Source: Dugong dugon
Lineage: Eukaryota > Chordata > Mammalia > Sirenia > Dugongidae
DNA length: 64,000 nucleotides
NCBI GenBank assembly: GCA_030035585.1
Contig: JASCZL010000105.1
Coordinates: 18,001-82,000, forward strand
Direction of reading: 5' to 3'
In this document: positions 1 to 64,000 of the stretch, piece by piece
Layout of the letters: every line of letters starts with the position of its first letter
Numbering within the stretch: the stretch's first letter is position 1
Notes under the pieces: model-generated
What the model was told of the DNA's origin: nothing
The model's input: only the letters and a program-made list of their open reading frames with translations
Database searches by the model: none
Made by a program: the position numbers and the translations under genes

Positions 1-7
1 AAAGCAC

Positions 8-495
8 TGTGATAGTTAAGATTGTATGTCAACTTGGCTGGGCCATGATTCTCAGTGTTTTAATGTAATCACTCCCATGACTGAATATACTGTGAGTAGC
101 CAATCAGATGAAAGGGAGACTCCTTGGGGGTGTGGCCTGCATCTGTATATAAGCAGACGTTCTGGCTTTTTGCTCGCTCTGGATCCTGTGGCTGTTTCCT
201 GTCTTCTCATCTCCCGTTCTTGGGACTTGAGCTGTCAGCTTATCTGCCAAACCTGGGATTTGTCGATCTGCACCACCTGTGAGTGGGAGCCTTGCTCTCC
301 GACCTGCCAACCTTGGGCTTTCCAGCTTTGGCGGCTGTGTGACTTGGGAGAGGCCTCTACCCTGATCCACAGACTTGGGATGTTCTAGCCTCTACAATTG
401 CGTGAGTTGTTTCCTTGATATAATCTCTCTCTACTATATATATATATTTATACACTTTACTGGTTTTGCTTCTCTAGAGAACCCAACCTAAGACA
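8..495 (+). mobile_element. Solo LTR, MaLR/ERVL-like
   Basis: The segment starts TGTGATAGTTAAG and ends CTAAGACA, so it has the TG...CA ends of an LTR. It is flanked by an exact 5-bp direct repeat, AGCAC, at 3-7 and 496-500, as expected for ERVL/MaLR integration. The flanking sequence on both sides is L1 ORF2, so the LTR landed in an older L1. Related copies lie at 33745-34271 (same strand) and 42795-43360 (opposite strand). The 120-codon open frame inside it is not a gene. Confidence 0.8.
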
Positions 496-2886
496 AGCAC
501 TACTGAAGAAGAATAAAGTTGGAGGACTCACACTACCTGACCTCAGAACCTACTATACAGCTACGCTAGTCAAAACAGCCTGGTACTGGTACAATGACAG
601 ACACATTGACCAATGGAACAGAATTGAGAACCCAGATGTAAATCCATCCACCTGGTCTTCGACAAGGGCCCAAAGTCCATCAAATGGGGAAAAGACGGTC
701 TTTTTAACAAATGGTACTGGCAAAACTGGATATCCATCTGCAAAAAAAATGAAACAGGACCCATACCTCACAACATATAAAAAAACTAATTCAAATGGAT
801 CAAAGACCTAAATATAAAGCCAAAAACTTCAGAGTTCATGGAAGAAAAAAATAGGACTAACACTACAAGCCCTAATATACAGCATTAACAGGTTAAAAAT
901 CATAAAGAACAACACACAAACACCAGAAGATAAGCTAGATAACTGGGATCTTCTAAAAATCAAACACCTATGCTCATCAAAAGATTTCACCAAAAGAGTA
1001 AAAAGAAAACCTACAGACTGGGAAAAAACTTTTGGACAATATAAGTCAGACAAACGTCTGATCTCTATAATCTTCAAGAAAATCCAACACCTGTACAACA
1101 AAAAGACAAATAATTCTATTAAAAAATGGGCAAAGGAAATGAACAGACACTTCACTAAGAAGACATTCAAGGGGCCAACAGACACAAGAGGAAATGCTCA
1201 CGATCACTAGCCATTAGAGAAATGCAAATTAAAACCACACTGAGATACCAACTCACCCGGGCATTACTGGCACGAATCAAAAACTCTGGAAATAACAAAT
1301 GTTGGAGAGGCTGCGGGGAGATCGGAACTCTTATGCACTGCTGGTGGGAATGCAAAATGATGCAACCATTTTGGAAAATGATATGGCACTTCCTTAGAAA
1401 GCTAAAAACAGAAATACCAGATGATCCAGTAATCCCACTCCTAGGAATATATCCTAGAGAAATAAGAGCCATCACTCAAATAGACATTTGCACACCTATG
1501 TTCATGGCAGCATTGTTCGCATAGCAAACAGATGGAAACAACCTAGATGGCCGTCAACAGATGAATGGGTAAACTAACTATGGTACATACACACAATGGA
1601 GTACTATGCAACGATAAAGAAAAATGATGAATCTGTGAAGCATCTCATAACTTGGATGAAACTAGAGGACATTATGCTGAGTGAAATAAGTCAATCACAA
1701 AAGGACAAATATTGTATGAGACTTCTATTGTAAAAACCCATGAAAAATTTACACACAAAAAGGAACAATCTTTGTTGGTTATGAGGAATGGGTGAGGTGG
1801 GGGGGAAATACTAAATAGGCAATAGATAAGTGGTATCTTTGGTGAAGGATGAGACAGTACACAATACTGAGGAAACCAGCACAACCTGTACAAGGAAAGG
1901 TCATGGAAGCTCCACAGAGACATCCAAACTCCCTGGAGGGCTGTGGGGACCATGGTTTCAGGGAACATCTAGCTCAATTGGCATAACACAGTTTATAAAG
2001 ACAATGTTCTCCATTCTACCTTGGTGAGTAGCGTCTGGGGTCTTAAAAGCCTGTGAGCAGCCATCTAAGACACTCCACTGGTCTCACCCCTTCCGGTGCA
2101 AGGGAGAATGAAGAGAACAGGATACAAGGAAAAGATTAGTCCAAAGGACTAATGGACCACAGCTACCAAGGCCTCCACCGGACTGAGTCCAGTACAGCTA
2201 GATGGTGCTCGACTACCACCACTGACTGCTCTGACCAGGATCACAACAGAGGGTTCTTGACAGAGCTGGAGAGGGATGTAGAACAAAATTCTAACTCACA
2301 AAAACAGACCAGATTTACTGGCCTAAAGGAGACTGGAGAAACCCCGAGAGTATGATCCCCAGACACCTTTTTAGCTCAGTGGTGAAGTCACTTCCGAGGT
2401 TTACTGTTCAGCCAGGGAGTGGACAGCCCCATAAAACCGAATGGGACTAATGAGGCACAGCAGTCCAGGGACAAGGACTAGAAGGCAGAAAGGGACAGGA
2501 AATCTAGTGATAGGGAACGCAAGGTTGAGTAAGGACAGTGTTGATATGTAGTGGGGTTGTTAACCATTGTCATCAGGTAACATGTGTACTAACTGTTTAA
2601 TGAGACACTACTTTGTTCTGTAAACCTTTATCTAAAGTTCTAATAGCAGCACAACTGGAAGAATGTAATCGATGTCACTGAACTGTGCATGTAGAAATTT
2701 TTGAAATGGTGTATCTTTGGCTATGTATATTTTCACCAAAAAAAAAAAAAAAAGGTCAAGAAGGGAGAGTGTTGACATGTCGTGGGGTTGTTAACCAATA
2801 TCATAAAACCATATGTGTACTGACTGTTTAATGAGAAACTATTCTGTAAACCTTCGCCTAAACTACAATAAATATATATATATTAA
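496..2886 (+). mobile_element. L1 LINE, 3' part (ORF2 C-terminus and 3' UTR)
   Basis: The left part translates in interrupted frames to the C-terminal third of L1 ORF2, including the 'WYWYND' and 'DQWNR' segments and the cysteine knuckle near 1300-1350 (C-x3-C...H-x4-C). The ORF2 end is near 1733. The 3' UTR then runs to a polyA stretch at about 2738-2754, followed by a second, related 3' end with AATAAA near 2867. This suggests a duplicated 3' end or two readouts. Many stops make it non-functional. Confidence 0.85.
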
Positions 2887-2904
2887 AAAGAGATAGTCCC
2901 CTAA

Positions 2905-3546
2905 AATACAGTCCTTATACTGAAAGAAAAGACCAAAATGGATGTCAGAAGGGACTCTGAAACTTGTTCTTGAATGTAAAGAGCTAAAGCAAATGGTAGA
3001 AATGATAAAGTAAAAGAACTGAACAGAAGATTTCAAAGTGCAGCTCGAGAAGACAAAGTAAAGTATTATCATGACATGTGCAAAAACCTGGAGTTAGAAA
3101 ACCAAAAGGCAAGAACACACGCCACATTTCTCAAGCTAAAAGAACTGAAGAAAAAATTCAAGCCTCAAGCTGCAATATTTAAGAATTATATGGGCAAAAT
3201 ATTGAACAACACAGTAAGAATCAAGATAAGATGGAAAGAAAAGAGTCACTGTACTAAAAAATTGGTTGATGTTCAACCATTTCAGGAGGTAGCATATGAC
3301 CAAGAACTGATGGTATAGAAGAAAAAAGTCCAAGCTGCACTGACGGCATTGGGGAAAAACAACAGCTTCAAGAACTGAGTGAATACCAACTGAGATGTTT
3401 TCAATAAACAGATGCAGCGCTGGAGGTGCTCACTCGTATATGCCAAGAAATTTGGCCAACCGACTGGAAGAGATCCATATTTGTGCCCATTCCAAAGAAA
3501 GGTGATTCAACAAAATGCGGAAGTTATCAAACAATATCATTAATAT
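2905..3546 (+). mobile_element. RTE LINE fragment (BovB-like)
   Basis: It aligns by eye with the longer RTE copy at about 49895-50540, for example 'gaaaagaccaaaatggatgt' and 'acagaagatttcaaag'. It encodes the linker and the first reverse-transcriptase motifs in broken frames (3076-3318 is the longest open piece). It is truncated at both ends and followed at once by an AfroSINE. Confidence 0.8.
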
Positions 3547-3729
3547 CACACACTTGGTTGCTAATGGAAAGGACATAACTTGGAATCCACTAGCCACTCC
3601 ACAGGAAAAAGATGTGGCAGTTTGCTTCTGTAAAGATTACAGCCTTGGAAACCCTATAGGGCAGTTCTACTCTGTCCTATAGGGTCACTATGAGTCAGAA
3701 TATACTTGATGACAATGGGTTTGGTTTTT
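3547..3729 (+). mobile_element. AfroSINE (tRNA-headed SINE)
   Basis: It has the long form of the SINE body ('aaagatgtggcag', 'aaagattacagcc', 'aaaccctatagggcagttctactctgtcc') and ends with the RTE-like tail 'tcactatgagtcagaat' followed by 'gggtttggttttt'. The head is degenerate. Confidence 0.8.
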
Positions 3730-3901
3730 GGTAAGAGGGCAAGCCCCAGTGTGTCTACCCATTTCAAGTCTCTGCTTCCATCAGTCTTGGTACTGTCCTA
3801 ATTGCCAAAGTAATCATAGATCGGTTCCAATTCAAGACTGGAGAAAGACTCCTGCTCTTGATAAAAGGAGCTGCAAAGTCATATAAGAATGCATGGATAT
3901 A

Positions 3902-5323
3902 CACACCTATGTTCATGGCAGCATTGTTCACAATAGCAAAAAGATGGAAACAACCTAAATGCCCATCAACAGATGAATGGATAAACAAACTATGGTACAT
4001 ACACACAATGGAGTACTATGCAACCAGAAAGAACAGTGATGAATCTGTGAAGCATCTCATAACATGGATGAAATTGGAGGACATTATGCTGAGTGAAATA
4101 AGTCAATCACAAAAGGACAAATATTGTATGAGACCTTTATTGTAAAAACCCATGAAAAAGTTCACACACAAAAAGTAACAATCTATCTTGGTTACCAGGG
4201 ATGCGAGGGGTGGGGGAAAATACTAAATAGGCAATAGATAAGTGATATCTTGGGTGAAGGGTGAGACACTACACAATACTGAGGAAACCAGCACAACTTG
4301 TACAAGGAAAGGTCACGGAAGCTCCATAGACACATCCAAACTCCCTGAGGGACTGAATTGCTAGGCGGAGGGCTATGGGGACCATGGTCTTGGGGAACAT
4401 CTAGCTCAATTGGCATAACACAGTTTATAAAGGCAATGTTCTACATTCTACCTTGGTGAGTAGTGTCTGGGGTCTTAAAAGCCTGTGAGCAGCCATCTAA
4501 GATACTCCACTGATCTCATCCCTTCGGGAGCAAGGGAGTGTGAAGAGAACAAGATACAAGGGAAAGATTAGTCCAAACGACTAATGGACCACAGCTACCA
4601 AGGCCTTCACTGGACTGAGTCCAGTACAGCTAGATGGTGCCTGGCTACCACCACTGACTGCTCTGACCTGGATCACACCAGAGGGTTCTGGAAAGAACTG
4701 GAGAAGGACGTAGAACAAAATTCTAACTCACACACACACAAAAAGAGACCAGATTTACTGGCCTAAAGGAGACTGGAGAAACCCCAAAAGTATGGCCCCC
4801 AGACACCCTTTTAGCTCAGTGGTGAAGTCATTTCCAAGGTTCACCGTTCAGCCTGGGAGTGGACAGCCCCATAAAACCAAATGGGACTAATGAGGCACAT
4901 CAGTCCAGGGACAAGGACTAGAAGGCAGAAGGGGACAGGAAAGCTGGTGATAGGGAACTAAAGGTTGAGTAGGATAAGTGTTGATGTGTTGTGAGGTTGT
5001 TAACCATTGTCATAGGGCAACATGTGTACTAACTGTTTAATGAGAAACTATTTTGTTCTGTAAACCTTTATCTAAAGTGAGAATAGCAGCACAACTGGAA
5101 GAATGTAATCAATGTCACTGAACTGTGCATGTAGAAATTTTTGAAATGGTGTATCTTTGGTTATGTATATTTTCACCAAAAAAAATGTTGAGAAGGGAGA
5201 GGGTTGACATGTCATATGGTTGTTAAACAATGTCATAAAAGGATATGTGTACTACTGTTTCATGAGAAACTATTTGTTCTGTAAACCTTCACCTGAAGTA
5301 CAAAAAAACTAAATAAACAAATA
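3902..5323 (+). mobile_element. 5'-truncated L1 insertion with target duplication
   Basis: It carries the last ~80 codons of L1 ORF2 (to about 4145) and a full 3' UTR ending in an A-rich tail with AATAAA-like signals. The 14-base duplication aatgcatggatata is at 3888-3901 and 5324-5337, the signature of target-primed reverse transcription. Its 3' UTR is closely similar to that of the L1 at 496-2886, so both belong to one subfamily. Confidence 0.9.
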
Positions 5324-5337
5324 AATGCATGGATATA

Positions 5338-6719
5338 GAGAAAGGAGAATGTGTGGCCATTTTTTGCAAATCCAAGTAACTGCAATCAAGTTTGTTCCGA
5401 GTTGTGGCAGAAGCGTTTGTTAACTGCAATAGAGTGCAGAGCAGGGGGTGGGAAATTCTACCAAGTGTACGGTCAGGAAAGGCTTCCACCAGGAAGTGAT
5501 GCTTGACCTAAACTTGGAAATATGAGTGGATGGTTAGGAGACTGTTTTTTTTTTTTTTGTGTTTCTAACCACTCGTCTCTGTTCTACCCTCTGCAGCCAC
5601 ATGAAAGGAGCCCCTCTCCTCCCCATGTTGACAGCTTCTGTTTTCCTTAAAGTCCTCAGGCTGTCCTCGGCCTACCAACCAAAACTTCCTAAACCCTTCC
5701 TCAAATTGTTTCAACAATTTTCTTGGTCCTTTTCTAAATGTCCTCCAGGACAAAAGCAGAGATCCACACCAGGCAGAGGACTGTGGGATTTTCCCCAAAG
5801 GCTCTCCTAAGCCTCCCAGGCAGGTTGACCATGGAGGTCCTGAATCTCAGTGCTTTTCTGTGATGCTGTAATCCTACCCTTTTTTTAGTGGCTCAAAGGG
5901 AGAAGAATGTGGATGGGCCGAGGAGCTTCACAGTAACATTTCCTGGGGCTTAGAGTCAGAAGGTCAAGAGAGAGTGGCCGAGACTCCACCACTGAGTGAC
6001 AGTGCCTCCAGGCAACAGATCATAAAACTCCATTTTGCACTGGATGCCTAGGAAGGCTGGGTCTTTTGGAGGAGTCTTCATTCATTTCATCAACACATGT
6101 ATATTGAGTATCTCCTATGGGTTAGGCACTGTCCCACTTTCTGGGACTGCCAAATATGAGGCAGACCCCATCTTAGTCCCCAAGTTATTTATAGTCCATT
6201 TGGAAGACATAAATTTGAAAATAAGCATCTCCTGTGAACCAGGAGGAGTGCTATGATGGAGGATTATTAGGTGCTCTGAAGACATAAAGCAGGAGCACAG
6301 ACTGGGTACCATGGAGGAGGAACTAGTAAAGAGGGAGAGAATGTCTACTAGTCAGAGGGAACAGCCTGTGCGAAGCCTAAGAGGCAAAGGAGACCTCAGA
6401 GTTATTTGGAGTGGACATTGTGTTTCCAGGGCTGGAGAGATGTGATTCAGTGTCAGAGGAGAGTTTTGGGAGAAACAATGGCTTATCACACTCTGCTATT
6501 CCTTGAACCCACAGTTCACTTCCCCATGGATGACAATCTCTTTGAGGGAAAACTTTCAATTCTTTTTTAAGATATAATTTCCCTCCTCCCAACCTCCTAA
6601 CTCCTGCCACAACAGTTGCCATATTTTTTCTTGTTACTGTGTTTAGGCTCATACTGGGCCCTCAGAATTGAGTGATGTCAGTGATGATGTCACACAGAGG
6701 TTGCTGGAAGCCTTGGTGC
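5338..6719. other. Single-copy DNA, no gene recognised
   Basis: There is a T-run at about 5545-5558. The stretch at 6086-6380 ('tattgagtatctcctatggg' then 'aggcactgtcc') resembles an ancient mammalian repeat of the L2/MIR era. Open frames here of up to 91 codons have no recognisable family features. Confidence 0.5.
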
Positions 6720-6965
6720 TCACTCAGATCCTAACTGCTCTTTGGAGAGGTTGTTGATCTGAGGTCTCCTTGTGGGAGAGCGACTTAAGCGACCAAATCA
6801 CAGAGTGATTCCTACATCGGAGTCCCCAGCTTGTGAGAGTTTGGGACATCATCTCTAACTGGGACGAGGACAAACATCTTTCTGGTGACCATCCTTGTTG
6901 GCTCATCTTCACCCAGCCAGGATGGAGCAGCAATGTGAGGAAGAGGACTTTCCCTAAGACTCGAG
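6720..6965 (+). other. Candidate first exon of the FAM170-like locus
   Basis: Non-repetitive sequence ends in a near-consensus splice donor, CGAG|GTAAGG (GT at 6966-6967). Reading from GTG at 6935, the frame gives a short basic peptide (V/M-R-K-R-T-F-P-K-T-R). This loosely recalls the lysine/arginine-rich start of FAM170A as I remember it. The codon at the expected start is GTG rather than ATG, and the upstream ATG at 6922 soon hits TAA. The frame leaves one base, which is phase-compatible with the next candidate exon at 8783. The assignment rests on splice signals and position only. Confidence 0.35.
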
Positions 6966-8782
6966 GTAAGGGTGGGAGGAAAATTCGGTCACTGATGGTT
7001 GCTGGGCAGCAAGGGGTTTGATATCCCCTGGACACCAGGACCAGAGGGGATCACTGAGGCTTTCACTTGAAAAAAACTCCTGTCAATTAGTAGACAACAA
7101 GAATTTGTAATGTGAATAAATAAATGAAGGAATAAATACGTAAGAGAACTATAGAATTCTTCTATGATCTGAGAGGCTTTCCATAACAGGAGTCGATAAG
7201 TCACTCAGTTGTTCAGATCTGTGAACTCCTCTGCTTTGTTACTGGAAAGCGAGCAGGGAGAAGGGTGGTTACAGAGACTTGTACCCGATTTTTTAATGAG
7301 ATTGAATTAATATGTCATGTGAATTAAGAAAACATATAAAATTTATCGGGAGGTTTTGGGAGTGGGTGGAGGGGGGAGCACAGTACCGCACACTCATCCA
7401 GAGTTCCCAGTCACTGTGAGCTGTGACAGCCTTCGGCCTGGACTCAAGCAGAAGGTCTGGGAAGGCTCTGCCTCCCTAGCTCCGGCGATTTCCCTTCTCC
7501 TCCAAGGCCTCCTGTCCATCTTTTCCCGAGGACCTAACAACCCTCCAAAGCAAAGATAGCTCTAGGGTAGATTTTTTTTTTTAAATCTCAAACTTTTATT
7601 TGTTTTATTGTGGTGAAAATATACATAAAATATACCAACTCAACAATTTCTACATGTATGTTTCAGTGATATTAATTACACTCTTCATGTTATGTAACCA
7701 TTCTCACTATCCTTTTCCAAATCATTCTATGACCATTAACATAACCTCAATGCCCCCTAGGGAAAAACTTCCCCTTTTCCCCTCCCTCCAACCACCAATA
7801 ATCTTTGGTTTCTATATATTTGCTTATTTCATATAAGTAAGATCATACAGTATTTGTCTTTTTGTGACTTATGTCATTCAGGATGATGTTTTCAAGGTCC
7901 ATCAGGAAAGAATTTTAAAATTCCAGCTATAGCTAACCTCAGTTTCTGCTATCATTCCTAGTTCTTCACCCTTTCTCCAGCTAGTTTGCCACCCCCCCCC
8001 ACCCTTTGTCTTCTCTGTTGCTGCCTTATTCTGCCCTTCCGGTGGCTGAGCCCTGCTTTCTGCTCCCTTGTTGGTCTCTATCCCTATAACACACTCCTGG
8101 GAGGTTCCTCCTGTCCATCTTGTGTCTCTCTCTGGAACTTTCCCTGCATCCAACACACACAACCTATCTCCATCTCTTTCTGCATCTTGAACTCTCCAGT
8201 CCTTCCCTCATATTCAGAAATATACATAGACCTTTAGGTTGATATTGACAACCCACCAAGACACACCCAGGTGAGGTGGTTGTGTGTTGTCTGTCTGAGG
8301 TTTGTGGCGTCAAGGTTCTCAGATACGCACATCTATTTCTGCGACACCCTGAAGGAGTAGTTCATCTAGTAAGGACGTGGGCTTCTAATCCGAGAAAAGC
8401 AATTTTAATCTTCTACTGTGGCTTAGTTAAGAAGGGTACAAGGAAGAGGTATACATGTAAGAGTGTTAACTAATATAAACATTATTCTCTTTAAGTATAA
8501 CTTCTCTAAAAATAGCCTTTTAGTAAAAAGAGGTTAAAAAGGTGAGCATTGCTCCTGTTTGAGTGTCTACATTCTAAATTTATTAAGAAAACACCTTCAT
8601 AGAAAACTTCTTTCAATGAAGTCACACACTTATTATGAAGGTTCAGGGGAATGAGGTCATTTCTAAGTTCCAAAGGAACAAATCCATTGGAATTCAACAA
8701 ATGTGGAATTAAAGAAAAATAACGTTTTTCATAAAGTACTATAAATAGTGCCACTTTACAAAGGAGACTTTGTCTTCCACAG
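6966..8782. other. Putative intron of the FAM170-like locus
   Basis: Mostly single-copy sequence. It contains an old antisense L1 piece (7572-7905, listed separately) and a C-run at 7993-8001. No coding signal is seen between the donor at 6966 and the acceptor AG at 8781-8782 (preceded by 'tttgtcttccac'). Confidence 0.35.
7572..7905 (-). mobile_element. Old L1 (L1M-type) 3' fragment
   Basis: The sequence 'tgtggtgaaaatatacataa ... aagatcatacagtatttgtctttttgtgactt' is typical of the antisense 3' region of mammalian L1M elements. It is heavily diverged and has no coding capacity. Confidence 0.65.
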
Positions 8783-8857
8783 CAATGCCCACAAAGGATG
8801 GAGGGTCCCTGGGGAAGAAGAAAGAAACCATGGGGTCTGCAGAGGTGGAGGATGGTG
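8783..8857 (+). other. Candidate second exon of the FAM170-like locus
   Basis: A strong acceptor (polypyrimidine then CAG, AG at 8781-8782) precedes ATG at 8785. The frame reads M-P-T-K-D-G-G-S-L-G-K-K-K-E-T-M and meets TGA at 8884. A GTGACA donor at 8858 would leave one base, which matches the phase needed by the acceptor at 9123-9124. Other donors are possible. The peptide is Lys/Gly/Glu-rich, like the poorly conserved N-terminus of FAM170 proteins. It could be chance. Confidence 0.3.
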
Positions 8858-8930
8858 GTGACAGAGAGGCCTCCAGGGTTCCCTGAGACCAGAGCCTTGG
8901 GATCAGAGATGAGGATTCAGCACACTGAGA

Positions 8931-9090
8931 AAAAAAAAACCCGTTGCTGTCCAGTCAATTCTGACTCATAGCGACCCTACAGGACACAGTAGAACTGCCC
9001 CATAGAGTTTTCAAGGAGCACCTGGTGGATTCAAACTGCTGACCTTTTGGTTAGCAGCCATAACACTTAACCACTATGCCCCCATTGCAC
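8931..9090 (-). mobile_element. AfroSINE
   Basis: Antisense copy: 'cccgttgctgtccagtcaat' then 'gactcatagcgaccctacag', ending in the reversed tRNA-like head 'ggttagcagccataacactt'. It lies just upstream of the coding exon at 9125, inside the presumed intron. Confidence 0.85.
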
Positions 9091-9124
9091 TGAGAGCTCA
9101 TGTAAATTTACTCTCTATTCTCAG

Positions 9125-9920
<796 letters not shown>

Positions 9921-11990
9921 CACCCTGGGACTGGGAGGAGCAGGGCCTTTGGGCTGGAAATTAGGCCCTTCGGGAGAGACCTCCATTCAGTCTCCTTTAA
10001 CCCAGCTCCCCTGGAAGATCCTTTATACCAGCCCATGTGCCCCGCACCCACCCACCCCAAGGGCATGGAGAGCTCCAATCATCGGGGGACCTGGATGGAA
10101 TAAGCCCCAGGACAGCTGACCGCAGACACCAGGTCCGCTCTGAGTCTCCCCTAGCCCATGAGAGGAGAGGACAGGCCTCATCTGGATGGTGAGGTCTCAG
10201 ACCTGAGGATGAGCACAGTGTAAGTAGGGAAAGAGAAATGGTATTTCAGTGGGACTTGGGAGGCTTAGAAGGGCCTCTGCAACGACAGCTGTAAGGGAGG
10301 TGTGATGCTGAAGGGGGTGTCACTGAGTTCTTTGCAATAGAAGGAACCAGAGAGACGGCAGGCTGTGGGGAAACCTGCCTGCAGGTTAGCAGTGGGGATA
10401 AAGCCCTAAGCCAAGAGTCGATCTGGTACTTACTGGATAATTCCTGTACAGCATCTCCTAGGGTAAGGGGTAGAGCTTCGGAACTTTTTCTCTTTTAAAA
10501 CAAGTTGTACTCTCCGGATTTTGACGTATCAATCAAACTTGCTCATTTTTTTCTTTTTTCTGTGGTATAACCTGACCTGTCGTGAGATCAAAGAACTAGA
10601 AGAAAAAGCCCGACTGAGAACATAGGAGCAAAAGGGAGGGCAGTCTTCTAAACTCAGAGAGAACAGCAAGGACAGATGATCAAAGGTGAGGATGGGAAGG
10701 GGCAGATTCAGGCCCAGACTCAATAGCGGCCAAAAAGCCCAAGTCTCAGCTGCAGCATCAAGTCCCAGGTCTGGGGAGGCCCTGGATGTGACAGAAGTGT
10801 GTCCATCTCCCTGGGGGATGAGACCCCAAGTGTCACAGCAAAGCCTTCAGGGGCAGAGGAAGGGAGGGCAGGGCCCCCAGGATGGGCACCTCCATCCACA
10901 GGCTGCCCTGTGTGTATTTCTCACAGTGACAAAGAGATGGCTCCTGAGAAGGACAGCATCAGAGAGAAAGGGCAGTGAAGGCTTTCAGGCAGGGAGAATT
11001 CTGCAGTCTCCTAAGGATCCAAAAGGACAATCAGAGATTCTCTGAGGTATTAGACTGGGAGGGGTTGGCATTCCCAGGTTGGGGAGAGGCTGGCTGGTGA
11101 GATGCTGCTTCCTGAAATCTTTTGACCAAAATCTTTCTTCTTAAAAGCTATCTTCCCCGTTAACTTCTCTATGTTCAGTCCTGAAAAGACTATAGAATAT
11201 ACCAGGGTGGGTTATCCAGTGGGGCAATGTGGGGAGGAGGCAGTAGCAGCCTATCAGGGAAAGAGAAGCTTCTAGTGGTGCATGAGTTACTTAGTGAATT
11301 GCACATGGTGTCCAGCCTTCTTCATTTAGCTGTAGACGTGTGCTTGCAAGAGATGTTGGAGGGGTAACTCTACTGACCCTCCCCAAATTATTTTTGTTCC
11401 TTTCCAGGAATAGAGACCAGAGGAGCTCATTGGCTCCAAGAACAAGCAAGAAATCCACTGGTTTGGATTAAGTACTGTCTGTGCTGTGCTCTTCTTCCAG
11501 TGATTAAAATTTTTGTATCTGTCATTAAAGAGAATTTTCACCTATTTAAAAAATATCTAACAAAAACTTTTCAAAATGTATATCTATGTTGTTTATTAAT
11601 TTCCAAAGCTATGAAATTTTTTATTACATGTCTAAGAATACAAATCTGTATAATGAAAAAGTTATAAACAGAGTCCCACCCTCATGTATGTTTTTCTCTT
11701 GCTCCCCCAAGGTGTCCGATGTTAAAAGACACACACGTGTATCCTTCCCGACATTTCTCTGCTGGGACACACAGAGACAGTCGCAGGTTCACAAGCAGAT
11801 CTGCTGGGAACTTGGTCACACTCTACCCACGCTGCTCTCGCCCCTTCTTTCATGGGACAGTCTGTCTTCATTCTCTGTAAGTCATTAGATATTTCACTAA
11901 CATTTTTGAGTCTTCTAAGTTTTAACTCATATTTACACAAATAATTCAAATAGATGATAACAATTACAGTACACATTATCTAGATGTATA
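9921..11990. other. Single-copy DNA downstream of the FAM170-like exon
   Basis: This probably contains the 3' UTR, but I see no clear AATAAA close to the stop. Open frames of about 100 codons (10686-11045, 11586-11888) have no recognisable domain and no conserved-looking splice signals. AT-rich from about 11500. Confidence 0.4.
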
Positions 11991-11993
11991 CAT

Positions 11994-12290
11994 GCTGTTG
12001 TTAGGTGCCATCAAGTCAGTTCTGACTCACAGTGACCCTATGTACAACAGAACAAATCACTGCCTGGTCCTGTGCCATCCTCACAATCGTTGCTATGTTT
12101 GAGCCCATTGTTACAGCCACTGTGTCAATCCATCTCATGGAGAGTCTTCCTCTTTTTTGATGACCCTGTACTTTACCAAGCATTATTTCCTTCTGTAGGG
12201 ACTGGTCCTCCTAATCACATATGCAAAGCCATCCTCACTTCTAAGGAACATTCTGGCTGTACTTCTTTTAAGACAGATTTGTTCGTCTCA
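11994..12290 (-). mobile_element. RTE LINE 3' end
   Basis: It begins with the reversed RTE tail 'tgttgttaggtgccatcaag' and continues 'gcctggtcctgtgccatcct', 'gagcccattgttacagccac', matching the 3' part of the RTE at 48260-49525. It is 5'-truncated. Confidence 0.85.
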
Positions 12291-12479
12291 TACATAACAC
12301 TACTAAAATGGAAACACGTATCACCCATGCTTTTGAAGTCCACTCTTCCTGCATGTTCTAACTCTCCTCCCCCAGTACTTTCCCACAGGTGAATCCAAGG
12401 TAATTGATGTGAACCGTCTGGTGAGTAGTCTATCTTATCCTTGCTTAAACAAGCACACACAGACATATATGTATTCTCG

Positions 12480-13140
12480 TCTGCTCATTTACGCACACAC
12501 ATAAACATAAACAGGTATTCAAACATATTCAAACAATTGCTGTTGTTTTACACAAATGGGCTCCTTTTGTGTATACTTCTCTGCACCTTGATTTTTCTCC
12601 TTCCATAATACTTCACAGAGATTTCTCCTACTCAACCACTACAACTCTTTTTCATTCTAATGACTCCCTAATTTTATTGATGATGTAGCTTTACCATAAA
12701 TTATCTCTCATTCAACCATCAATAGGTAGTCAATTTTTTGCCATTATTAGCAATAACCATCGTTTGTATACTACAGGATTTGTTTCTGAGGGATAGATTC
12801 TAAAGAGTGAGATTTCCAGTTCAAAGATTGTTTTGAAAGTATAGAGCCATGTCCTTGTCTTTCCCCTAAAGGCTGTCATAATGCACCTTTCCAGCCATGT
12901 CTGAGGGCATCCTTCTCCCCACAGCCCAGGCAGCCATAGGTGGGGCCGATTTTTAAATTGTGCCAGTTTCACTGGTACTTTGATATTTTCTTAACTATCG
13001 GTGTTTTTTAACAACTTTGATTATGTTTAGTGGGCATGTGGATTTGCTCTGAATGGTCCGTTTGAATTCATTGTTCATTTTCAAGCGTTTAACTGTTGTC
13101 CTTCTTGTGTAAAATGGAAATTATTATTAATCCTTGTCAT
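12480..13140 (-). mobile_element. Old L1 (L1M) antisense fragment
   Basis: Diverged antisense L1 3' sequence, for example 'tcattcaaccatcaataggt', 'tttgccattattagcaataa' and 'gagggatagattctaaagag', patterns of L1MC/L1ME 3' ends. The following AT-rich sequence (13307-13603 and 13806-14430) looks like more of the same but is less clear. Confidence 0.55.
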
Positions 13141-13306
13141 CTGGGAGCCCTGGTGGTGCAGTGGTTACGAGCTTGGCTGCTAACCGAAAGACAGGCAGTT
13201 GTAGTCCACCAGCCACTCCTTGGAAACCTTATGGGGCATTTCTACTCTGTCCTGTAGGGTCGCTATGATTTGGAATCGACATGATGACAATTGGTCTTTT
13301 TAATTC
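13141..13306 (+). mobile_element. AfroSINE
   Basis: It starts 'gggagccctggtggtgcagt' with a recognisable Pol III A box ('tggtgcagtgg') and ends at the RTE-like tail 'ggaatcgacatgatgacaat'. Confidence 0.9.
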
Positions 13307-13603
13307 CTTGTCATCTACATTTCACATAATTTTCCAAATCTATTGTTTTTGTATCACATTTTTGCAAGCTTTGTCCCCTAGAACGATCAGTTGAGTCAGT
13401 ACCATTTATTAAATAAATGTAATTTTTCTTTAGTTGAAATACTACCTTTGGATTAATGGTTACTGTGATTTCTTAGTAGATTTTCTGTTTCACTGTTTGT
13501 CAGTTTCTATGCTATGTAATATTCATTTTTTCTGTTACTTGATGAGGCAGACACCTGTTACTATCCTGCTTTTTTGTGTTTTTCTTGTCTATCCTTTGGT
13601 AAA

Positions 13604-13808
13604 GGAGCCCTGGTGTTGCAATGGTTAAGTGCTTGACTGCCAATGGAAAGAAAGGTTGGCAAGTCAAACCCACCCAGCAGCTCCGTGGGAGAAAGGCCTG
13701 GTGGTCTACTCCCATATAGATTACAGCCTAGAAAACCCTATGGGGCAGTCAAATGGGGTCTGTATGAGTCAAAACTCGACTTGGTGGCTCCTAACAAGAA
13801 CAACATTC
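13604..13808 (+). mobile_element. AfroSINE, long form with RTE-like tail
   Basis: The head is 'ggagccctggtgttgcaatg', the body is 'ggagaaaggcctggtggtct' and 'agattacagcctagaaaacc', and it ends 'ggtggctcctaacaagaaca', the CTAACAAC-type terminus seen on RTE LINEs. The 60-codon open frames across it are chance. Confidence 0.85.
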
Positions 13809-14557
13809 TTTGTTATCTATTGTACTATTTGTAGCTGAATTTTACTGTATACAGTTCAACAACTATGTAAATATTTTAACTGCATTACATTCATGTATCA
13901 GTTTTGGGGGACTTCCATTTACTTGATAAGACTTGCCATTTGGAAATATGCCATATTTTTTGCGCTTATTCAAGTTTCATTTGATTTAATTTAATACATT
14001 AGTTTTCTTCATATAGGTCCTTTGCTGTTCTGGTCAAAACAATGTTTTCCTAAACATTTTATAGTTTTGGAGACAATCTGGTGTAGTCAAGAAGTAGGGG
14101 AAAGACAATGGTATGTCCCTCCCACCCTTGCCACTTTTAGACCCTTCTGTCTACGTTGGAGAGAAAGCATTGATTTGGATACATTTGCCTTGTAGCCAAG
14201 TACGCCATTATATCATCAATAAACAAAAAATCTCTTTTAATACCTGTGCTTGTTATTTAAATTTTCTAGTTCAGTCATTCGTCTTAAAACTATGTTGAGC
14301 CATACCAAAATCTATATGTAGTTCCAAATTTATCAGCAGGAGTTGAATATTTTTCCATTTATCTCATAACCTGCTAAGTTTTGGGATAATTTGTATGCTC
14401 CAATAGATAACTAATACTTTGACCTGCCGACCATTATGGCAATTACACACACCTTGTTTCTGACAGTTAAGTACTTCCAGCCGGCCTCTGTTGTGCTGGG
14501 CTCTCATTATTTGCATTGCTACTAGGCAGCCCAGCTCTCACTAACAACGTGAGCATA

Positions 14558-14775
14558 CAGAGATTGGTTTTGTTGTTAGTTGCTGTCAAGTCAGTTTGGA
14601 CTCATGGCGACCCCATGTATGCAGAGTAGAACTACTTAATGGGGTTTTCAAGGCTGTAACCTTTCAGAAGCAGATCACCAGGCCTGTCTTCCGAGGTGCC
14701 TCTGGGTGGATTCAAACTGCCATACTTTCAGCTACTAGTCAAACACTTAACTGTTTGTGGCACCCAGGGACCCCC
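14558..14775 (-). mobile_element. AfroSINE (long form)
   Basis: It begins 'ggttttgttgttagttgctg' then 'aagtcagtttggactcatgg' and ends with the reversed head 'cacttaactgtttgtggcac'. Diverged. Confidence 0.75.
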
Positions 14776-15850
<1,075 letters not shown>

Positions 15851-16159
15851 AATGAAGAGATTAAAGTCCCAGCATTCTTGCCACTGGGCCAGGAAAGCAG
15901 TCCTTCAGAACTCAGAGAACATCAGAGAGATAGAGAGGATGTGGCACAAGAAAGAGATTCAATAAAACTGTCATGAACTCCTGGTTCACCCCCTAGTTGC
16001 ATATGTGTTTCTCTGATCCCAAGAAGCATATCAAATGCTTTAAGAGCTTCACTATGGGTTAGAACACCATCAAGGTCCCAGACTGAGTGGCACTCATATA
16101 GATTATACCTGAATATCACTGCAAAGTCTTCAAAAGTTGAACTAACATTTGAGCCACAG

Positions 16160-16735
16160 AATACAGAAGATGGGATAGCACTTGCAGCCTAAACATAACT
16201 GGGTCAATTGAATGCTAAAATAAAAATATCAACATTTTCCATTAAATTTGTGCAAGACCTATAGTCAAAATGATACGACGCAAATTTTAAAATGCTATTC
16301 CAATCATGTACCAAGAAATAACAGGAATACTTTTTAAGTAAATGGAAAGATAAATAGATGCTATTTGCAAATGAAAATTTTACATGTTAAAAATACAATG
16401 GTAGAAATCCAAAATTTATTTGATATTCTCAACAGCAGAATGGTGATAACAGAGAAAAAAAATTCAATGAGTTGAAAACATCAATAGAAAATATCCATTC
16501 TGGAAACAGAGAGAAAATATATGGAAAAAGAAGGAACAGAGCCTCAAGAACTAGACAAAAAGCCTATTTATTTACTGGAACTCCTGAAGAAGTGGAGAAA
16601 ATGTGTGGTGTAGAAAAAAGTCTTTGAAGACATACTAGCTGAACACTTTACACGTCTGGTGAAAGACATAAACTTACAGATTCAAGAAGCTCAGCAAACC
16701 CCAACAAATTAAACTTAAAGAATTCTATGGCTAAA
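16160..16735 (+). mobile_element. Old L1 (L1M) ORF1-region fragment
   Basis: The sequence 'ggtgaaagacataaacttac' then 'agattcaagaagctcagcaa' is the conserved ORF1 stretch of L1M elements. The upstream A-rich, coiled-coil-like part is also L1. No intact frame. Confidence 0.65.
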
Positions 16736-16862
16736 TACCATATTTTCATGAAAATATTGCACATTTTATGCTTTTTTGCCAACTGGGCCCTCCCCCCTAG
16801 ATATATTTGTAAGTATGGTATGCTAATTTTTTGCAACAATGTAAAAAAAAATTAGCGTAGGG
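16736..16862. other. Unassigned short AT-rich block
   Basis: It contains 'attttcatgaaaatattgca' (a short palindrome around TTTTCATGAAAA at about 16742-16753) and 'gtaaaaaaaaattagcgtag'. It resembles the end of an uncatalogued repeat, but I cannot name it. Confidence 0.3.
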
Positions 16863-16866
16863 TGCT

Positions 16867-17377
16867 ATCTTAGTTATCTAGTGCTGTTCTAACAGAAATA
16901 CCATAAGTGGATTGCTTTAACAAAGAGAAATTTATTCTCTAACCGTCTAGGAGGGTATGTGAGTACAAATTTAGGGTGCTACCTCCGGGAGAAGGCTTTC
17001 TCTCTCTGTTGGCTCTGGAGGAAGGTCCTTGTCGTCAATATTCCCCTAGACTAGGAGCTTCTCAGTGCAAGTACCCCAGGTCCAAAGGACATGCGACCCT
17101 GCTCTTCTTTCCTGGTGGTATGCAGTCCCCCGTCTCTCTGCTCGCTTCTCTGTTTATATCTCAAAAGAGATTGGCTTAAACTGTAGATTAATCTTGTAGA
17201 TTGAGTTTACATCACTGCCGCTAATCCCATCTCATAGATATCATAGATATAGAATTTATTATACATAGGGAAATCACATCAGATGACAAAATGCTGAGCA
17301 ATCATACAATACTGGGAATCATGGCCCAACCAAATAGATACACATATTTTGGGGGGACACAACTCTATCCATGACAT
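16867..17377 (-). mobile_element. Solo LTR, MaLR-like
   Basis: Antisense copy ending 'actctatccatgaca', equivalent to a start like TGTCATGGATAG on the minus strand. Flanking GTGCT occurs at 16862-16866 and 17378-17382, a 5-bp duplication. It is related to the LTR at 63419-63925 and to the fragment at 34801-34885. Confidence 0.75.
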
Positions 17378-17417
17378 GTGCTTATGAAAATACCTGGGAG
17401 GGGGAAACTGCAGTTGG

Positions 17418-17419
<2 letters not shown>

Positions 17420-17464
<45 letters not shown>
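17420..17464. repeat. (TA)n microsatellite
   Basis: About 22 uninterrupted TA units between an LTR and the 5' end of the full-length L1. Confidence 0.95.
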
Positions 17465-17470
<6 letters not shown>

Positions 17471-18854
17471 GTGAGTTATTTGCGTAAAAATACAGTACAT
17501 CAGGAGGCGGGGCCAAGATGGTGGAGTAGTCAGATGGCTTCCTATATCCCTCTTACAACAAACACCTGGAAAAACGTGATTTGATTGTATATGAATATCT
17601 AGGAGCCCTGAACACGGCAAAGTTGAGGAATTGGACTGAGTGGCGGGAGGAGAGGTAGATGGTTCTGAAGAAGCAAGAAGTGCTGGACCGGACTCAGCTC
17701 CAGCTCTTCAGCCTTGACTGGCTTCGAGGTACCAGTGAAGCAGGGAAACAGATACACGTGCGCGCTCGGGAGGCAGTTTACACAACCAGAGAGATCCGGC
17801 AGCAGATTCTGCTTGGACACTCCAAACCAGTGAAAAGCAGCTCCCAAGTGGCTAAAGATAAGTACATGCATGTGGCCTTTCATGAGGATTTAAAAAAAAA
17901 AAAAGCCTGTTTGGGAAAAACCTCTCTCCCTTTTACCTCCCACCTGCCCACTTTGCACGCCTCCGGCCTTCCTAAGTCTGAGTCCACTGGGCCAGAAGTA
18001 GATCCCAAAAGGCGTCCTGACCCATTCTCCTGGCCTTGGAGAGGGAACAAATAAGCTACGGGCTCCCTTAAGCCAGGAACTCAGGATAGGCACATCTCCT
18101 TTGCTAGACACAGGCATAAGGGTTCCACAGACTTTGAGTGCCTTACACCCCTGTATAGACTTGTGGGGACCCATCTCAACAGCGTTAGCCCTCACTACCA
18201 CAGTACTACAGGGTAAACATCTGAAATCTAACTTCAACTGTTTCAGCTGTGAAGTGGCAGATTTGTGACCCTCGACACAGCCCTGCCATTTAAGCAGACA
18301 CCTTTACAGATCTGCACCGGGAACTTGAGGACTGGTGGCTTCACTTATGCCACCTAGTCACCTGCTACAGGAGTCCAAGAAAAAGTGGTGCCCTCGAGTC
18401 TTTACAGCCAACAGAGTGGGGTGCTCATAGTCCAGCTGAAAAACTCACCTACCTACTCACCCTAGGGAATAGGGACATGCTTTCCTTTCAGACTCTCAGG
18501 GGAAGCCATAAGCTCCCTGCCTGGCTGAGTGTGTGACCCCTTACTGCAAGCAGATACCGGTGCCTACACCAATCACCCATGTCTCTCTTAAGACTGTAGG
18601 TGGGAGCCTGCACCACACAATTGGCGACTGACTGCCTGGACAGCTGAGCTGAACCCATACAGGAAAATTTAACAGACTCCTGTGTGCACATACTTAGTTA
18701 TAGAACTAACTACCTGGTGACAGGACGTTAGAGCTTCAAAGGCACCCATAATCAAAATAGCGCATATGAGCAGCCTACTGTGGCATATCAAAACAAAACA
18801 AAACAAGAAGATAGGACTCACTGAACAAATATAAAATAAAACTATGATAACTTA

Positions 18855-19870
18855 TTGACGGCTCGGGGACAGCAGTCAATATCAAATCACATAAAGAGGC
18901 AGTCCATGATGGCTTCAGCAAGCTCCCAAAGTAAAGAATCAATAAATTCTCTGGAGAAAGAGAACTTCTTGGAGTTAGCAGAGGAAGAATACAAAAGATT
19001 ACTATACAGAACTCTTCTAGAAATTATAAAGGAAATTTTAGAAAATGTAGAAACTGCCAAAGAACATAGACACAAAGTAGTAGCAGAACTTAAAAAAGTT
19101 ATTCAAGAACATAATGACAAATTTAATAGGCTGCAAGAATCCTTAGAGAGATAGCAATCAGAAATCCAGAAGATTAAAAATAAAATTTCAGAATTAGACA
19201 ACTCAACAGAAAGTCATAGGAGAAGAACTGAGGCAGTAGAAGTTAGAATTAGTGACATGGGAGATAAAGCACTTGATGCCAACTTATTTGAGGAAAAATC
19301 AGATAAAAGAATTAAAAAGAATGAAGAAACTCTAAAAGTTCTGTGGGACTCTGTCAACAGAAATAACCAACGAGTGATTGCAGTACCAGAACAGGAGGGC
19401 ATAACAGAAAATACAGAGAAAATTGAAGATTTGTTGACAGAAAACTTCCCTGACTGATATCACGACAGATGAAAGCTATCTATCCAAGATGCTCATCGAA
19501 CCCCACATAAGGTAGATCCCAAAAGAAAGTCACCAAGACATATTATACTCAAACTTACCAAAATGAAAAACAAAGAATTTTAAGAGCGGCTAGGGATAAA
19601 AGAAACGTCATCTACAAAGGACAGTCAATTAGAATAAGCTCAGACTACTCAGCAGAAACCATGCAGGCAAGAAGGCAATGAGATGACATATGTAAAGCCT
19701 TGAAGGAAAACAACTGCCAGCCAAGAATTATATATCCAGCAAAACTGTCTCTCAAATATGATGGCGTAATTAGGGCATTTCCAGATAAACAGAAGTGTAG
19801 GGAATTTGCAAAAACCAAAGCAAAATTACAAGAAATACTAAAGGGAGTCCTATGGTTAGATAATCAATAA
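18855..19870 (+). pseudogene. L1 ORF1 (RNA-binding chaperone), degenerate
   Basis: ORF1 encodes a trimeric coiled-coil nucleic-acid chaperone of the L1 particle. Here a 99-codon open piece (18855-19154) rich in Glu/Lys/Leu heptads forms the coiled coil and stops at TAG 19152-19154. A second piece (19257-19457) continues with 'SDKRIKKNEE' and the start of the RRM region and ends at TGA. The C-terminal domain ('YDGVIRAFPDKQ', near 19755-19795) is still readable in another frame. At least three lesions are present. The same coiled-coil region recurs in the L1 pieces at 25121 and 62440. Confidence 0.8.
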
Positions 19871-20314
19871 CATCAGATAACAATGCAAGAAAAGAACACA
19901 GGACAGAGCAACCAGATATTAACTCAGATAGGGAAATCAAAAATACATCAAAGCTACAACATTGAAAATAGGGAAACAGAGATATCAATATGTAAAAAAG
20001 GACAACATTAAAACAAAAAGAGGGACTTAAAAATGCAGACATTGATTTTTCATATGGAGGGGAAGTCAAGGCGATATAAAGTTATAAAAGACTGGTAAAA
20101 CTTAGAAAAATAGGGGTAAAGATTAAGGTAACCACAAAGGAATCTAACAATTCTACAAATCAAAATAAAAAAGTAGAAAACTATAAAGACCCAGCAAACA
20201 CAAAATCTACAACAAGGAAAAAGATGGGAAAAAAAGCATAAAGAAAAATGACTCAGCACAGAAAATTAAGGGGAACAAAGAAACTGTGAACAACATGCAA
20301 AAACAGACATCAGA

Positions 20315-23300
20315 ATGACAGCACTAAACTCTTACCTATCAATAATTACGCTGAATGTAAATGGACTTAATGCACCAATAAAGAGACAGAGAGTGGAGGA
20401 TTGGATAAAAAAGCATGAATCATCTATATGCTGCCTACAAGAGATGCACCTTAGATTTAAAGACACAAAGAGACTAAAACTCAAAGGATGGAAAAATATA
20501 TATCAAGCAAACAACACTCAAAAAAGAGCAGAAGTGGCAATATTAATCTCTGACAAAATAGACTTTAAAGTAAAATCCACCAGAAAGGATAAGGAAGGGC
20601 ACTATATAATGATTAAAGGGTCAATACACCAGAAGGACATAAATATAATAAATATTTATGCACCCAACAACAGGGCTCCAAAATACATATAACTCTAACA
20701 CCACCGAAAAGAGAGATAGACAGCTCCACAGTAGTAGTAGGAGACTTCAACACACCACTTTCAGTGAAGGACAGAACATCCAGAAAGAAGCTCAACAAAG
20801 ACACGTAAGAGCTAAACGCTACAATCAGCCAAATTGATCTCATAGACATATACCGAACACTGCACCCAACAGCAGCCAAGTATACTTTCTTTTGCAACGC
20901 ACATGGAACATTCTCCAGAATAGACCACATATTAGGCCATAAAGCAAGCCTTAACAAAATCCAAAATATCGAAATATTATGAAGCATCTTTTCTGACCAT
21001 AAAGCCATGTAAGTGGGTATCAACAACACAAAATGCAAGGAAAAAAAATCAAACACGTGGAAACTGAACAACATCTTGCTCAAAACTACTGGGTTATAGA
21101 AGAAATTAAGGAGGGAATAAAGAAATTCATAGAATCAAATGAGAATGAAAACACATCCTACCAGAACCTTTGAGACACAGCAAAAGCAGTGCTCAGAGGT
21201 CAGTTGATAGCAATAAATGCACACATCCAAAAGGAAGAAAGGGTCATAATCAAAGCATTAAACCTACTACCTGAACAAGTAGAAAGACAGCAGCAAAAGT
21301 AGCCCACAGGAGCCAAAAGGAAGGAAATAATAAGAATTAAAGCAGAATTAAATGAAATAGAGAATAGAACAACAATTGAAAGAGTTAATAAATCCAAAAG
21401 CTGGTTCTTTGAAAAGAACAACAAAATTGATAAACCATTGGCCAAACTGGCAAAAGGAAAACAGGAGAGGAAGCAGATAACCTGTATAAGAAATGAGATG
21501 GGTGATATCATAACAGACCCAACTGAAATTAAAAGAATCATAACAGATTACTATGAAAAATTGTACTCTAACAAATTTGAAAACCTAGAGGAAATGGACA
21601 AATTTCTAGAAACTCCCTACCTACCTAAATTAACACAAACAGAGTTAGAAAACTAAATAAACCCATAACAGAAGAACAGATTGAAAAGGTTATTAAAAAA
21701 CTCCCAACAAAAAAACAGCCCTTGCCCGGATGGCTTCACCAGAGAATTCTACCAAACTTTCATAGAAGAGATAACACCACTTCTACTAAAGGTATTTCGG
21801 AGCAGAGAAAAATATGTAATACTCTCAAACTCATTCTATGAAGCCAGCATAACCCTGATACCAAAACCACGTAAAGACACCACAAAAACAGAAAATTACA
21901 GACAAACATCCCTCATGAACATTGACGCAAAAATCCTCAACAAAATTCTAGCCAACAGAATTCAGCAACATATCAAAAAAATAATTCACGATGACCAAGT
22001 GGGATTTATACCAGGTATGCAGGGATAGTTCAACATTATAAAAACAATCAATGTAATCCATCACATAAATAAAACCAAAGAAAGAACCACATGATCTTAT
22101 CAATCGATGCAGAAAAGGCATTCAACAAAGTCCAACACGCATTCATATAAAAACTCTCAACAAAATAGAAATAGAAGGGAAATTCCTCAATATAATTTAG
22201 GGCATTTATACAAAGCCAACAGCGAACAACAACCTAAATGGAGAGACTTTGAAAGCATTCCCCTTGAGAGAACGGGAACCAGACAAGGATGCCGTCTGTC
22301 ACCACTCTTATTCAACATTGTGCTGGAGGTCCTAGCCAGAGCAGTTAGGCTAGAAAAAGAAATAAAGGGCATCCAAATAGGTAGGGAAGAGGTCAAAGTA
22401 ACTCTATTTGCAGATGATATGATCTTATACACAGAAAACCCCAAAGAATCCACAAGAAAACTACTGGAACTAATAGAAGATTTCAGCAAAGTTTCAGGAT
22501 ACAAAATGAACATACAAAAATCAGTTGGATTCCTTTACATCAACCAAGGGAACCTTGAAGAGGAAATCACCAAATCAATACCATTTACAATAGCCCCCAA
22601 GAAGATAAAATACTAAGGAATAAATCTAACCAGAGATGTAAAAGATCTATACAGAGAAAACTACAAGACACTAGTGCAAGAAACTAAAAGAGCCCTGCAT
22701 AAGTGGAAAAATATACCTTGCTCACGGATAGGTAGACTCAACATAGTGAAAATGTTAATTCTACCCAAAGAAATCTACAGATACAATGCATTCCCGATCC
22801 AAATTCCACCAGCATTTTTTAATGAGATGGAGAAGCAAATCACCAACTTCATATGGAAAGGGGAGAGGCCCCGAATAAATACATCATTACTCAAGAAGAA
22901 GAACAAAGTGGGAGGCCTTACACTATCTGATTTTAGGACCTATTGTACCGCCACGGTAGTCAAAATAGCCTGGTACTGGTACAACAATAAACACATAGAC
23001 CAATGGAACAGAGTTGACAGTCCAGATATAAGCTCATCCACCTATGAGAAGCTAACATTTTACAAAGGCCCAAAGCCCATTAATTGGTGAAAAGACAGTC
23101 TCTTTAACAAATGGTGCTGCCATAACTGGATATCCATCTGCAAAAAACTGAAACAAGACCCATACCTCACACTACGTACAAAAACTAACTCAAAAAGGAT
23201 CAAAAACTTAAATATAAAATCAAAAATTATAAAGATCATGGAGGAAAAAATAAGGACAATGCTAGGAGCCCTAATACATGGCATAAACACAGTAAGAACC

Positions 23301-24127
23301 ATAAGTAACAATGCACAACCACCAGAAGAGAGACTAGATAAATGGGACCTCCTAAAAATCAAATACTTATGCTCATCAAAAGACTTCACCAAAAGAGTAA
23401 AAGGACAGCCTACAGACTGGGAAAAAAACTTTGGCTACAACAAATCTGATCAGCGTTTAATCTCTAAAATCTACAAGATACTGCAAAACCTCAACAGCAG
23501 AAAGACAAATAACCCAATTTAAAAAAATGGGCAAAGGATATGAACAGGCTCTTCACCAAAGAAGATATTCACACGGCTAACAGATACATGAAGAAATGCT
23601 CATGATCATTAGCCATTAGAGAAATGCAGATCAAAACTACAATGAGATATCATCTCACCCCAACAAGACTAGCCTTAATCAAAAAAACACAAAATAAATG
23701 CTGGAGAGGTTGTGGAGAGACTGGAACACTTATACACTGTTGGTGGGAATGTAAAATGGTACAACCACTTTGGAAATCGATTTGGAACTTCCTTAAAAAG
23801 CTAGAAATAGAAGTACCATACGATCCAGCTCTCCCGCTTCTTGGAATATATCCTAGAGAAACGAGCCATCACACGAATAGATATATGCACACCCATGTTC
23901 ATCGCAGCACTGTTCACAACAGCAAAAAGAAGCAACCTAGGTGCCCATCAACGGATGAATGGATAAACAAACTATGGTATATCCACACAATGGAATATTA
24001 CACAATGATAAAGAACAAGGATGAATCCGTGAACCATCATATAACATGGTGGAAGCTGGAACTTAATAAGCTGAGTGAATTTCATCAGTTACAGAAGGAC
24101 AAACACTGTATAAGACCACTATTATAA
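20315..24127 (+). pseudogene. L1 ORF2 (endonuclease / reverse transcriptase), degenerate
   Basis: ORF2 nicks target DNA and reverse-transcribes the L1 RNA. The N-terminal AP-endonuclease piece is open at 20315-20692 (motifs LNVNGLN, LQEMHL, NIYAPN) and ends at a TAA. The RT core is readable in 21681-22616: '[14 protein letters not shown]' and the catalytic F-A-D-D at 22407-22418. The C-terminal Cys knuckle C-W-R-G-C-G-E...H-C-W-W-E-C is in 23624-24127, which ends at the natural stop. At least six stops or frameshifts separate these pieces, so no full protein is made. Confidence 0.88.
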
Positions 24128-25120
24128 GAACTCGAGAAAAGGTTTAAACACAGAAGAAAACATTCTTTGATGGTTATGGGGGTGGGGATGGAGAGTGAGG
24201 GTTATTCACTAACTAGATAGTAGATAAGAATCATCTTAGGTGAAGGGAAGGACAGAACACACTACAGGGAAAGTCAGCACAATTGGACTAACCCAAAGCT
24301 AAGAAGTTTCCTGAATACAATCAAATACTTTGAGAGACAGAGTAGCAGGTGTAGGGGTCTGGAGACCATACTTTCAGGACACATCTCGGTCAATTAGCAT
24401 AGCAAAGCTTATTAAGAAAATGTTCTGCATCCTACTTTGGTGAGTGGCATCTGGGGTCTTAAAAGCTTGCAAGTGGCCATCTAAGATGCATCAATTGGTC
24501 CCAACCACCTGGAGTAAAGAAGAACAAAGAACACCAAAGACACTAGGACAGTAATAGCCCAAGAGACAGAAAGGGCCACATAAACCAGAGACTTCATCAG
24601 CCTGAGACCAGAAGAACTAGATGGTGCCTGGCTACCGCCAATGACTGTCCTGACAGGGAACACAACAGAGAGTCCATACTGGAGCAGCAGAAAGATGGGG
24701 TGCAGAATTCAAATTCTAGTAAGAAGACTAGACTTAATAGTCTGACTGAGACTGGAGGTACCCTGGAAAGCATGGCCCCTGGACTCTCCATCACCCCAGA
24801 ACTAAAACAATTTCTGAGGCCAACTCTTCAGATAGGGATTGGAATGGACTGTGGGACATAAAGTGATACTCGTGAAGAGTGTGCCTTTTAGTCAAGTAGA
24901 TACAAGAGACCAAATGGGCAGCTTCTGTCCAGATGTGAGATGGGAAGGCAGAGAGGGTTAGGAGCTGGTTGAATTGACATGGGGAATCAAGGATGGAAAG
25001 GAGGAGTGTGCTGTCGCAGAATGGGGTGAGCAATTAGGGTCACATAACAATGTATGTATAAAATTTTGTATGGGAGACTAACTTGAAATGTAAACTTCAT
25101 TTAACTACAACAATAAAAAA

Positions 25121-26394
25121 GTAAAAGATTTCAGAAATGGACAGTGTCATAGAAGGGCTGAGGAGCAGGTTTGAAATGATGGAAGACAGGATAAGCTAAA
25201 TTGAAGACAAACACTTGGAATGAGAACAAACAACATCAGACCACAGGCTGAATCTAGGACACAGGATTGTACCAGCCAGATACCAACCTAGGAAACGAAC
25301 TCTCCAGTACTATCCAAAACCAAAAGAATTACAACAGGGAACCAGAGAGGTTAATCTGTAAATGACAACAGCATCAGAACAATAAAAGAGGGACTAAATG
25401 GTGTAGGTATAGAACCTTCTGATGGAGAGGAAGGCAAGACAATACCAAGTAATAACGGACTGGTTCAAACCTAGGAAGATAAGGGTAAATTTCAAGGTAA
25501 CCACAAAGTAAGTTAGCAAACCTACTCATCAAAATAAATAAAAAAAAAAAAAGTCTCAGTAAAAACAAAACCTACAAAAACAAAAGAAATGAAAAAAATA
25601 TCCACAAACAAAAGTAATTCAGCACAGGAGAGTAAGAGGAATAAGGAAATCATCAGCACCACAAAAGAAAGCACCACAAAATGACAGCAATAAACTCACA
25701 TCTATCAATAATTACACTGAATGTAAATAGCCTAAATGCACTCATAAAGACATGGAGAATGACAGAATGGATAAAAAACAGAATCCATCAGTATGCTGTC
25801 TACAAGAGACACACCTTAGAAACAAAGATGTAAATTTATTAAAAATCAAAGGTTGGAAAAAATATATCAAGCTAAGTGCTACCAAAAAAGAGCGGGAGTG
25901 GCAATACTAATCTCAGATAAAATAGACTTTAAAACAAAATCCACCATAAAAGACAAAGAAGGGCATTATATAATGATTACAGGGAGGATCCATCATGAAG
26001 ACATAACCATAATAAACATCTACGCACCCAAGGACAGGGCTCCCAAATACATAAAACAAACTCTAACAGCACTGAAAAGAGAAATTGACAGTTCCACAAT
26101 AATAGAAGGAGATTTCAACACACCACTCTTGGTAAAGGACAGAACATCGAGAAAGAAACTCAACAAAGATACAGAAGACCTAAAGGGCACAATCAGCCAA
26201 CTTGGCCTCATAGACATATATAGAACACTCCACCCAACAGCTGCAAAGTACACATTCTTTTCCAATGCACATGGAACGTTCTCCAGGATAGACCACATCT
26301 TAGGCCACAGAGCAATCCTCAACAAGATCCAAAACGTTGAGATAATACAAAGTATCTTCTCTGACCACAATGCCACCAAGGTAGAAATTAAATA
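25121..26394 (+). mobile_element. L1 fragment: ORF1 remnant and ORF2 endonuclease domain
   Basis: It starts inside the ORF1 coiled coil ('gatttcagaaatggacagtg'). It lacks roughly half of ORF1 compared with the neighbouring full-length copy, then enters ORF2 at about 25681. The endonuclease domain is open for 199 codons (25853-26452), with G-D-F-N and S-D-H-N-A active-site motifs visible. It is cut at about 26394, before the RT domain. It directly abuts the tail of the full-length L1. Confidence 0.85.
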
Positions 26395-27568
26395 TGAAGT
26401 TTTTAACGAAAAATCTTATTTAACCCAATATATTCAGTTATTGTCAATGTAAAAATTGTAAATTAACAACTAAAGTAATCACTACTTGTTTATTTATGAG
26501 ACATTTTACATTTCCTTTTTTTGGTACTCGGTCTTCCAGAATCCAGAAGCAGCACATCTCATAAACTTTACTGTTGAAAAAGTAGATTCACAATCCCAGG
26601 CATACTTTTCCAACAATTGAGTCCAGTTTATTGTTATATTTAAACTAATTAAAATTAAAGTTAATTCAGTTTCTTAGTTGCACTAGCCACATCGGTTTTT
26701 GACACCAGCCTATTAGTGTTTGAATGCAAAAGAAGTCCATGGATCACTTTGTACTTTCCTGTTGCAGACCTGCAATCAACCATTTCTCCCCAAACCTCTC
26801 GTTCTGTTTTAAAAATTAACATCTGTGCAATACATGGGCTCAGGGCTAAACCAAAACCTGTTGCCAGTGAGTCAATTTCGTCTTGGCCTTTCAGCAAACA
26901 TCTAAAATACATATTTTCTTACATCATAAATACATATTCTTATTCCCAATACAATCTTAAGATTATAAGTTTTTTTATTATTTTAATGTGAAAGAAATGG
27001 TGCTGGACAATGTTAAATAGGTAAACTAAACTTTATTCAGGCTGTTGTGATAGGAGAGAGACCTCAGCATAAGTCTGAGTTCAGCTCCAAAGCCTGAGGT
27101 GAGGCAAAGTTTTTTTAATGAGTTTTGGGTGACATGGGGCACTGCAAACTCAGTAAGAGGAAGTTGGCAGGCAGAAATAGGGCAGGAGAATGGGTTTTAG
27201 GCAAGAATTCTAATAATTTTCAGAAATAGTTGCTCAAGGTTGATTTATTAGGCTGAAGCAAGGAACCTTCATAGGGTAAATGGTGTAAATGGGCAAATCT
27301 TATCACTTTCTGTTCTTTTATTATATTTGTATCTCTTTTTTCTTTTAATAAAAACCTTGGTTCCTAATAATATTTAAATAGTTTCAATACAATTATACTA
27401 ATATTGCTACTAACTAAAAGCTTATTCTGTAAAGTTCTGAGTGTTTCTCGCCTTTCTTTTTGTACTTACTGGTTACACGTTTACATTAAGGATATTAACT
27501 CAAGATTACCAAGCTCAGACATTGGCTTGAGCACAGACTCTGTCCTGCATGGTTATGTGATCAGTTTG
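26395..27568. other. AT-rich DNA, possible old LTR piece
   Basis: No gene recognised. The part at 27000-27340 ('aactttattcaggctgttgt ... ataggagagagacc') has the feel of an antisense LTR but lacks ends I can define. Confidence 0.3.
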
Positions 27569-27835
27569 ATACTGTTTGCTGCTATCGAGTTGGCTCCAAC
27601 ATTTGGTGACCTTATGTATGTTGTTTTTGTGTGCTGTGGAGTCAATTCCAACTCACAGTAATCCCATGGGACAGTAGAACTGTCCCATAAAGTTTTCTTG
27701 GCTGTAATCTTTACAGAAGCATATTGTTTGGTCTTTCTCTGATGGAGCTGCTTGGTGGGTTTGAACTGTCAAGCATTCTGTTAGTAGCCAAGTGTTTAAC
27801 CATTGCAGCACCAGGGCTCATTGACCTCATGCATA
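27569..27835 (-). mobile_element. AfroSINE, compound
   Basis: Two partial antisense tails follow each other: 'gctgctatcgagttggctcc' at 27569 and 'gtgctgtggagtcaattcca' at 27634. The second continues through a full body to the reversed head 'tgtttaaccattgcagcacc'. Probably one SINE inserted into, or duplicated within, another. Confidence 0.75.
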
Positions 27836-28142
27836 ACAGTAAACACTTGTGGTATTTCTGTTATAGCCTCACTAGATAACTGAGACTGTGTGTTTGAGTA
27901 TTGCCTTCCAAACTAAGGGGATAATCTTTCAGCACTGTATCAGACAGTGTTACGTTGTAATCCACAAGGTTTTCATTGACTGATTTTCTAAAGCAGATTT
28001 CCAGGCCATTCTTCCAAGGCTGTCGTAGTCTGGAAGCTCCACTGATATCTACCTGTCCACCATGGGTAACCCTCCTGGTGTTTGAAATACTGGTGGCCTA
28101 GCTTCCTGCATCAGCAACATATCAGCCACCACAGTATGACAA
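27836..28142 (-). mobile_element. RTE 5'-derived sequence next to an LTR tail
   Basis: 27836-27888 ('aacacttgtggtatttctgttatagcctc') looks like the 3' end of the MaLR-like LTR seen at 63870-63925. 27890-28142 on the minus strand reads 'tactgtggtggctg', 'gccaccagtatttcaaacac', 'ttccagactacgacag', the 5' region of the RTE LINE, also used in the short element at 29464-29782. Confidence 0.6.
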
Positions 28143-28605
28143 ACTCACAGGTAGTGGCAGTTTGATACGCTAATACGTTTACTCGTTTGTGTTCACATGT
28201 AATTTCAAGGTTTGCTTTCATTTTGAATTATTCCTTTAACATATAAAGCTTTCCCATGGTTCAAAATTAAAAATCTATATGAAAAGGTGTATTCTGCAGG
28301 CTGGCTTCCTCCTACCACCTGTGCTCTGTTAATATCGCCACCAGTCACTGACCATTTCCATTTTAATTGTTTCCTGTGTAACCTTTCAGTGTTTCTCAGA
28401 AAATTCCTCCCACAGAATACATAAACACATACATAAATGTATGCTATTTATCATGTTTTCTTCACTTTTCCCCACTAAACAATATATAGTGGGCATCCAT
28501 CTGGAAGAAAGAGGCCAAGACGTTGGCAAAGGCTGTGCATGTGCTCAGTAGAGCTCAGGAGGGTTGGTGGGCATTTTACTTCTGTCTCCAAATGTCTTTG
28601 GTCAA
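28143..28605. other. Non-repetitive or ancient sequence
   Basis: AT-rich, no coding signal. 28350-28500 ('aacctttcagtgtttctcag ... cataaacacatacataaatg') looks like antisense old L1 3' sequence. Confidence 0.3.
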
Positions 28606-28800
28606 TGTCGTTGTTGTGTGCTATCGAGTGCATTCCAACTCATAGTGACCATATAAGACAGAGTAGAACTGCCCCATAGGGTTTCCTAGGCTGTAATCTT
28701 TAAAGGAACAGATCTCTACGTCTTTTCTCCTGCAGCGTTTGGTGGGTTCTAACCGCTAGTTAGCAGCAAAACACTTGGCTCTGCACAACCAGGACCCCTA
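28606..28800 (-). mobile_element. AfroSINE
   Basis: 'gttgttgtgtgctatcgagt' then 'gaactgccccatagggtttc' and the reversed head ending 'cacaaccaggacccct'. Confidence 0.88.
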
Positions 28801-29052
28801 CCTAGTCAATAACCGCGTGTAAATATCCTGACAGTTCACCTAATAGTACCTTGTTAGGCTGTCTTCATCAAGTGGTGAAAAACAGAACCCAACTCCTTCA
28901 AGTCTTTATTTTTTCTAGTAGATTGAACATTTTAAGTTTTAAACATATGGTTCAAATGTTTATGTGTAATATCAGTGTTATATATAATTCCTGACACTTT
29001 AAGGCCCTTCTATTTATGGACAGATATTTTATGGAGGCTAGTCTCTGTGAGA

Positions 29053-29226
29053 AGCCCTGGTGGTGCAGTGGTTAAGAGCTATAGCTGCTAACCAAAAAGT
29101 CGGTATTTGGAATCCACCAGCTGCTCCTTGGAAACCCTATGGAGCAGTTCTACTCTGTTCTGTAAGGTCACTATGAGCCAGAATCGACTTGACAGCAATG
29201 GTTTTTTTTTTTTTTTTTTTTTTTTG
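29053..29226 (+). mobile_element. AfroSINE with T-run tail
   Basis: The head is 'agccctggtggtgcagtggt', with an intact A box. It ends 'ccagaatcgacttgacagca' followed by about 24 T (29202-29225). Confidence 0.9.
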
Positions 29227-29239
29227 GTTTTTAGTCTCT

Positions 29240-29459
29240 GAGAAGAAAACCTGTTGGCATAGCATTTAAAGCACTCGACTGCTAACCCAAAAGCTGGCAG
29301 TTTGAACCCACCAGCTGCTCCACGTGAGAAAGATGTGGCAGTCTGCTTCCATAAAGATTTACAGCCTCGGAAACCCTATGGGGAAGTTTTACTCTATCCT
29401 TTGGGGTCACTATGAGTTGGTATTGACTCGACGGCAATGAGTTTGGTTTTTTTGGTTTA
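29240..29459 (+). mobile_element. AfroSINE, long form
   Basis: 'gcactcgactgctaacccaa', 'gaaagatgtggcagtctgct', 'ttactctatcctttggggtc', tail 'ttgactcgacggcaatgagt'. Confidence 0.88.
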
Positions 29460-29463
29460 GTCC

Positions 29464-29782
29464 CTGTGAGCCACCACCCATCTATCACTTTGTTGTACTG
29501 TGGTGGCTGGAAGTATGCCACCAGTATTTCAAATCCCAGCAGGGTCACCTAGTTGGACAAGTTTCAGTGGAGGTTCCAGATTAAGATGGGCTAGGAAGAA
29601 AGGTCTGGCAATCTATTTCTGAAAATTAGCCAATGAAAGCCCTAGGGATCAGATCAGGATATCATCCGATGGGAATCAAATATGCCAATGATCGTGAAGA
29701 TGTTACAGGACCAAGCAACTTTTCATTCTATTATACATAGGATCGCCATGAGGTGGAGTCTGATGGGCAGCTAACAACAAAG
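29464..29782 (+). mobile_element. Short RTE-derived element (5' end joined to 3' end)
   Basis: The left part ('cactttgttgtactgtggtg', 'tatgccaccagtatttcaaa', 'agggtcacctagttggacaa') is the RTE LINE 5' region. The right part ('gatcgccatgaggtggagtc' then 'gggcagctaacaacaa') is the RTE 3' terminus. The whole RT coding region is missing. This is the layout of a non-autonomous deletion derivative, like Bov-A relative to BovB. Confidence 0.7.
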
Positions 29783-29987
29783 TCTCTGTGAGAGGCACTC
29801 ATGGACCTGAGAAGGGGTTGGGATTTCTCAGCCACAGATCTGCAGTTCTGAGTGGCTCTATTAAATGATGCTAATGATCCTCTTAACCATTCTTAAATCC
29901 TTCTGTGTCTAAGCAGGTGTTTTATTCATCGGGTGTCTGAAGAGGGCATGAAGGAAGGGATATTGAGATATTTTAAATCTCTGTTTT

Positions 29988-30160
29988 GGGAGACCTGGTG
30001 GCACAGTGGATAAGAGCTGTGGCCACTAACCAAAAAGTCGGCAGTTCTATTCCACCAGCTGCTCCTTGGAAACCCTAAGGGGCAGTGCTACTCTTCTGTA
30101 GGGTCACTATTAGTCGGAATCGTCTCGACGGCAATGAGTTGGGTTTTTTTGGTTTAAATG
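29988..30160 (+). mobile_element. AfroSINE
   Basis: 'gggagacctggtggcacagt' through 'tagtcggaatcgtctcgacg' and 'gagttgggtttttttggttt'. Confidence 0.9.
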
Positions 30161-32861
30161 TAGTAATAATAACAACCTCAAAGTACTGCAAAACTGATCT
30201 TTTCTCTGCCACCAGACAAAAGTTTTAAACCCAGGCTTCCGATTGTGCAGATTTAAGAGTCAAACCCCACCTGGCCCTGACAGGATCATATTTCAGGGTG
30301 TGTGATTTAAAGCACTATGGAGACCCTCACAGGTGTCTATGGAGACCTGGATTTAATTGTTTAAGTCGGAGTCTGGACAAAAGGATCCCTGACCTCTGGG
30401 CTCCTCAGGTCTTTGCCCATGGAGAGGAGAGCAGACAAGGAGCCCACTGGAGGATTCCTAGTGGGTGAGATGTAAGACTTGGACCCCTTTTCCCTTGTGG
30501 ATGCCCAGTCCCCTTTTTGCCTGGAAACCCCTCTGTTTCCCCTGGCGGAGACCTTCTGGAGTCAAGTTCCTGCTGACTCCTTCACTTGGCTATGCGACCA
30601 TGAGCAAGTTACTGGACTTGCTGTGCCTCTATTTCCTCATTCTTAAAAATGAATAAATTACACCTTTCTGGCACATTCATCACCCTAACTCTCAGACACT
30701 GCTACCTGGCCCCACCTCTCAGCCCAGCTCCCCAGGCCGCCCCAGGCTGATGCTCCCCCCACGTCTCTGAGAGATCTCACCACATTTCTGCTTTCAGCCT
30801 GTAGGGCCCAATAGATGTTGGGATGCTCAGGCCCGGGATGCTCATTTGCACTGGGGCCAGTGGAGCTGCCTGAGGAGTGAGGGGAGATTAGCACCAGGGA
30901 AGACATGGGCTCAGGGGCCACTCATCAGGCTGAGTGACTCTCATGAAAACGCCATCCTACAACCACTGTGCTTACCTAGGGCTGTAGTTTCTCCTGAAAA
31001 TAAGATGAGTTCCATAGGCAGTTTTTCTAAGGACTGCCTAGAATCCCACCTCTTCCCCACATCAGGTCCCCATGGAAGTACCAGCACCCCGATGTCTGAG
31101 TCACACCGGCCTCGCAGTGCACAAGCCTCCACCTGCCCTCAGAAAGGCCTTTGATTTAAGGTTTTTTCTTCTTTTATAAGAAAAATGTCTCAGCTTCCAA
31201 TATATGTAGCCGACATCTCGCTAGTCTGACCTTAAATTATTTGAGATATGAACTTAAAGTAGGCAGGCAGTAACCCTGATCCACAGGACACCAAAGTGAC
31301 TCCTATGGATGAGAAGGGTGAGAATCAAGTTCTGTTGGGCTAAAGGACCTGCAGGCCCAGAAATTCAGGGGGGCCTGGAGGGAGGATCAGGCCCTGCCCC
31401 GTACTGGCCCCGCCCCCGCCCGATCCTGCTTCTGCACCAGCCCTGCCACATTCAAACAACTTCGGCCCAGGCCTGGGCACTGTCCATGTCCTGCCCCCTG
31501 CACTACACCGCCTGTATCCCGCTTAGGTGCACTTTCCTGCTAACCCGGAAGCTCACTGCTCTGACCAAAGGTGCCCCTCGGTGAGTGAGTTTCCATCTTT
31601 CCAATTCAGACCTGTGCTTGGCGTCCTTTCCAGCTCTCCTCACTCCGTCCTCCGCACCCTGACGGGAGTCGCTGCGAACGTTAAAGTCCCTGCACCGCCC
31701 GCCCCACGCAGGTCCCCTTCCCCGCGGCGCCTGCCTCCTCAGCTGGCCCAAGCCTGTCACGTGGTGAACTGGCCCTTATTCACGATACTTTATGAAAAAT
31801 GCTGCTTTCGAAAGTCAGCCTGTTGCACACACAAAAACATCTTTATTTAGAAAATGACAAATAGACATGCTGTTGGGAAAACGTATCAAATAGTTTCCAG
31901 ATGTGGAAAACAAAGTGAAACTTTCCTCCTTGCCCAACTACCTCGCGGTAAACTGCACATAGCTTGACCTTGCTTGAGCAGATGTTTTATGTGCATTATG
32001 TGTGCGCTTTGTCCATTCATAGTGGTGTCATTTTAAACATTACCAACAGGGACCGCATACCACTCCTGTGCAGCTGTAGCGTCTGCTGCTGAAGGAGGGG
32101 CCCCAGCCTCAAGCTGCAGGAAAAGGTCCTGGCAGCTCCGACAGGGGAAGGCGTGGGTGGGGCTAGTTCCCTGGAGGCCTGAGGGCCACACAGGTGCTTG
32201 GTGTTGGGAAGGAACACTGTGACAAGTGACAAGTTCTGGGCTGGCTGGATTCACTGGGATCTGAGGCAGCTAGCCGGGGTCAGGATGCCCGAGGCCAACT
32301 GTGTTCAGACATGTGACTTCATCCTGAGCGTGCACCTCTCACCTGTAAAGAGGATGTTGAACTGTGGATCCCTGTCCAGCTCAGGCCCCCGCACTCCCCC
32401 TCAGCACCTCCTGACCAGCACCTGCTGCCTCCATAGCCAGAGAGGCAGCAGCTTGGAGAACGAACGCCTTCTCTGATGACCCCAGAAGCTAGGGGTCTGC
32501 AGGCCCATCTGAGAAAGGTTACTGCCCAAATGTCACCTTTGAACCCAGAACTGTGCCATCCTGGGGGAGTCACCCTACAGTGCATGGGCTTCGGGGGAGA
32601 TGCCAGGGCCTTGGTCCCCACAGGAGGTGGATGAGTCCCTAGACCCCGTGCACCCTACCTTAGGTGTTAAGCACTTGCTGGCACTGTGCAGGGTAGGAAT
32701 ATGGGGGTCAGAAGATCTTTGATGTGATTTTGTTTCCGTTTTGAATAATGGCCAGCTCCCATCTCCCTCAGGGAGACACATGACTCACATGGGCCCCAGG
32801 TCCTGAGTGGCCTCAGACCTTGTCTGCAGCCACTCAACCACTCGCTCTGCTTATCCACTCC
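30161..32861. other. GC-richer single-copy block
   Basis: This is the longest stretch (about 2.7 kb) in the second half of the window without an obvious transposon. Many open frames of 60-107 codons exist on both strands, none with a recognisable domain. A CpG-rich core at 31370-31765 is listed separately. No confident splice chain was found. Confidence 0.4.
31370..31765. promoter_or_regulatory. CpG-rich, GC-box-rich block; possible promoter
   Basis: 'ggccccgcccccgcccgatc' at about 31407 contains GC-box-like motifs. CpGs cluster at 31640-31740 ('gacgggagtcgctgcgaacg', 'ccttccccgcggcgcctgcc'). A CACGTG E-box lies at 31758-31763. No TATA box or first exon can be assigned on either strand, so this is a suggestion only. 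Confidence 0.3.
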
Positions 32862-33095
32862 ACACACACCTGCCTTGGGACCTTTGCACCTGCTGCATCA
32901 TATACCTAGAATGTCCCTTTCTTATCCCAGGAGCCATCAGTCTTTGTTCAGACATCATATTTACCCCCAGGCTGCCTTGACCACCCAGGTGTGTTCTTGC
33001 ACCCCTGCTGGCTTTGTTTTTTTCAGCATCTTTCTTCTCCCACTGGGGGTACCCATGAGGGCAGGCTCTGCGTATCTCAGGTCCTGCAATCAGGT
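32862..33095 (+). mobile_element. L2 LINE 3' remnant
   Basis: 'gggacctttgcacctgctgc', 'agaatgtccctttcttatcc', 'ctgccttgaccacccaggtg' and 'cccatgagggcaggctctg' follow the order of the ancient L2 3' region. Orientation by pattern. Confidence 0.55.
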
Positions 33096-33450
33096 GGCAT
33101 GCACAGAGCAGGTGTGTAACCAGCCAGGTGGCAGCCTCCCACCTGACCCACCTGACCTGATAGTAGCCTTCCACAGGTGTTTGGTGCCCTCACACTCTGT
33201 AGGTAGACCTGCTGGGGACACACCCTATCCACCCTGCATGCCCAGGTGTAGAGCCTTGCTGGGCACCTTTGATGCCTCACAGCCTCCCTCTTCTTGCTCA
33301 GGAAGCTCTGTCCAAGACATTTGCCTTCTCCAGCATACTTGTGCCCTGCTGTAGTGGACAGAGGCAGCTTGGCAGGGGGGAGTACAGTGGTGGAGGCCTT
33401 CCCTCTCCTGCCCTCAAATGCCTGGCACAGACTTATCTTTTTATTGTCTC

Positions 33451-34445
33451 TAGTTTTGTCTTTTCCATAGTGTCTTCATTCACTTAGCAATATGCACTTA
33501 AGGTTCATTCATAGAATTCCATGGCTTGATAACTCACTTTTTCATTGTTTAGTGCTATTCGATCATCTAGATGTACCACAGTTTGTTAATCCATGCACTC
33601 ATTCAAGGACATCTTGGTTATTTCTAGTTTGGGGCAATTTTGAATAAAGCTGCTATAAACATGTATGTAGGTTTTTTATGTGAACATACATTTTCAACTT
33701 ATTTGGGTAAGTAGTGAGGAGCAAGATTGCTGGGTCATATGGTTTGATGGTTAAGGTTGTGTGTCAGCTTGGCTGGGCCATGATTCTATCGTTTGCAGTT
33801 ATGTAATGATGCAATTTGGCAGTTATGGAATGATGTAGTCATCCTCCATAATGTGATCTCAAGTGATCAGATAATCAGTTGTAAGGAGAGTTTCCTCAGG
33901 GGCATGGCCTGCATCCAGTATTATGGAAATTCTGGCAAAACTCGCTTGCTCTGGATCCAACATCCGGCTTGTCATCATCTGACCCCCAGTATTGCCTGCA
34001 GATCTTGGAATTCATTGGCCTCCACATCCTGTGAGCCAGCAGCCTGCCATCTGACCTACCAGTCTTGGGTTCATCAGCTCCTGCAGCTACATAAATTAGG
34101 AGAAGCCTCCAGTCTGACGCCTGACCCACAGAGTTGGGAGTTGCCAGCCTCTACAGTTGCATGAGCCATTTTCTTGAGATAAATCTCTCTCTCTGTGTCT
34201 CTCTCTCTCTATGTATGTGAGTGTATGTATACTTCACTGGTTTTGCTTTTCTAGAGAACCAGCCTAAGACATAGGGTTAGCCTGTGTGTAGCCTTGTAGA
34301 AGCTTCGAGACATTCTTCCAAAGTAGCTGCATCATTTTGCGTACCCACCAGCAATGAATGAGAGTTCCTTTTGCTCCATGTCTTCATGAGCATTAGAGGT
34401 TGTCAGTGTTTTAGATTTTAGCCATTCTAATAGATGTGTAGTGGA
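33451..34445 (-). mobile_element. Old L1 (L1M) 3' end, interrupted by an LTR
   Basis: 'tcattcaaggacatcttggt', 'gctgctataaacatgtatgt' and 'gcaagattgctgggtcatat' before the LTR, and 'agtagctgcatcattttgcg', 'cccaccagcaatgaatgaga' after it, are one antisense L1M 3' region split by the LTR at 33745-34271. Confidence 0.75.
33745..34271 (+). mobile_element. Solo LTR, MaLR/ERVL-like
   Basis: Starts TGATGGTTAAGGTTGTGTGTCAGC and ends CTAAGACA, the same family as 8-495. A CT/GT-rich stretch lies at 34184-34230. The host L1 resumes after it. The target duplication is no longer clear. Confidence 0.75.
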
Positions 34446-34800
34446 AAATCTGGTGGAAAACTCAGTAGGACATCCTCATCTAGATGTTTAGGAAGCACAT
34501 ATGACCTTCCTAGGTATCTGATTTTAGTCATGAAACCACCACGTGGAGTAGATTGTCATCTAAAAGAGGGTTGATTCAAATATACTTCAAAAGGAAGTCT
34601 TCCAGATCAAACCACTTCAAAGACTAGCTCATCCATTGGGGATGAGGCAGCTGAAGAGGAATTATAACAAAAATGAGAATAAGACTCGACTTATAAGTCA
34701 GCAATTCCCCAAGCAAAACAAGCAGAGAGGCCAATCTTGCCTCATTAACCACAGGCAGAAATTAGCATTTACAACCTATAAGAAAATTATATCAATCACA
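34446..34800. other. Non-repetitive sequence, nothing recognised
   Basis: A-rich toward the right. An LTR remnant follows at 34801-34885 ('caatactgggaatcatggcc', 'gacacatatttagggggaca'), related to 16867-17377. Confidence 0.35.
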
Positions 34801-35080
34801 AAATGGAGGACAACCACACAATACTGGGAATCATGGCCTAACCAAGTTGACACATATTTAGGGGGACACAATTCAGTCCATGACAAACATCAACAGAAAA
34901 TGATCCTGAAAATCCAGCCAGAAAAGGCACCTTTGAGAGACAACTGCTTTTATTTTGGTTAATTATACTGTTGGTTTGCATGTAATAGGTTTCTTTAAAA
35001 GTTATTTTATCATTTCGTTAATAAGTTTTGTGTATTTTTCACATAGCATTAAATATTTTTACACTATCATGTTAATGAAG

Positions 35081-35290
35081 AGACCTGGTAGTGGAATGGT
35101 TAAGTGCACAGCTGCTAACCGAAAGCCTGGTGGTTTAACCTACCCAGCTGCACTGTGGGAGAAAGACCTGGCAGTGTATTTCCATAAAGATTACAGCCTA
35201 GAAAACCACAGGGGCAATTCTACTCTGTCACTTGGGGTTGTAAGGAGTCAATATCTACTTGACTGCACCTAACAACAGCAGCAACAACAT
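35081..35290 (+). mobile_element. AfroSINE, long form
   Basis: 'gagacctggtagtggaatgg', 'tgggagaaagacctggcagt', 'gcacctaacaacagcagcaa' at the RTE-like terminus. Confidence 0.85.
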
Positions 35291-35319
35291 CATGTTAAAA
35301 CCAAAAAAACCAAATTGGT

Positions 35320-35725
35320 TACCATCGGGTAAATTCTGACTTAGCATTTATTGGTCCAGTTGTGAGGATTTTTGTTTTCTTTATGTTGAGATGTAATCCA
35401 TACAGAAGGCTGTGGTCTTTGATCTTCATCAGAAAGTCCTTCAAATCCTCTTCACTTTCAGCAAGCAAGCTTGGGTCCTTGTCTGTATCTCACAGTTTGT
35501 TAATGAGTCTTCTTCCTGATACCCCGTTCTTCATATCGTTCAGCTAGGATTATTTGCTCAGCATACAGATTGAATAAGTATGGTGAAAGGATACAACCAT
35601 GATACACAATTTTCCTGGCTCTAAACCACGCAGAATCCCCCTGTTCTGTTCGAACGACTGCCTCTTGGACTAAGTAAGGTTTCTCAAGAGCACCATGAAG
35701 TGTTCCGGAATTCCCATTGTTTTAG
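35320..35725 (-). mobile_element. RTE LINE internal fragment (RT region)
   Basis: Antisense: 'attggtccagttgtgaggat', 'ttgatcttcatcagaaagtc', 'cagattgaataagtatggtg', 'agtgttccggaattcccatt', in the same order as 48900-49265. The active-site tetrad region is damaged ('tgtctgtatctcacagtttg'). Confidence 0.85.
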
Positions 35726-35919
35726 GCACACAATCTTAACCATCACACCTGTTCTTCTCAATGTTAACTAGAGATGCATTTACAACCCAAGTTTGATTCC
35801 CTTTGGTGGTATACAGTGTCTCAAGCTAATTAGCTGATCGTTGAACATTAGCTGAACTTGATCTTTCCATGAAACAATGCTGGCAGATTATTGTTCCTTT
35901 AATTAGTAGACTTTACTTT

Positions 35920-38225
35920 TCAGAATAGTTTTAGATTACCATCAAAATTGAGCAGATAGAGCAGAAAATTTCCATGTTCTTCCTCTCACTCACGCTCAGT
36001 TTCCCCTAGAATTAGTGTCTTACTTTAGGGTGATTCATTTGTTATAATTAATGAAACAAGATTAATACATTATCATTAACTAGACTCTGTATTTACATTT
36101 GCTTCACACTTTGTATTATAGAGTTGTATGGGTTTTGATAAAGGCATGATGTCATGTGCCCACCATTGCATTATCACTCAGAATGATTTCAATACCCTCA
36201 AAATCATTGTTTGGAATGTTATTATTGATTCAGTTTCTTCATAGATATAGGCCTATTCAGATTATCTTTTTTCTTTGTATAAGTCTTGGTAGTTTGAACT
36301 TTTCAAGGAATTGGTCCTTTTCACCTAAGTTATAAAATTTGTGGGCATAGAGTTATTCATGATATTCATTTAGTATCTACTTATTGTTCATAGCATCCAT
36401 AGTGGTAATCCCTCTTTCATTTCTGATATTGATAATTTGTGTCTTCTCTCTCTCTCTCTCTCTTTTTCTTATCCTAGCTAGAGAGTTATCAGTTACATTG
36501 ATCTTTCCAAAGGCTCATTTTTGGTTTCATTGATTTCTGTATTTCCTGTTTTCAAATTCATTGATTTCTGCTCTAATTTTTTTTATGGTCTTCCACTGGC
36601 TTTAAATCACATTGCTCTTCTTTCTCTAGTGTCCTAAATTAGAAACTTAGATTTTTTATTTTAAATTTTTCTTTTCTAATATATACATTCAGTCCTATAA
36701 ATTTCCCTCTAAGCACTGCTTTTGCTGTGTCCCACAGATTTTGCAAAGTTGTATTTTTATTTTATTCAGTTCAAAATGTTGTCTCTTAAATTTCTCTTGA
36801 GAGTTCTTCTTTGACCTATGTGTTATTAAGAATGTGTTGTTTAATCTGCAAATATTTTTGGAATTTTCCAGGAGTCTTTCTCTTGTTGATTTCTATGTTA
36901 ATTCCATAATCATCTGAGAGCATACTTTATATGGTCTCTATTCTTTTAAATTTGTTGAGATGTGTTTTATGGACCACCATGTGGTCTATCTTGGTGAATG
37001 TTCTATGTGAGCTTCAGAAAAATGTGTATTCTGCTGTTTTGGGATGAATTATTCTATAAATGTCAATTGGATCCCGTTGATGGATAGTGCTGTTCAGTTC
37101 AGCTGTATCTTTATTGATATTTGGCCTGCTGAATCTGTCAATTAATTATAGTGGGGTGTTGAAATCTGCAACTGTAATAGTGGATTTATCTCCCATCTCT
37201 TTTAATATTGATCTCATTTACTACACCTTCCCATATAGTATATTCACTCAACAAATTGTTGCTATTACTTTGAACAAATTATTACCTGCTAGATAAATTA
37301 AGAATATGAAAAACTAAAGCTTTTATATTATCTTCTTTTATTCCTTCTTTAATCTTTTCCCTTTTTTCATGTAAGTCCACATATCTGATCTATGACATTT
37401 TTCCTCTATCTGAATAATTTTTTTTAATGTTTCTTGCAAGGCAGATCTGCTGCTGACAAATTTGCTCAGTTTTTGTCTGAGAAAGTATTTCTCTTTGACT
37501 GTAAAATTTAAATAATAATGTTTCTTGATATAGAATTCTAGGAAAGTGATTTTTTCTTTCAAAACTTTAAAATTTTCACTCCACTCTTCTCTTACTTACA
37601 TGGTTTCTGAAGATAAGTGATCTAATTATATCCCTGTCGTCTCCCTACCCCAAGTTCTTTCAAGATGTTCTCTTTGCCATTGCTTTTATGCAGGCTGAAT
37701 ATGATATGATTATATGTATATATATTTTTTGATTTATCCTTATTAGTGTTCTCTGAGCTTCCTGGTTCTCTGGTTTAGTGTGTGTCATATTTTTTGGAAA
37801 ATTCTTAGCCATTATTACTTCAGATATTTATTATACTGTTTTCTATCTTTCTTCTTTTCCTGGTATTCTATTTGGCATTTGTTACACCTTTTGTAATTGT
37901 CCCACAGTTCTTGCATATTCTGTTATTTATTTAGTTTTTCTGTTTCCATTTCTGTATCAGAGGGCTCCGTTAACATATCTTGGAACTCTTGATTTTTTTC
38001 CGTGGCCTAGGTATAGTCTACCAATGAGCCTGTCAAAAGCATTCTTCATTTATGTTACGTAGTTTTTTATTACTAGCTTTTCCCTATGATTCTTAGAGTC
38101 TGCATTCTTTACTTACATTACCTATCTATTATTTCATGTGTTCTAAGTTTTCCTTTAAATCTCTTGAGGTATTAATCATAGTTATTTTAAATTTCCTGTA
38201 TGACAGTTTCAAAACCTGAGTCATC
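35920..38225 (-). mobile_element. Old L1 (L1M) antisense, 3' UTR piece plus ORF2/ORF1 region
   Basis: 35920-36235 resembles the L1M 3' UTR ('cattatcactcagaatgatt'). 36240-38225 carries ORF2 5' and ORF1 patterns in reverse ('gctgtgtcccacagattttg', 'gaccaccatgtggtctatct', 'tttgtctgagaaagtatttc'). A (TC)10 run is at 36447-36466. The left and right pieces may be different insertions. Confidence 0.65.
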
Positions 38226-38256
38226 TATCAGTCTTGTTCTGATTCATGCTTTCTCT

Positions 38257-40349
38257 AGCTTGAAGGAGAACACTGTATTTTGCTTTCTCTTGCATGTGGT
38301 GAATTGGGAACCTACGCTTGCTGCTAACAAAGTTTTTACTCAGCACAAATACTGTTTTGCCTCATTCGTGTTCCAGAAAGGGAGAAAGGCGGTTTCTCTT
38401 CTCCTTTAGCGATAGCGTCTGTAAAGCGGTATTCTCAGCCACACAGCAAAGAATGCCTCCCGGAATGCTGGAAAGCCTGAACGGCTTCAACTACTTGAAG
38501 GGGAGAAAAGTCATACACTTCATCCAGGTAGACAATGCACAGGCAAATTTCTTAGGCACGTGACAGATAGGGATTTTCAAACACAGGAAATCAATCTTTC
38601 TCCTTAAATCCCCAGACTCAGAGCAACAAGCTCTTGCTTTCTCTTTCAGGCAGGGAAGAAGCTACATGCTCCCGTTAGGCACACAAGGTTTAGTCAGCAA
38701 CACTGAACCGCTACTGCCCTCCTCTGGCTGAAGGCAAACAATCTGCCTGTTTTGCTTTGAAAGCCAGTAGTACCTTCATTCCCTGTTATGCAAAGTTTCC
38801 TTTGAAAACCAGGAGATTCAAATACTTGCTTGGCGCTCACTCTCCTGTCTTCTACCACTGAGACAACATTTGAGAAAGCAGCTTTTGGTGGGCGGACTGT
38901 TTCTTCTATCAAAACTGAAAACTTCAGTAGATTTAGTTAAGCAGCTTGAAGGGGAACGCTGTATTTTGCTTTCTCTTGCCTGTGGTGAATTGGGAACCTA
39001 CACTTGCTGCTAACAAGGTTTTTACTCAGCACAAATACTGTTTTGCCTCATTCGTGTTGCAAGAACGGGAGAAAAGCGGTTTCTCTTCTCCTTTAGCCAT
39101 ACCGTCTGTAAAGCGGTATTCTCAGCCGCCCAGCACAGAATGCCTCCTGGAATGCTGGAAACCCTGAATGGCTTCAACTACTTGAAAGGGAGAAAAGTCA
39201 TACACTTTATCCAGGTTGACAATGCAGAAGCAACTTTCTTAGGTATGTAACACTGAGGGATTTTCAAACACAGTAAGTGAATCCTTCTCGCTTCATCCCA
39301 GACTGAGAGCAACAGAAGCAACTTTCTTAGGTATGTAACACCGAGGGATTTTCAAACACAGTAAGTGAATCCTTCTCGCTTCATCCCAGACTGAGAGCAA
39401 CAAGCTCTTGCTTTCCCTTTCAGACAGGGAAAAACTACATGCTCACGTTAAGCACACAAGGTTTAGTCAGCAACACTGAACCCCTTCTGCCCTCCTCTGC
39501 CTGAAGGCAAAAATATCTGCTATTTTCCTTTGAAAGCCAGTGGTACCTTCAGTCCCAGGGTACTAATGGATTTCAAAGCCAAAGAGGCTTCTTCAGGGTA
39601 TCCAACATTCCGGGAGGCATTCTGTGCTGCGTGGCAGAGAATACCGCTTTACAGAGGGTATCGCTAAAGGAGAAGAGAAACCGCGTTTCTCCCATTCGGG
39701 AGCGCGAAGGAGGCAAAACAGTATTTGGGCTGAGTAAAAACTTTGTTAGCAGCAAGTGTAGGTTCCCCATTCAACACATGAAAGAGAAAGCAAAATACAT
39801 CTTTCGCCTTCAAGCTGCTTAACTAAATCTACTGAAGTTTTCAGTTTTGCTAGAAGAAACATTCCGCCCACCACAACCTGCTTTCTCAAATGGTCTCTCA
39901 GTGAGAGAAGACTGGAGAGTGCGGGCCTATCAAGTATATGAATCCCCTGGTTTTCAAAGGGAACTTTACATACCAGGGAATGAAGGGACTACTGGCTTTC
40001 AAAGCCAAACCGGCAGATTGTCTGCCTTCAGCTAGAGGATGGCAAAAGGGTTCTGTTTTGCTGACTAAACCTTGTGTGCTTAACACGAGCCTGTAGCTTC
40101 TTCCCAGCCTGAAGGAGAAAGCAAGAGCTTGTTGCTCTCAGTCTGGGGATGAACGGAGAACGATTCACTTTCTGTGTTTGAAAATCCCTCTGTGTTACAT
40201 GCCTAAGAAAGTTGCCCATGCACTGTCTACCTGGATAAAGCGTATGAGTTTTCTCCCTTTCAAGTAGTTGAAGCCATTCAGGGTTTCCAGCATTCCTTGA
40301 GGCATTCTGTGCTGCGCGGCTGAGAATACTGCTTTACAGATGGTATCGC
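38257..40349. repeat. 686-bp tandem repeat, two direct copies and one inverted copy
   Basis: Unit 1 (38257-38942) and unit 2 (from 38943) both open with 'agcttgaagg.gaac.ctgta', giving a 686-bp period. Unit 2 stops at about 39559. From there to 40349 the same sequence runs on the minus strand for slightly more than one unit, read in the same circular order. Copies look about 85-90% alike by eye. It is not an AfroSINE, RTE or L1 body known to me. It sits where the 5' end of the antisense old L1 should be, so it might be L1 promoter monomers, a local satellite seed or an LTR tandem. Confidence 0.85.
39226..39401 (+). repeat. 88-bp tandem duplication inside repeat unit 2
   Basis: 'agaagcaactttcttaggta' at 39226 recurs at 39314. 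The two 88-bp copies appear to differ at one base (cactgaggg versus caccgaggg), so the duplication is much younger than the 686-bp units. Confidence 0.9.
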
Positions 40350-40735
40350 TATGATTGAGCCCATTGTTGTAGCTACTGTGTCAATCCACCTCCTTGAGGG
40401 TCTTCCTCTTTTTCACTGACCCTCTACCTTACCAAGCCTGATGTCCTTGTCCTGTGATTGTTCCTTCCTGATAACATGTCCAAAGTAAGCAAGACAAGTG
40501 TCACCATCCAAGCTTCCAAGACACAGATTTGTTCATTCTTCTGGCAGTCCATGGTATGTTAAATATTCCTTGCCAACAAGCAGTTCAAGTGCATCAGCTC
40601 TTCTTCTGTCTTCCTTTTTCATTGTTCAGCTTTCACATGCATATAAGGGGGTTGAAAATACCCTGGCTTGGGTCAGAACACCTTACTCATCAAAGTAACA
40701 TCTTTCCTTTTTAACACTTTAAAGGGGTCTTTTGC
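40350..40735 (-). mobile_element. RTE LINE 3' fragment
   Basis: Antisense: 'gagcccattgttgtagctac', 'ttcttctggcagtccatggt', 'aacactttaaaggggtcttt'. It joins directly onto the inverted 686-bp repeat on its left and an L1 on its right. The usual 3' tail is missing, so it is truncated at both ends. Confidence 0.85.
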
Positions 40736-41200
40736 AGCATAGGAGTTTTAGGTTTACAAAAAAATTGAACAGAAAGCACAGAGTGTTCCTATATTGTCCC
40801 CTCTCCCACATACATCTTCATTAGTGTGGTACATTGGTTACAATTGATGTACCAGCACTGATACATTATTATTCACTGCAGCCCAGAGTTTACATTAGAG
40901 TTCACTCTTTGTGTTGTATAGTCCTACGGGCTTTCACAAATGCATCATGTCATGTGTCTACCATGTGTCTGTATCATACAGAATAGCTTCACTGCCCTAA
41001 AAATCCCCTGTGCCCCACCTATTCATCCCTCCATCCTTTCCCTAAAATCCCCACCAAATGATTTTTTACTTTATAGCTTTGTCTTTTCCAGAAGGTCCTA
41101 TCATTGGAATCATGTAGTTGGCTCTCTCAGGGTCTCTCCTCATTTCCTCTGGGAAATGTTTCCCCTAATACATTTCTTACACACTTAATCTTGTCTTGGC
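40736..41200 (-). mobile_element. Old L1 (L1M) 3' fragment
   Basis: 'aggagttttaggtttacaaa', 'agtgtggtacattggttaca', 'actgccctaaaaatcccctg', 'cacctattcatccctccatc' are typical antisense L1M 3' UTR. Confidence 0.75.
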
Positions 41201-41454
41201 TTCTGTTTCTCAGAGATCCCAGATTAACACATCATCACTTTTGAGATCCCAGTACACTGGTGAAATTATTCATTTTTTCTCTAGCTTCTTGAACATGTGA
41301 TGTGTCCCCCAGGCCCCCACTTAACTGGATTTGTTGGCCCGGTTACTGGCACTGCTGTCAGCAGGTAGCCTTCCTAAGTCAGCCCCTTCAGAGACTGCCT
41401 CAGTTGCAGAAAGCCACTTTACCAAAGTCATGCTCCCTCCTAAACTCATAAAAA

Positions 41455-41612
41455 ACCCAAACTCGTTACTGTGAAGTTTTTTCTAACTCATAGCGACCCT
41501 ATAGGACAGAGTAGAACTGCCCCATAGCGTTTCCAAAGATCAGCTGGTGGATTCGAACTGCCAACATTTTGGTTAACAGCCAAACATTTAACCACTGCTC
41601 CATCAGGGCTTC
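41455..41612 (-). mobile_element. AfroSINE
   Basis: 'tctaactcatagcgacccta', 'cagagtagaactgccccata', head 'tttaaccactgctccatcag'. Confidence 0.9.
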
Positions 41613-41740
41613 ATGCTCCCTCCGAGGCTGTCTCAAATCCACGGATTGATTCAAGAGTCTAAAAGCCTGACCATCTTTGCACAAGACGATACAAGTTGGA
41701 AAGGCTATTCTTGCTCCAGAGCTCCCTGGGGAGTTGGCTG

Positions 41741-41940
41741 AGGCTATTGTTGGGTCTCATAGAGACTCAGAGTGACCGTATATGACAGAGTAGAACTACC
41801 CCATAGGGTCTTTAAGGAGCAACAGGTGGATTTAAACCGCCAACCTTTTGGTTAGCAGCTAAATGCTAACCACTACGCCACCATGGTCACTATGAGTCAG
41901 AATTGACTCGACAGCAATGCGTTTGGTTTTGGGTTTATTG
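41741..41940 (-). mobile_element. AfroSINE, antisense joined to a sense 3' end
   Basis: An antisense copy runs to the reversed head ('taaccactacgccaccatgg', about 41886). At that point a sense SINE 3' end begins ('tcactatgagtcagaattga ... gcgtttggtttt'). The two opposite-strand parts share one junction. Confidence 0.8.
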
Positions 41941-42289
41941 TTGGGTCTGCATCAGGATTCAATTCCTCCATCTGTCTAATCCTGATTCCTTATCCTCCCT
42001 TCCACAGGTGCTGATCCAAGTGGATTTCTGAATAAACTCTGGTCTTACTCAGCTTCTAGGGAAATCTGGCCAGCTATACAACATTCTATGAATTCTTTGT
42101 GGGCTTTCTCTACTGTGTGTTTTTTTTCTTATATTTTTGGTTAGTTGGCCCTGTTTTCTAAATGCCTAGTACATTACATTTTTATTAAATACCAGATATT
42201 ATATATAAATAATTATAGAGGTTCTGGATGATATTGTTTTCCTCCAGATCAGATTTTCTCCTGGAGGGAAGATAGAGTCTGGATACCAA
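41941..42289. other. AT-rich DNA, possibly old L1 5' region
   Basis: 'taaataccagatattatata' and 'gttctggatgatattgtttt' vaguely recall antisense L1M 5' sequence. Nothing firmer. Confidence 0.25.
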
Positions 42290-42495
42290 AATAAAAAGCA
42301 AACCCATTGCCGTCGAGTCAATTCCAGCTCATACCGACCCTACAGGAAAGAGTAGAAGTGCCCCATAGGGTTTCTAAGGCTGTGAATCTTTAAGGAAGCC
42401 GACTACCACATCTTTCTCCTGAGGAGTGGCTGGTGTGTTCAAACCTCCGATCTTTTGGTTAGAAGCCGAGCACTTAAATACTCAGCCACTAGGAA
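42290..42495 (-). mobile_element. AfroSINE
   Basis: 'acccattgccgtcgagtcaa', 'ccccatagggtttctaaggc', 'cttttggttagaagccgagc'. Confidence 0.9.
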
Positions 42496-42794
42496 GTGAG
42501 ACATGTCTTCTTGGGAGGTTGCATGCACAATGTTAAGTGTCGGATGGTTTCCCTACTTCCTAGATTTTGTCCCTTATATCCTCAACTCTTTTTTTTTTTT
42601 TTTTGTCTCTGCAGCACAGTGAGATTTCTATAAGCTCTAGACTGGTGCTTTTTGTTCAGTCTCTATGCCTGGCACAGTAAATTAACAAAAGGTCGTGGTG
42701 AATATTAGGCACACTCAAAGCATTTCCTTTTTCTCTCGTATCTTGGTTGCTTGGTTGCTCTCCAATGCCTTCAAAGAGCTGGGATTTTGTCATC

Positions 42795-43360
42795 TGTCTT
42801 AGGCTGAGTTCTCTAGACAGGCAAAACCAGTACAACATGTAAATATATACATAGAGAGATTTATATTAAGGAAATGGCTCATGCATTTGTAGAGGCTGGA
42901 ACATCCCAAGCCTATGGGTCACGCTGGAGGCTTCTGATTCCCATAGCCACAGGAGCTGGTGAACCCAAGATCAGCAAGTCAGACAACAGGGCTCTGGCTC
43001 ACAGGATGTGAAGACCGATGAATCCCAAGATCTGCAGTCAAGATGGCAGGTAATTTGCTAGCTCAAGTTTCAAGGACCAGAGTTCAGATGAACAGGAGCT
43101 AGCTTCAGGATCCTGTGCGAGAAAAAGCCCATGAGTTTGCCAGAAAGTCCACCTATGTTGGTTGCAGGCCACATCCCCAAGGAAACTCCCTTCCAATAAT
43201 TGACTACTCACAGCAGATCCTATCATAGAGGTGATCACATTATATGAAATCTCATCATGGAAGTGATCACAGCATCATAGGAGTGCCAAACTACATTGTA
43301 ACTGCCAAACTACTGAGAATCATGGCCCAGCCAAGCTGACACACAAACTTAACAATCACA
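42795..43360 (-). mobile_element. Solo LTR, MaLR/ERVL-like, with 5-bp duplication
   Basis: Starts TGTCTTAGGCTGAG and ends AACAATCACA, the reverse of the family at 8-495. The exact duplication TCATC is at 42790-42794 and 43361-43365. It is a clean solo LTR. Confidence 0.88.
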
Positions 43361-43602
43361 TCATCTCATTCTTCTTTTATTGTCATGCTGAGCTAGGCAT
43401 AGCTGGGAGCAGAAATCTTATTACTTTATTTATTTATTTAGGTTCAAGATGGTAAAAGGCTTGAATTTGCTTAAATGTTAATTGGAAGAGGCCAGAGTAG
43501 TTTGTAAAGATTTTCTAAGCAATTTATAGTATCCAGATGTGTTAGTGAGCATGCTATCCTAGAAAGAGGGATCATTTTCAAATTTTCAATAATGGTTTCG
43601 TT

Positions 43603-43633
43603 TGTGTGTGTGTGTGTGTATGTGTGTGTGTGT
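43603..43633. repeat. (TG)n microsatellite
   Basis: About 15 TG units with one TATG interruption near 43619-43622. Confidence 0.95.
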
Positions 43634-43673
43634 CTTCTATAGTTAACAAGCACATGGAGGCACAAATTGTCTT

Positions 43674-44088
43674 TGTATTAGTTTCCTAGGGCTGCCATAA
43701 TATTGCAGTTTTAGAGGCTAGAAATTCAAATTCAGGGTGCAGCAAGGTCATGCTCTCTCTGAAGGCTCTAGGGGAAGGTCTCCCCTGTCTCTATCACTTT
43801 CTGGTATTCCCAGGCATTTCTTGGCTTGTGGCAGCAGCATAACACCAATCTCAGCCCTCGTCTTCACGTGGCTGTCTTCCCTTTCCATCTCTCTGCCTGT
43901 GTCTTCTCTCTCGCTCTCCTTTTTAATAAAGACACCAGTCTACTTGGATTTGGGCCTGCCCTGCTCCACTATGATCTCATGTTAACTAATTACATTGGCA
44001 AAGACCCTACTTCCAAATAAGGGCACATCCACAGCTACCAGGGGTTAGGACACGAACATATATTTTTGGGGTCACAAACTCCTAACGA
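43674..44088 (-). mobile_element. MLT1-type MaLR LTR
   Basis: 'tgtattagtttcctagggct' then 'ggctagaaattcaaattcag', 'tgctctctctgaaggctcta', 'acttccaaataagggcacat', 'tttttggggtcacaaactcc' follow the order of an antisense MLT1 LTR. It is an older insertion than the elephant-type LTRs. Confidence 0.75.
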
Positions 44089-44359
44089 TCTTCCATTAAT
44101 GAATTTATTTTGTTAGTCAATTTGCTGTATAGAGGGCAGGTTCCAATTATACTTTTCAGACCAACTGCAACTTATTTTCTTTTGTCTTGACAACAGTAAT
44201 TTAGAGTGGCCCAGGGCTAAAACACATTGGCTCTTCTCTGATTCTAACAGGCAGTGAGAGGAGACTTGTCTGGCCTCTGCCTCATGGGAGTCAGCCTTGG
44301 TCTGCTGATCTTGGTTCTCCTTTCTCCTTGTGGGGTTGGAAGAGATCAGACACTGCCCC

Positions 44360-44685
44360 CAGGCCATTTTCACATCGGCTCATGGTGACCTCAGGCACAA
44401 GGGCTCTAAACATGGCCAGGTCCTGAACTATCTCCATGGTCAGTTGTAGAGCAAACCATTGTGATCCGTAGGGTTTTCGTTGTCTGACTATTGGAAGTAG
44501 ATCACCAGGCCTTTCTCTCTAGTCCTTCTTAGTCTGGAAACTCTGCTGAAGCCTGTTAAACATCATAGCAACTCTCAAGCCTCCAATGACAGATGGATGG
44601 TGCTGGATATGAGGTGCACTGGCCAAGAATCAAACCCAGGTCTCCCACGTGGAAGGCAAGAATTCTACCCACCAGCACTACCCCC
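44360..44685 (-). mobile_element. Composite SINE: tRNA-like head plus RTE-derived body and tail
   Basis: On the minus strand the head reads 'ggtagaattcttgccttcca' then 'gacctgggtttgattc', with a B-box-like element and an overall tRNA-Glu-like look. The body 'tccagactaagaaggactag ... gtgatctacttccaa' is the RTE 5'-derived stretch also seen at 27890 and 29464. The end ('aggtcaccatgagccgatg') is RTE 3'-like. It is distinct from AfroSINE. Confidence 0.6.
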
Positions 44686-44689
44686 TCAA

Positions 44690-45781
44690 AAAGGGACATA
44701 TTGTGGTTAATGAATATTTGCTTTCCTTTTCCCCACTATCTGCCTCTTTCTGCATCTTATAATATATGCAAAATCAAACAAGGGTATGTATATAGGAACC
44801 CCCCCAAATGTAAGCATTTATGTCTAGATGTCACAAACTAAGAACTGTTATTATATAGTTGAACTTATTCCAAAATTAAAATAAATGTGACTGACCATTG
44901 TCACTTTAAGACAAGTTAAAGATTTGGAAACACAGAATATTTTAGAACTAAAGGCCCACTCAGAGATAGAGAAGCCACTATACTTAGCATTATTTGCAGC
45001 TATTTTGGAGGTGAGCAAGTGTAGTAAACAATAGGACTCCTGATTTGATGAGGTTTATTTGCCTATTGCCTGGTCCCTATTTCATTTCATCAGAGATGAG
45101 GTTCTGGGATAGTGTCAGACTCAGGAATGAGATGAAAAATGCCTCTTGTGTGCATCATTTTATTATTTTAACAGTTTATATGCATGCATATATGTGTCTT
45201 GGGTGTGCATTTGTGTACCTGCATGTGCTGTGCAAATGTGTATGTGTATGTGCTGGTGTGTGTGCCTGTGTGTCTATGTATCTGTGTATGTACCTAGTTC
45301 TTTCTGCAGGGAAGACCTAGACACAATGACATGCCAGTATCTGTGAGCACACCTAGCATACATATTTTGTTTTCTAAATACCATTCCCACCATAGGGAAC
45401 AGGAGTCCTTGGAAAATGACCAATTTCAGGTCGGGGCAGAAAAAATACAAGATGAGCCTGGAACATCTTATACCATAAAGTAGCTAAGTACTCAAATAAG
45501 ATACGAGCTTGTGAAGAAGACAAGGACTCAGCTTGAAGTGTCTCCTTTTGGCCAAATAGCAGACAATTGACCACCAACATAAACGGGGACAATAATAAAA
45601 TAAAATAGGAACCTATAAGTTCATACTGATATAAATAAATAATAAGTGAGTGAAATGGAAAATATGATCCTTACAGTGTAGAAGGAATGATGGATTTAAA
45701 GCCCTGTTTTATAAATGTCATAATAACATATAACTCAGTTTAGAATGACCAATGGATGAACGTTTGATAAGAGATTCATAA
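44690..45781. other. Single-copy DNA with a GT-rich tract
   Basis: 45220-45290 is an imperfect (TG)-rich stretch. The open frames over it (up to 91 codons, Cys/Val-rich) are low-complexity artefacts. An AfroSINE scrap lies at 45782-45822. Confidence 0.45.
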
Positions 45782-46104
45782 AACACCAAACCCGTTGCCA
45801 TCAAGTCAATTCCGACTGATAGGATATGTAATCAGTTTTGAAACACCTTCCCACAAAGTTGTTTGTTATTTATTAACAAATGGAAAAAGTAAATTTACAG
45901 TGGAGAAACCTATTAAACACTACCTTAACCAAATGATCAAAGTTAATATCCCAACAATGGGACAAACTAACTAAATCATGGGACCCGGACAGCGTGCCCT
46001 GAGAAAGACACGTTAGTTTTGTAGCATTTCTCTCAAGACTGCTTAATGTGAATCTAACCATGTGGAAACATCAGACGAACCCAAATTAAAAATAACTGGT
46101 CTGT

Positions 46105-46320
46105 TAAAGAGCCCTGATAGTGCAGTGGTTAAGCACCCAGCTGTTAAGCAAAAGGTCGCAGTTCCAACCCACGAGCAGCTCCATGGGAGAAAGATGTGGC
46201 AGTCTGCTTCCTTAGAGGTTACAGCTTTGTAAATCCTATGGGGCAGTCCTATTCTGTCCTATAGGATTGCTATGAGTTGGAATAGACTAGGTGGCAAAGG
46301 GGTTTGGTTTTGATTTTTAC
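46105..46320 (+). mobile_element. AfroSINE, long form
   Basis: 'agagccctgatagtgcagtg', 'ggagaaagatgtggcagtct', 'ttggaatagactaggtggca' then 'gggtttggttttg'. Confidence 0.9.
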
Positions 46321-46792
46321 TCTTCAAAAGTGTCAAGGCTACAGCAGACAAAGACAGACTGAGGAATGTTTCCAGATTCTAGGATATATCGACTAAATGC
46401 AATGAGTGATGTAGATTAGATCCCAAAACTAGGAAAAAATAGTTATGAAAGGCATTATTGGAAGAATCGATAAAATTTAAATGTGAACTTTGCTTTAGCT
46501 AATAGTGTTAAATTTTAATAATGTGAAATTTCCAGGTTTTTATCACTGTAACGGGGTTATGTGGGCGATATCCTTGTTCTTAAGTATTTAAGGGTAATGG
46601 GGGGGCATAGCATCTGCAACTTACTTTCAAATTGTTTTAAAAAAGCATATAAATATATGTATATGAAAAGAAACAGAAAGAGAGAGAAAGTAAATGGGAA
46701 AATGCTAAAATTGGTGACTGTCATAAAAGATGTAGGGAAGCTCTTTGCACTGTTCTTATAGCTTTTCTGTTAAGTTGGAAATTTTAACAAAA
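46321..46792. other. AT-rich DNA, nothing recognised
   Basis: No gene or named repeat seen. It may be remnant L1. Confidence 0.3.
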
Positions 46793-47070
46793 TTGTTGTT
46801 GTTGTTGAGCTGGCTCCGAGTCTTGGCAGCCTTATGAAACTTTACCCAATTGGTATGTTTGAACCCATTGTTGCGGCCACAATCTTTGGTATGTTATAAC
46901 TCATTGTTGCAGTCACCATGTCAATCCATCTCATGGAAGTTTTCCCTTATTTTGGCTAACTCTGTACTATACCAAACATGATGCCTTTTTCTAGTGATTG
47001 GTCTTCCTTTGGCTTCATCCTTGATTCTAACAAACATTCTGGCTGTACTTCCTCCAAAACTGATGGAAAT
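46793..47070 (-). mobile_element. RTE LINE 3' end, diverged, with internal duplication
   Basis: 'tgttgttgttgagctggctc', 'tgtcaatccatctcatggaa', 'cattctggctgtacttcctc'. The segment 'ggtatgtt.gaacccattgttgcggcca' is followed by a second version, 'ggtatgttataactcattgt', so about 35 bp are duplicated (46852-46920). Confidence 0.8.
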
Positions 47071-48259
47071 ACCTCAACAAAACAAGGTAAACAAGAAAAA
47101 AATCTTATAACTGCTTATGCAAAAAATATATACAGCTTAAAGTTCACTCTGAAACTCCATAATCCAAATGCTTTGAATGATCAAGGACCAAAACGGCTGT
47201 TATAAATGTTGTTACCCAAATGCCACGTGACAATTCTTCCCATATTACAGTATAGAGTAAGATTTCCTCCATTCCCACAAAGTCAGGTTATTATAGATTG
47301 GTATTCATCAACTCTGCCAGTTAAATCTTTACATTTAACTGTCACTTGGGCCATAGCCATCCTTGGAATCCTGGAGCAGGAATCTCCAGCCTCCCCAGAG
47401 CAGCAGTTGGTCTAACACCAACAGCTCCTTTTTACTGTTGGAGTACTAGGAAGTATTCTTTCAGTCTTCTCTCCTCTGCCAAGACATTTTTACATTTCTC
47501 CAGGAGGTAAAACCCTTGCAGTGTTCACACCACCATGAGCAAAGAGAAAGCTTTCTTATTTTGTAGGTTGAATGATTATAAACCCCTGCTGAATACCTCA
47601 GGAAGGCATGTAAGTCTCACATACTCACTTCTTTCCCTATTCATGGACGAGTAATAGCTCAGTGATGCTTTTTTTAAAAAATAAATAAATAAATAGTGTC
47701 TATACTTATTACTGGGTTTCATGGCTTCTGCATTCAAATGAATGTTTCTTTCTATAAATTTGTATTCTCTTTTAAAAATTATAACAGGAAATGGTGCTTT
47801 GATGTTTAAAACACATCAGTTTTCTAAATCATGAAATTAATAAGTTAGGAAATTAACTGAGTTTATAATTCCTAAACCTTCACTTTCCTGATTTATACAT
47901 TCTGAAGTTTTGACTGAGACTTATAACTATGAAACTTTCTGTAGTAACTTTTTTGTTGTGTTTTTAAAAATACATAACAAAAAATCTCTTTTTATGTGCA
48001 CACAATGTATCAGGCAATAGATCTTTTATATATATGTGTGTGTATATATATATATATATATAATACATACATATATGTGTATACAGACAAATACATATAT
48101 ACACTGATATACATATATTTTTCCTCCTTCTAGCTACTCTGCTGCAAAATATGTATTAATATCCTCATGTCATATCTTCAGGTCAGAGATGTTTTTTAAC
48201 CTGCCTAGGCTCACACAACTCTTAGGACATAAGCCTGAATTAGTTCCCAAGATTGTTCA
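47071..48259. other. AT-rich DNA, no gene recognised
   Basis: Contains a short (TA/TG) tract at about 48028-48062 and (AAAT)n at 47679-47693. Open frames of 69-75 codons only. Confidence 0.4.
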
Positions 48260-49525
48260 TGTTGTTGTTAGGTGCTATTGAGTCTGTTCCAACTCATATC
48301 TACCCTGTATACAACAGAACCAAACACTGCCTGATCCTGTACCATCCTCACAATCATTGCTGTGTTTGAGCCCATCGCTGCAGTCACTGTGTCATTCTAT
48401 CTCACGGAGGATCTTCTTATTTTTTGCTGATCCTCTGCTTTACCAAGCATGATGTCTGTCTCCAAGGACTGGTCCCCGCTGATAACATGTCCAAAGTACT
48501 GGAGACAAAGTCTAGCCAACCTCACTTCTAAAGAGCATTCTCGTTGTACTCCTTCCAAGACAGATTTGTTCATTCTTCTGGCAGTCTGCGGTATATTCAA
48601 TATTCATCAACAACACCGTAATTCAAAGGCATCAATTCTCTTTGGTCTTCCTTATTGTTTGTCCAGCTTTCACATACTTATGAGGTGACTGAAAATACTA
48701 TGGCTTAGGTCAGGCACACCTCAGTCCTCAAAATGATATCTCTGATTTTTAACACTTTAAAGAGGTCTTTTGCAGCAGATTTGCCCAATGCAATATGTCC
48801 TTTGATTTCTTGACTGTGGCTTCCATAGGCTTTGACTGTGGATCCAAATAAAATAAATCCCTGACCACTTCAATATTTTTTCCATTGATCATGATGTTGA
48901 TTATTGGTCCAGTTGTGAAGATTTTTACTTTCTTTATGTTGAGGTATGATCCTGAAGGTGGTAGTGTTTGATCTTCATCAGTATGGGATGCAAGTCCTCT
49001 TCGCTTTCAACAAGCACGTTTGTGTCATCTGCATATTGCAGGTTGTTAACGAGACTTCCTCCAATCCTGACGCCAGGTTCTTCTTCGTATAGTCCAGCTT
49101 GTTGGATTTTTTTCTCAACATATAGATTGAAACAGTATGGTGAAAGGATACAACTTTGATGCACACCCTTCTCGATTTTAATCCCCTTGTTCTGTTGAAA
49201 TGACTGTCTCTTGGTCTAGGTATAGGTTCTGCATGAGCACAATTAAGTGTTCTGGAATTCCCATTCTTCCTAATGTTATCCATAATTTGTTATGATCCAC
49301 ACAGTCAAATGCCTTTGCATAGTCAATAAAACACAGGTAAACATCTTTCTGGTATTCTCTGCTTTCAGCCAAGAACCATCTCACATCAGCAATGATATGC
49401 CCCCATTCCTCATCATCTTCCAAATCTGGCTGGAATTTGTGGCAGTTCCCTGTCAGTGTATTGCTGCAACTGTTTTTGAATTATCTTCAGCAAAATTTTA
49501 CCTGCCTGAGATATTAATGATATTG
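48260..49525 (-). mobile_element. RTE LINE, 3' half, antisense
   Basis: It starts with the reversed 3' terminus 'gttgttgttaggtgctattg' and runs back to the middle of the RT domain. On the minus strand the catalytic tetrad Y-A-D-D lies at 49024-49035 in 'NNLQYADDTNVL', and 'LNCAHAEP' and 'CFIDYAKAFDCVDHNKLW' are readable from 49178-49423. It is 5'-truncated near 49525 and frame-broken. It meets the oppositely oriented RTE at 49526. Confidence 0.9.
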
Positions 49526-51692
49526 TTCAATCAATGATGACTACACACATGAACCTCACCAGATGGAATACACAGGAATGAAATCAACTACATCTGTGGA
49601 AAGAGAAGATGGAAAAGCTCAATATCATCAATCAGAACAAGGCTAGGTCATATTGCAGAACAGACCATCAATTTCTCTTACGCAATTTCAAGTTGAAAGT
49701 GAAGAAAATTAAAACAAGTATAGGAGAGCTAAAGTACAACCTTGAGTATATCTCCCCTGAATTTAGAGACTATCTCAAGAATACATACGACACATTGAAT
49801 ACTAATGACCAAACACCAGAGAAGCTGTGGGATGTCATCAAGCATATCATACGTGAAGAAATCAAAAGGTCATCAAAATATGAGAAAGAAAGAAAAGACC
49901 AAAATGGATGTCAGAAGAGACTCTGAAACTTGCCCTTGAACGTCGAGTAGCTAAAGCAAAAGGAAGAAATGATGAAGTAAAAGACCTGAACAGAAGATTT
50001 CAAAGAGCAGCTTGAGAAGACAAAATAAAGTATCATAATGCCATGTGCAAAGAGCTAGAGATAGAAAACCAAAAGGGAAGAACATGCTTGGCATTTCTCA
50101 AACTGAAAGAACTAAAGAAAAAGTTCAAGCCTCAAGTTGCAATAGTTAAGGATTCAATGGGGAAAATATTAAATGACGCAGGAAGCATCAAAAGAAGATG
50201 GAAGGAATACACAGAATCATTATACCAAAAAGAACTGGTCAACATTCAGCCATTTCAAGAGGCAGAATATGATCAGGAACGGACGGTACTGAAGGAAGAA
50301 GTCCAAGCTGCACTGAAGGCATTGGTGAAAAACAAGGCTCCAGGAATTGACAGAATATCAATTGAGATGTTTCAACAAATGGATGCAGCCCTGGAAGTGC
50401 TCACTCGTCTATGCCAAGAAATTTGGAAGACAGCTACCTGGCCATCCGACTGGAAGAGATCCATATTTACGCCTATTCCCAAGAAAGGTGATCCAACCGA
50501 CTTTAGAAATTATCCAACAGTATCATTAATATCGCATGCAAGCAAAATTTTGCTGAAGATCATTCAACAGTGGCTGTAGCAGTATATTGACAGGGAACTG
50601 CCAGAAATTCAGGCAAAATGCAGAAGAGGACATGGAACCAAGGGTATCATTGCTGATGTCAGATGGCTCCTGGCTGAAAGCAGAGAACACCAGAAAGAGG
50701 TTTACCTGTGTTTTATTGACCATGATAAGGCACTCGACTGTGTGGATTGTAACATATTCTGGACAACATTGTGAAGAATGGGAATTCCAGAACACTGAAT
50801 TGTGCTCATGAGGAACCTATACATAGATCAAGAGGCAGTTGTTCGGACAGAACAAAGGAATTCTGTGTGGTTTAAAGTCAGGAAAGGTGTGCGTCAGGGT
50901 TGTATCCTTTCACCATACCTATTCAATCTGTATGCTGAGGAAATAATCCAAGAAGCTGGACTATATGAAGAAGAAGGGGGCATCAGGGTTGGAGGAAGAC
51001 TCATTAACAACCTGGGTTATGCAGACGACACAACTTGCTTGCTGAAAGTGAAGAGGACTTGAAGCACTTACTGATGAAAATCAAAGACTACAGCCTTCAG
51101 TATAGATTACACCTCAGCGTAAAGAAAACAGAAATCCTCACCACTGGACCAATAAGCAACATCATGATAAATGGAGAAAATATTCAAGTTGTCAAGGATT
51201 TCATTTTACTCGGATCCACAATCAACACCCATGGAAGCACCTGACCCAAGCCATGGTGTTTTCAGTTGTCTCATATGCATGCAAAAGCTGGACAATTAAT
51301 AAGGAAGACTAAAGAAGAATTGATGCCTTTGAATTCTGGTATTGGTGAAGAATATTGAATATACCATGGACTGCCAAAAGAATGAATAGGTCTGTCTTGG
51401 AAGAAGTACAACCAGAATGCTCCTTAGAAGCAAGGATGGTGAGACTACGTCTTACATACTTTGGACATTTGTCAGGCGAGATCAGCCCCTGGAGAAAGAC
51501 ATCATCCCTGGTAAAGTACAGGGTCAGTGAAAGAGAGGAAGACCCTCAACAAGATGGATTAACACAGTGGCTGCAACAATAGGCTCAAGCATAACAACGA
51601 TTGTGAAGATGGCGCAGGACTGGGCAGTGTTTTGTTCTGTTGTTCATAGGGTCCCTATGAGTCGGAACCGACTTGACGGCACCTAACAACCT
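49526..51692 (+). mobile_element. RTE LINE, ~2.2 kb, sense, inactive
   Basis: BovB-like RTE carrying the linker and the whole RT domain. Open pieces are 49609-49926, 50043-50579 (178 codons; P-I-P-K-K-G and A-P-G-I-D motifs), 50802-51062 (Y-A-D-D at 51018-51029; 'GVRQGCILSPYLFNLY') and 51355-51582. The endonuclease domain is absent, so the copy is 5'-truncated. It ends 'cggaaccgacttgacggcac' then CTAACAAC, the tail that the SINEs share. Several stops and frameshifts separate the pieces. Confidence 0.9.
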
Positions 51693-52214
51693 AACGTATA
51701 ACTCATTCATTCAAACACTATCAGGCCAGTGCTAATGTAATACCCCTTTTTTAGACAAGACACTGAGGCACAAAGAGGTTTTAGTGTAGAAAAAAAAGTA
51801 TTTCAGGAATGATTAGATCTTGAAACATACAATGGTTTATAGAACAAAAAGCAGGTAGAGTATTAAAAAGTCTTAAATTGGTCATTCACGAAACTGACTT
51901 AGAGTACTCCTTCATTTATGGGTTATAAACATGGCTGTTTCAATTTAAAAAACTGAATGTTGTATTCTAGTATTTTCTATCATCATAACTTTTAAGTACT
52001 CTAATTCTTAAATATCTAAACAGTTGTTTAAACAATAGTTGTAAAAATAGCAAAATGTGAAGTTTATTCACATTGTCCAATTTGTTGTAGTTTCGTGTAG
52101 TTGTATTTAGGGATCAACAACACTAGTCAAGTGCTTTTTTATTTTGAGTATTTGAGGTAGTTTTTTAAAAAATTGTGCAGCAACTCAAAGAAGTCCTCCT
52201 TTTTTTGAATTAAG
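51693..52214. other. Sequence upstream of the first Ki-67-like exon
   Basis: AT-rich, with no recognisable repeat and no match found by eye to the short N-terminal Ki-67 exon that should precede the FHA block. It ends in 'tttttttgaattaag', the acceptor of the next exon. Confidence 0.35.
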
Positions 52215-52293
52215 GGGTATGGAGTATGACATCCGTATCCTGCTTACTGTGGTGTCCCAAAAATATTGCAAAATTGAAATCCATCAGCAGGAT
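52215..52293 (+). pseudogene. Ki-67-like exon A: first half of the FHA domain
   Basis: Acceptor AG at 52213-52214, donor GTAAGT at 52294. It enters with one base left from a split codon, then reads G-M-E-Y-D-I-R-I...V-V-S-Q-K-Y-C-K-I-E-I-H-Q-Q-D without a stop. Ki-67 has G-I-E-C-D-I-R-I...V-V-S-K-Q-H-C-K-I-E-I-H-E-Q-E at the same place (about 17 of 26 residues shared). The Arg of 'DIR' and the Ser of 'VVS' sit in the FHA phosphopeptide-binding loops. The intron that follows is only 93 bp. Confidence 0.8.
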
Positions 52294-52386
52294 GTAAGTG
52301 TTGTTTCTAAGTTGTTTTAAACACTTTTTTTTACTTTACTTTTTATCTATTTATTTGTTGCATGTTTCTCCCTTCTCTACTTGTAG

Positions 52387-52506
52387 CTACTACTGATTAA
52401 TTGCAGTACCGCCATTCCTGCACAACTAAATGGAGCCTATGATAATGAACCTGTAAAACTAAAGCATGCAGATATGATAACAATTCTTGATCGATGTTTT
52501 AAGCAG
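52387..52506 (+). pseudogene. Ki-67-like exon B: second half of the FHA domain
   Basis: Acceptor 'ttctctacttgtAG' (52385-52386), donor GTAAAG at 52507. 120 bp, phase 0 at both ends, no stop. It reads L-L-L-I-N-C-S..., then N-G, then E-P-V-K-L-K-H-A-D-M-I-T-I-L-D-R-C-F. Ki-67 has the same N-G, E-P-V-R-L-K-H-G-D and I-T-I-I-D-R-S-F landmarks (about 20 of 39 shared). The FHA-typical Asn-Gly (NG) pair is retained. Confidence 0.82.
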
Positions 52507-55500
52507 GTAAAGACTAATTGGGTTTACTATAAACAGCACATTCCAATTAACCATAAACTAGTTTCAAAGTTCAACTGTGATCTGTCTTTAATGCTGTTGA
52601 GTGTCAGAGTGTTTCTTCCTGTCATTCTCAAAACTTTCTTAATCTTATGGCAAATAAATTTAGGAGGAGTGAAAAATGAGCCTTAAATGGGATTTAAATT
52701 CAAGGATTCGAACACACAGGTCTACGGCAAGAAGGGTGACTTGGTCCTTAGGAAGTTTGTTATTTGCTTGAAAAGTCTGACTGGATATGAAGCTATATGA
52801 GTCTTTTAGTGTCTTTATAGTAAAATACATGCATAGGAAAAGGCACAAAACAAAATATACAGCTCAATTTATCATGAAGTAAGCACCCATGTGATCACAA
52901 CTCATCATGAAATAGAAGAGTACCAGAAGCTTCCTTCATACTGTCTTCTAATCTCTACTTCTTCCCCTTGCCATGTAAGCCACTATTATGTTTTAGGACA
53001 TCATAAAATTTTCGGTCGTTTCTACCTAAGCATGCATCTCTAAACATCGTGGTTTGTCTCTCTTTCTTCAAATCCATCTAAATGAACTCATGTATTTCAT
53101 GTATTTGAAAAGAATGTGTAAACTACAGTTATTAGGTACACTGTCTAATCTATATGTCCATTAGACTCAAATCTTCTATAATACTATTTTTCCCCATGCT
53201 TATTACTTATTCTCAGAGGAATGTTGGAATCTCCTGCTAAGATTGATTCTTAGTTATCGGCTAAAATTCTTCACCTTTAATTTCCTCGGGCATAGTCAAC
53301 CTAGTTATTTTAAACATTGCCCCATATTACCACTATCTGACTCTTCAAATGAATCTGTTTCTATAGTCTACTGTTCATACCTCCAGAGGCAAAGCAGTCC
53401 CAAAGCTGGTCCAAATTACCAAGCTTTCCATTACAGAAACAAGCCAAACACATAGGATGCAACTGTCTTAATCAACAAATCTACCTGTATCGGTGGCTCT
53501 ATATCTGCTTTTCCTCTTAAAATGAACTATCTGTGTGCCTTTCTTTAGACAACCTTCCACTTATTTAGAGATTCCCTCTCTTTGCCTACAGAGGCCCTCA
53601 CTCTTGGAGGACAAAGAACACAACTCTAGCAATTTTTCCCTGTACTGGATCAGTTCCAACAAGATTCTAACAGATTATAGTCTTCATCAATAAAACAAAA
53701 GATCATTCCCTAGAGCCTAGCCAGAAAGTGCCCAAGCCATGATTTCCTTCTACTGCAAAGTTCCATAAAAAAATCTATTAAGATTCTGTTAACTATCACA
53801 TTGCCAAGACCAACAGTTAATCTTACATTCTCATCCTAAGTCTGACTCAATTGGTTACTTCCTTCTCCTTGAAACTCTTCCTTTGACTCCCACACTCTCT
53901 CTGATCCCCCATTCCTGGCTACACCCTGGCTATCTCTTTCTTTTAGTGCTTCAAAGCTCAGTTCTTATATCTCTTCTGATTTCATTCATAGTCTTTTCTC
54001 ATGTGATCTCAGTCTCTCGGAGGTAGTCTGAACCTGTATATTCAACTCCCCTCTCCATTGTTCTGTCAAGATATCTGAGGAACACGTCAAACATACATTC
54101 AACAAGCAAAGTCTTGATATCTTCAGTGTCCCTCAGTTTTCCCCATATCAGCAAATGGGCAATTCAATTTTTGTTCAAAACCCATAAAGTCATTCCCTTC
54201 TTATCTCATACATAACATTTAGTATCAAGTACTGAAGGCTCTACTTTAAAATATATCTGGAATTAGACCTCCATTCACCTCGTCTATTTCTACTCTCAAC
54301 CAATTATCTCCATCTCCAAGCTCCTTATGATTTTCTCCCTGCTTCTACCCACACAACTAGAATTATCCTTCTAAATGCAAGGCACATGATTCCTATGTCT
54401 CTAATTGCTTCCCCTCTCACTCAGAGTAAAATCCAATCTCCTTTCCATGACTTATGAGATTCTGGGTCAGTTGCCTCCTGCTGACCTCCTTGACCCCATC
54501 CTTTATCCTTTTCCCCTTTACACTTCTGAAGTTACCCTGGTCCCTCAATGCATTCAGCATACAAGCACGCTGTTGCCTGGAGCATTTGTCTTCACTCTTC
54601 CCTTTTCCTGCTACTGTCTTTTGCGAGATGTTCTCATAGAACATTATCACCTTCTTTCAGATCTGTAACAATGACCCGGAGGTATTCCCTGAAACAACCC
54701 CCACCCCATCGCTGTCCATCAGCCCACATGCTCTACTTTTCTTCCATTTTGAAAACTTCACCAACGATTGACATGTCTTTTTCTTCCTACTACTGTATAA
54801 GCTCCTTTACGAAAGGAGTTTATTTGCATTCATTTGTATTGCATAGTGCCTCAGAACCTTATGGCAAATCTTAGCCCTCAAATCCCTGTTGAATGAATGC
54901 TCAATGAATGAGTGTCTTCACTAAGCACTAGGAAAGGGAGATTCAAGAGGTAAGAAGAAATTGTTGAGACCAGAACTATTCCCCCAAAGGAAATGTTGTT
55001 CAAATTGAGCTCAGCTGAAATGGTTAAAGAAATCTAACAAAGAATTAAAAAATGGATCTTAGGAAGAAGGTCCTTAGATATTGACTACCCTGAGAAAGAA
55101 GTCCAGATATCTGACTGCCTCCAATTTTTCTTAGATGTATATCTAAATTCAAATCAGGCCCTCCCACTGAGGTGCCAAAGTTTCCCATATAGAAAAGTTT
55201 GGTTCTGTGAATTATCCCTGAGTTCTATCACAACAATTATGAATCTTGCTAAATGTGCCTTAAAAGATGTACCTGGATTTGTTCAGACACAGATTAACTA
55301 AGTGGAAAATTGAAGAGATGATAATGTTATTAAATAGAAGTATAGCTCTGCGGTTACACTGCTGTATGTGACTTAGCAAGATGATAAAAGCATCAGGAGT
55401 CACCAATCCTGCTAATTTTCCTTCCAAACTAGAGGGAACACAATTTTGCTCTTATCTACACTAGATTCACATATAGATGGCGCTCAGGATATAGTTGAAT

Positions 55501-55761
55501 CATAGTCTAGCCAGTGTTCAGAGATTAACCTGGGTCTCAGTCCTCTGACAATGGTATTCCAAAAGACACATAAGGCAATGTAGATCTAAGTGTTTACTGT
55601 AAAAATATTAACTCTAAATTGACTTGCATGGACAAGGTAATATCTGGAACAAAGTCTGAAATTTGTTTCTTGACCTTGCACATTCACCAGATATGGAAAC
55701 TTTAACCAGGGAATACAACAATTTCATCTGACACTTGGTCTGTCATTCTTTGCCCTTAAAG
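52507..55761. other. Intron of the Ki-67-like remnant
   Basis: Mostly single-copy, with an L2 LINE piece at 54100-54925 (listed separately). No further coding block recognised, although short diverged exons could be missed. Confidence 0.5.
54100..54925 (+). mobile_element. L2 LINE remnant
   Basis: 'acccataaagtcattccctt', 'gcttcccctctcactcagag' then 'taaaatccaatctcctttcc', 'tgttgcctggagcatttgtc', and the terminal 'gaatgaatgctcaatgaatg' follow the order of the L2 3' region. Ancient and diverged. The open frames at 54405-54874 are inside it. Confidence 0.65.
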
Positions 55762-55847
55762 TTTGAATCCGAAGTGTTCCTGAAGGAAGCAACAAAACTG
55801 AAAGTCAAGAACAACAGTGTAAAGAAGTGATGGAAAAGATCATCAAG
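55762..55847 (+). pseudogene. Ki-67-like exon C, frameshifted
   Basis: A good acceptor ('gtcattctttgcccttaaAG', AG 55760-55761). In the frame inherited from exon B it starts F-E-S-E, like Y-E-N-E just after the Ki-67 FHA domain, then runs out of register to TGA at 55828-55830. The +1 frame gives S-V-P-E-G-S-N-K-T-E-S-Q-E, which resembles the next Ki-67 residues, and stays open to the end. So one base appears to be missing at about 55771-55774. The donor GTTTGG is weak. Confidence 0.6.
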
Positions 55848-56029
55848 GTTTGGAATTTGATTCCTTGGCATGATGATCTAAACTCATTTATATGTACTTG
55901 AATGAATGGTTTCTCACTTTAAGTCATTGACAGTGAGTATGGCGCATTGGTTATAGGAGGAGAATCTGACTATTGTGATAAAACCAAATTGAACTTAGAC
56001 ATATTAGAATACTCTAAAACTATAAAACC

Positions 56030-56165
56030 AAAAAAAAAAAAAACCAAACCCTTTGCTATTCTGTCGAATCTGACACATAGCGACCCTGTAGGACAAAGTA
56101 GAACTATAGAACTGCCCATAGGGTTTCTAAGACAGTGATCTATAAAGAGGTATATTCTGTGACCG
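56030..56165 (-). mobile_element. AfroSINE, truncated
   Basis: 'accaaaccctttgctattct', 'acatagcgaccctgtaggac', 'gcccatagggtttctaagac'. The head is missing. Confidence 0.8.
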
Positions 56166-56278
56166 TAATGCATCAATGACAGGAAACAAAACAAAACCGG
56201 ACCAAGACAAAACAACAACAAAATGCCACACACCAAAACAATCCTTTGTAGACGTTTTCAAGTTTAAAAATTGTAAAA

Positions 56279-57085
56279 ATGGGCACAGCAGGAATCAGAC
56301 CTTGTTTAACTTCAGAAGGGGAAGAGAGAATCACCAACACAGACCAAGGCTGATTCCTGTGAGGTGGAGGTCAGACATACCTGCTCCCTCCAATATTTTT
56401 TTTTTTTTACCAATTCTGACAGCAGCCCTCCCTTCCATGGCACTCTCTACTTCTCTGCTGGGTTTAAGAATTCATTGCAATGGCCACACAGAACTCACAG
56501 ATCATACTCATGATTATGAGGTTTATTAGGTAAGTAACAGTTACAGTTCAGGCTGGAAGACACTCAGAATACTGTTCTTCCATCAGGACAGCCTCTTCCC
56601 AGTCATGCTTGCAGGTATGACTCTCCCTGGCCCTAGGCCTTTCTCTAAAGTCATGCAGCTTTCACTCTCCATGGGTCAGAATGGCCACCATGCCATCTCC
56701 TGCTGGTCTCTGCTGCCGGGTCTCTCCTGCCACCGCTTTTCATCGTCTTCAGTGTTACACCTTCCTGTCTCTCTCTCACTCTTGGTCTCCTGCTTCCAGG
56801 AGCTTCTTGGCGCAGGGATCTCAGGTCCAAAGGATCTCTGCTCCTGGCTGTTCTTTCTTGGTAGTGGTAAGATCCTCCTCTCTGCTCTGGAATTGGCTCT
56901 CTTTTAAGGCAAAACTGATCAATCTCCTTGGTGGGCCACAATATACCCTATCACACACTCTTGCCCAATCACCTGGGTGGGAGTTACAAGTTACAAGTTA
57001 CAAGTTACAACGCAGGCCACCCCCTGGATTTTCTGGCCATGGTTCTTTCATATTTGGAGGATAACTTCCCCCTCCAAATCATTTT
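56279..57085 (-). mobile_element. ERVL-like provirus, 3' LTR (left, antisense)
   Basis: It matches the right-hand LTR at 58950-59755 block by block: 'caattctgacagcagccctc', 'ggccacacagaactcacaga', 'ctgctgccgggtctctcctg', 'tctggaattggctctctttt'. It contains a small (TTACAAG)n run at 56985-57009. The ends are approximate. Non-coding. Confidence 0.75.
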
Positions 57086-58926
57086 ACCAGTCCAAAACAG
57101 TCATTAATAATTAGTCTTTCAACAGGGCAGAGTCCACAGGGTGAGGTTACTCAGGTCCCAGCCATTCAGGTCTGCTGCAAGTGTTCATCTGATGTGGTCA
57201 GCTTCTCCAAAAGTCACTTTGTCTTCACACTTTCTGGCCTCCAATAAAATTAACTGAGAGAAGATTATTCCCTTGCTCTGAGCCTCACAATGTGTCAGCA
57301 TAGCAAAACTTTCAAGGGGCTTTCGGTCCAGCCACTCTACTCCAGACCAGCCTTGCCTCCCCCTTAGTCCACTCTTTCACACTTACAGCTTCTACAACTG
57401 CACACAATTAACCCTGTTAACACGCAACACTCAACAGCTGAATCATATAATCCTATCAGCATCTTCCCCACCCTCTCTTCCCCACACCCATCAGGAAAAG
57501 AGAAATCTATTCAGTGGAGATCTTCCCTTGTCCCCCTCGTTTAATGGAAGCACGCTCATGAAAGCCTGCAAGCCAGTCACTTCATGCCTTTATCTGCCCC
57601 TGTTTTAGATAGCCAATGTTTAAATTGTCCATCCCTATCAAACTAGTACTCTGAAGACCATGTTCCTTGGTCTTGAAGAATCTTCTGTTCTGGTTGGGAC
57701 TTTGAGTATCTGCATCCCTAAGCAAAGTCCACTGCAGAGGAAGTCATCAAATTGCAGCAGTCAACACCAGCCTCATGGTGTCCAACATCTTTCTCTTCAT
57801 TCGCTCGGTTTCTGGTCAGCTCATCCCTAGCCATCCAACCTAGGTTACAATGGATAGCAGCCTCAGGCTGGAGAGTTCACACACACCTCCCAGCAATTCA
57901 GTCAGCCCCTTCAAACACTCTCACCCTTAGCCCCTTTAGGCTAGGTCGGTATGTTCCACCCATAAACTTCAGGAGTCTAACAACTCCTTTTACTTCTGAC
58001 CAGCCAGGCTTTCTTTTCTCTCTCATCTCTAGCCCCAGTGGGCTAGATGGACAGGAGACAATGGAACATGTCCAAATTCAGCCCATCTCTTTATTGCAGT
58101 GCTTCCTCCACTTCCACTCATTAGTGGATCCAGGTGGTCACCAGAAGCGAGCTGACCAAGCTGTCTACTTGCCAGCTCCCTTTAACTTCCAGGCCTGAAA
58201 GGGGACTCTTTCTGATGGACACTGACTTTTCCTGCCTCGGTGCATCCAACAGCAAACCACTTGCTTGAAATTCAAAAAACAGATGGTCACTTTTTCTGCA
58301 GATCCTTGTTTCTGTTGCACATCTTCTGTTCTCTGAGCAGTTCCAGGTGGTTCTGCCTGTCTTTTCAAATGAACATATAGGTGGGGCTCAGGTTTTCAAC
58401 CTAAGCCCTCACTCTGTACACAGGGTTACTACATTCAAATCAACAGCGTGTATTTCCCTTTCCTCTTTTAGCATATCCGATCAAGTATTGGCTGAAGGCA
58501 GAGTTACACATTCTCTATAATCCAGAATACCCAATATTCAGTTCTAGCATTAGGTCTGCATTACAACCTGAGGTAGGGGAAACATTCAATATCCTTAGTA
58601 CATTCAGATAAATGCATAATCCGAAACATGTAACCCTTTTAAAACATTCCAGTTTAGTCTTCTCTACACCTGAACTATCTTCCCATTCATATGCAAATGA
58701 CCTTGGGCCTCTGGCTCCTAGGAACCAGAAGACCCTGGGCCCTTATCAATCCTCCTGCTTATCTGGCCTGGTTTTTGCCCCAGACCACTCCAGGTGCAAC
58801 TTTTCAGCCATTACAGGTAGCAGCAACCAAAGCAACCATCCAAGAATGAAAAGTTTCTCTTCCCAAGCCCCTTCATTCTTTCTCTTACAAAGTTCCATGC
58901 TTTAATGAGTCTGGAGCCATTTCAAA
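57086..58926 (-). mobile_element. ERVL-like provirus, internal region
   Basis: About 1.8 kb between the two LTRs. It has no long open frame on the minus strand and no recognisable gag, pol or env motifs. The longest open frame on the plus strand (57752-58198) is not viral-looking. Size and lack of genes fit a MaLR-type or internally deleted ERVL element. Confidence 0.65.
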
Positions 58927-58946
58927 GAATCCTGCTTCTGACGCCA
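58927..58946 (-). other. Primer-binding site, tRNA-Leu type
   Basis: On the minus strand it reads TGGCGTCAGAAGCAGGATTC, directly after the 5' LTR. This agrees at about 17 of 20 positions with the leucine-tRNA primer site of ERVL elements as I remember it. It fixes the provirus orientation as minus. Confidence 0.7.
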
Positions 58947-58949
58947 ACT

Positions 58950-59755
58950 ATACAAACTACTGAGAGGCAGTGTCTGACCTCCTCCATCCCCACAAGAGGG
59001 AAGGAGAACCGAGATATACACTGCAAGACTGACTCCCATGGGGTGGAGATCAGATAAGTATCCTCTATCCACCATCTTTACTAATTCTGACACCAGCCAT
59101 CCCTCACATAGCACTCTCTAGCTCTCTGCTGAGTTGATAAGTCGTTGTAATGGCCACACAGAACTCGCAGACCATACTCGTGATTATGGGGCTTATTAGG
59201 GAAGTGATAGTTACTATTCAGGCTCAAGGACACTCAGAATACAGTTCTTCCATCAGGACAGCCTCTTCCCAAACGTGCTAATAGGCACACCTCTCCCTGA
59301 CCCTAGGCCTCTCCTCAAAGGCACTCAGTTTTCTCTCTCCATGGGCCTGGAAGTCCACTGCACTGTTTCCTGCTGCCAGAGCTATGCTGCCGGGTCTCTC
59401 CTGCCACCGCTTCTCACCGTCTTCAGGGTTACAGCTTGCTCTCTCTCTCTCTCTCTCTCACGGCTTTCTGCTTCCAGGAGCCTCTCACTGCAAGGATTTC
59501 AGGTCGAAAGGATGTGTTCTCTGCTCCTGGCTGTTCTTCCTTGGTTCTTCCTCTCTGCTCTGGAATTGGCTCACTTTCAAGGCAAAACTGACCAATCCAA
59601 TCCCTTTGGTGGGCCACAACTTCCCTATTACACACTCCCACCCAAGCATCTGGGTGGAAGTTACAAGACCATGGCTAGAAAGGCCACACAAAGTAAACAA
59701 AAACACCGCAGCACCTTGGACTCACTTTTCAAGCACAGTCTCTAAAAATCACAGA
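58950..59755 (-). mobile_element. ERVL-like provirus, 5' LTR (right, antisense)
   Basis: Partner of the LTR at 56279-57085. It includes a (TC)n run at 59432-59459. The open frames of 156 and 128 codons across it are LTR sequence, not genes. The provirus lies wholly inside the presumed Ki-67-like intron between 55848 and 59859. Confidence 0.75.
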
Positions 59756-59859
59756 GAAGCAAATTGGTAAAGAACATAATAGCAAAAAATGTTTCCATAA
59801 TTATGATTTCTGCATTTGAAAGAAATCTATAGCACTGTTCTTATTTTTCTGATTCACAG

Positions 59860-60123
59860 GAATCACGGAGTTCAGTGGTGGATGTTGCAGTACCAGAAAA
59901 CTCTATGTTAGCAGTCTTTGAGGAGAACAGTCTTAGAAACATGGAAGTTCCGCCAGAGTCAAAAGATAGAAGTTTGCACCAACCAGAGTTTATTACACTA
60001 TTACTTGAGCAGTTTGAATGAAAAATGAGCAATGCTTCCCTACAGAAGCCCCAGATGTGCCTTGGATCTCCTAATGTCAATTTAGCAGACATTACCAGCT
60101 TTTATGATTCTGCAGCGGTTATA
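59860..60123 (+). pseudogene. Ki-67-like exon D with in-frame TGA
   Basis: Acceptor 'ttctgattcacAG' (58-59 of the 59.8 kb line), donor GTGAGT at 60124. 88 codons, phase 0 at both ends. It reads E-S-R-S-S-V-V-D-V..., then P-E-F-I-T-L-L-L-E-Q-F-E-stop-K-M-S-N-A-S-L-Q-K-P, then Q-M-C-L-G-S-P-N-V. Ki-67 has E-P-F-L-T-L-W-L-T-Q-V-E-R-K-I-Q-K-D-S-L-S-K-P, then Q-M-C-S-G-L-P. The TGA at 60019-60021 stands where Ki-67 has Arg, consistent with a CGA-to-TGA transition. The RVxF (PP1-docking) segment, which follows in Ki-67, would lie in the next exon and is not seen here. Confidence 0.75.
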
Positions 60124-60374
60124 GTGAGTTTATTTCGCTGTAAATGTATTTTTCCTAAAAGCTTTACACCCCTACCTTATGTATAGACGCGAATTAATAA
60201 AATACCTTAATTCATTGAGTAATGATTTGCTCTGTGGTAGACAGTCTTACTAGGCAAGATCATTGTCTACCGTGATAGATTGTTAGCAAAGACCTGGATA
60301 ATTGCAATAAGGTCTCATAGAGGAAGTACAGACAGGGAACCAAGTAGCAGGGAATACCAAGAGGGATGGGAAAA

Positions 60375-60632
60375 CAAAAAAACAAACAAAAACCATTGTT
60401 GTTGAATCAATTCCGACTCCTAGCGACCCCATAGGAAAGAGTAGAGCTGCCCATAGAGCTTATATTGCCTGTTGCTGTTGTTAGGTGCCGTCGAGTCTAC
60501 TCTGACTCATAGTGACCCCATGTACATTTTTACAGACGCAGAGCTCCACATCTTTCTCTTGAGAGCAACTAGGGTGTCAAAGCGCTGCCCATTCAGTTAG
60601 CAGCCAAGTACTGTGCCACCAGGGTTCCTTAT
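60375..60632 (-). mobile_element. AfroSINE/RTE tail composite
   Basis: A first antisense SINE 3' part ('ccattgttgttgaatcaatt', 'gtagagctgcccatag') is followed by a second start ('tgttgctgttgttaggtgcc' then 'gtcgagtctactctgactca') and a SINE body and head ending 'ctgtgccaccagggttcc'. The join contains the 71-bp segment repeated at 61658. Confidence 0.8.
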
Positions 60633-60983
60633 CTATACTTACTCTTTATAATTCAAAATAAGAGTAGTGAGTCAGCCTTACACTTTCGCTGTAAAAGCCT
60701 CCTAGAGCATCCCCTGATCTTATTTCTTGCAAACCTATGGTTGAGACACCCCAAATTGAGAACTCAAACTTGTGAACTCTTTTATTTACCTTATTGTGTG
60801 GCTCCTTTTGTCTCCCAGGCATCCATCTTTATGTGTCTGAAGTCAATAACATTATGAAAATTCTGAGCGTCTAAGATGCTTCCCAGTTTTGATAGACAGA
60901 TGTCCTGTGAAACTAGAGGAGCATAACTTTGCTCTTCTAGGTGACAGAATCTATTATTACTATTTTAGTGTAGAAGCAACCAT
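60633..60983. other. Intergenic sequence, nothing recognised
   Basis: No repeat or coding feature seen. No further Ki-67-like exon found. Confidence 0.35.
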
Positions 60984-61142
60984 CCAAGAAACCCATTGCC
61001 ATCAAGTAGATTCTGACTCCTAACAAACCTATAGGATGGAGTAGAACTGCCCCATAGTGTTTCCAAGGAGTGGCTGGTGGATTTGAACTGCCAAGCTGTT
61101 GGTTAGCAACTCAGCTCTTAACCACTGGGCCACCATGGGGCA
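60984..61142 (-). mobile_element. AfroSINE
   Basis: 'acccattgccatcaagtaga', 'gtagaactgccccatagtgt', 'ctcttaaccactgggccacc'. Confidence 0.9.
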
Positions 61143-61657
61143 TTTTATTAAACCCCAATTTTGGGCCGATCTTTGAAAACTTCCGATTTTGTATGTTTAG
61201 GGTTAGTCCTAAGCATTTCTATTTTTCCCAGGTTTTAGGAAGCTTCAGAAGCTAGCTCAATATGACCCAGTAGGAATGGACTGCTTAGGAGACATATCAT
61301 AAGTGCACCTGACATCAGCAATAGGGACTTCAATTTCAAGGTCTCCACTATTGCTAAGTATTTCTCCTTACCTATATATAGAGTAACCTTAATGTTGAAC
61401 CTGCTGCTCACCAGCTTCTGTGGGAAAAGCTAGTTTTTGAGATAAAGCAAACACTGCCCGCTAGCTTAACTTGTTAGTAGGTGTAATGAAACCAACTCTA
61501 AAGTTAGCTGAATTGTGGGTAGAGAAGCACCACCAATAGGTGGATGAACTCCTTGTTATTGGCGTGTTACAAAATAAGTATTAAAATTGAGTACTGAGAT
61601 AATGTTATAGTAAATTGACAGAATAATATTATGGCAAATGAACAGAATAATAAAAAT
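61143..61657. other. Intergenic sequence, nothing recognised
   Basis: AT-rich, no coding signal or named repeat. Confidence 0.35.
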
Positions 61658-61980
61658 GAGCTTATATTGCCTGTTGCTGTTGTTTGGTGCCGTCGAGTCT
61701 ACTCTGACTCATAGTGAGCCCATGTACAACAGAAGGAAACACTGCCAGGTCCTGCGCTGTCCTCACAATCATTGCTATGTTAGAGCCCATTGTTGCAGCC
61801 ACTGTGTCAGTCCATCTCGTGAAGTGTCTTCCTCTCTTTCACTGACCCTCTACTTTACCAAGCATGATGTCCTTTTCCAGGGATTGCTCCCTCCTTATAA
61901 TGTGTCCAAAGTATGTCAGATGAAGTCTCCCCATCCTTGCTTCTAATGAGCATGCTGGCTCTACTTCTTCAATATATGCA
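61658..61980 (-). mobile_element. RTE LINE 3' end
   Basis: 'gttgctgttgtttggtgccg', 'aaggaaacactgccaggtcc', 'agcatgatgtccttttccag', 'tgctggctctacttcttc'. 5'-truncated. Confidence 0.88.
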
Positions 61981-62059
61981 CTATATTGGCTACATCTTTT
62001 TATTGTTGATTTATTATAAATTAACTTTTACTTATTACAAAATTATTAGTCTTCTTCAT

Positions 62060-62230
62060 GTGGGGCCCTGGTGGCACAGAGCTGAAGAGCTTGGCTACTA
62101 ATCAAAAGGTCAGCCGTTCGAATCCACCAGCCCCTCCTTGGAAACCTGATGCATTACTTCTACTCTGTCCTATAGGGTTGCTATGAGTCAGAATCGACTC
62201 GAGGGCAATAGGTTTGGGTTTTTTCTTTTC
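62060..62230 (+). mobile_element. AfroSINE with well-preserved Pol III boxes
   Basis: Head 'ggggccctggtggcacagag', B box 'gttcgaatcc' near 62117, tail 'gagtcagaatcgactcgagg'. The best B box in the window. Confidence 0.92.
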
Positions 62231-62439
62231 TTTTCATATTAAAAATAAAATACTGCTCATTGATAGTTTGAGAAGCCAAAAAATATGACATTGGTTAAAG
62301 AAAGAAGTTAAATTATTTGCTTTGGGAGATTTTTGGATCTTCCCTCTGTAATCATTCAGATATAATTTTCCTCCTTTGAAACCCCATTAGACATTAATAT
62401 CATATCTCGTGAGCTGCATCAGGATCTTCAGCTCAGTGT

Positions 62440-64000
62440 CCCAGGTGTGCCTCAGCATGAGAGTGGAGCACAGTCTGCCCCTGGATCAAGCCTCCCATGC
62501 TGTCATCAGTTCTTGGCTTCAACATCTCCCAGTGATCCACCTTATTTTATTGTCTTCTTAACCCTCCTCAATACCAAAAATGATCTTGTCCATTTGTTTG
62601 TCTCATTGTTAACTGTTAATGGCACACTGCACCCCCAAGTGTCTGAGTTTCAGGATGGCAGACCTGGTTCATCTATATATCACCGCATTCCAGGCCTGAA
62701 ACACCATCTGCAGTGAACCCCGGCCCACTCCTGTCGGCCACACTTCATGCTACAAACAACCCATCCTAGACCCTCCCCTTCAGCGAGACCTGTCCTGCTG
62801 CACCATAGCTGAGCTACTGGCTCTGCCCATTGCACAAGGGGGTGAAAACCTCATGCCCACAGACAAGCAAACAACAAAGAACGCACAGCCCGCTTGCTCA
62901 GACATAACCAAATAAAACAAAAAAGGGGGACAGAACAAACAAGTCTACAATATATCAACAAACAAAAGTACTGAAAGTCCTGAAGACAGCAGAAAATTGA
63001 AACCATAAAAAAGCAGGACAGGATGGTTCCAGTGGGCATCAAAATAAAACACCAGATGACTTTCCAGTACAAGAAAAGGCACTAGAACTACCTGATAGGG
63101 AATCCAAATCTCTAATAGCCAGAGCTACCCAAGAGTTGAAGCAAAAAGTAGACAAGAATGAGGAAAAAATAGACATAATCAAGGAAAAGGCAGTCAAAAT
63201 CACGGAATAGACACATAAAACAATAGAAGAATTCAGGAAAATAACACATGAACAAAATGTCCAAATTAATTCACAACTAGAAATCATACAAAAACAGTAA
63301 TTAGAAATCCAAATGATAAACACCAAGATTTCAGAAATGGACAGGGTCATAGGCATTCTGATGATCAGGTTTGAAACGATGGAAGACAAGAACAGCAAAA
63401 TTGAAGACAAATACTCGGTGTCATGGATCAAACTGTGTCCTCCAAAAATATATGTGAACTTGGTTAGGCCATGATACCCAGTATTGTTTGGTTGCCCTCC
63501 ACTCTGTGATTGGAATTTGATGTTAAAGAGGATTCGGGTGGGATTGTAACACTCTTGCTAAGGTCACATCCCTGATCCAATATAAAGGGAGTTTCCCTGG
63601 AGAGTGCCCTGCACCACCTTTTATCTTACAAGATAGAAAAGGAAAAAGAAGCAAGCAGAGAGTGAGGACCTCATACCACCAAGAAAGCAGTGCCAGGAGC
63701 AGAGCACATCCTTTGGATCTGGGTTCCTGCACAGAGAAGCTCCTCGACCAGGGGAAGATTGATGGCAAGAACTTTCCTCCAGAATTGACAGGAAAACACT
63801 TCCGCTGAAGCTAATGCCCTGACCTTGGACTTTCAGCCTACTAGACTGTGAGAGAGTAAACTTCTGTTTCTTAAAGTCATACACTTGTGGTATTTCTGTT
63901 ACAGTGGCACTCAATAACTGAGATAATTGGATAGCACTCTTTTTAGGAAAAAATTAGAAAAAAGAACTAAGGAAAATGAAGAAAAGCTGAGAATGATGTG
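62440..64000 (+). mobile_element. L1 LINE 5' part (5' UTR and ORF1), split by an LTR, runs off the window
   Basis: 5' UTR-like sequence is followed from about 63045 by an ORF1 coiled coil ('LIARATQELKQKVDKNEEK', 'NSKIEDKYS'), with TAG and TAA interruptions (for example 63208, 63298). The region 63326-63418 matches 25128-25215 closely. After the LTR, ORF1 resumes ('ttagaaaaaagaactaagga' then 'aatgaagaaaagctgagaat') to the edge. The 5' boundary is uncertain. Confidence 0.75.
63419..63925 (+). mobile_element. MaLR-like solo LTR inside L1 ORF1
   Basis: Starts TGTCATGGATCAAACTGTGTCC (MLT1-like opening) and ends near 'aactgagata'. Flanks CTCGG (63414-63418) and ATTGG (63926-63930). The other L1 copies read 'acttgga' here, so the original duplication was probably CTTGG, with later changes. 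Confidence 0.75.

Follow-up and report, generated by a model that had tools for sequence, protein, structure and literature searches.

A rearranged and very probably dead MKI67 fragment in the dugong genome, one of a dispersed family of copies

Results

The window, the whole stretch of 64,000 nucleotides of dugong DNA that was analysed, very probably carries a piece of MKI67 that is dead and rearranged, and many such copies, in three subfamilies (A, B and C), are scattered over the genome. The standard marker of dividing cells, Ki-67 is generally taken to be encoded by a single-copy gene, and the literature searched, mostly papers available without subscription, yielded no account of a multi-copy Ki-67 family. 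Judged by sequence comparison, the copy is an old duplicate of the MKI67 of its own genome, and the copies have multiplied recently; the one in the window most likely gives rise to no Ki-67-like protein and is without a function of its own. The features of the window are as follows.

38257..40351, no strand: tandem and inverted units of a satellite-like repeat, at the core duplicon's left end
40348..62403, + strand: core duplicon of about 22 kb common to the copy on contig C143, its ends being the start and stop of that match
51722..53189, + strand: MKI67-derived block with introns and both FHA exons (MKI67 positions 5735-8132)
52215..52293, + strand: first FHA exon, open, with AG acceptor (52213-52214) and GT donor (52294-52295) kept
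52387..52502, + strand: second FHA exon, open, with AG acceptor (52385-52386) kept
52503..52504, + strand: donor of the second FHA exon, GC (GT in MKI67)
55520..56024, + strand: MKI67-derived block that contains the post-FHA exon (MKI67 positions 8205-8699)
55761..55826, + strand: post-FHA exon (block 3), with a 1-base deletion and its donor GTGATG kept
56406..56990, no strand: LTR-like direct repeat, first copy, 79.9% identical to 59077-59667
59077..59667, no strand: LTR-like direct repeat, second copy, from the self-match
59715..60296, + strand: block 4 region, from MKI67 positions 10643-11231, now lying ahead of pieces that belong before it
59860..60123, + strand: block 4 exon, with TGA at 60019-60021
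60635..60838, + strand: MKI67 intron piece (MKI67 positions 8697-8904)
61205..62401, + strand: MKI67 intron pieces, interrupted by repeats (within MKI67 positions 9026-10158)

The initial annotation had proposed that two adjacent blocks rebuild the FHA domain of Ki-67, and this was borne out by a search of the PDB, where the joined blocks 1 and 2 (66 aa) hit only two entries with E up to 1, 2aff and 1r21, both of them Ki-67 FHA domains (E 1e-19, 72 bits). The Pfam FHA model scored 17.3 bits on the window against a cut-off of 20.7, the domain being partial, and Rfam gave no match there at gathering score. With the human Ki-67 N-terminus for a tblastn query, the FHA pair was matched with E 2e-13 and block 4 with E 3e-5, and nothing else in the whole window fell below E 1, the PP1-docking RVxF segment included. 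Blocks 3 and 4 had been assigned to the post-FHA residues and to the neighbourhood of the PP1-docking region, and they do align to the post-FHA exon of the own-genome MKI67 and to its exon upstream of the PP1-docking exon, respectively. The first coding exon, which holds the start of the FHA fold, was matched neither in the window nor in the preceding 18 kb, and the long frames of the repeat exon of the own MKI67 found no match in the 82-kb contig.

The intron DNA is homologous to that of MKI67 as well, so the window holds a DNA-level copy with introns, in keeping with the degenerate, intron-bearing Ki-67 copy described earlier; a processed pseudogene or retrocopy was ruled out because the introns are kept. 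Noncoding sequence of the window and of the own MKI67 differs at 672 of 2813 positions (about 76% identity, K 0.288, used in place of an earlier MKI67-to-A distance of 0.67 that took in non-aligning flanks), which agrees with the earlier view that the copy is too diverged to be a recent one of MKI67. Its exon junctions also lie where they had been expected, the Ki-67 exon borders being recognisable against the own MKI67, although one donor and one acceptor are gone. Phase-matched splice sites had been claimed too, and this is correct for both sites of the first FHA exon and for the acceptor of the second, but not for the donor of the second or for the block 3 acceptor, where AG has become AA (55759-55760). 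In the own MKI67 the base aligned to 52502 closes the second FHA exon and a GT donor follows; in the window a good-looking GT lies 4 bases further on, in a different phase. The change from GT to GC is common to 8 of the 28 A copies (L016-L023, window included), and the block 4 TGA was present in all seven rows compared, the window among them, three of the other six (L077-L079) being mutually identical. We call the window copy dead because of the GC donor, the loss of the acceptor and of one base in block 3, and the TGA and misplacement of block 4.

Across the genome at least 39 copies of the FHA pair were found besides MKI67 (40 matches scored among 48 candidates), 28 of them in subfamily A, which includes the window, nine in B and two in C. 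A block 4 probe gave 40 matches scored among 145 candidates, all at 97% or more, and the same rearranged unit was present in all six block 4 copies sampled, over the stretch compared. In the DNA tree the three subfamilies separate at about 0.1 from the tips and the A copies form a shallow star, with long branches for the partial rows L043 and L054. Every B copy (9/9) has lost the same 21 bases of the FHA domain in frame; the donor after the second FHA exon is GT in eight of them and GA in L052. When the genome was searched with Pfam FHA, the eight places listed included MKI67 but not one of the copies, whose divided domain probably falls short of the cut-off score.

On C20, C13, C9, C18, C24, C8 and C4 there are copies no further than 0.6 Mb from a contig end. 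Copies on C9, C20, C18 and C13 are 99.5-99.6% identical to the window over 3.05 kb, as segmental duplications are. The ends of the core duplicon are defined against C143 alone, where four of ten sampled pieces were colinear with the window (94-99%). The satellite-like units at its left end match one another over 222-762 bases (86-91%), with an 88-base double inside. RTE-type repeats are colinear upstream in both the window and MKI67, and the duplication may thus extend further up, its 5' limit being uncertain.

Discussion

The own MKI67 (G000:C18:79.04 Mb), with long open repeat frames of 1504 and 812 aa, looks like the working gene. In a protein tree of seven of the 39 copies, the window's included, with Ki-67 FHA domains of human, bat, whale, a further mammal, a monitor lizard and two fishes, the copies join this MKI67, apart from human, bat and whale, with support of 93/90, just under the program's star threshold. 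The copy falls inside the own-genome MKI67 clade, which is half of what the initial annotation said would refute it, but as an old duplicate whose copies multiplied recently. Early in the afrotherian line a large part of MKI67, possibly lacking its first coding exon, would have been duplicated, and its descendants would have become subfamily C, the fullest, B, with the FHA loss, and A, in an order that is itself tentative. In the window the A unit lacks the PP1 and repeat exons; SINEs, an LTR element and a displaced exon would have broken it up before it multiplied within a larger segmental duplication, both at contig ends and in interstitial clusters.

The initial annotation suggested that the copy may be the local relic of a third Ki-67/Repo-Man family gene, and the same tree bears on this if such a gene is taken to predate placental mammals. 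The large divergence from the own MKI67 (the noncoding K above) would suit such a gene, as would some block 4 residues that by eye match human Ki-67 and are absent from the own MKI67, but the position of the copies in the tree and introns that can still be aligned make it the least credible of the explanations. Scarcely more probable is that the multiplicity is largely an artefact of assembly, unplaced contigs such as C192 being second haplotypes or repeat assemblies of one locus. C142 and C192 do agree at 99.7-100% in all eight sampled pieces that fall inside C192, and block 4 pieces on C32, C114 and C11 show no difference in 3449 bases, whereas copies of 92-98% identity, with distinct lesions, sit at distinct places on many large contigs.

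Some observations count against a family that is dead throughout. The FHA pair and all four splice sites are intact in 8/28 A, 2/2 C and 4/9 B copies, and MKI67 against A gives dN 0.163 and dS 0.495, a ratio of 0.33, for which constraint acting on MKI67 alone may or may not be sufficient. Within A (27 of the 28 copies, L043 left out) dN is 0.043, dS 0.021 and the noncoding distance 0.054, so no protein constraint is seen there. In a neutral simulation with a branch length of 0.15, about 7% of runs retained an open FHA frame; the open FHA exons of the window are either due to chance, at that rate under full neutrality, or to an ancestor of the family that was still coding. It is possible, though clearly less likely than a dead family, that the copies descend from a working N-terminal Ki-67-like gene, with FHA and PP1 docking and without the long repeats, which C may still include and of which the window copy would be a dead derivative; its product would be expected to associate with FHA partners and to recruit PP1 to chromatin. 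An intact frame elsewhere had been envisaged, and the two C copies (C4:197.50 Mb and C20:80.47 Mb) do keep five exons open (two FHA, post-FHA, block 4 and PP1, about 230 codons), together with the PP1 motif RVSF and the splice sites where these are definable, which the PP1-exon acceptor is not. Between them dN is 0.090 and dS 0.172 (ratio 0.53; Fisher p 0.02 on rounded counts), the ratios to MKI67 are 0.49 (C4) and 0.32 (C20), and under full neutrality since their split the 681 bases stay open in just 0.2-0.3% of simulations, which were limited to chosen exons. Against a working C gene, dN matches the noncoding distance of 0.099, so protein constraint is not established, and the C4 copy is broken downstream, one later exon being missing, the SWADVV exon broken and the repeat-exon remnant interrupted by stops; C20 was read as far as the PP1 exon. 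The KiR-SLiM, as given in PMC5005033, is altered in both, the first coding exon lies outside the C-copy span read and the intervening exons are partly identified. A 177-aa A-type concatenate, a query that reaches proteins of about 97-310 aa, also found no annotated family protein, none of 60 word-sharing candidates having E of 0.001 or better. We consider it doubtful, on these sequence data, that an afrotherian line retained as a gene a truncated Ki-67 paralogue with FHA and PP1 motif but lacking the long repeats, and that this gene persists on C4 and C20 and gave rise to the dozens of dead copies. Should C prove to hold a functional gene, it would reveal the part of Ki-67 that is able to act in the absence of the long repeats.

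Returning to the window copy as a dead fragment, its likeness to the own MKI67 covers the FHA, post-FHA and block 4 exons with their flanking introns and matching exon borders, and it differs in being without the first coding, PP1 and repeat exons, in its splice and frame lesions and in its rearrangement. Ki-67 exon probes meet dozens of copies in this genome, which could confuse read mapping and marker design. Repo-Man is not known to have an FHA domain. No likeness to CDCA2 (Repo-Man) was found in the window, which matches FHA and is without the PP1-docking segment, and that segment is all that Repo-Man and Ki-67 have in common according to PMC5005033. The elephant TP53 retrogene, which PMC5061548 describes as expanded by segmental duplication, appears similar in being an afrotherian cell-cycle gene copy multiplied with flanking transposable elements; unlike it, the family described here was seeded by an intron-bearing piece and not by a retrocopy, and no function is claimed for it. 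MKI67P1, a named human pseudogene used in a prognostic signature according to PMC7277826, may be comparable to the copies, its name implying a Ki-67 pseudogene.

Homology of the window blocks to Ki-67

The window forms the final 64 kb of the 82-kb contig C192 (genome of 3.16 Gb in 196 contigs), and its Ki-67-like copy very probably is dead and belongs to a lineage-specific family of duplicons derived from MKI67. Blocks 1 and 2 (the two FHA exons), when joined, matched the human Ki-67 FHA domain (2aff, 1r21) with an E-value of 1e-19, in agreement with the initial annotation that they rebuild this domain. The human Ki-67 N-terminus as query gave only two matches at E < 1 in the window, to the FHA exons (2e-13) and to block 4 (3e-5).

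A Pfam FHA search of the genome located the dugong's own MKI67 on contig C18 at 79.04 Mb, minus strand (Ki-67 match E 2e-25). The first coding exon and the FHA, post-FHA, block-4 and PP1 exons were all located, and its long repeats read as open frames of 1504 and 812 aa. The window copy shares introns with this gene (noncoding mismatch 672/2813, K 0.288) and is made up of the following pieces.

Pieces of the window copy and the MKI67 positions (counted down from C18:79,050,000) within which their DNA matches lie
51722-53189: MKI67 5735-8132
55520-56024: MKI67 8205-8699
59715-60296, with block 4: MKI67 10643-11231
60635-60838: MKI67 8697-8904
61205-62401, several pieces: MKI67 9026-10158

Relative to MKI67, the block-4 piece is displaced; an LTR-like repeat pair (79.9% mutual identity) and SINE-like pieces precede it. 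The copy carries GC instead of GT at the donor of the second FHA exon, block 3 (post-FHA) lacks an acceptor and one base, and a TGA lies inside block 4.

Two further observations concern MKI67 itself. A second PP1 exon, open and retaining the PP1-docking motif RVSF, lies ~23 kb upstream (G000:C18:79059345-79059777; 89% to MKI67) and is probably a younger partial tandem duplicate of MKI67. The C-terminal frame (locus L013, 3975-6413, minus strand) contains a run of near-identical ~40-residue units (RQETRVKTRHQRTRLGEETQHSHSLP...), which is not known from human Ki-67.

Copy number, subfamilies and placement

A 451-base FHA probe gave 48 candidates in the genome, and the 40 scored, whose grouping rests partly on the DNA tree, comprised 28 of type A at 92-100%, the window among them, nine of type B and two of type C at 77-82%, and MKI67 at 77%. 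In that tree (690 columns) A, B and C split ~0.1 from the tips and the A copies form a star, the window type being very young. In a protein tree, seven of 39 copies (three A, two B, two C; 66 residues each) joined the dugong MKI67 at 93/90, which is under the star threshold; human, bat, whale and one further mammal stood apart from this group, with lizard and fishes outside.

Four of ten pieces sampled from C143 are colinear with the window; the match to the copy there spans 40348-62403, with a satellite-like repeat ending at its left edge and MKI67 homology stopping at its right edge. Copies on C20, C13, C9, C18, C24, C8 and C4 lie < 0.6 Mb from contig ends, and others in interstitial clusters. 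An RTE-type repeat at window 48432-49524 has a counterpart of 81-84% identity that precedes the FHA exons of MKI67 at a colinear position; the duplication may reach further upstream, or there may have been two separate insertions.

A block-4 probe returned 145 candidates, and all 40 scored were at least 97% identical. The rearranged unit was common to 6/6 sampled copies across the 2.5-3.5 kb fetched, three being mutually identical, and the TGA occurred in 7/7 rows compared, the window counted; the unit was therefore probably already broken when it multiplied. With a C-type block-4 probe (87 candidates, 40 scored), three B loci showed two matches spaced ~25.5 kb apart, as though the B unit had itself been doubled.

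B loci with two block-4 matches
G000:C24:71926097 and 71951656
G000:C8:36515703 and 36541265
G000:C2:65260315 and 65285876

The PP1-exon probe gave 1801 candidates, mainly via its repeat tail. The 40 scored held, besides itself, 15 Ki-67-like places (67-89%); the others were short repeat tails and a partial match on C26. Both C copies were among the 15, which adjoined six or seven of the nine B loci; none of these 15 lay beside an A copy. Contig C142 (G000:C142:10001-90700) equals C192 at 99.7-100% in 8/8 pieces sampled within C192, as a second haplotype or a very young duplication, and the copy counts may therefore include second haplotypes.

Selection and the C copies

Within A, dN was 0.043, dS 0.021 and noncoding divergence 0.054, which gives no sign of constraint. 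Between MKI67 and A, dN was 0.163 and dS 0.495, figures to which constraint on MKI67 contributes. An intact FHA pair with all four splice sites good was present in 8/28 A, 4/9 B and 2/2 C copies. In neutral simulations at branch length 0.15, the FHA frame alone stayed open in ~7% of runs, which makes its openness weak evidence; age alone may not fully explain the open FHA frame.

The C copies (C4:197.50 Mb and C20:80.47 Mb) may represent a living or former N-terminal Ki-67-like gene. The C4 copy (197.496-197.514 Mb) aligns in order with MKI67 5735-16349 and 21724-23611, inserted repeats aside, with most of the repeat exon missing. Its FHA, post-FHA, block-4 and PP1 exons are open, as are the same five in C20. 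Splice sites are retained wherever definable, a set that excludes the PP1 exon acceptor; the PP1 exon donors start with GT in both copies. Both also keep RVSF, and in both the KiR-SLiM, as defined in PMC5005033, is altered. Between them dS was 0.172, dN 0.090 and noncoding divergence 0.099 (Fisher test of N against S with rounded counts, p 0.02), so that dN is low relative to dS but not relative to noncoding DNA. When the whole path was simulated neutrally, 681 bases of C exons, a set biased towards exons that aligned well, stayed open in 0.2-0.3% of runs; for half the path the figure was 4%. Against a living gene, the C4 copy has lost one later exon, has a broken SWADVV exon and carries stops in the remnant of the repeat exon, and the stretch read in the C copies does not take in the first coding exon.

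Other observations

For p53, PMC5061548 reports 19 retrogenes in the African elephant, against one each in hyrax, manatee and tenrec. Our search of the dugong genome (11/11 candidates scored) found three p53-family loci with several exons and a single copy, apparently without introns, that carries one in-frame TAG (G000:C23:29147664-29148022). This p53 pattern is probably not that of an elephant; the SINE motifs are of a type known from afrotherians. In the window, a 110-aa open frame at 9588-9917, followed by a charged stretch, matches Pfam Spt46 (PF17734, E 2e-7, 31.5 bits against a cut-off of 29.5), and we take it to be possibly a FAM170/SPATA46 relative.
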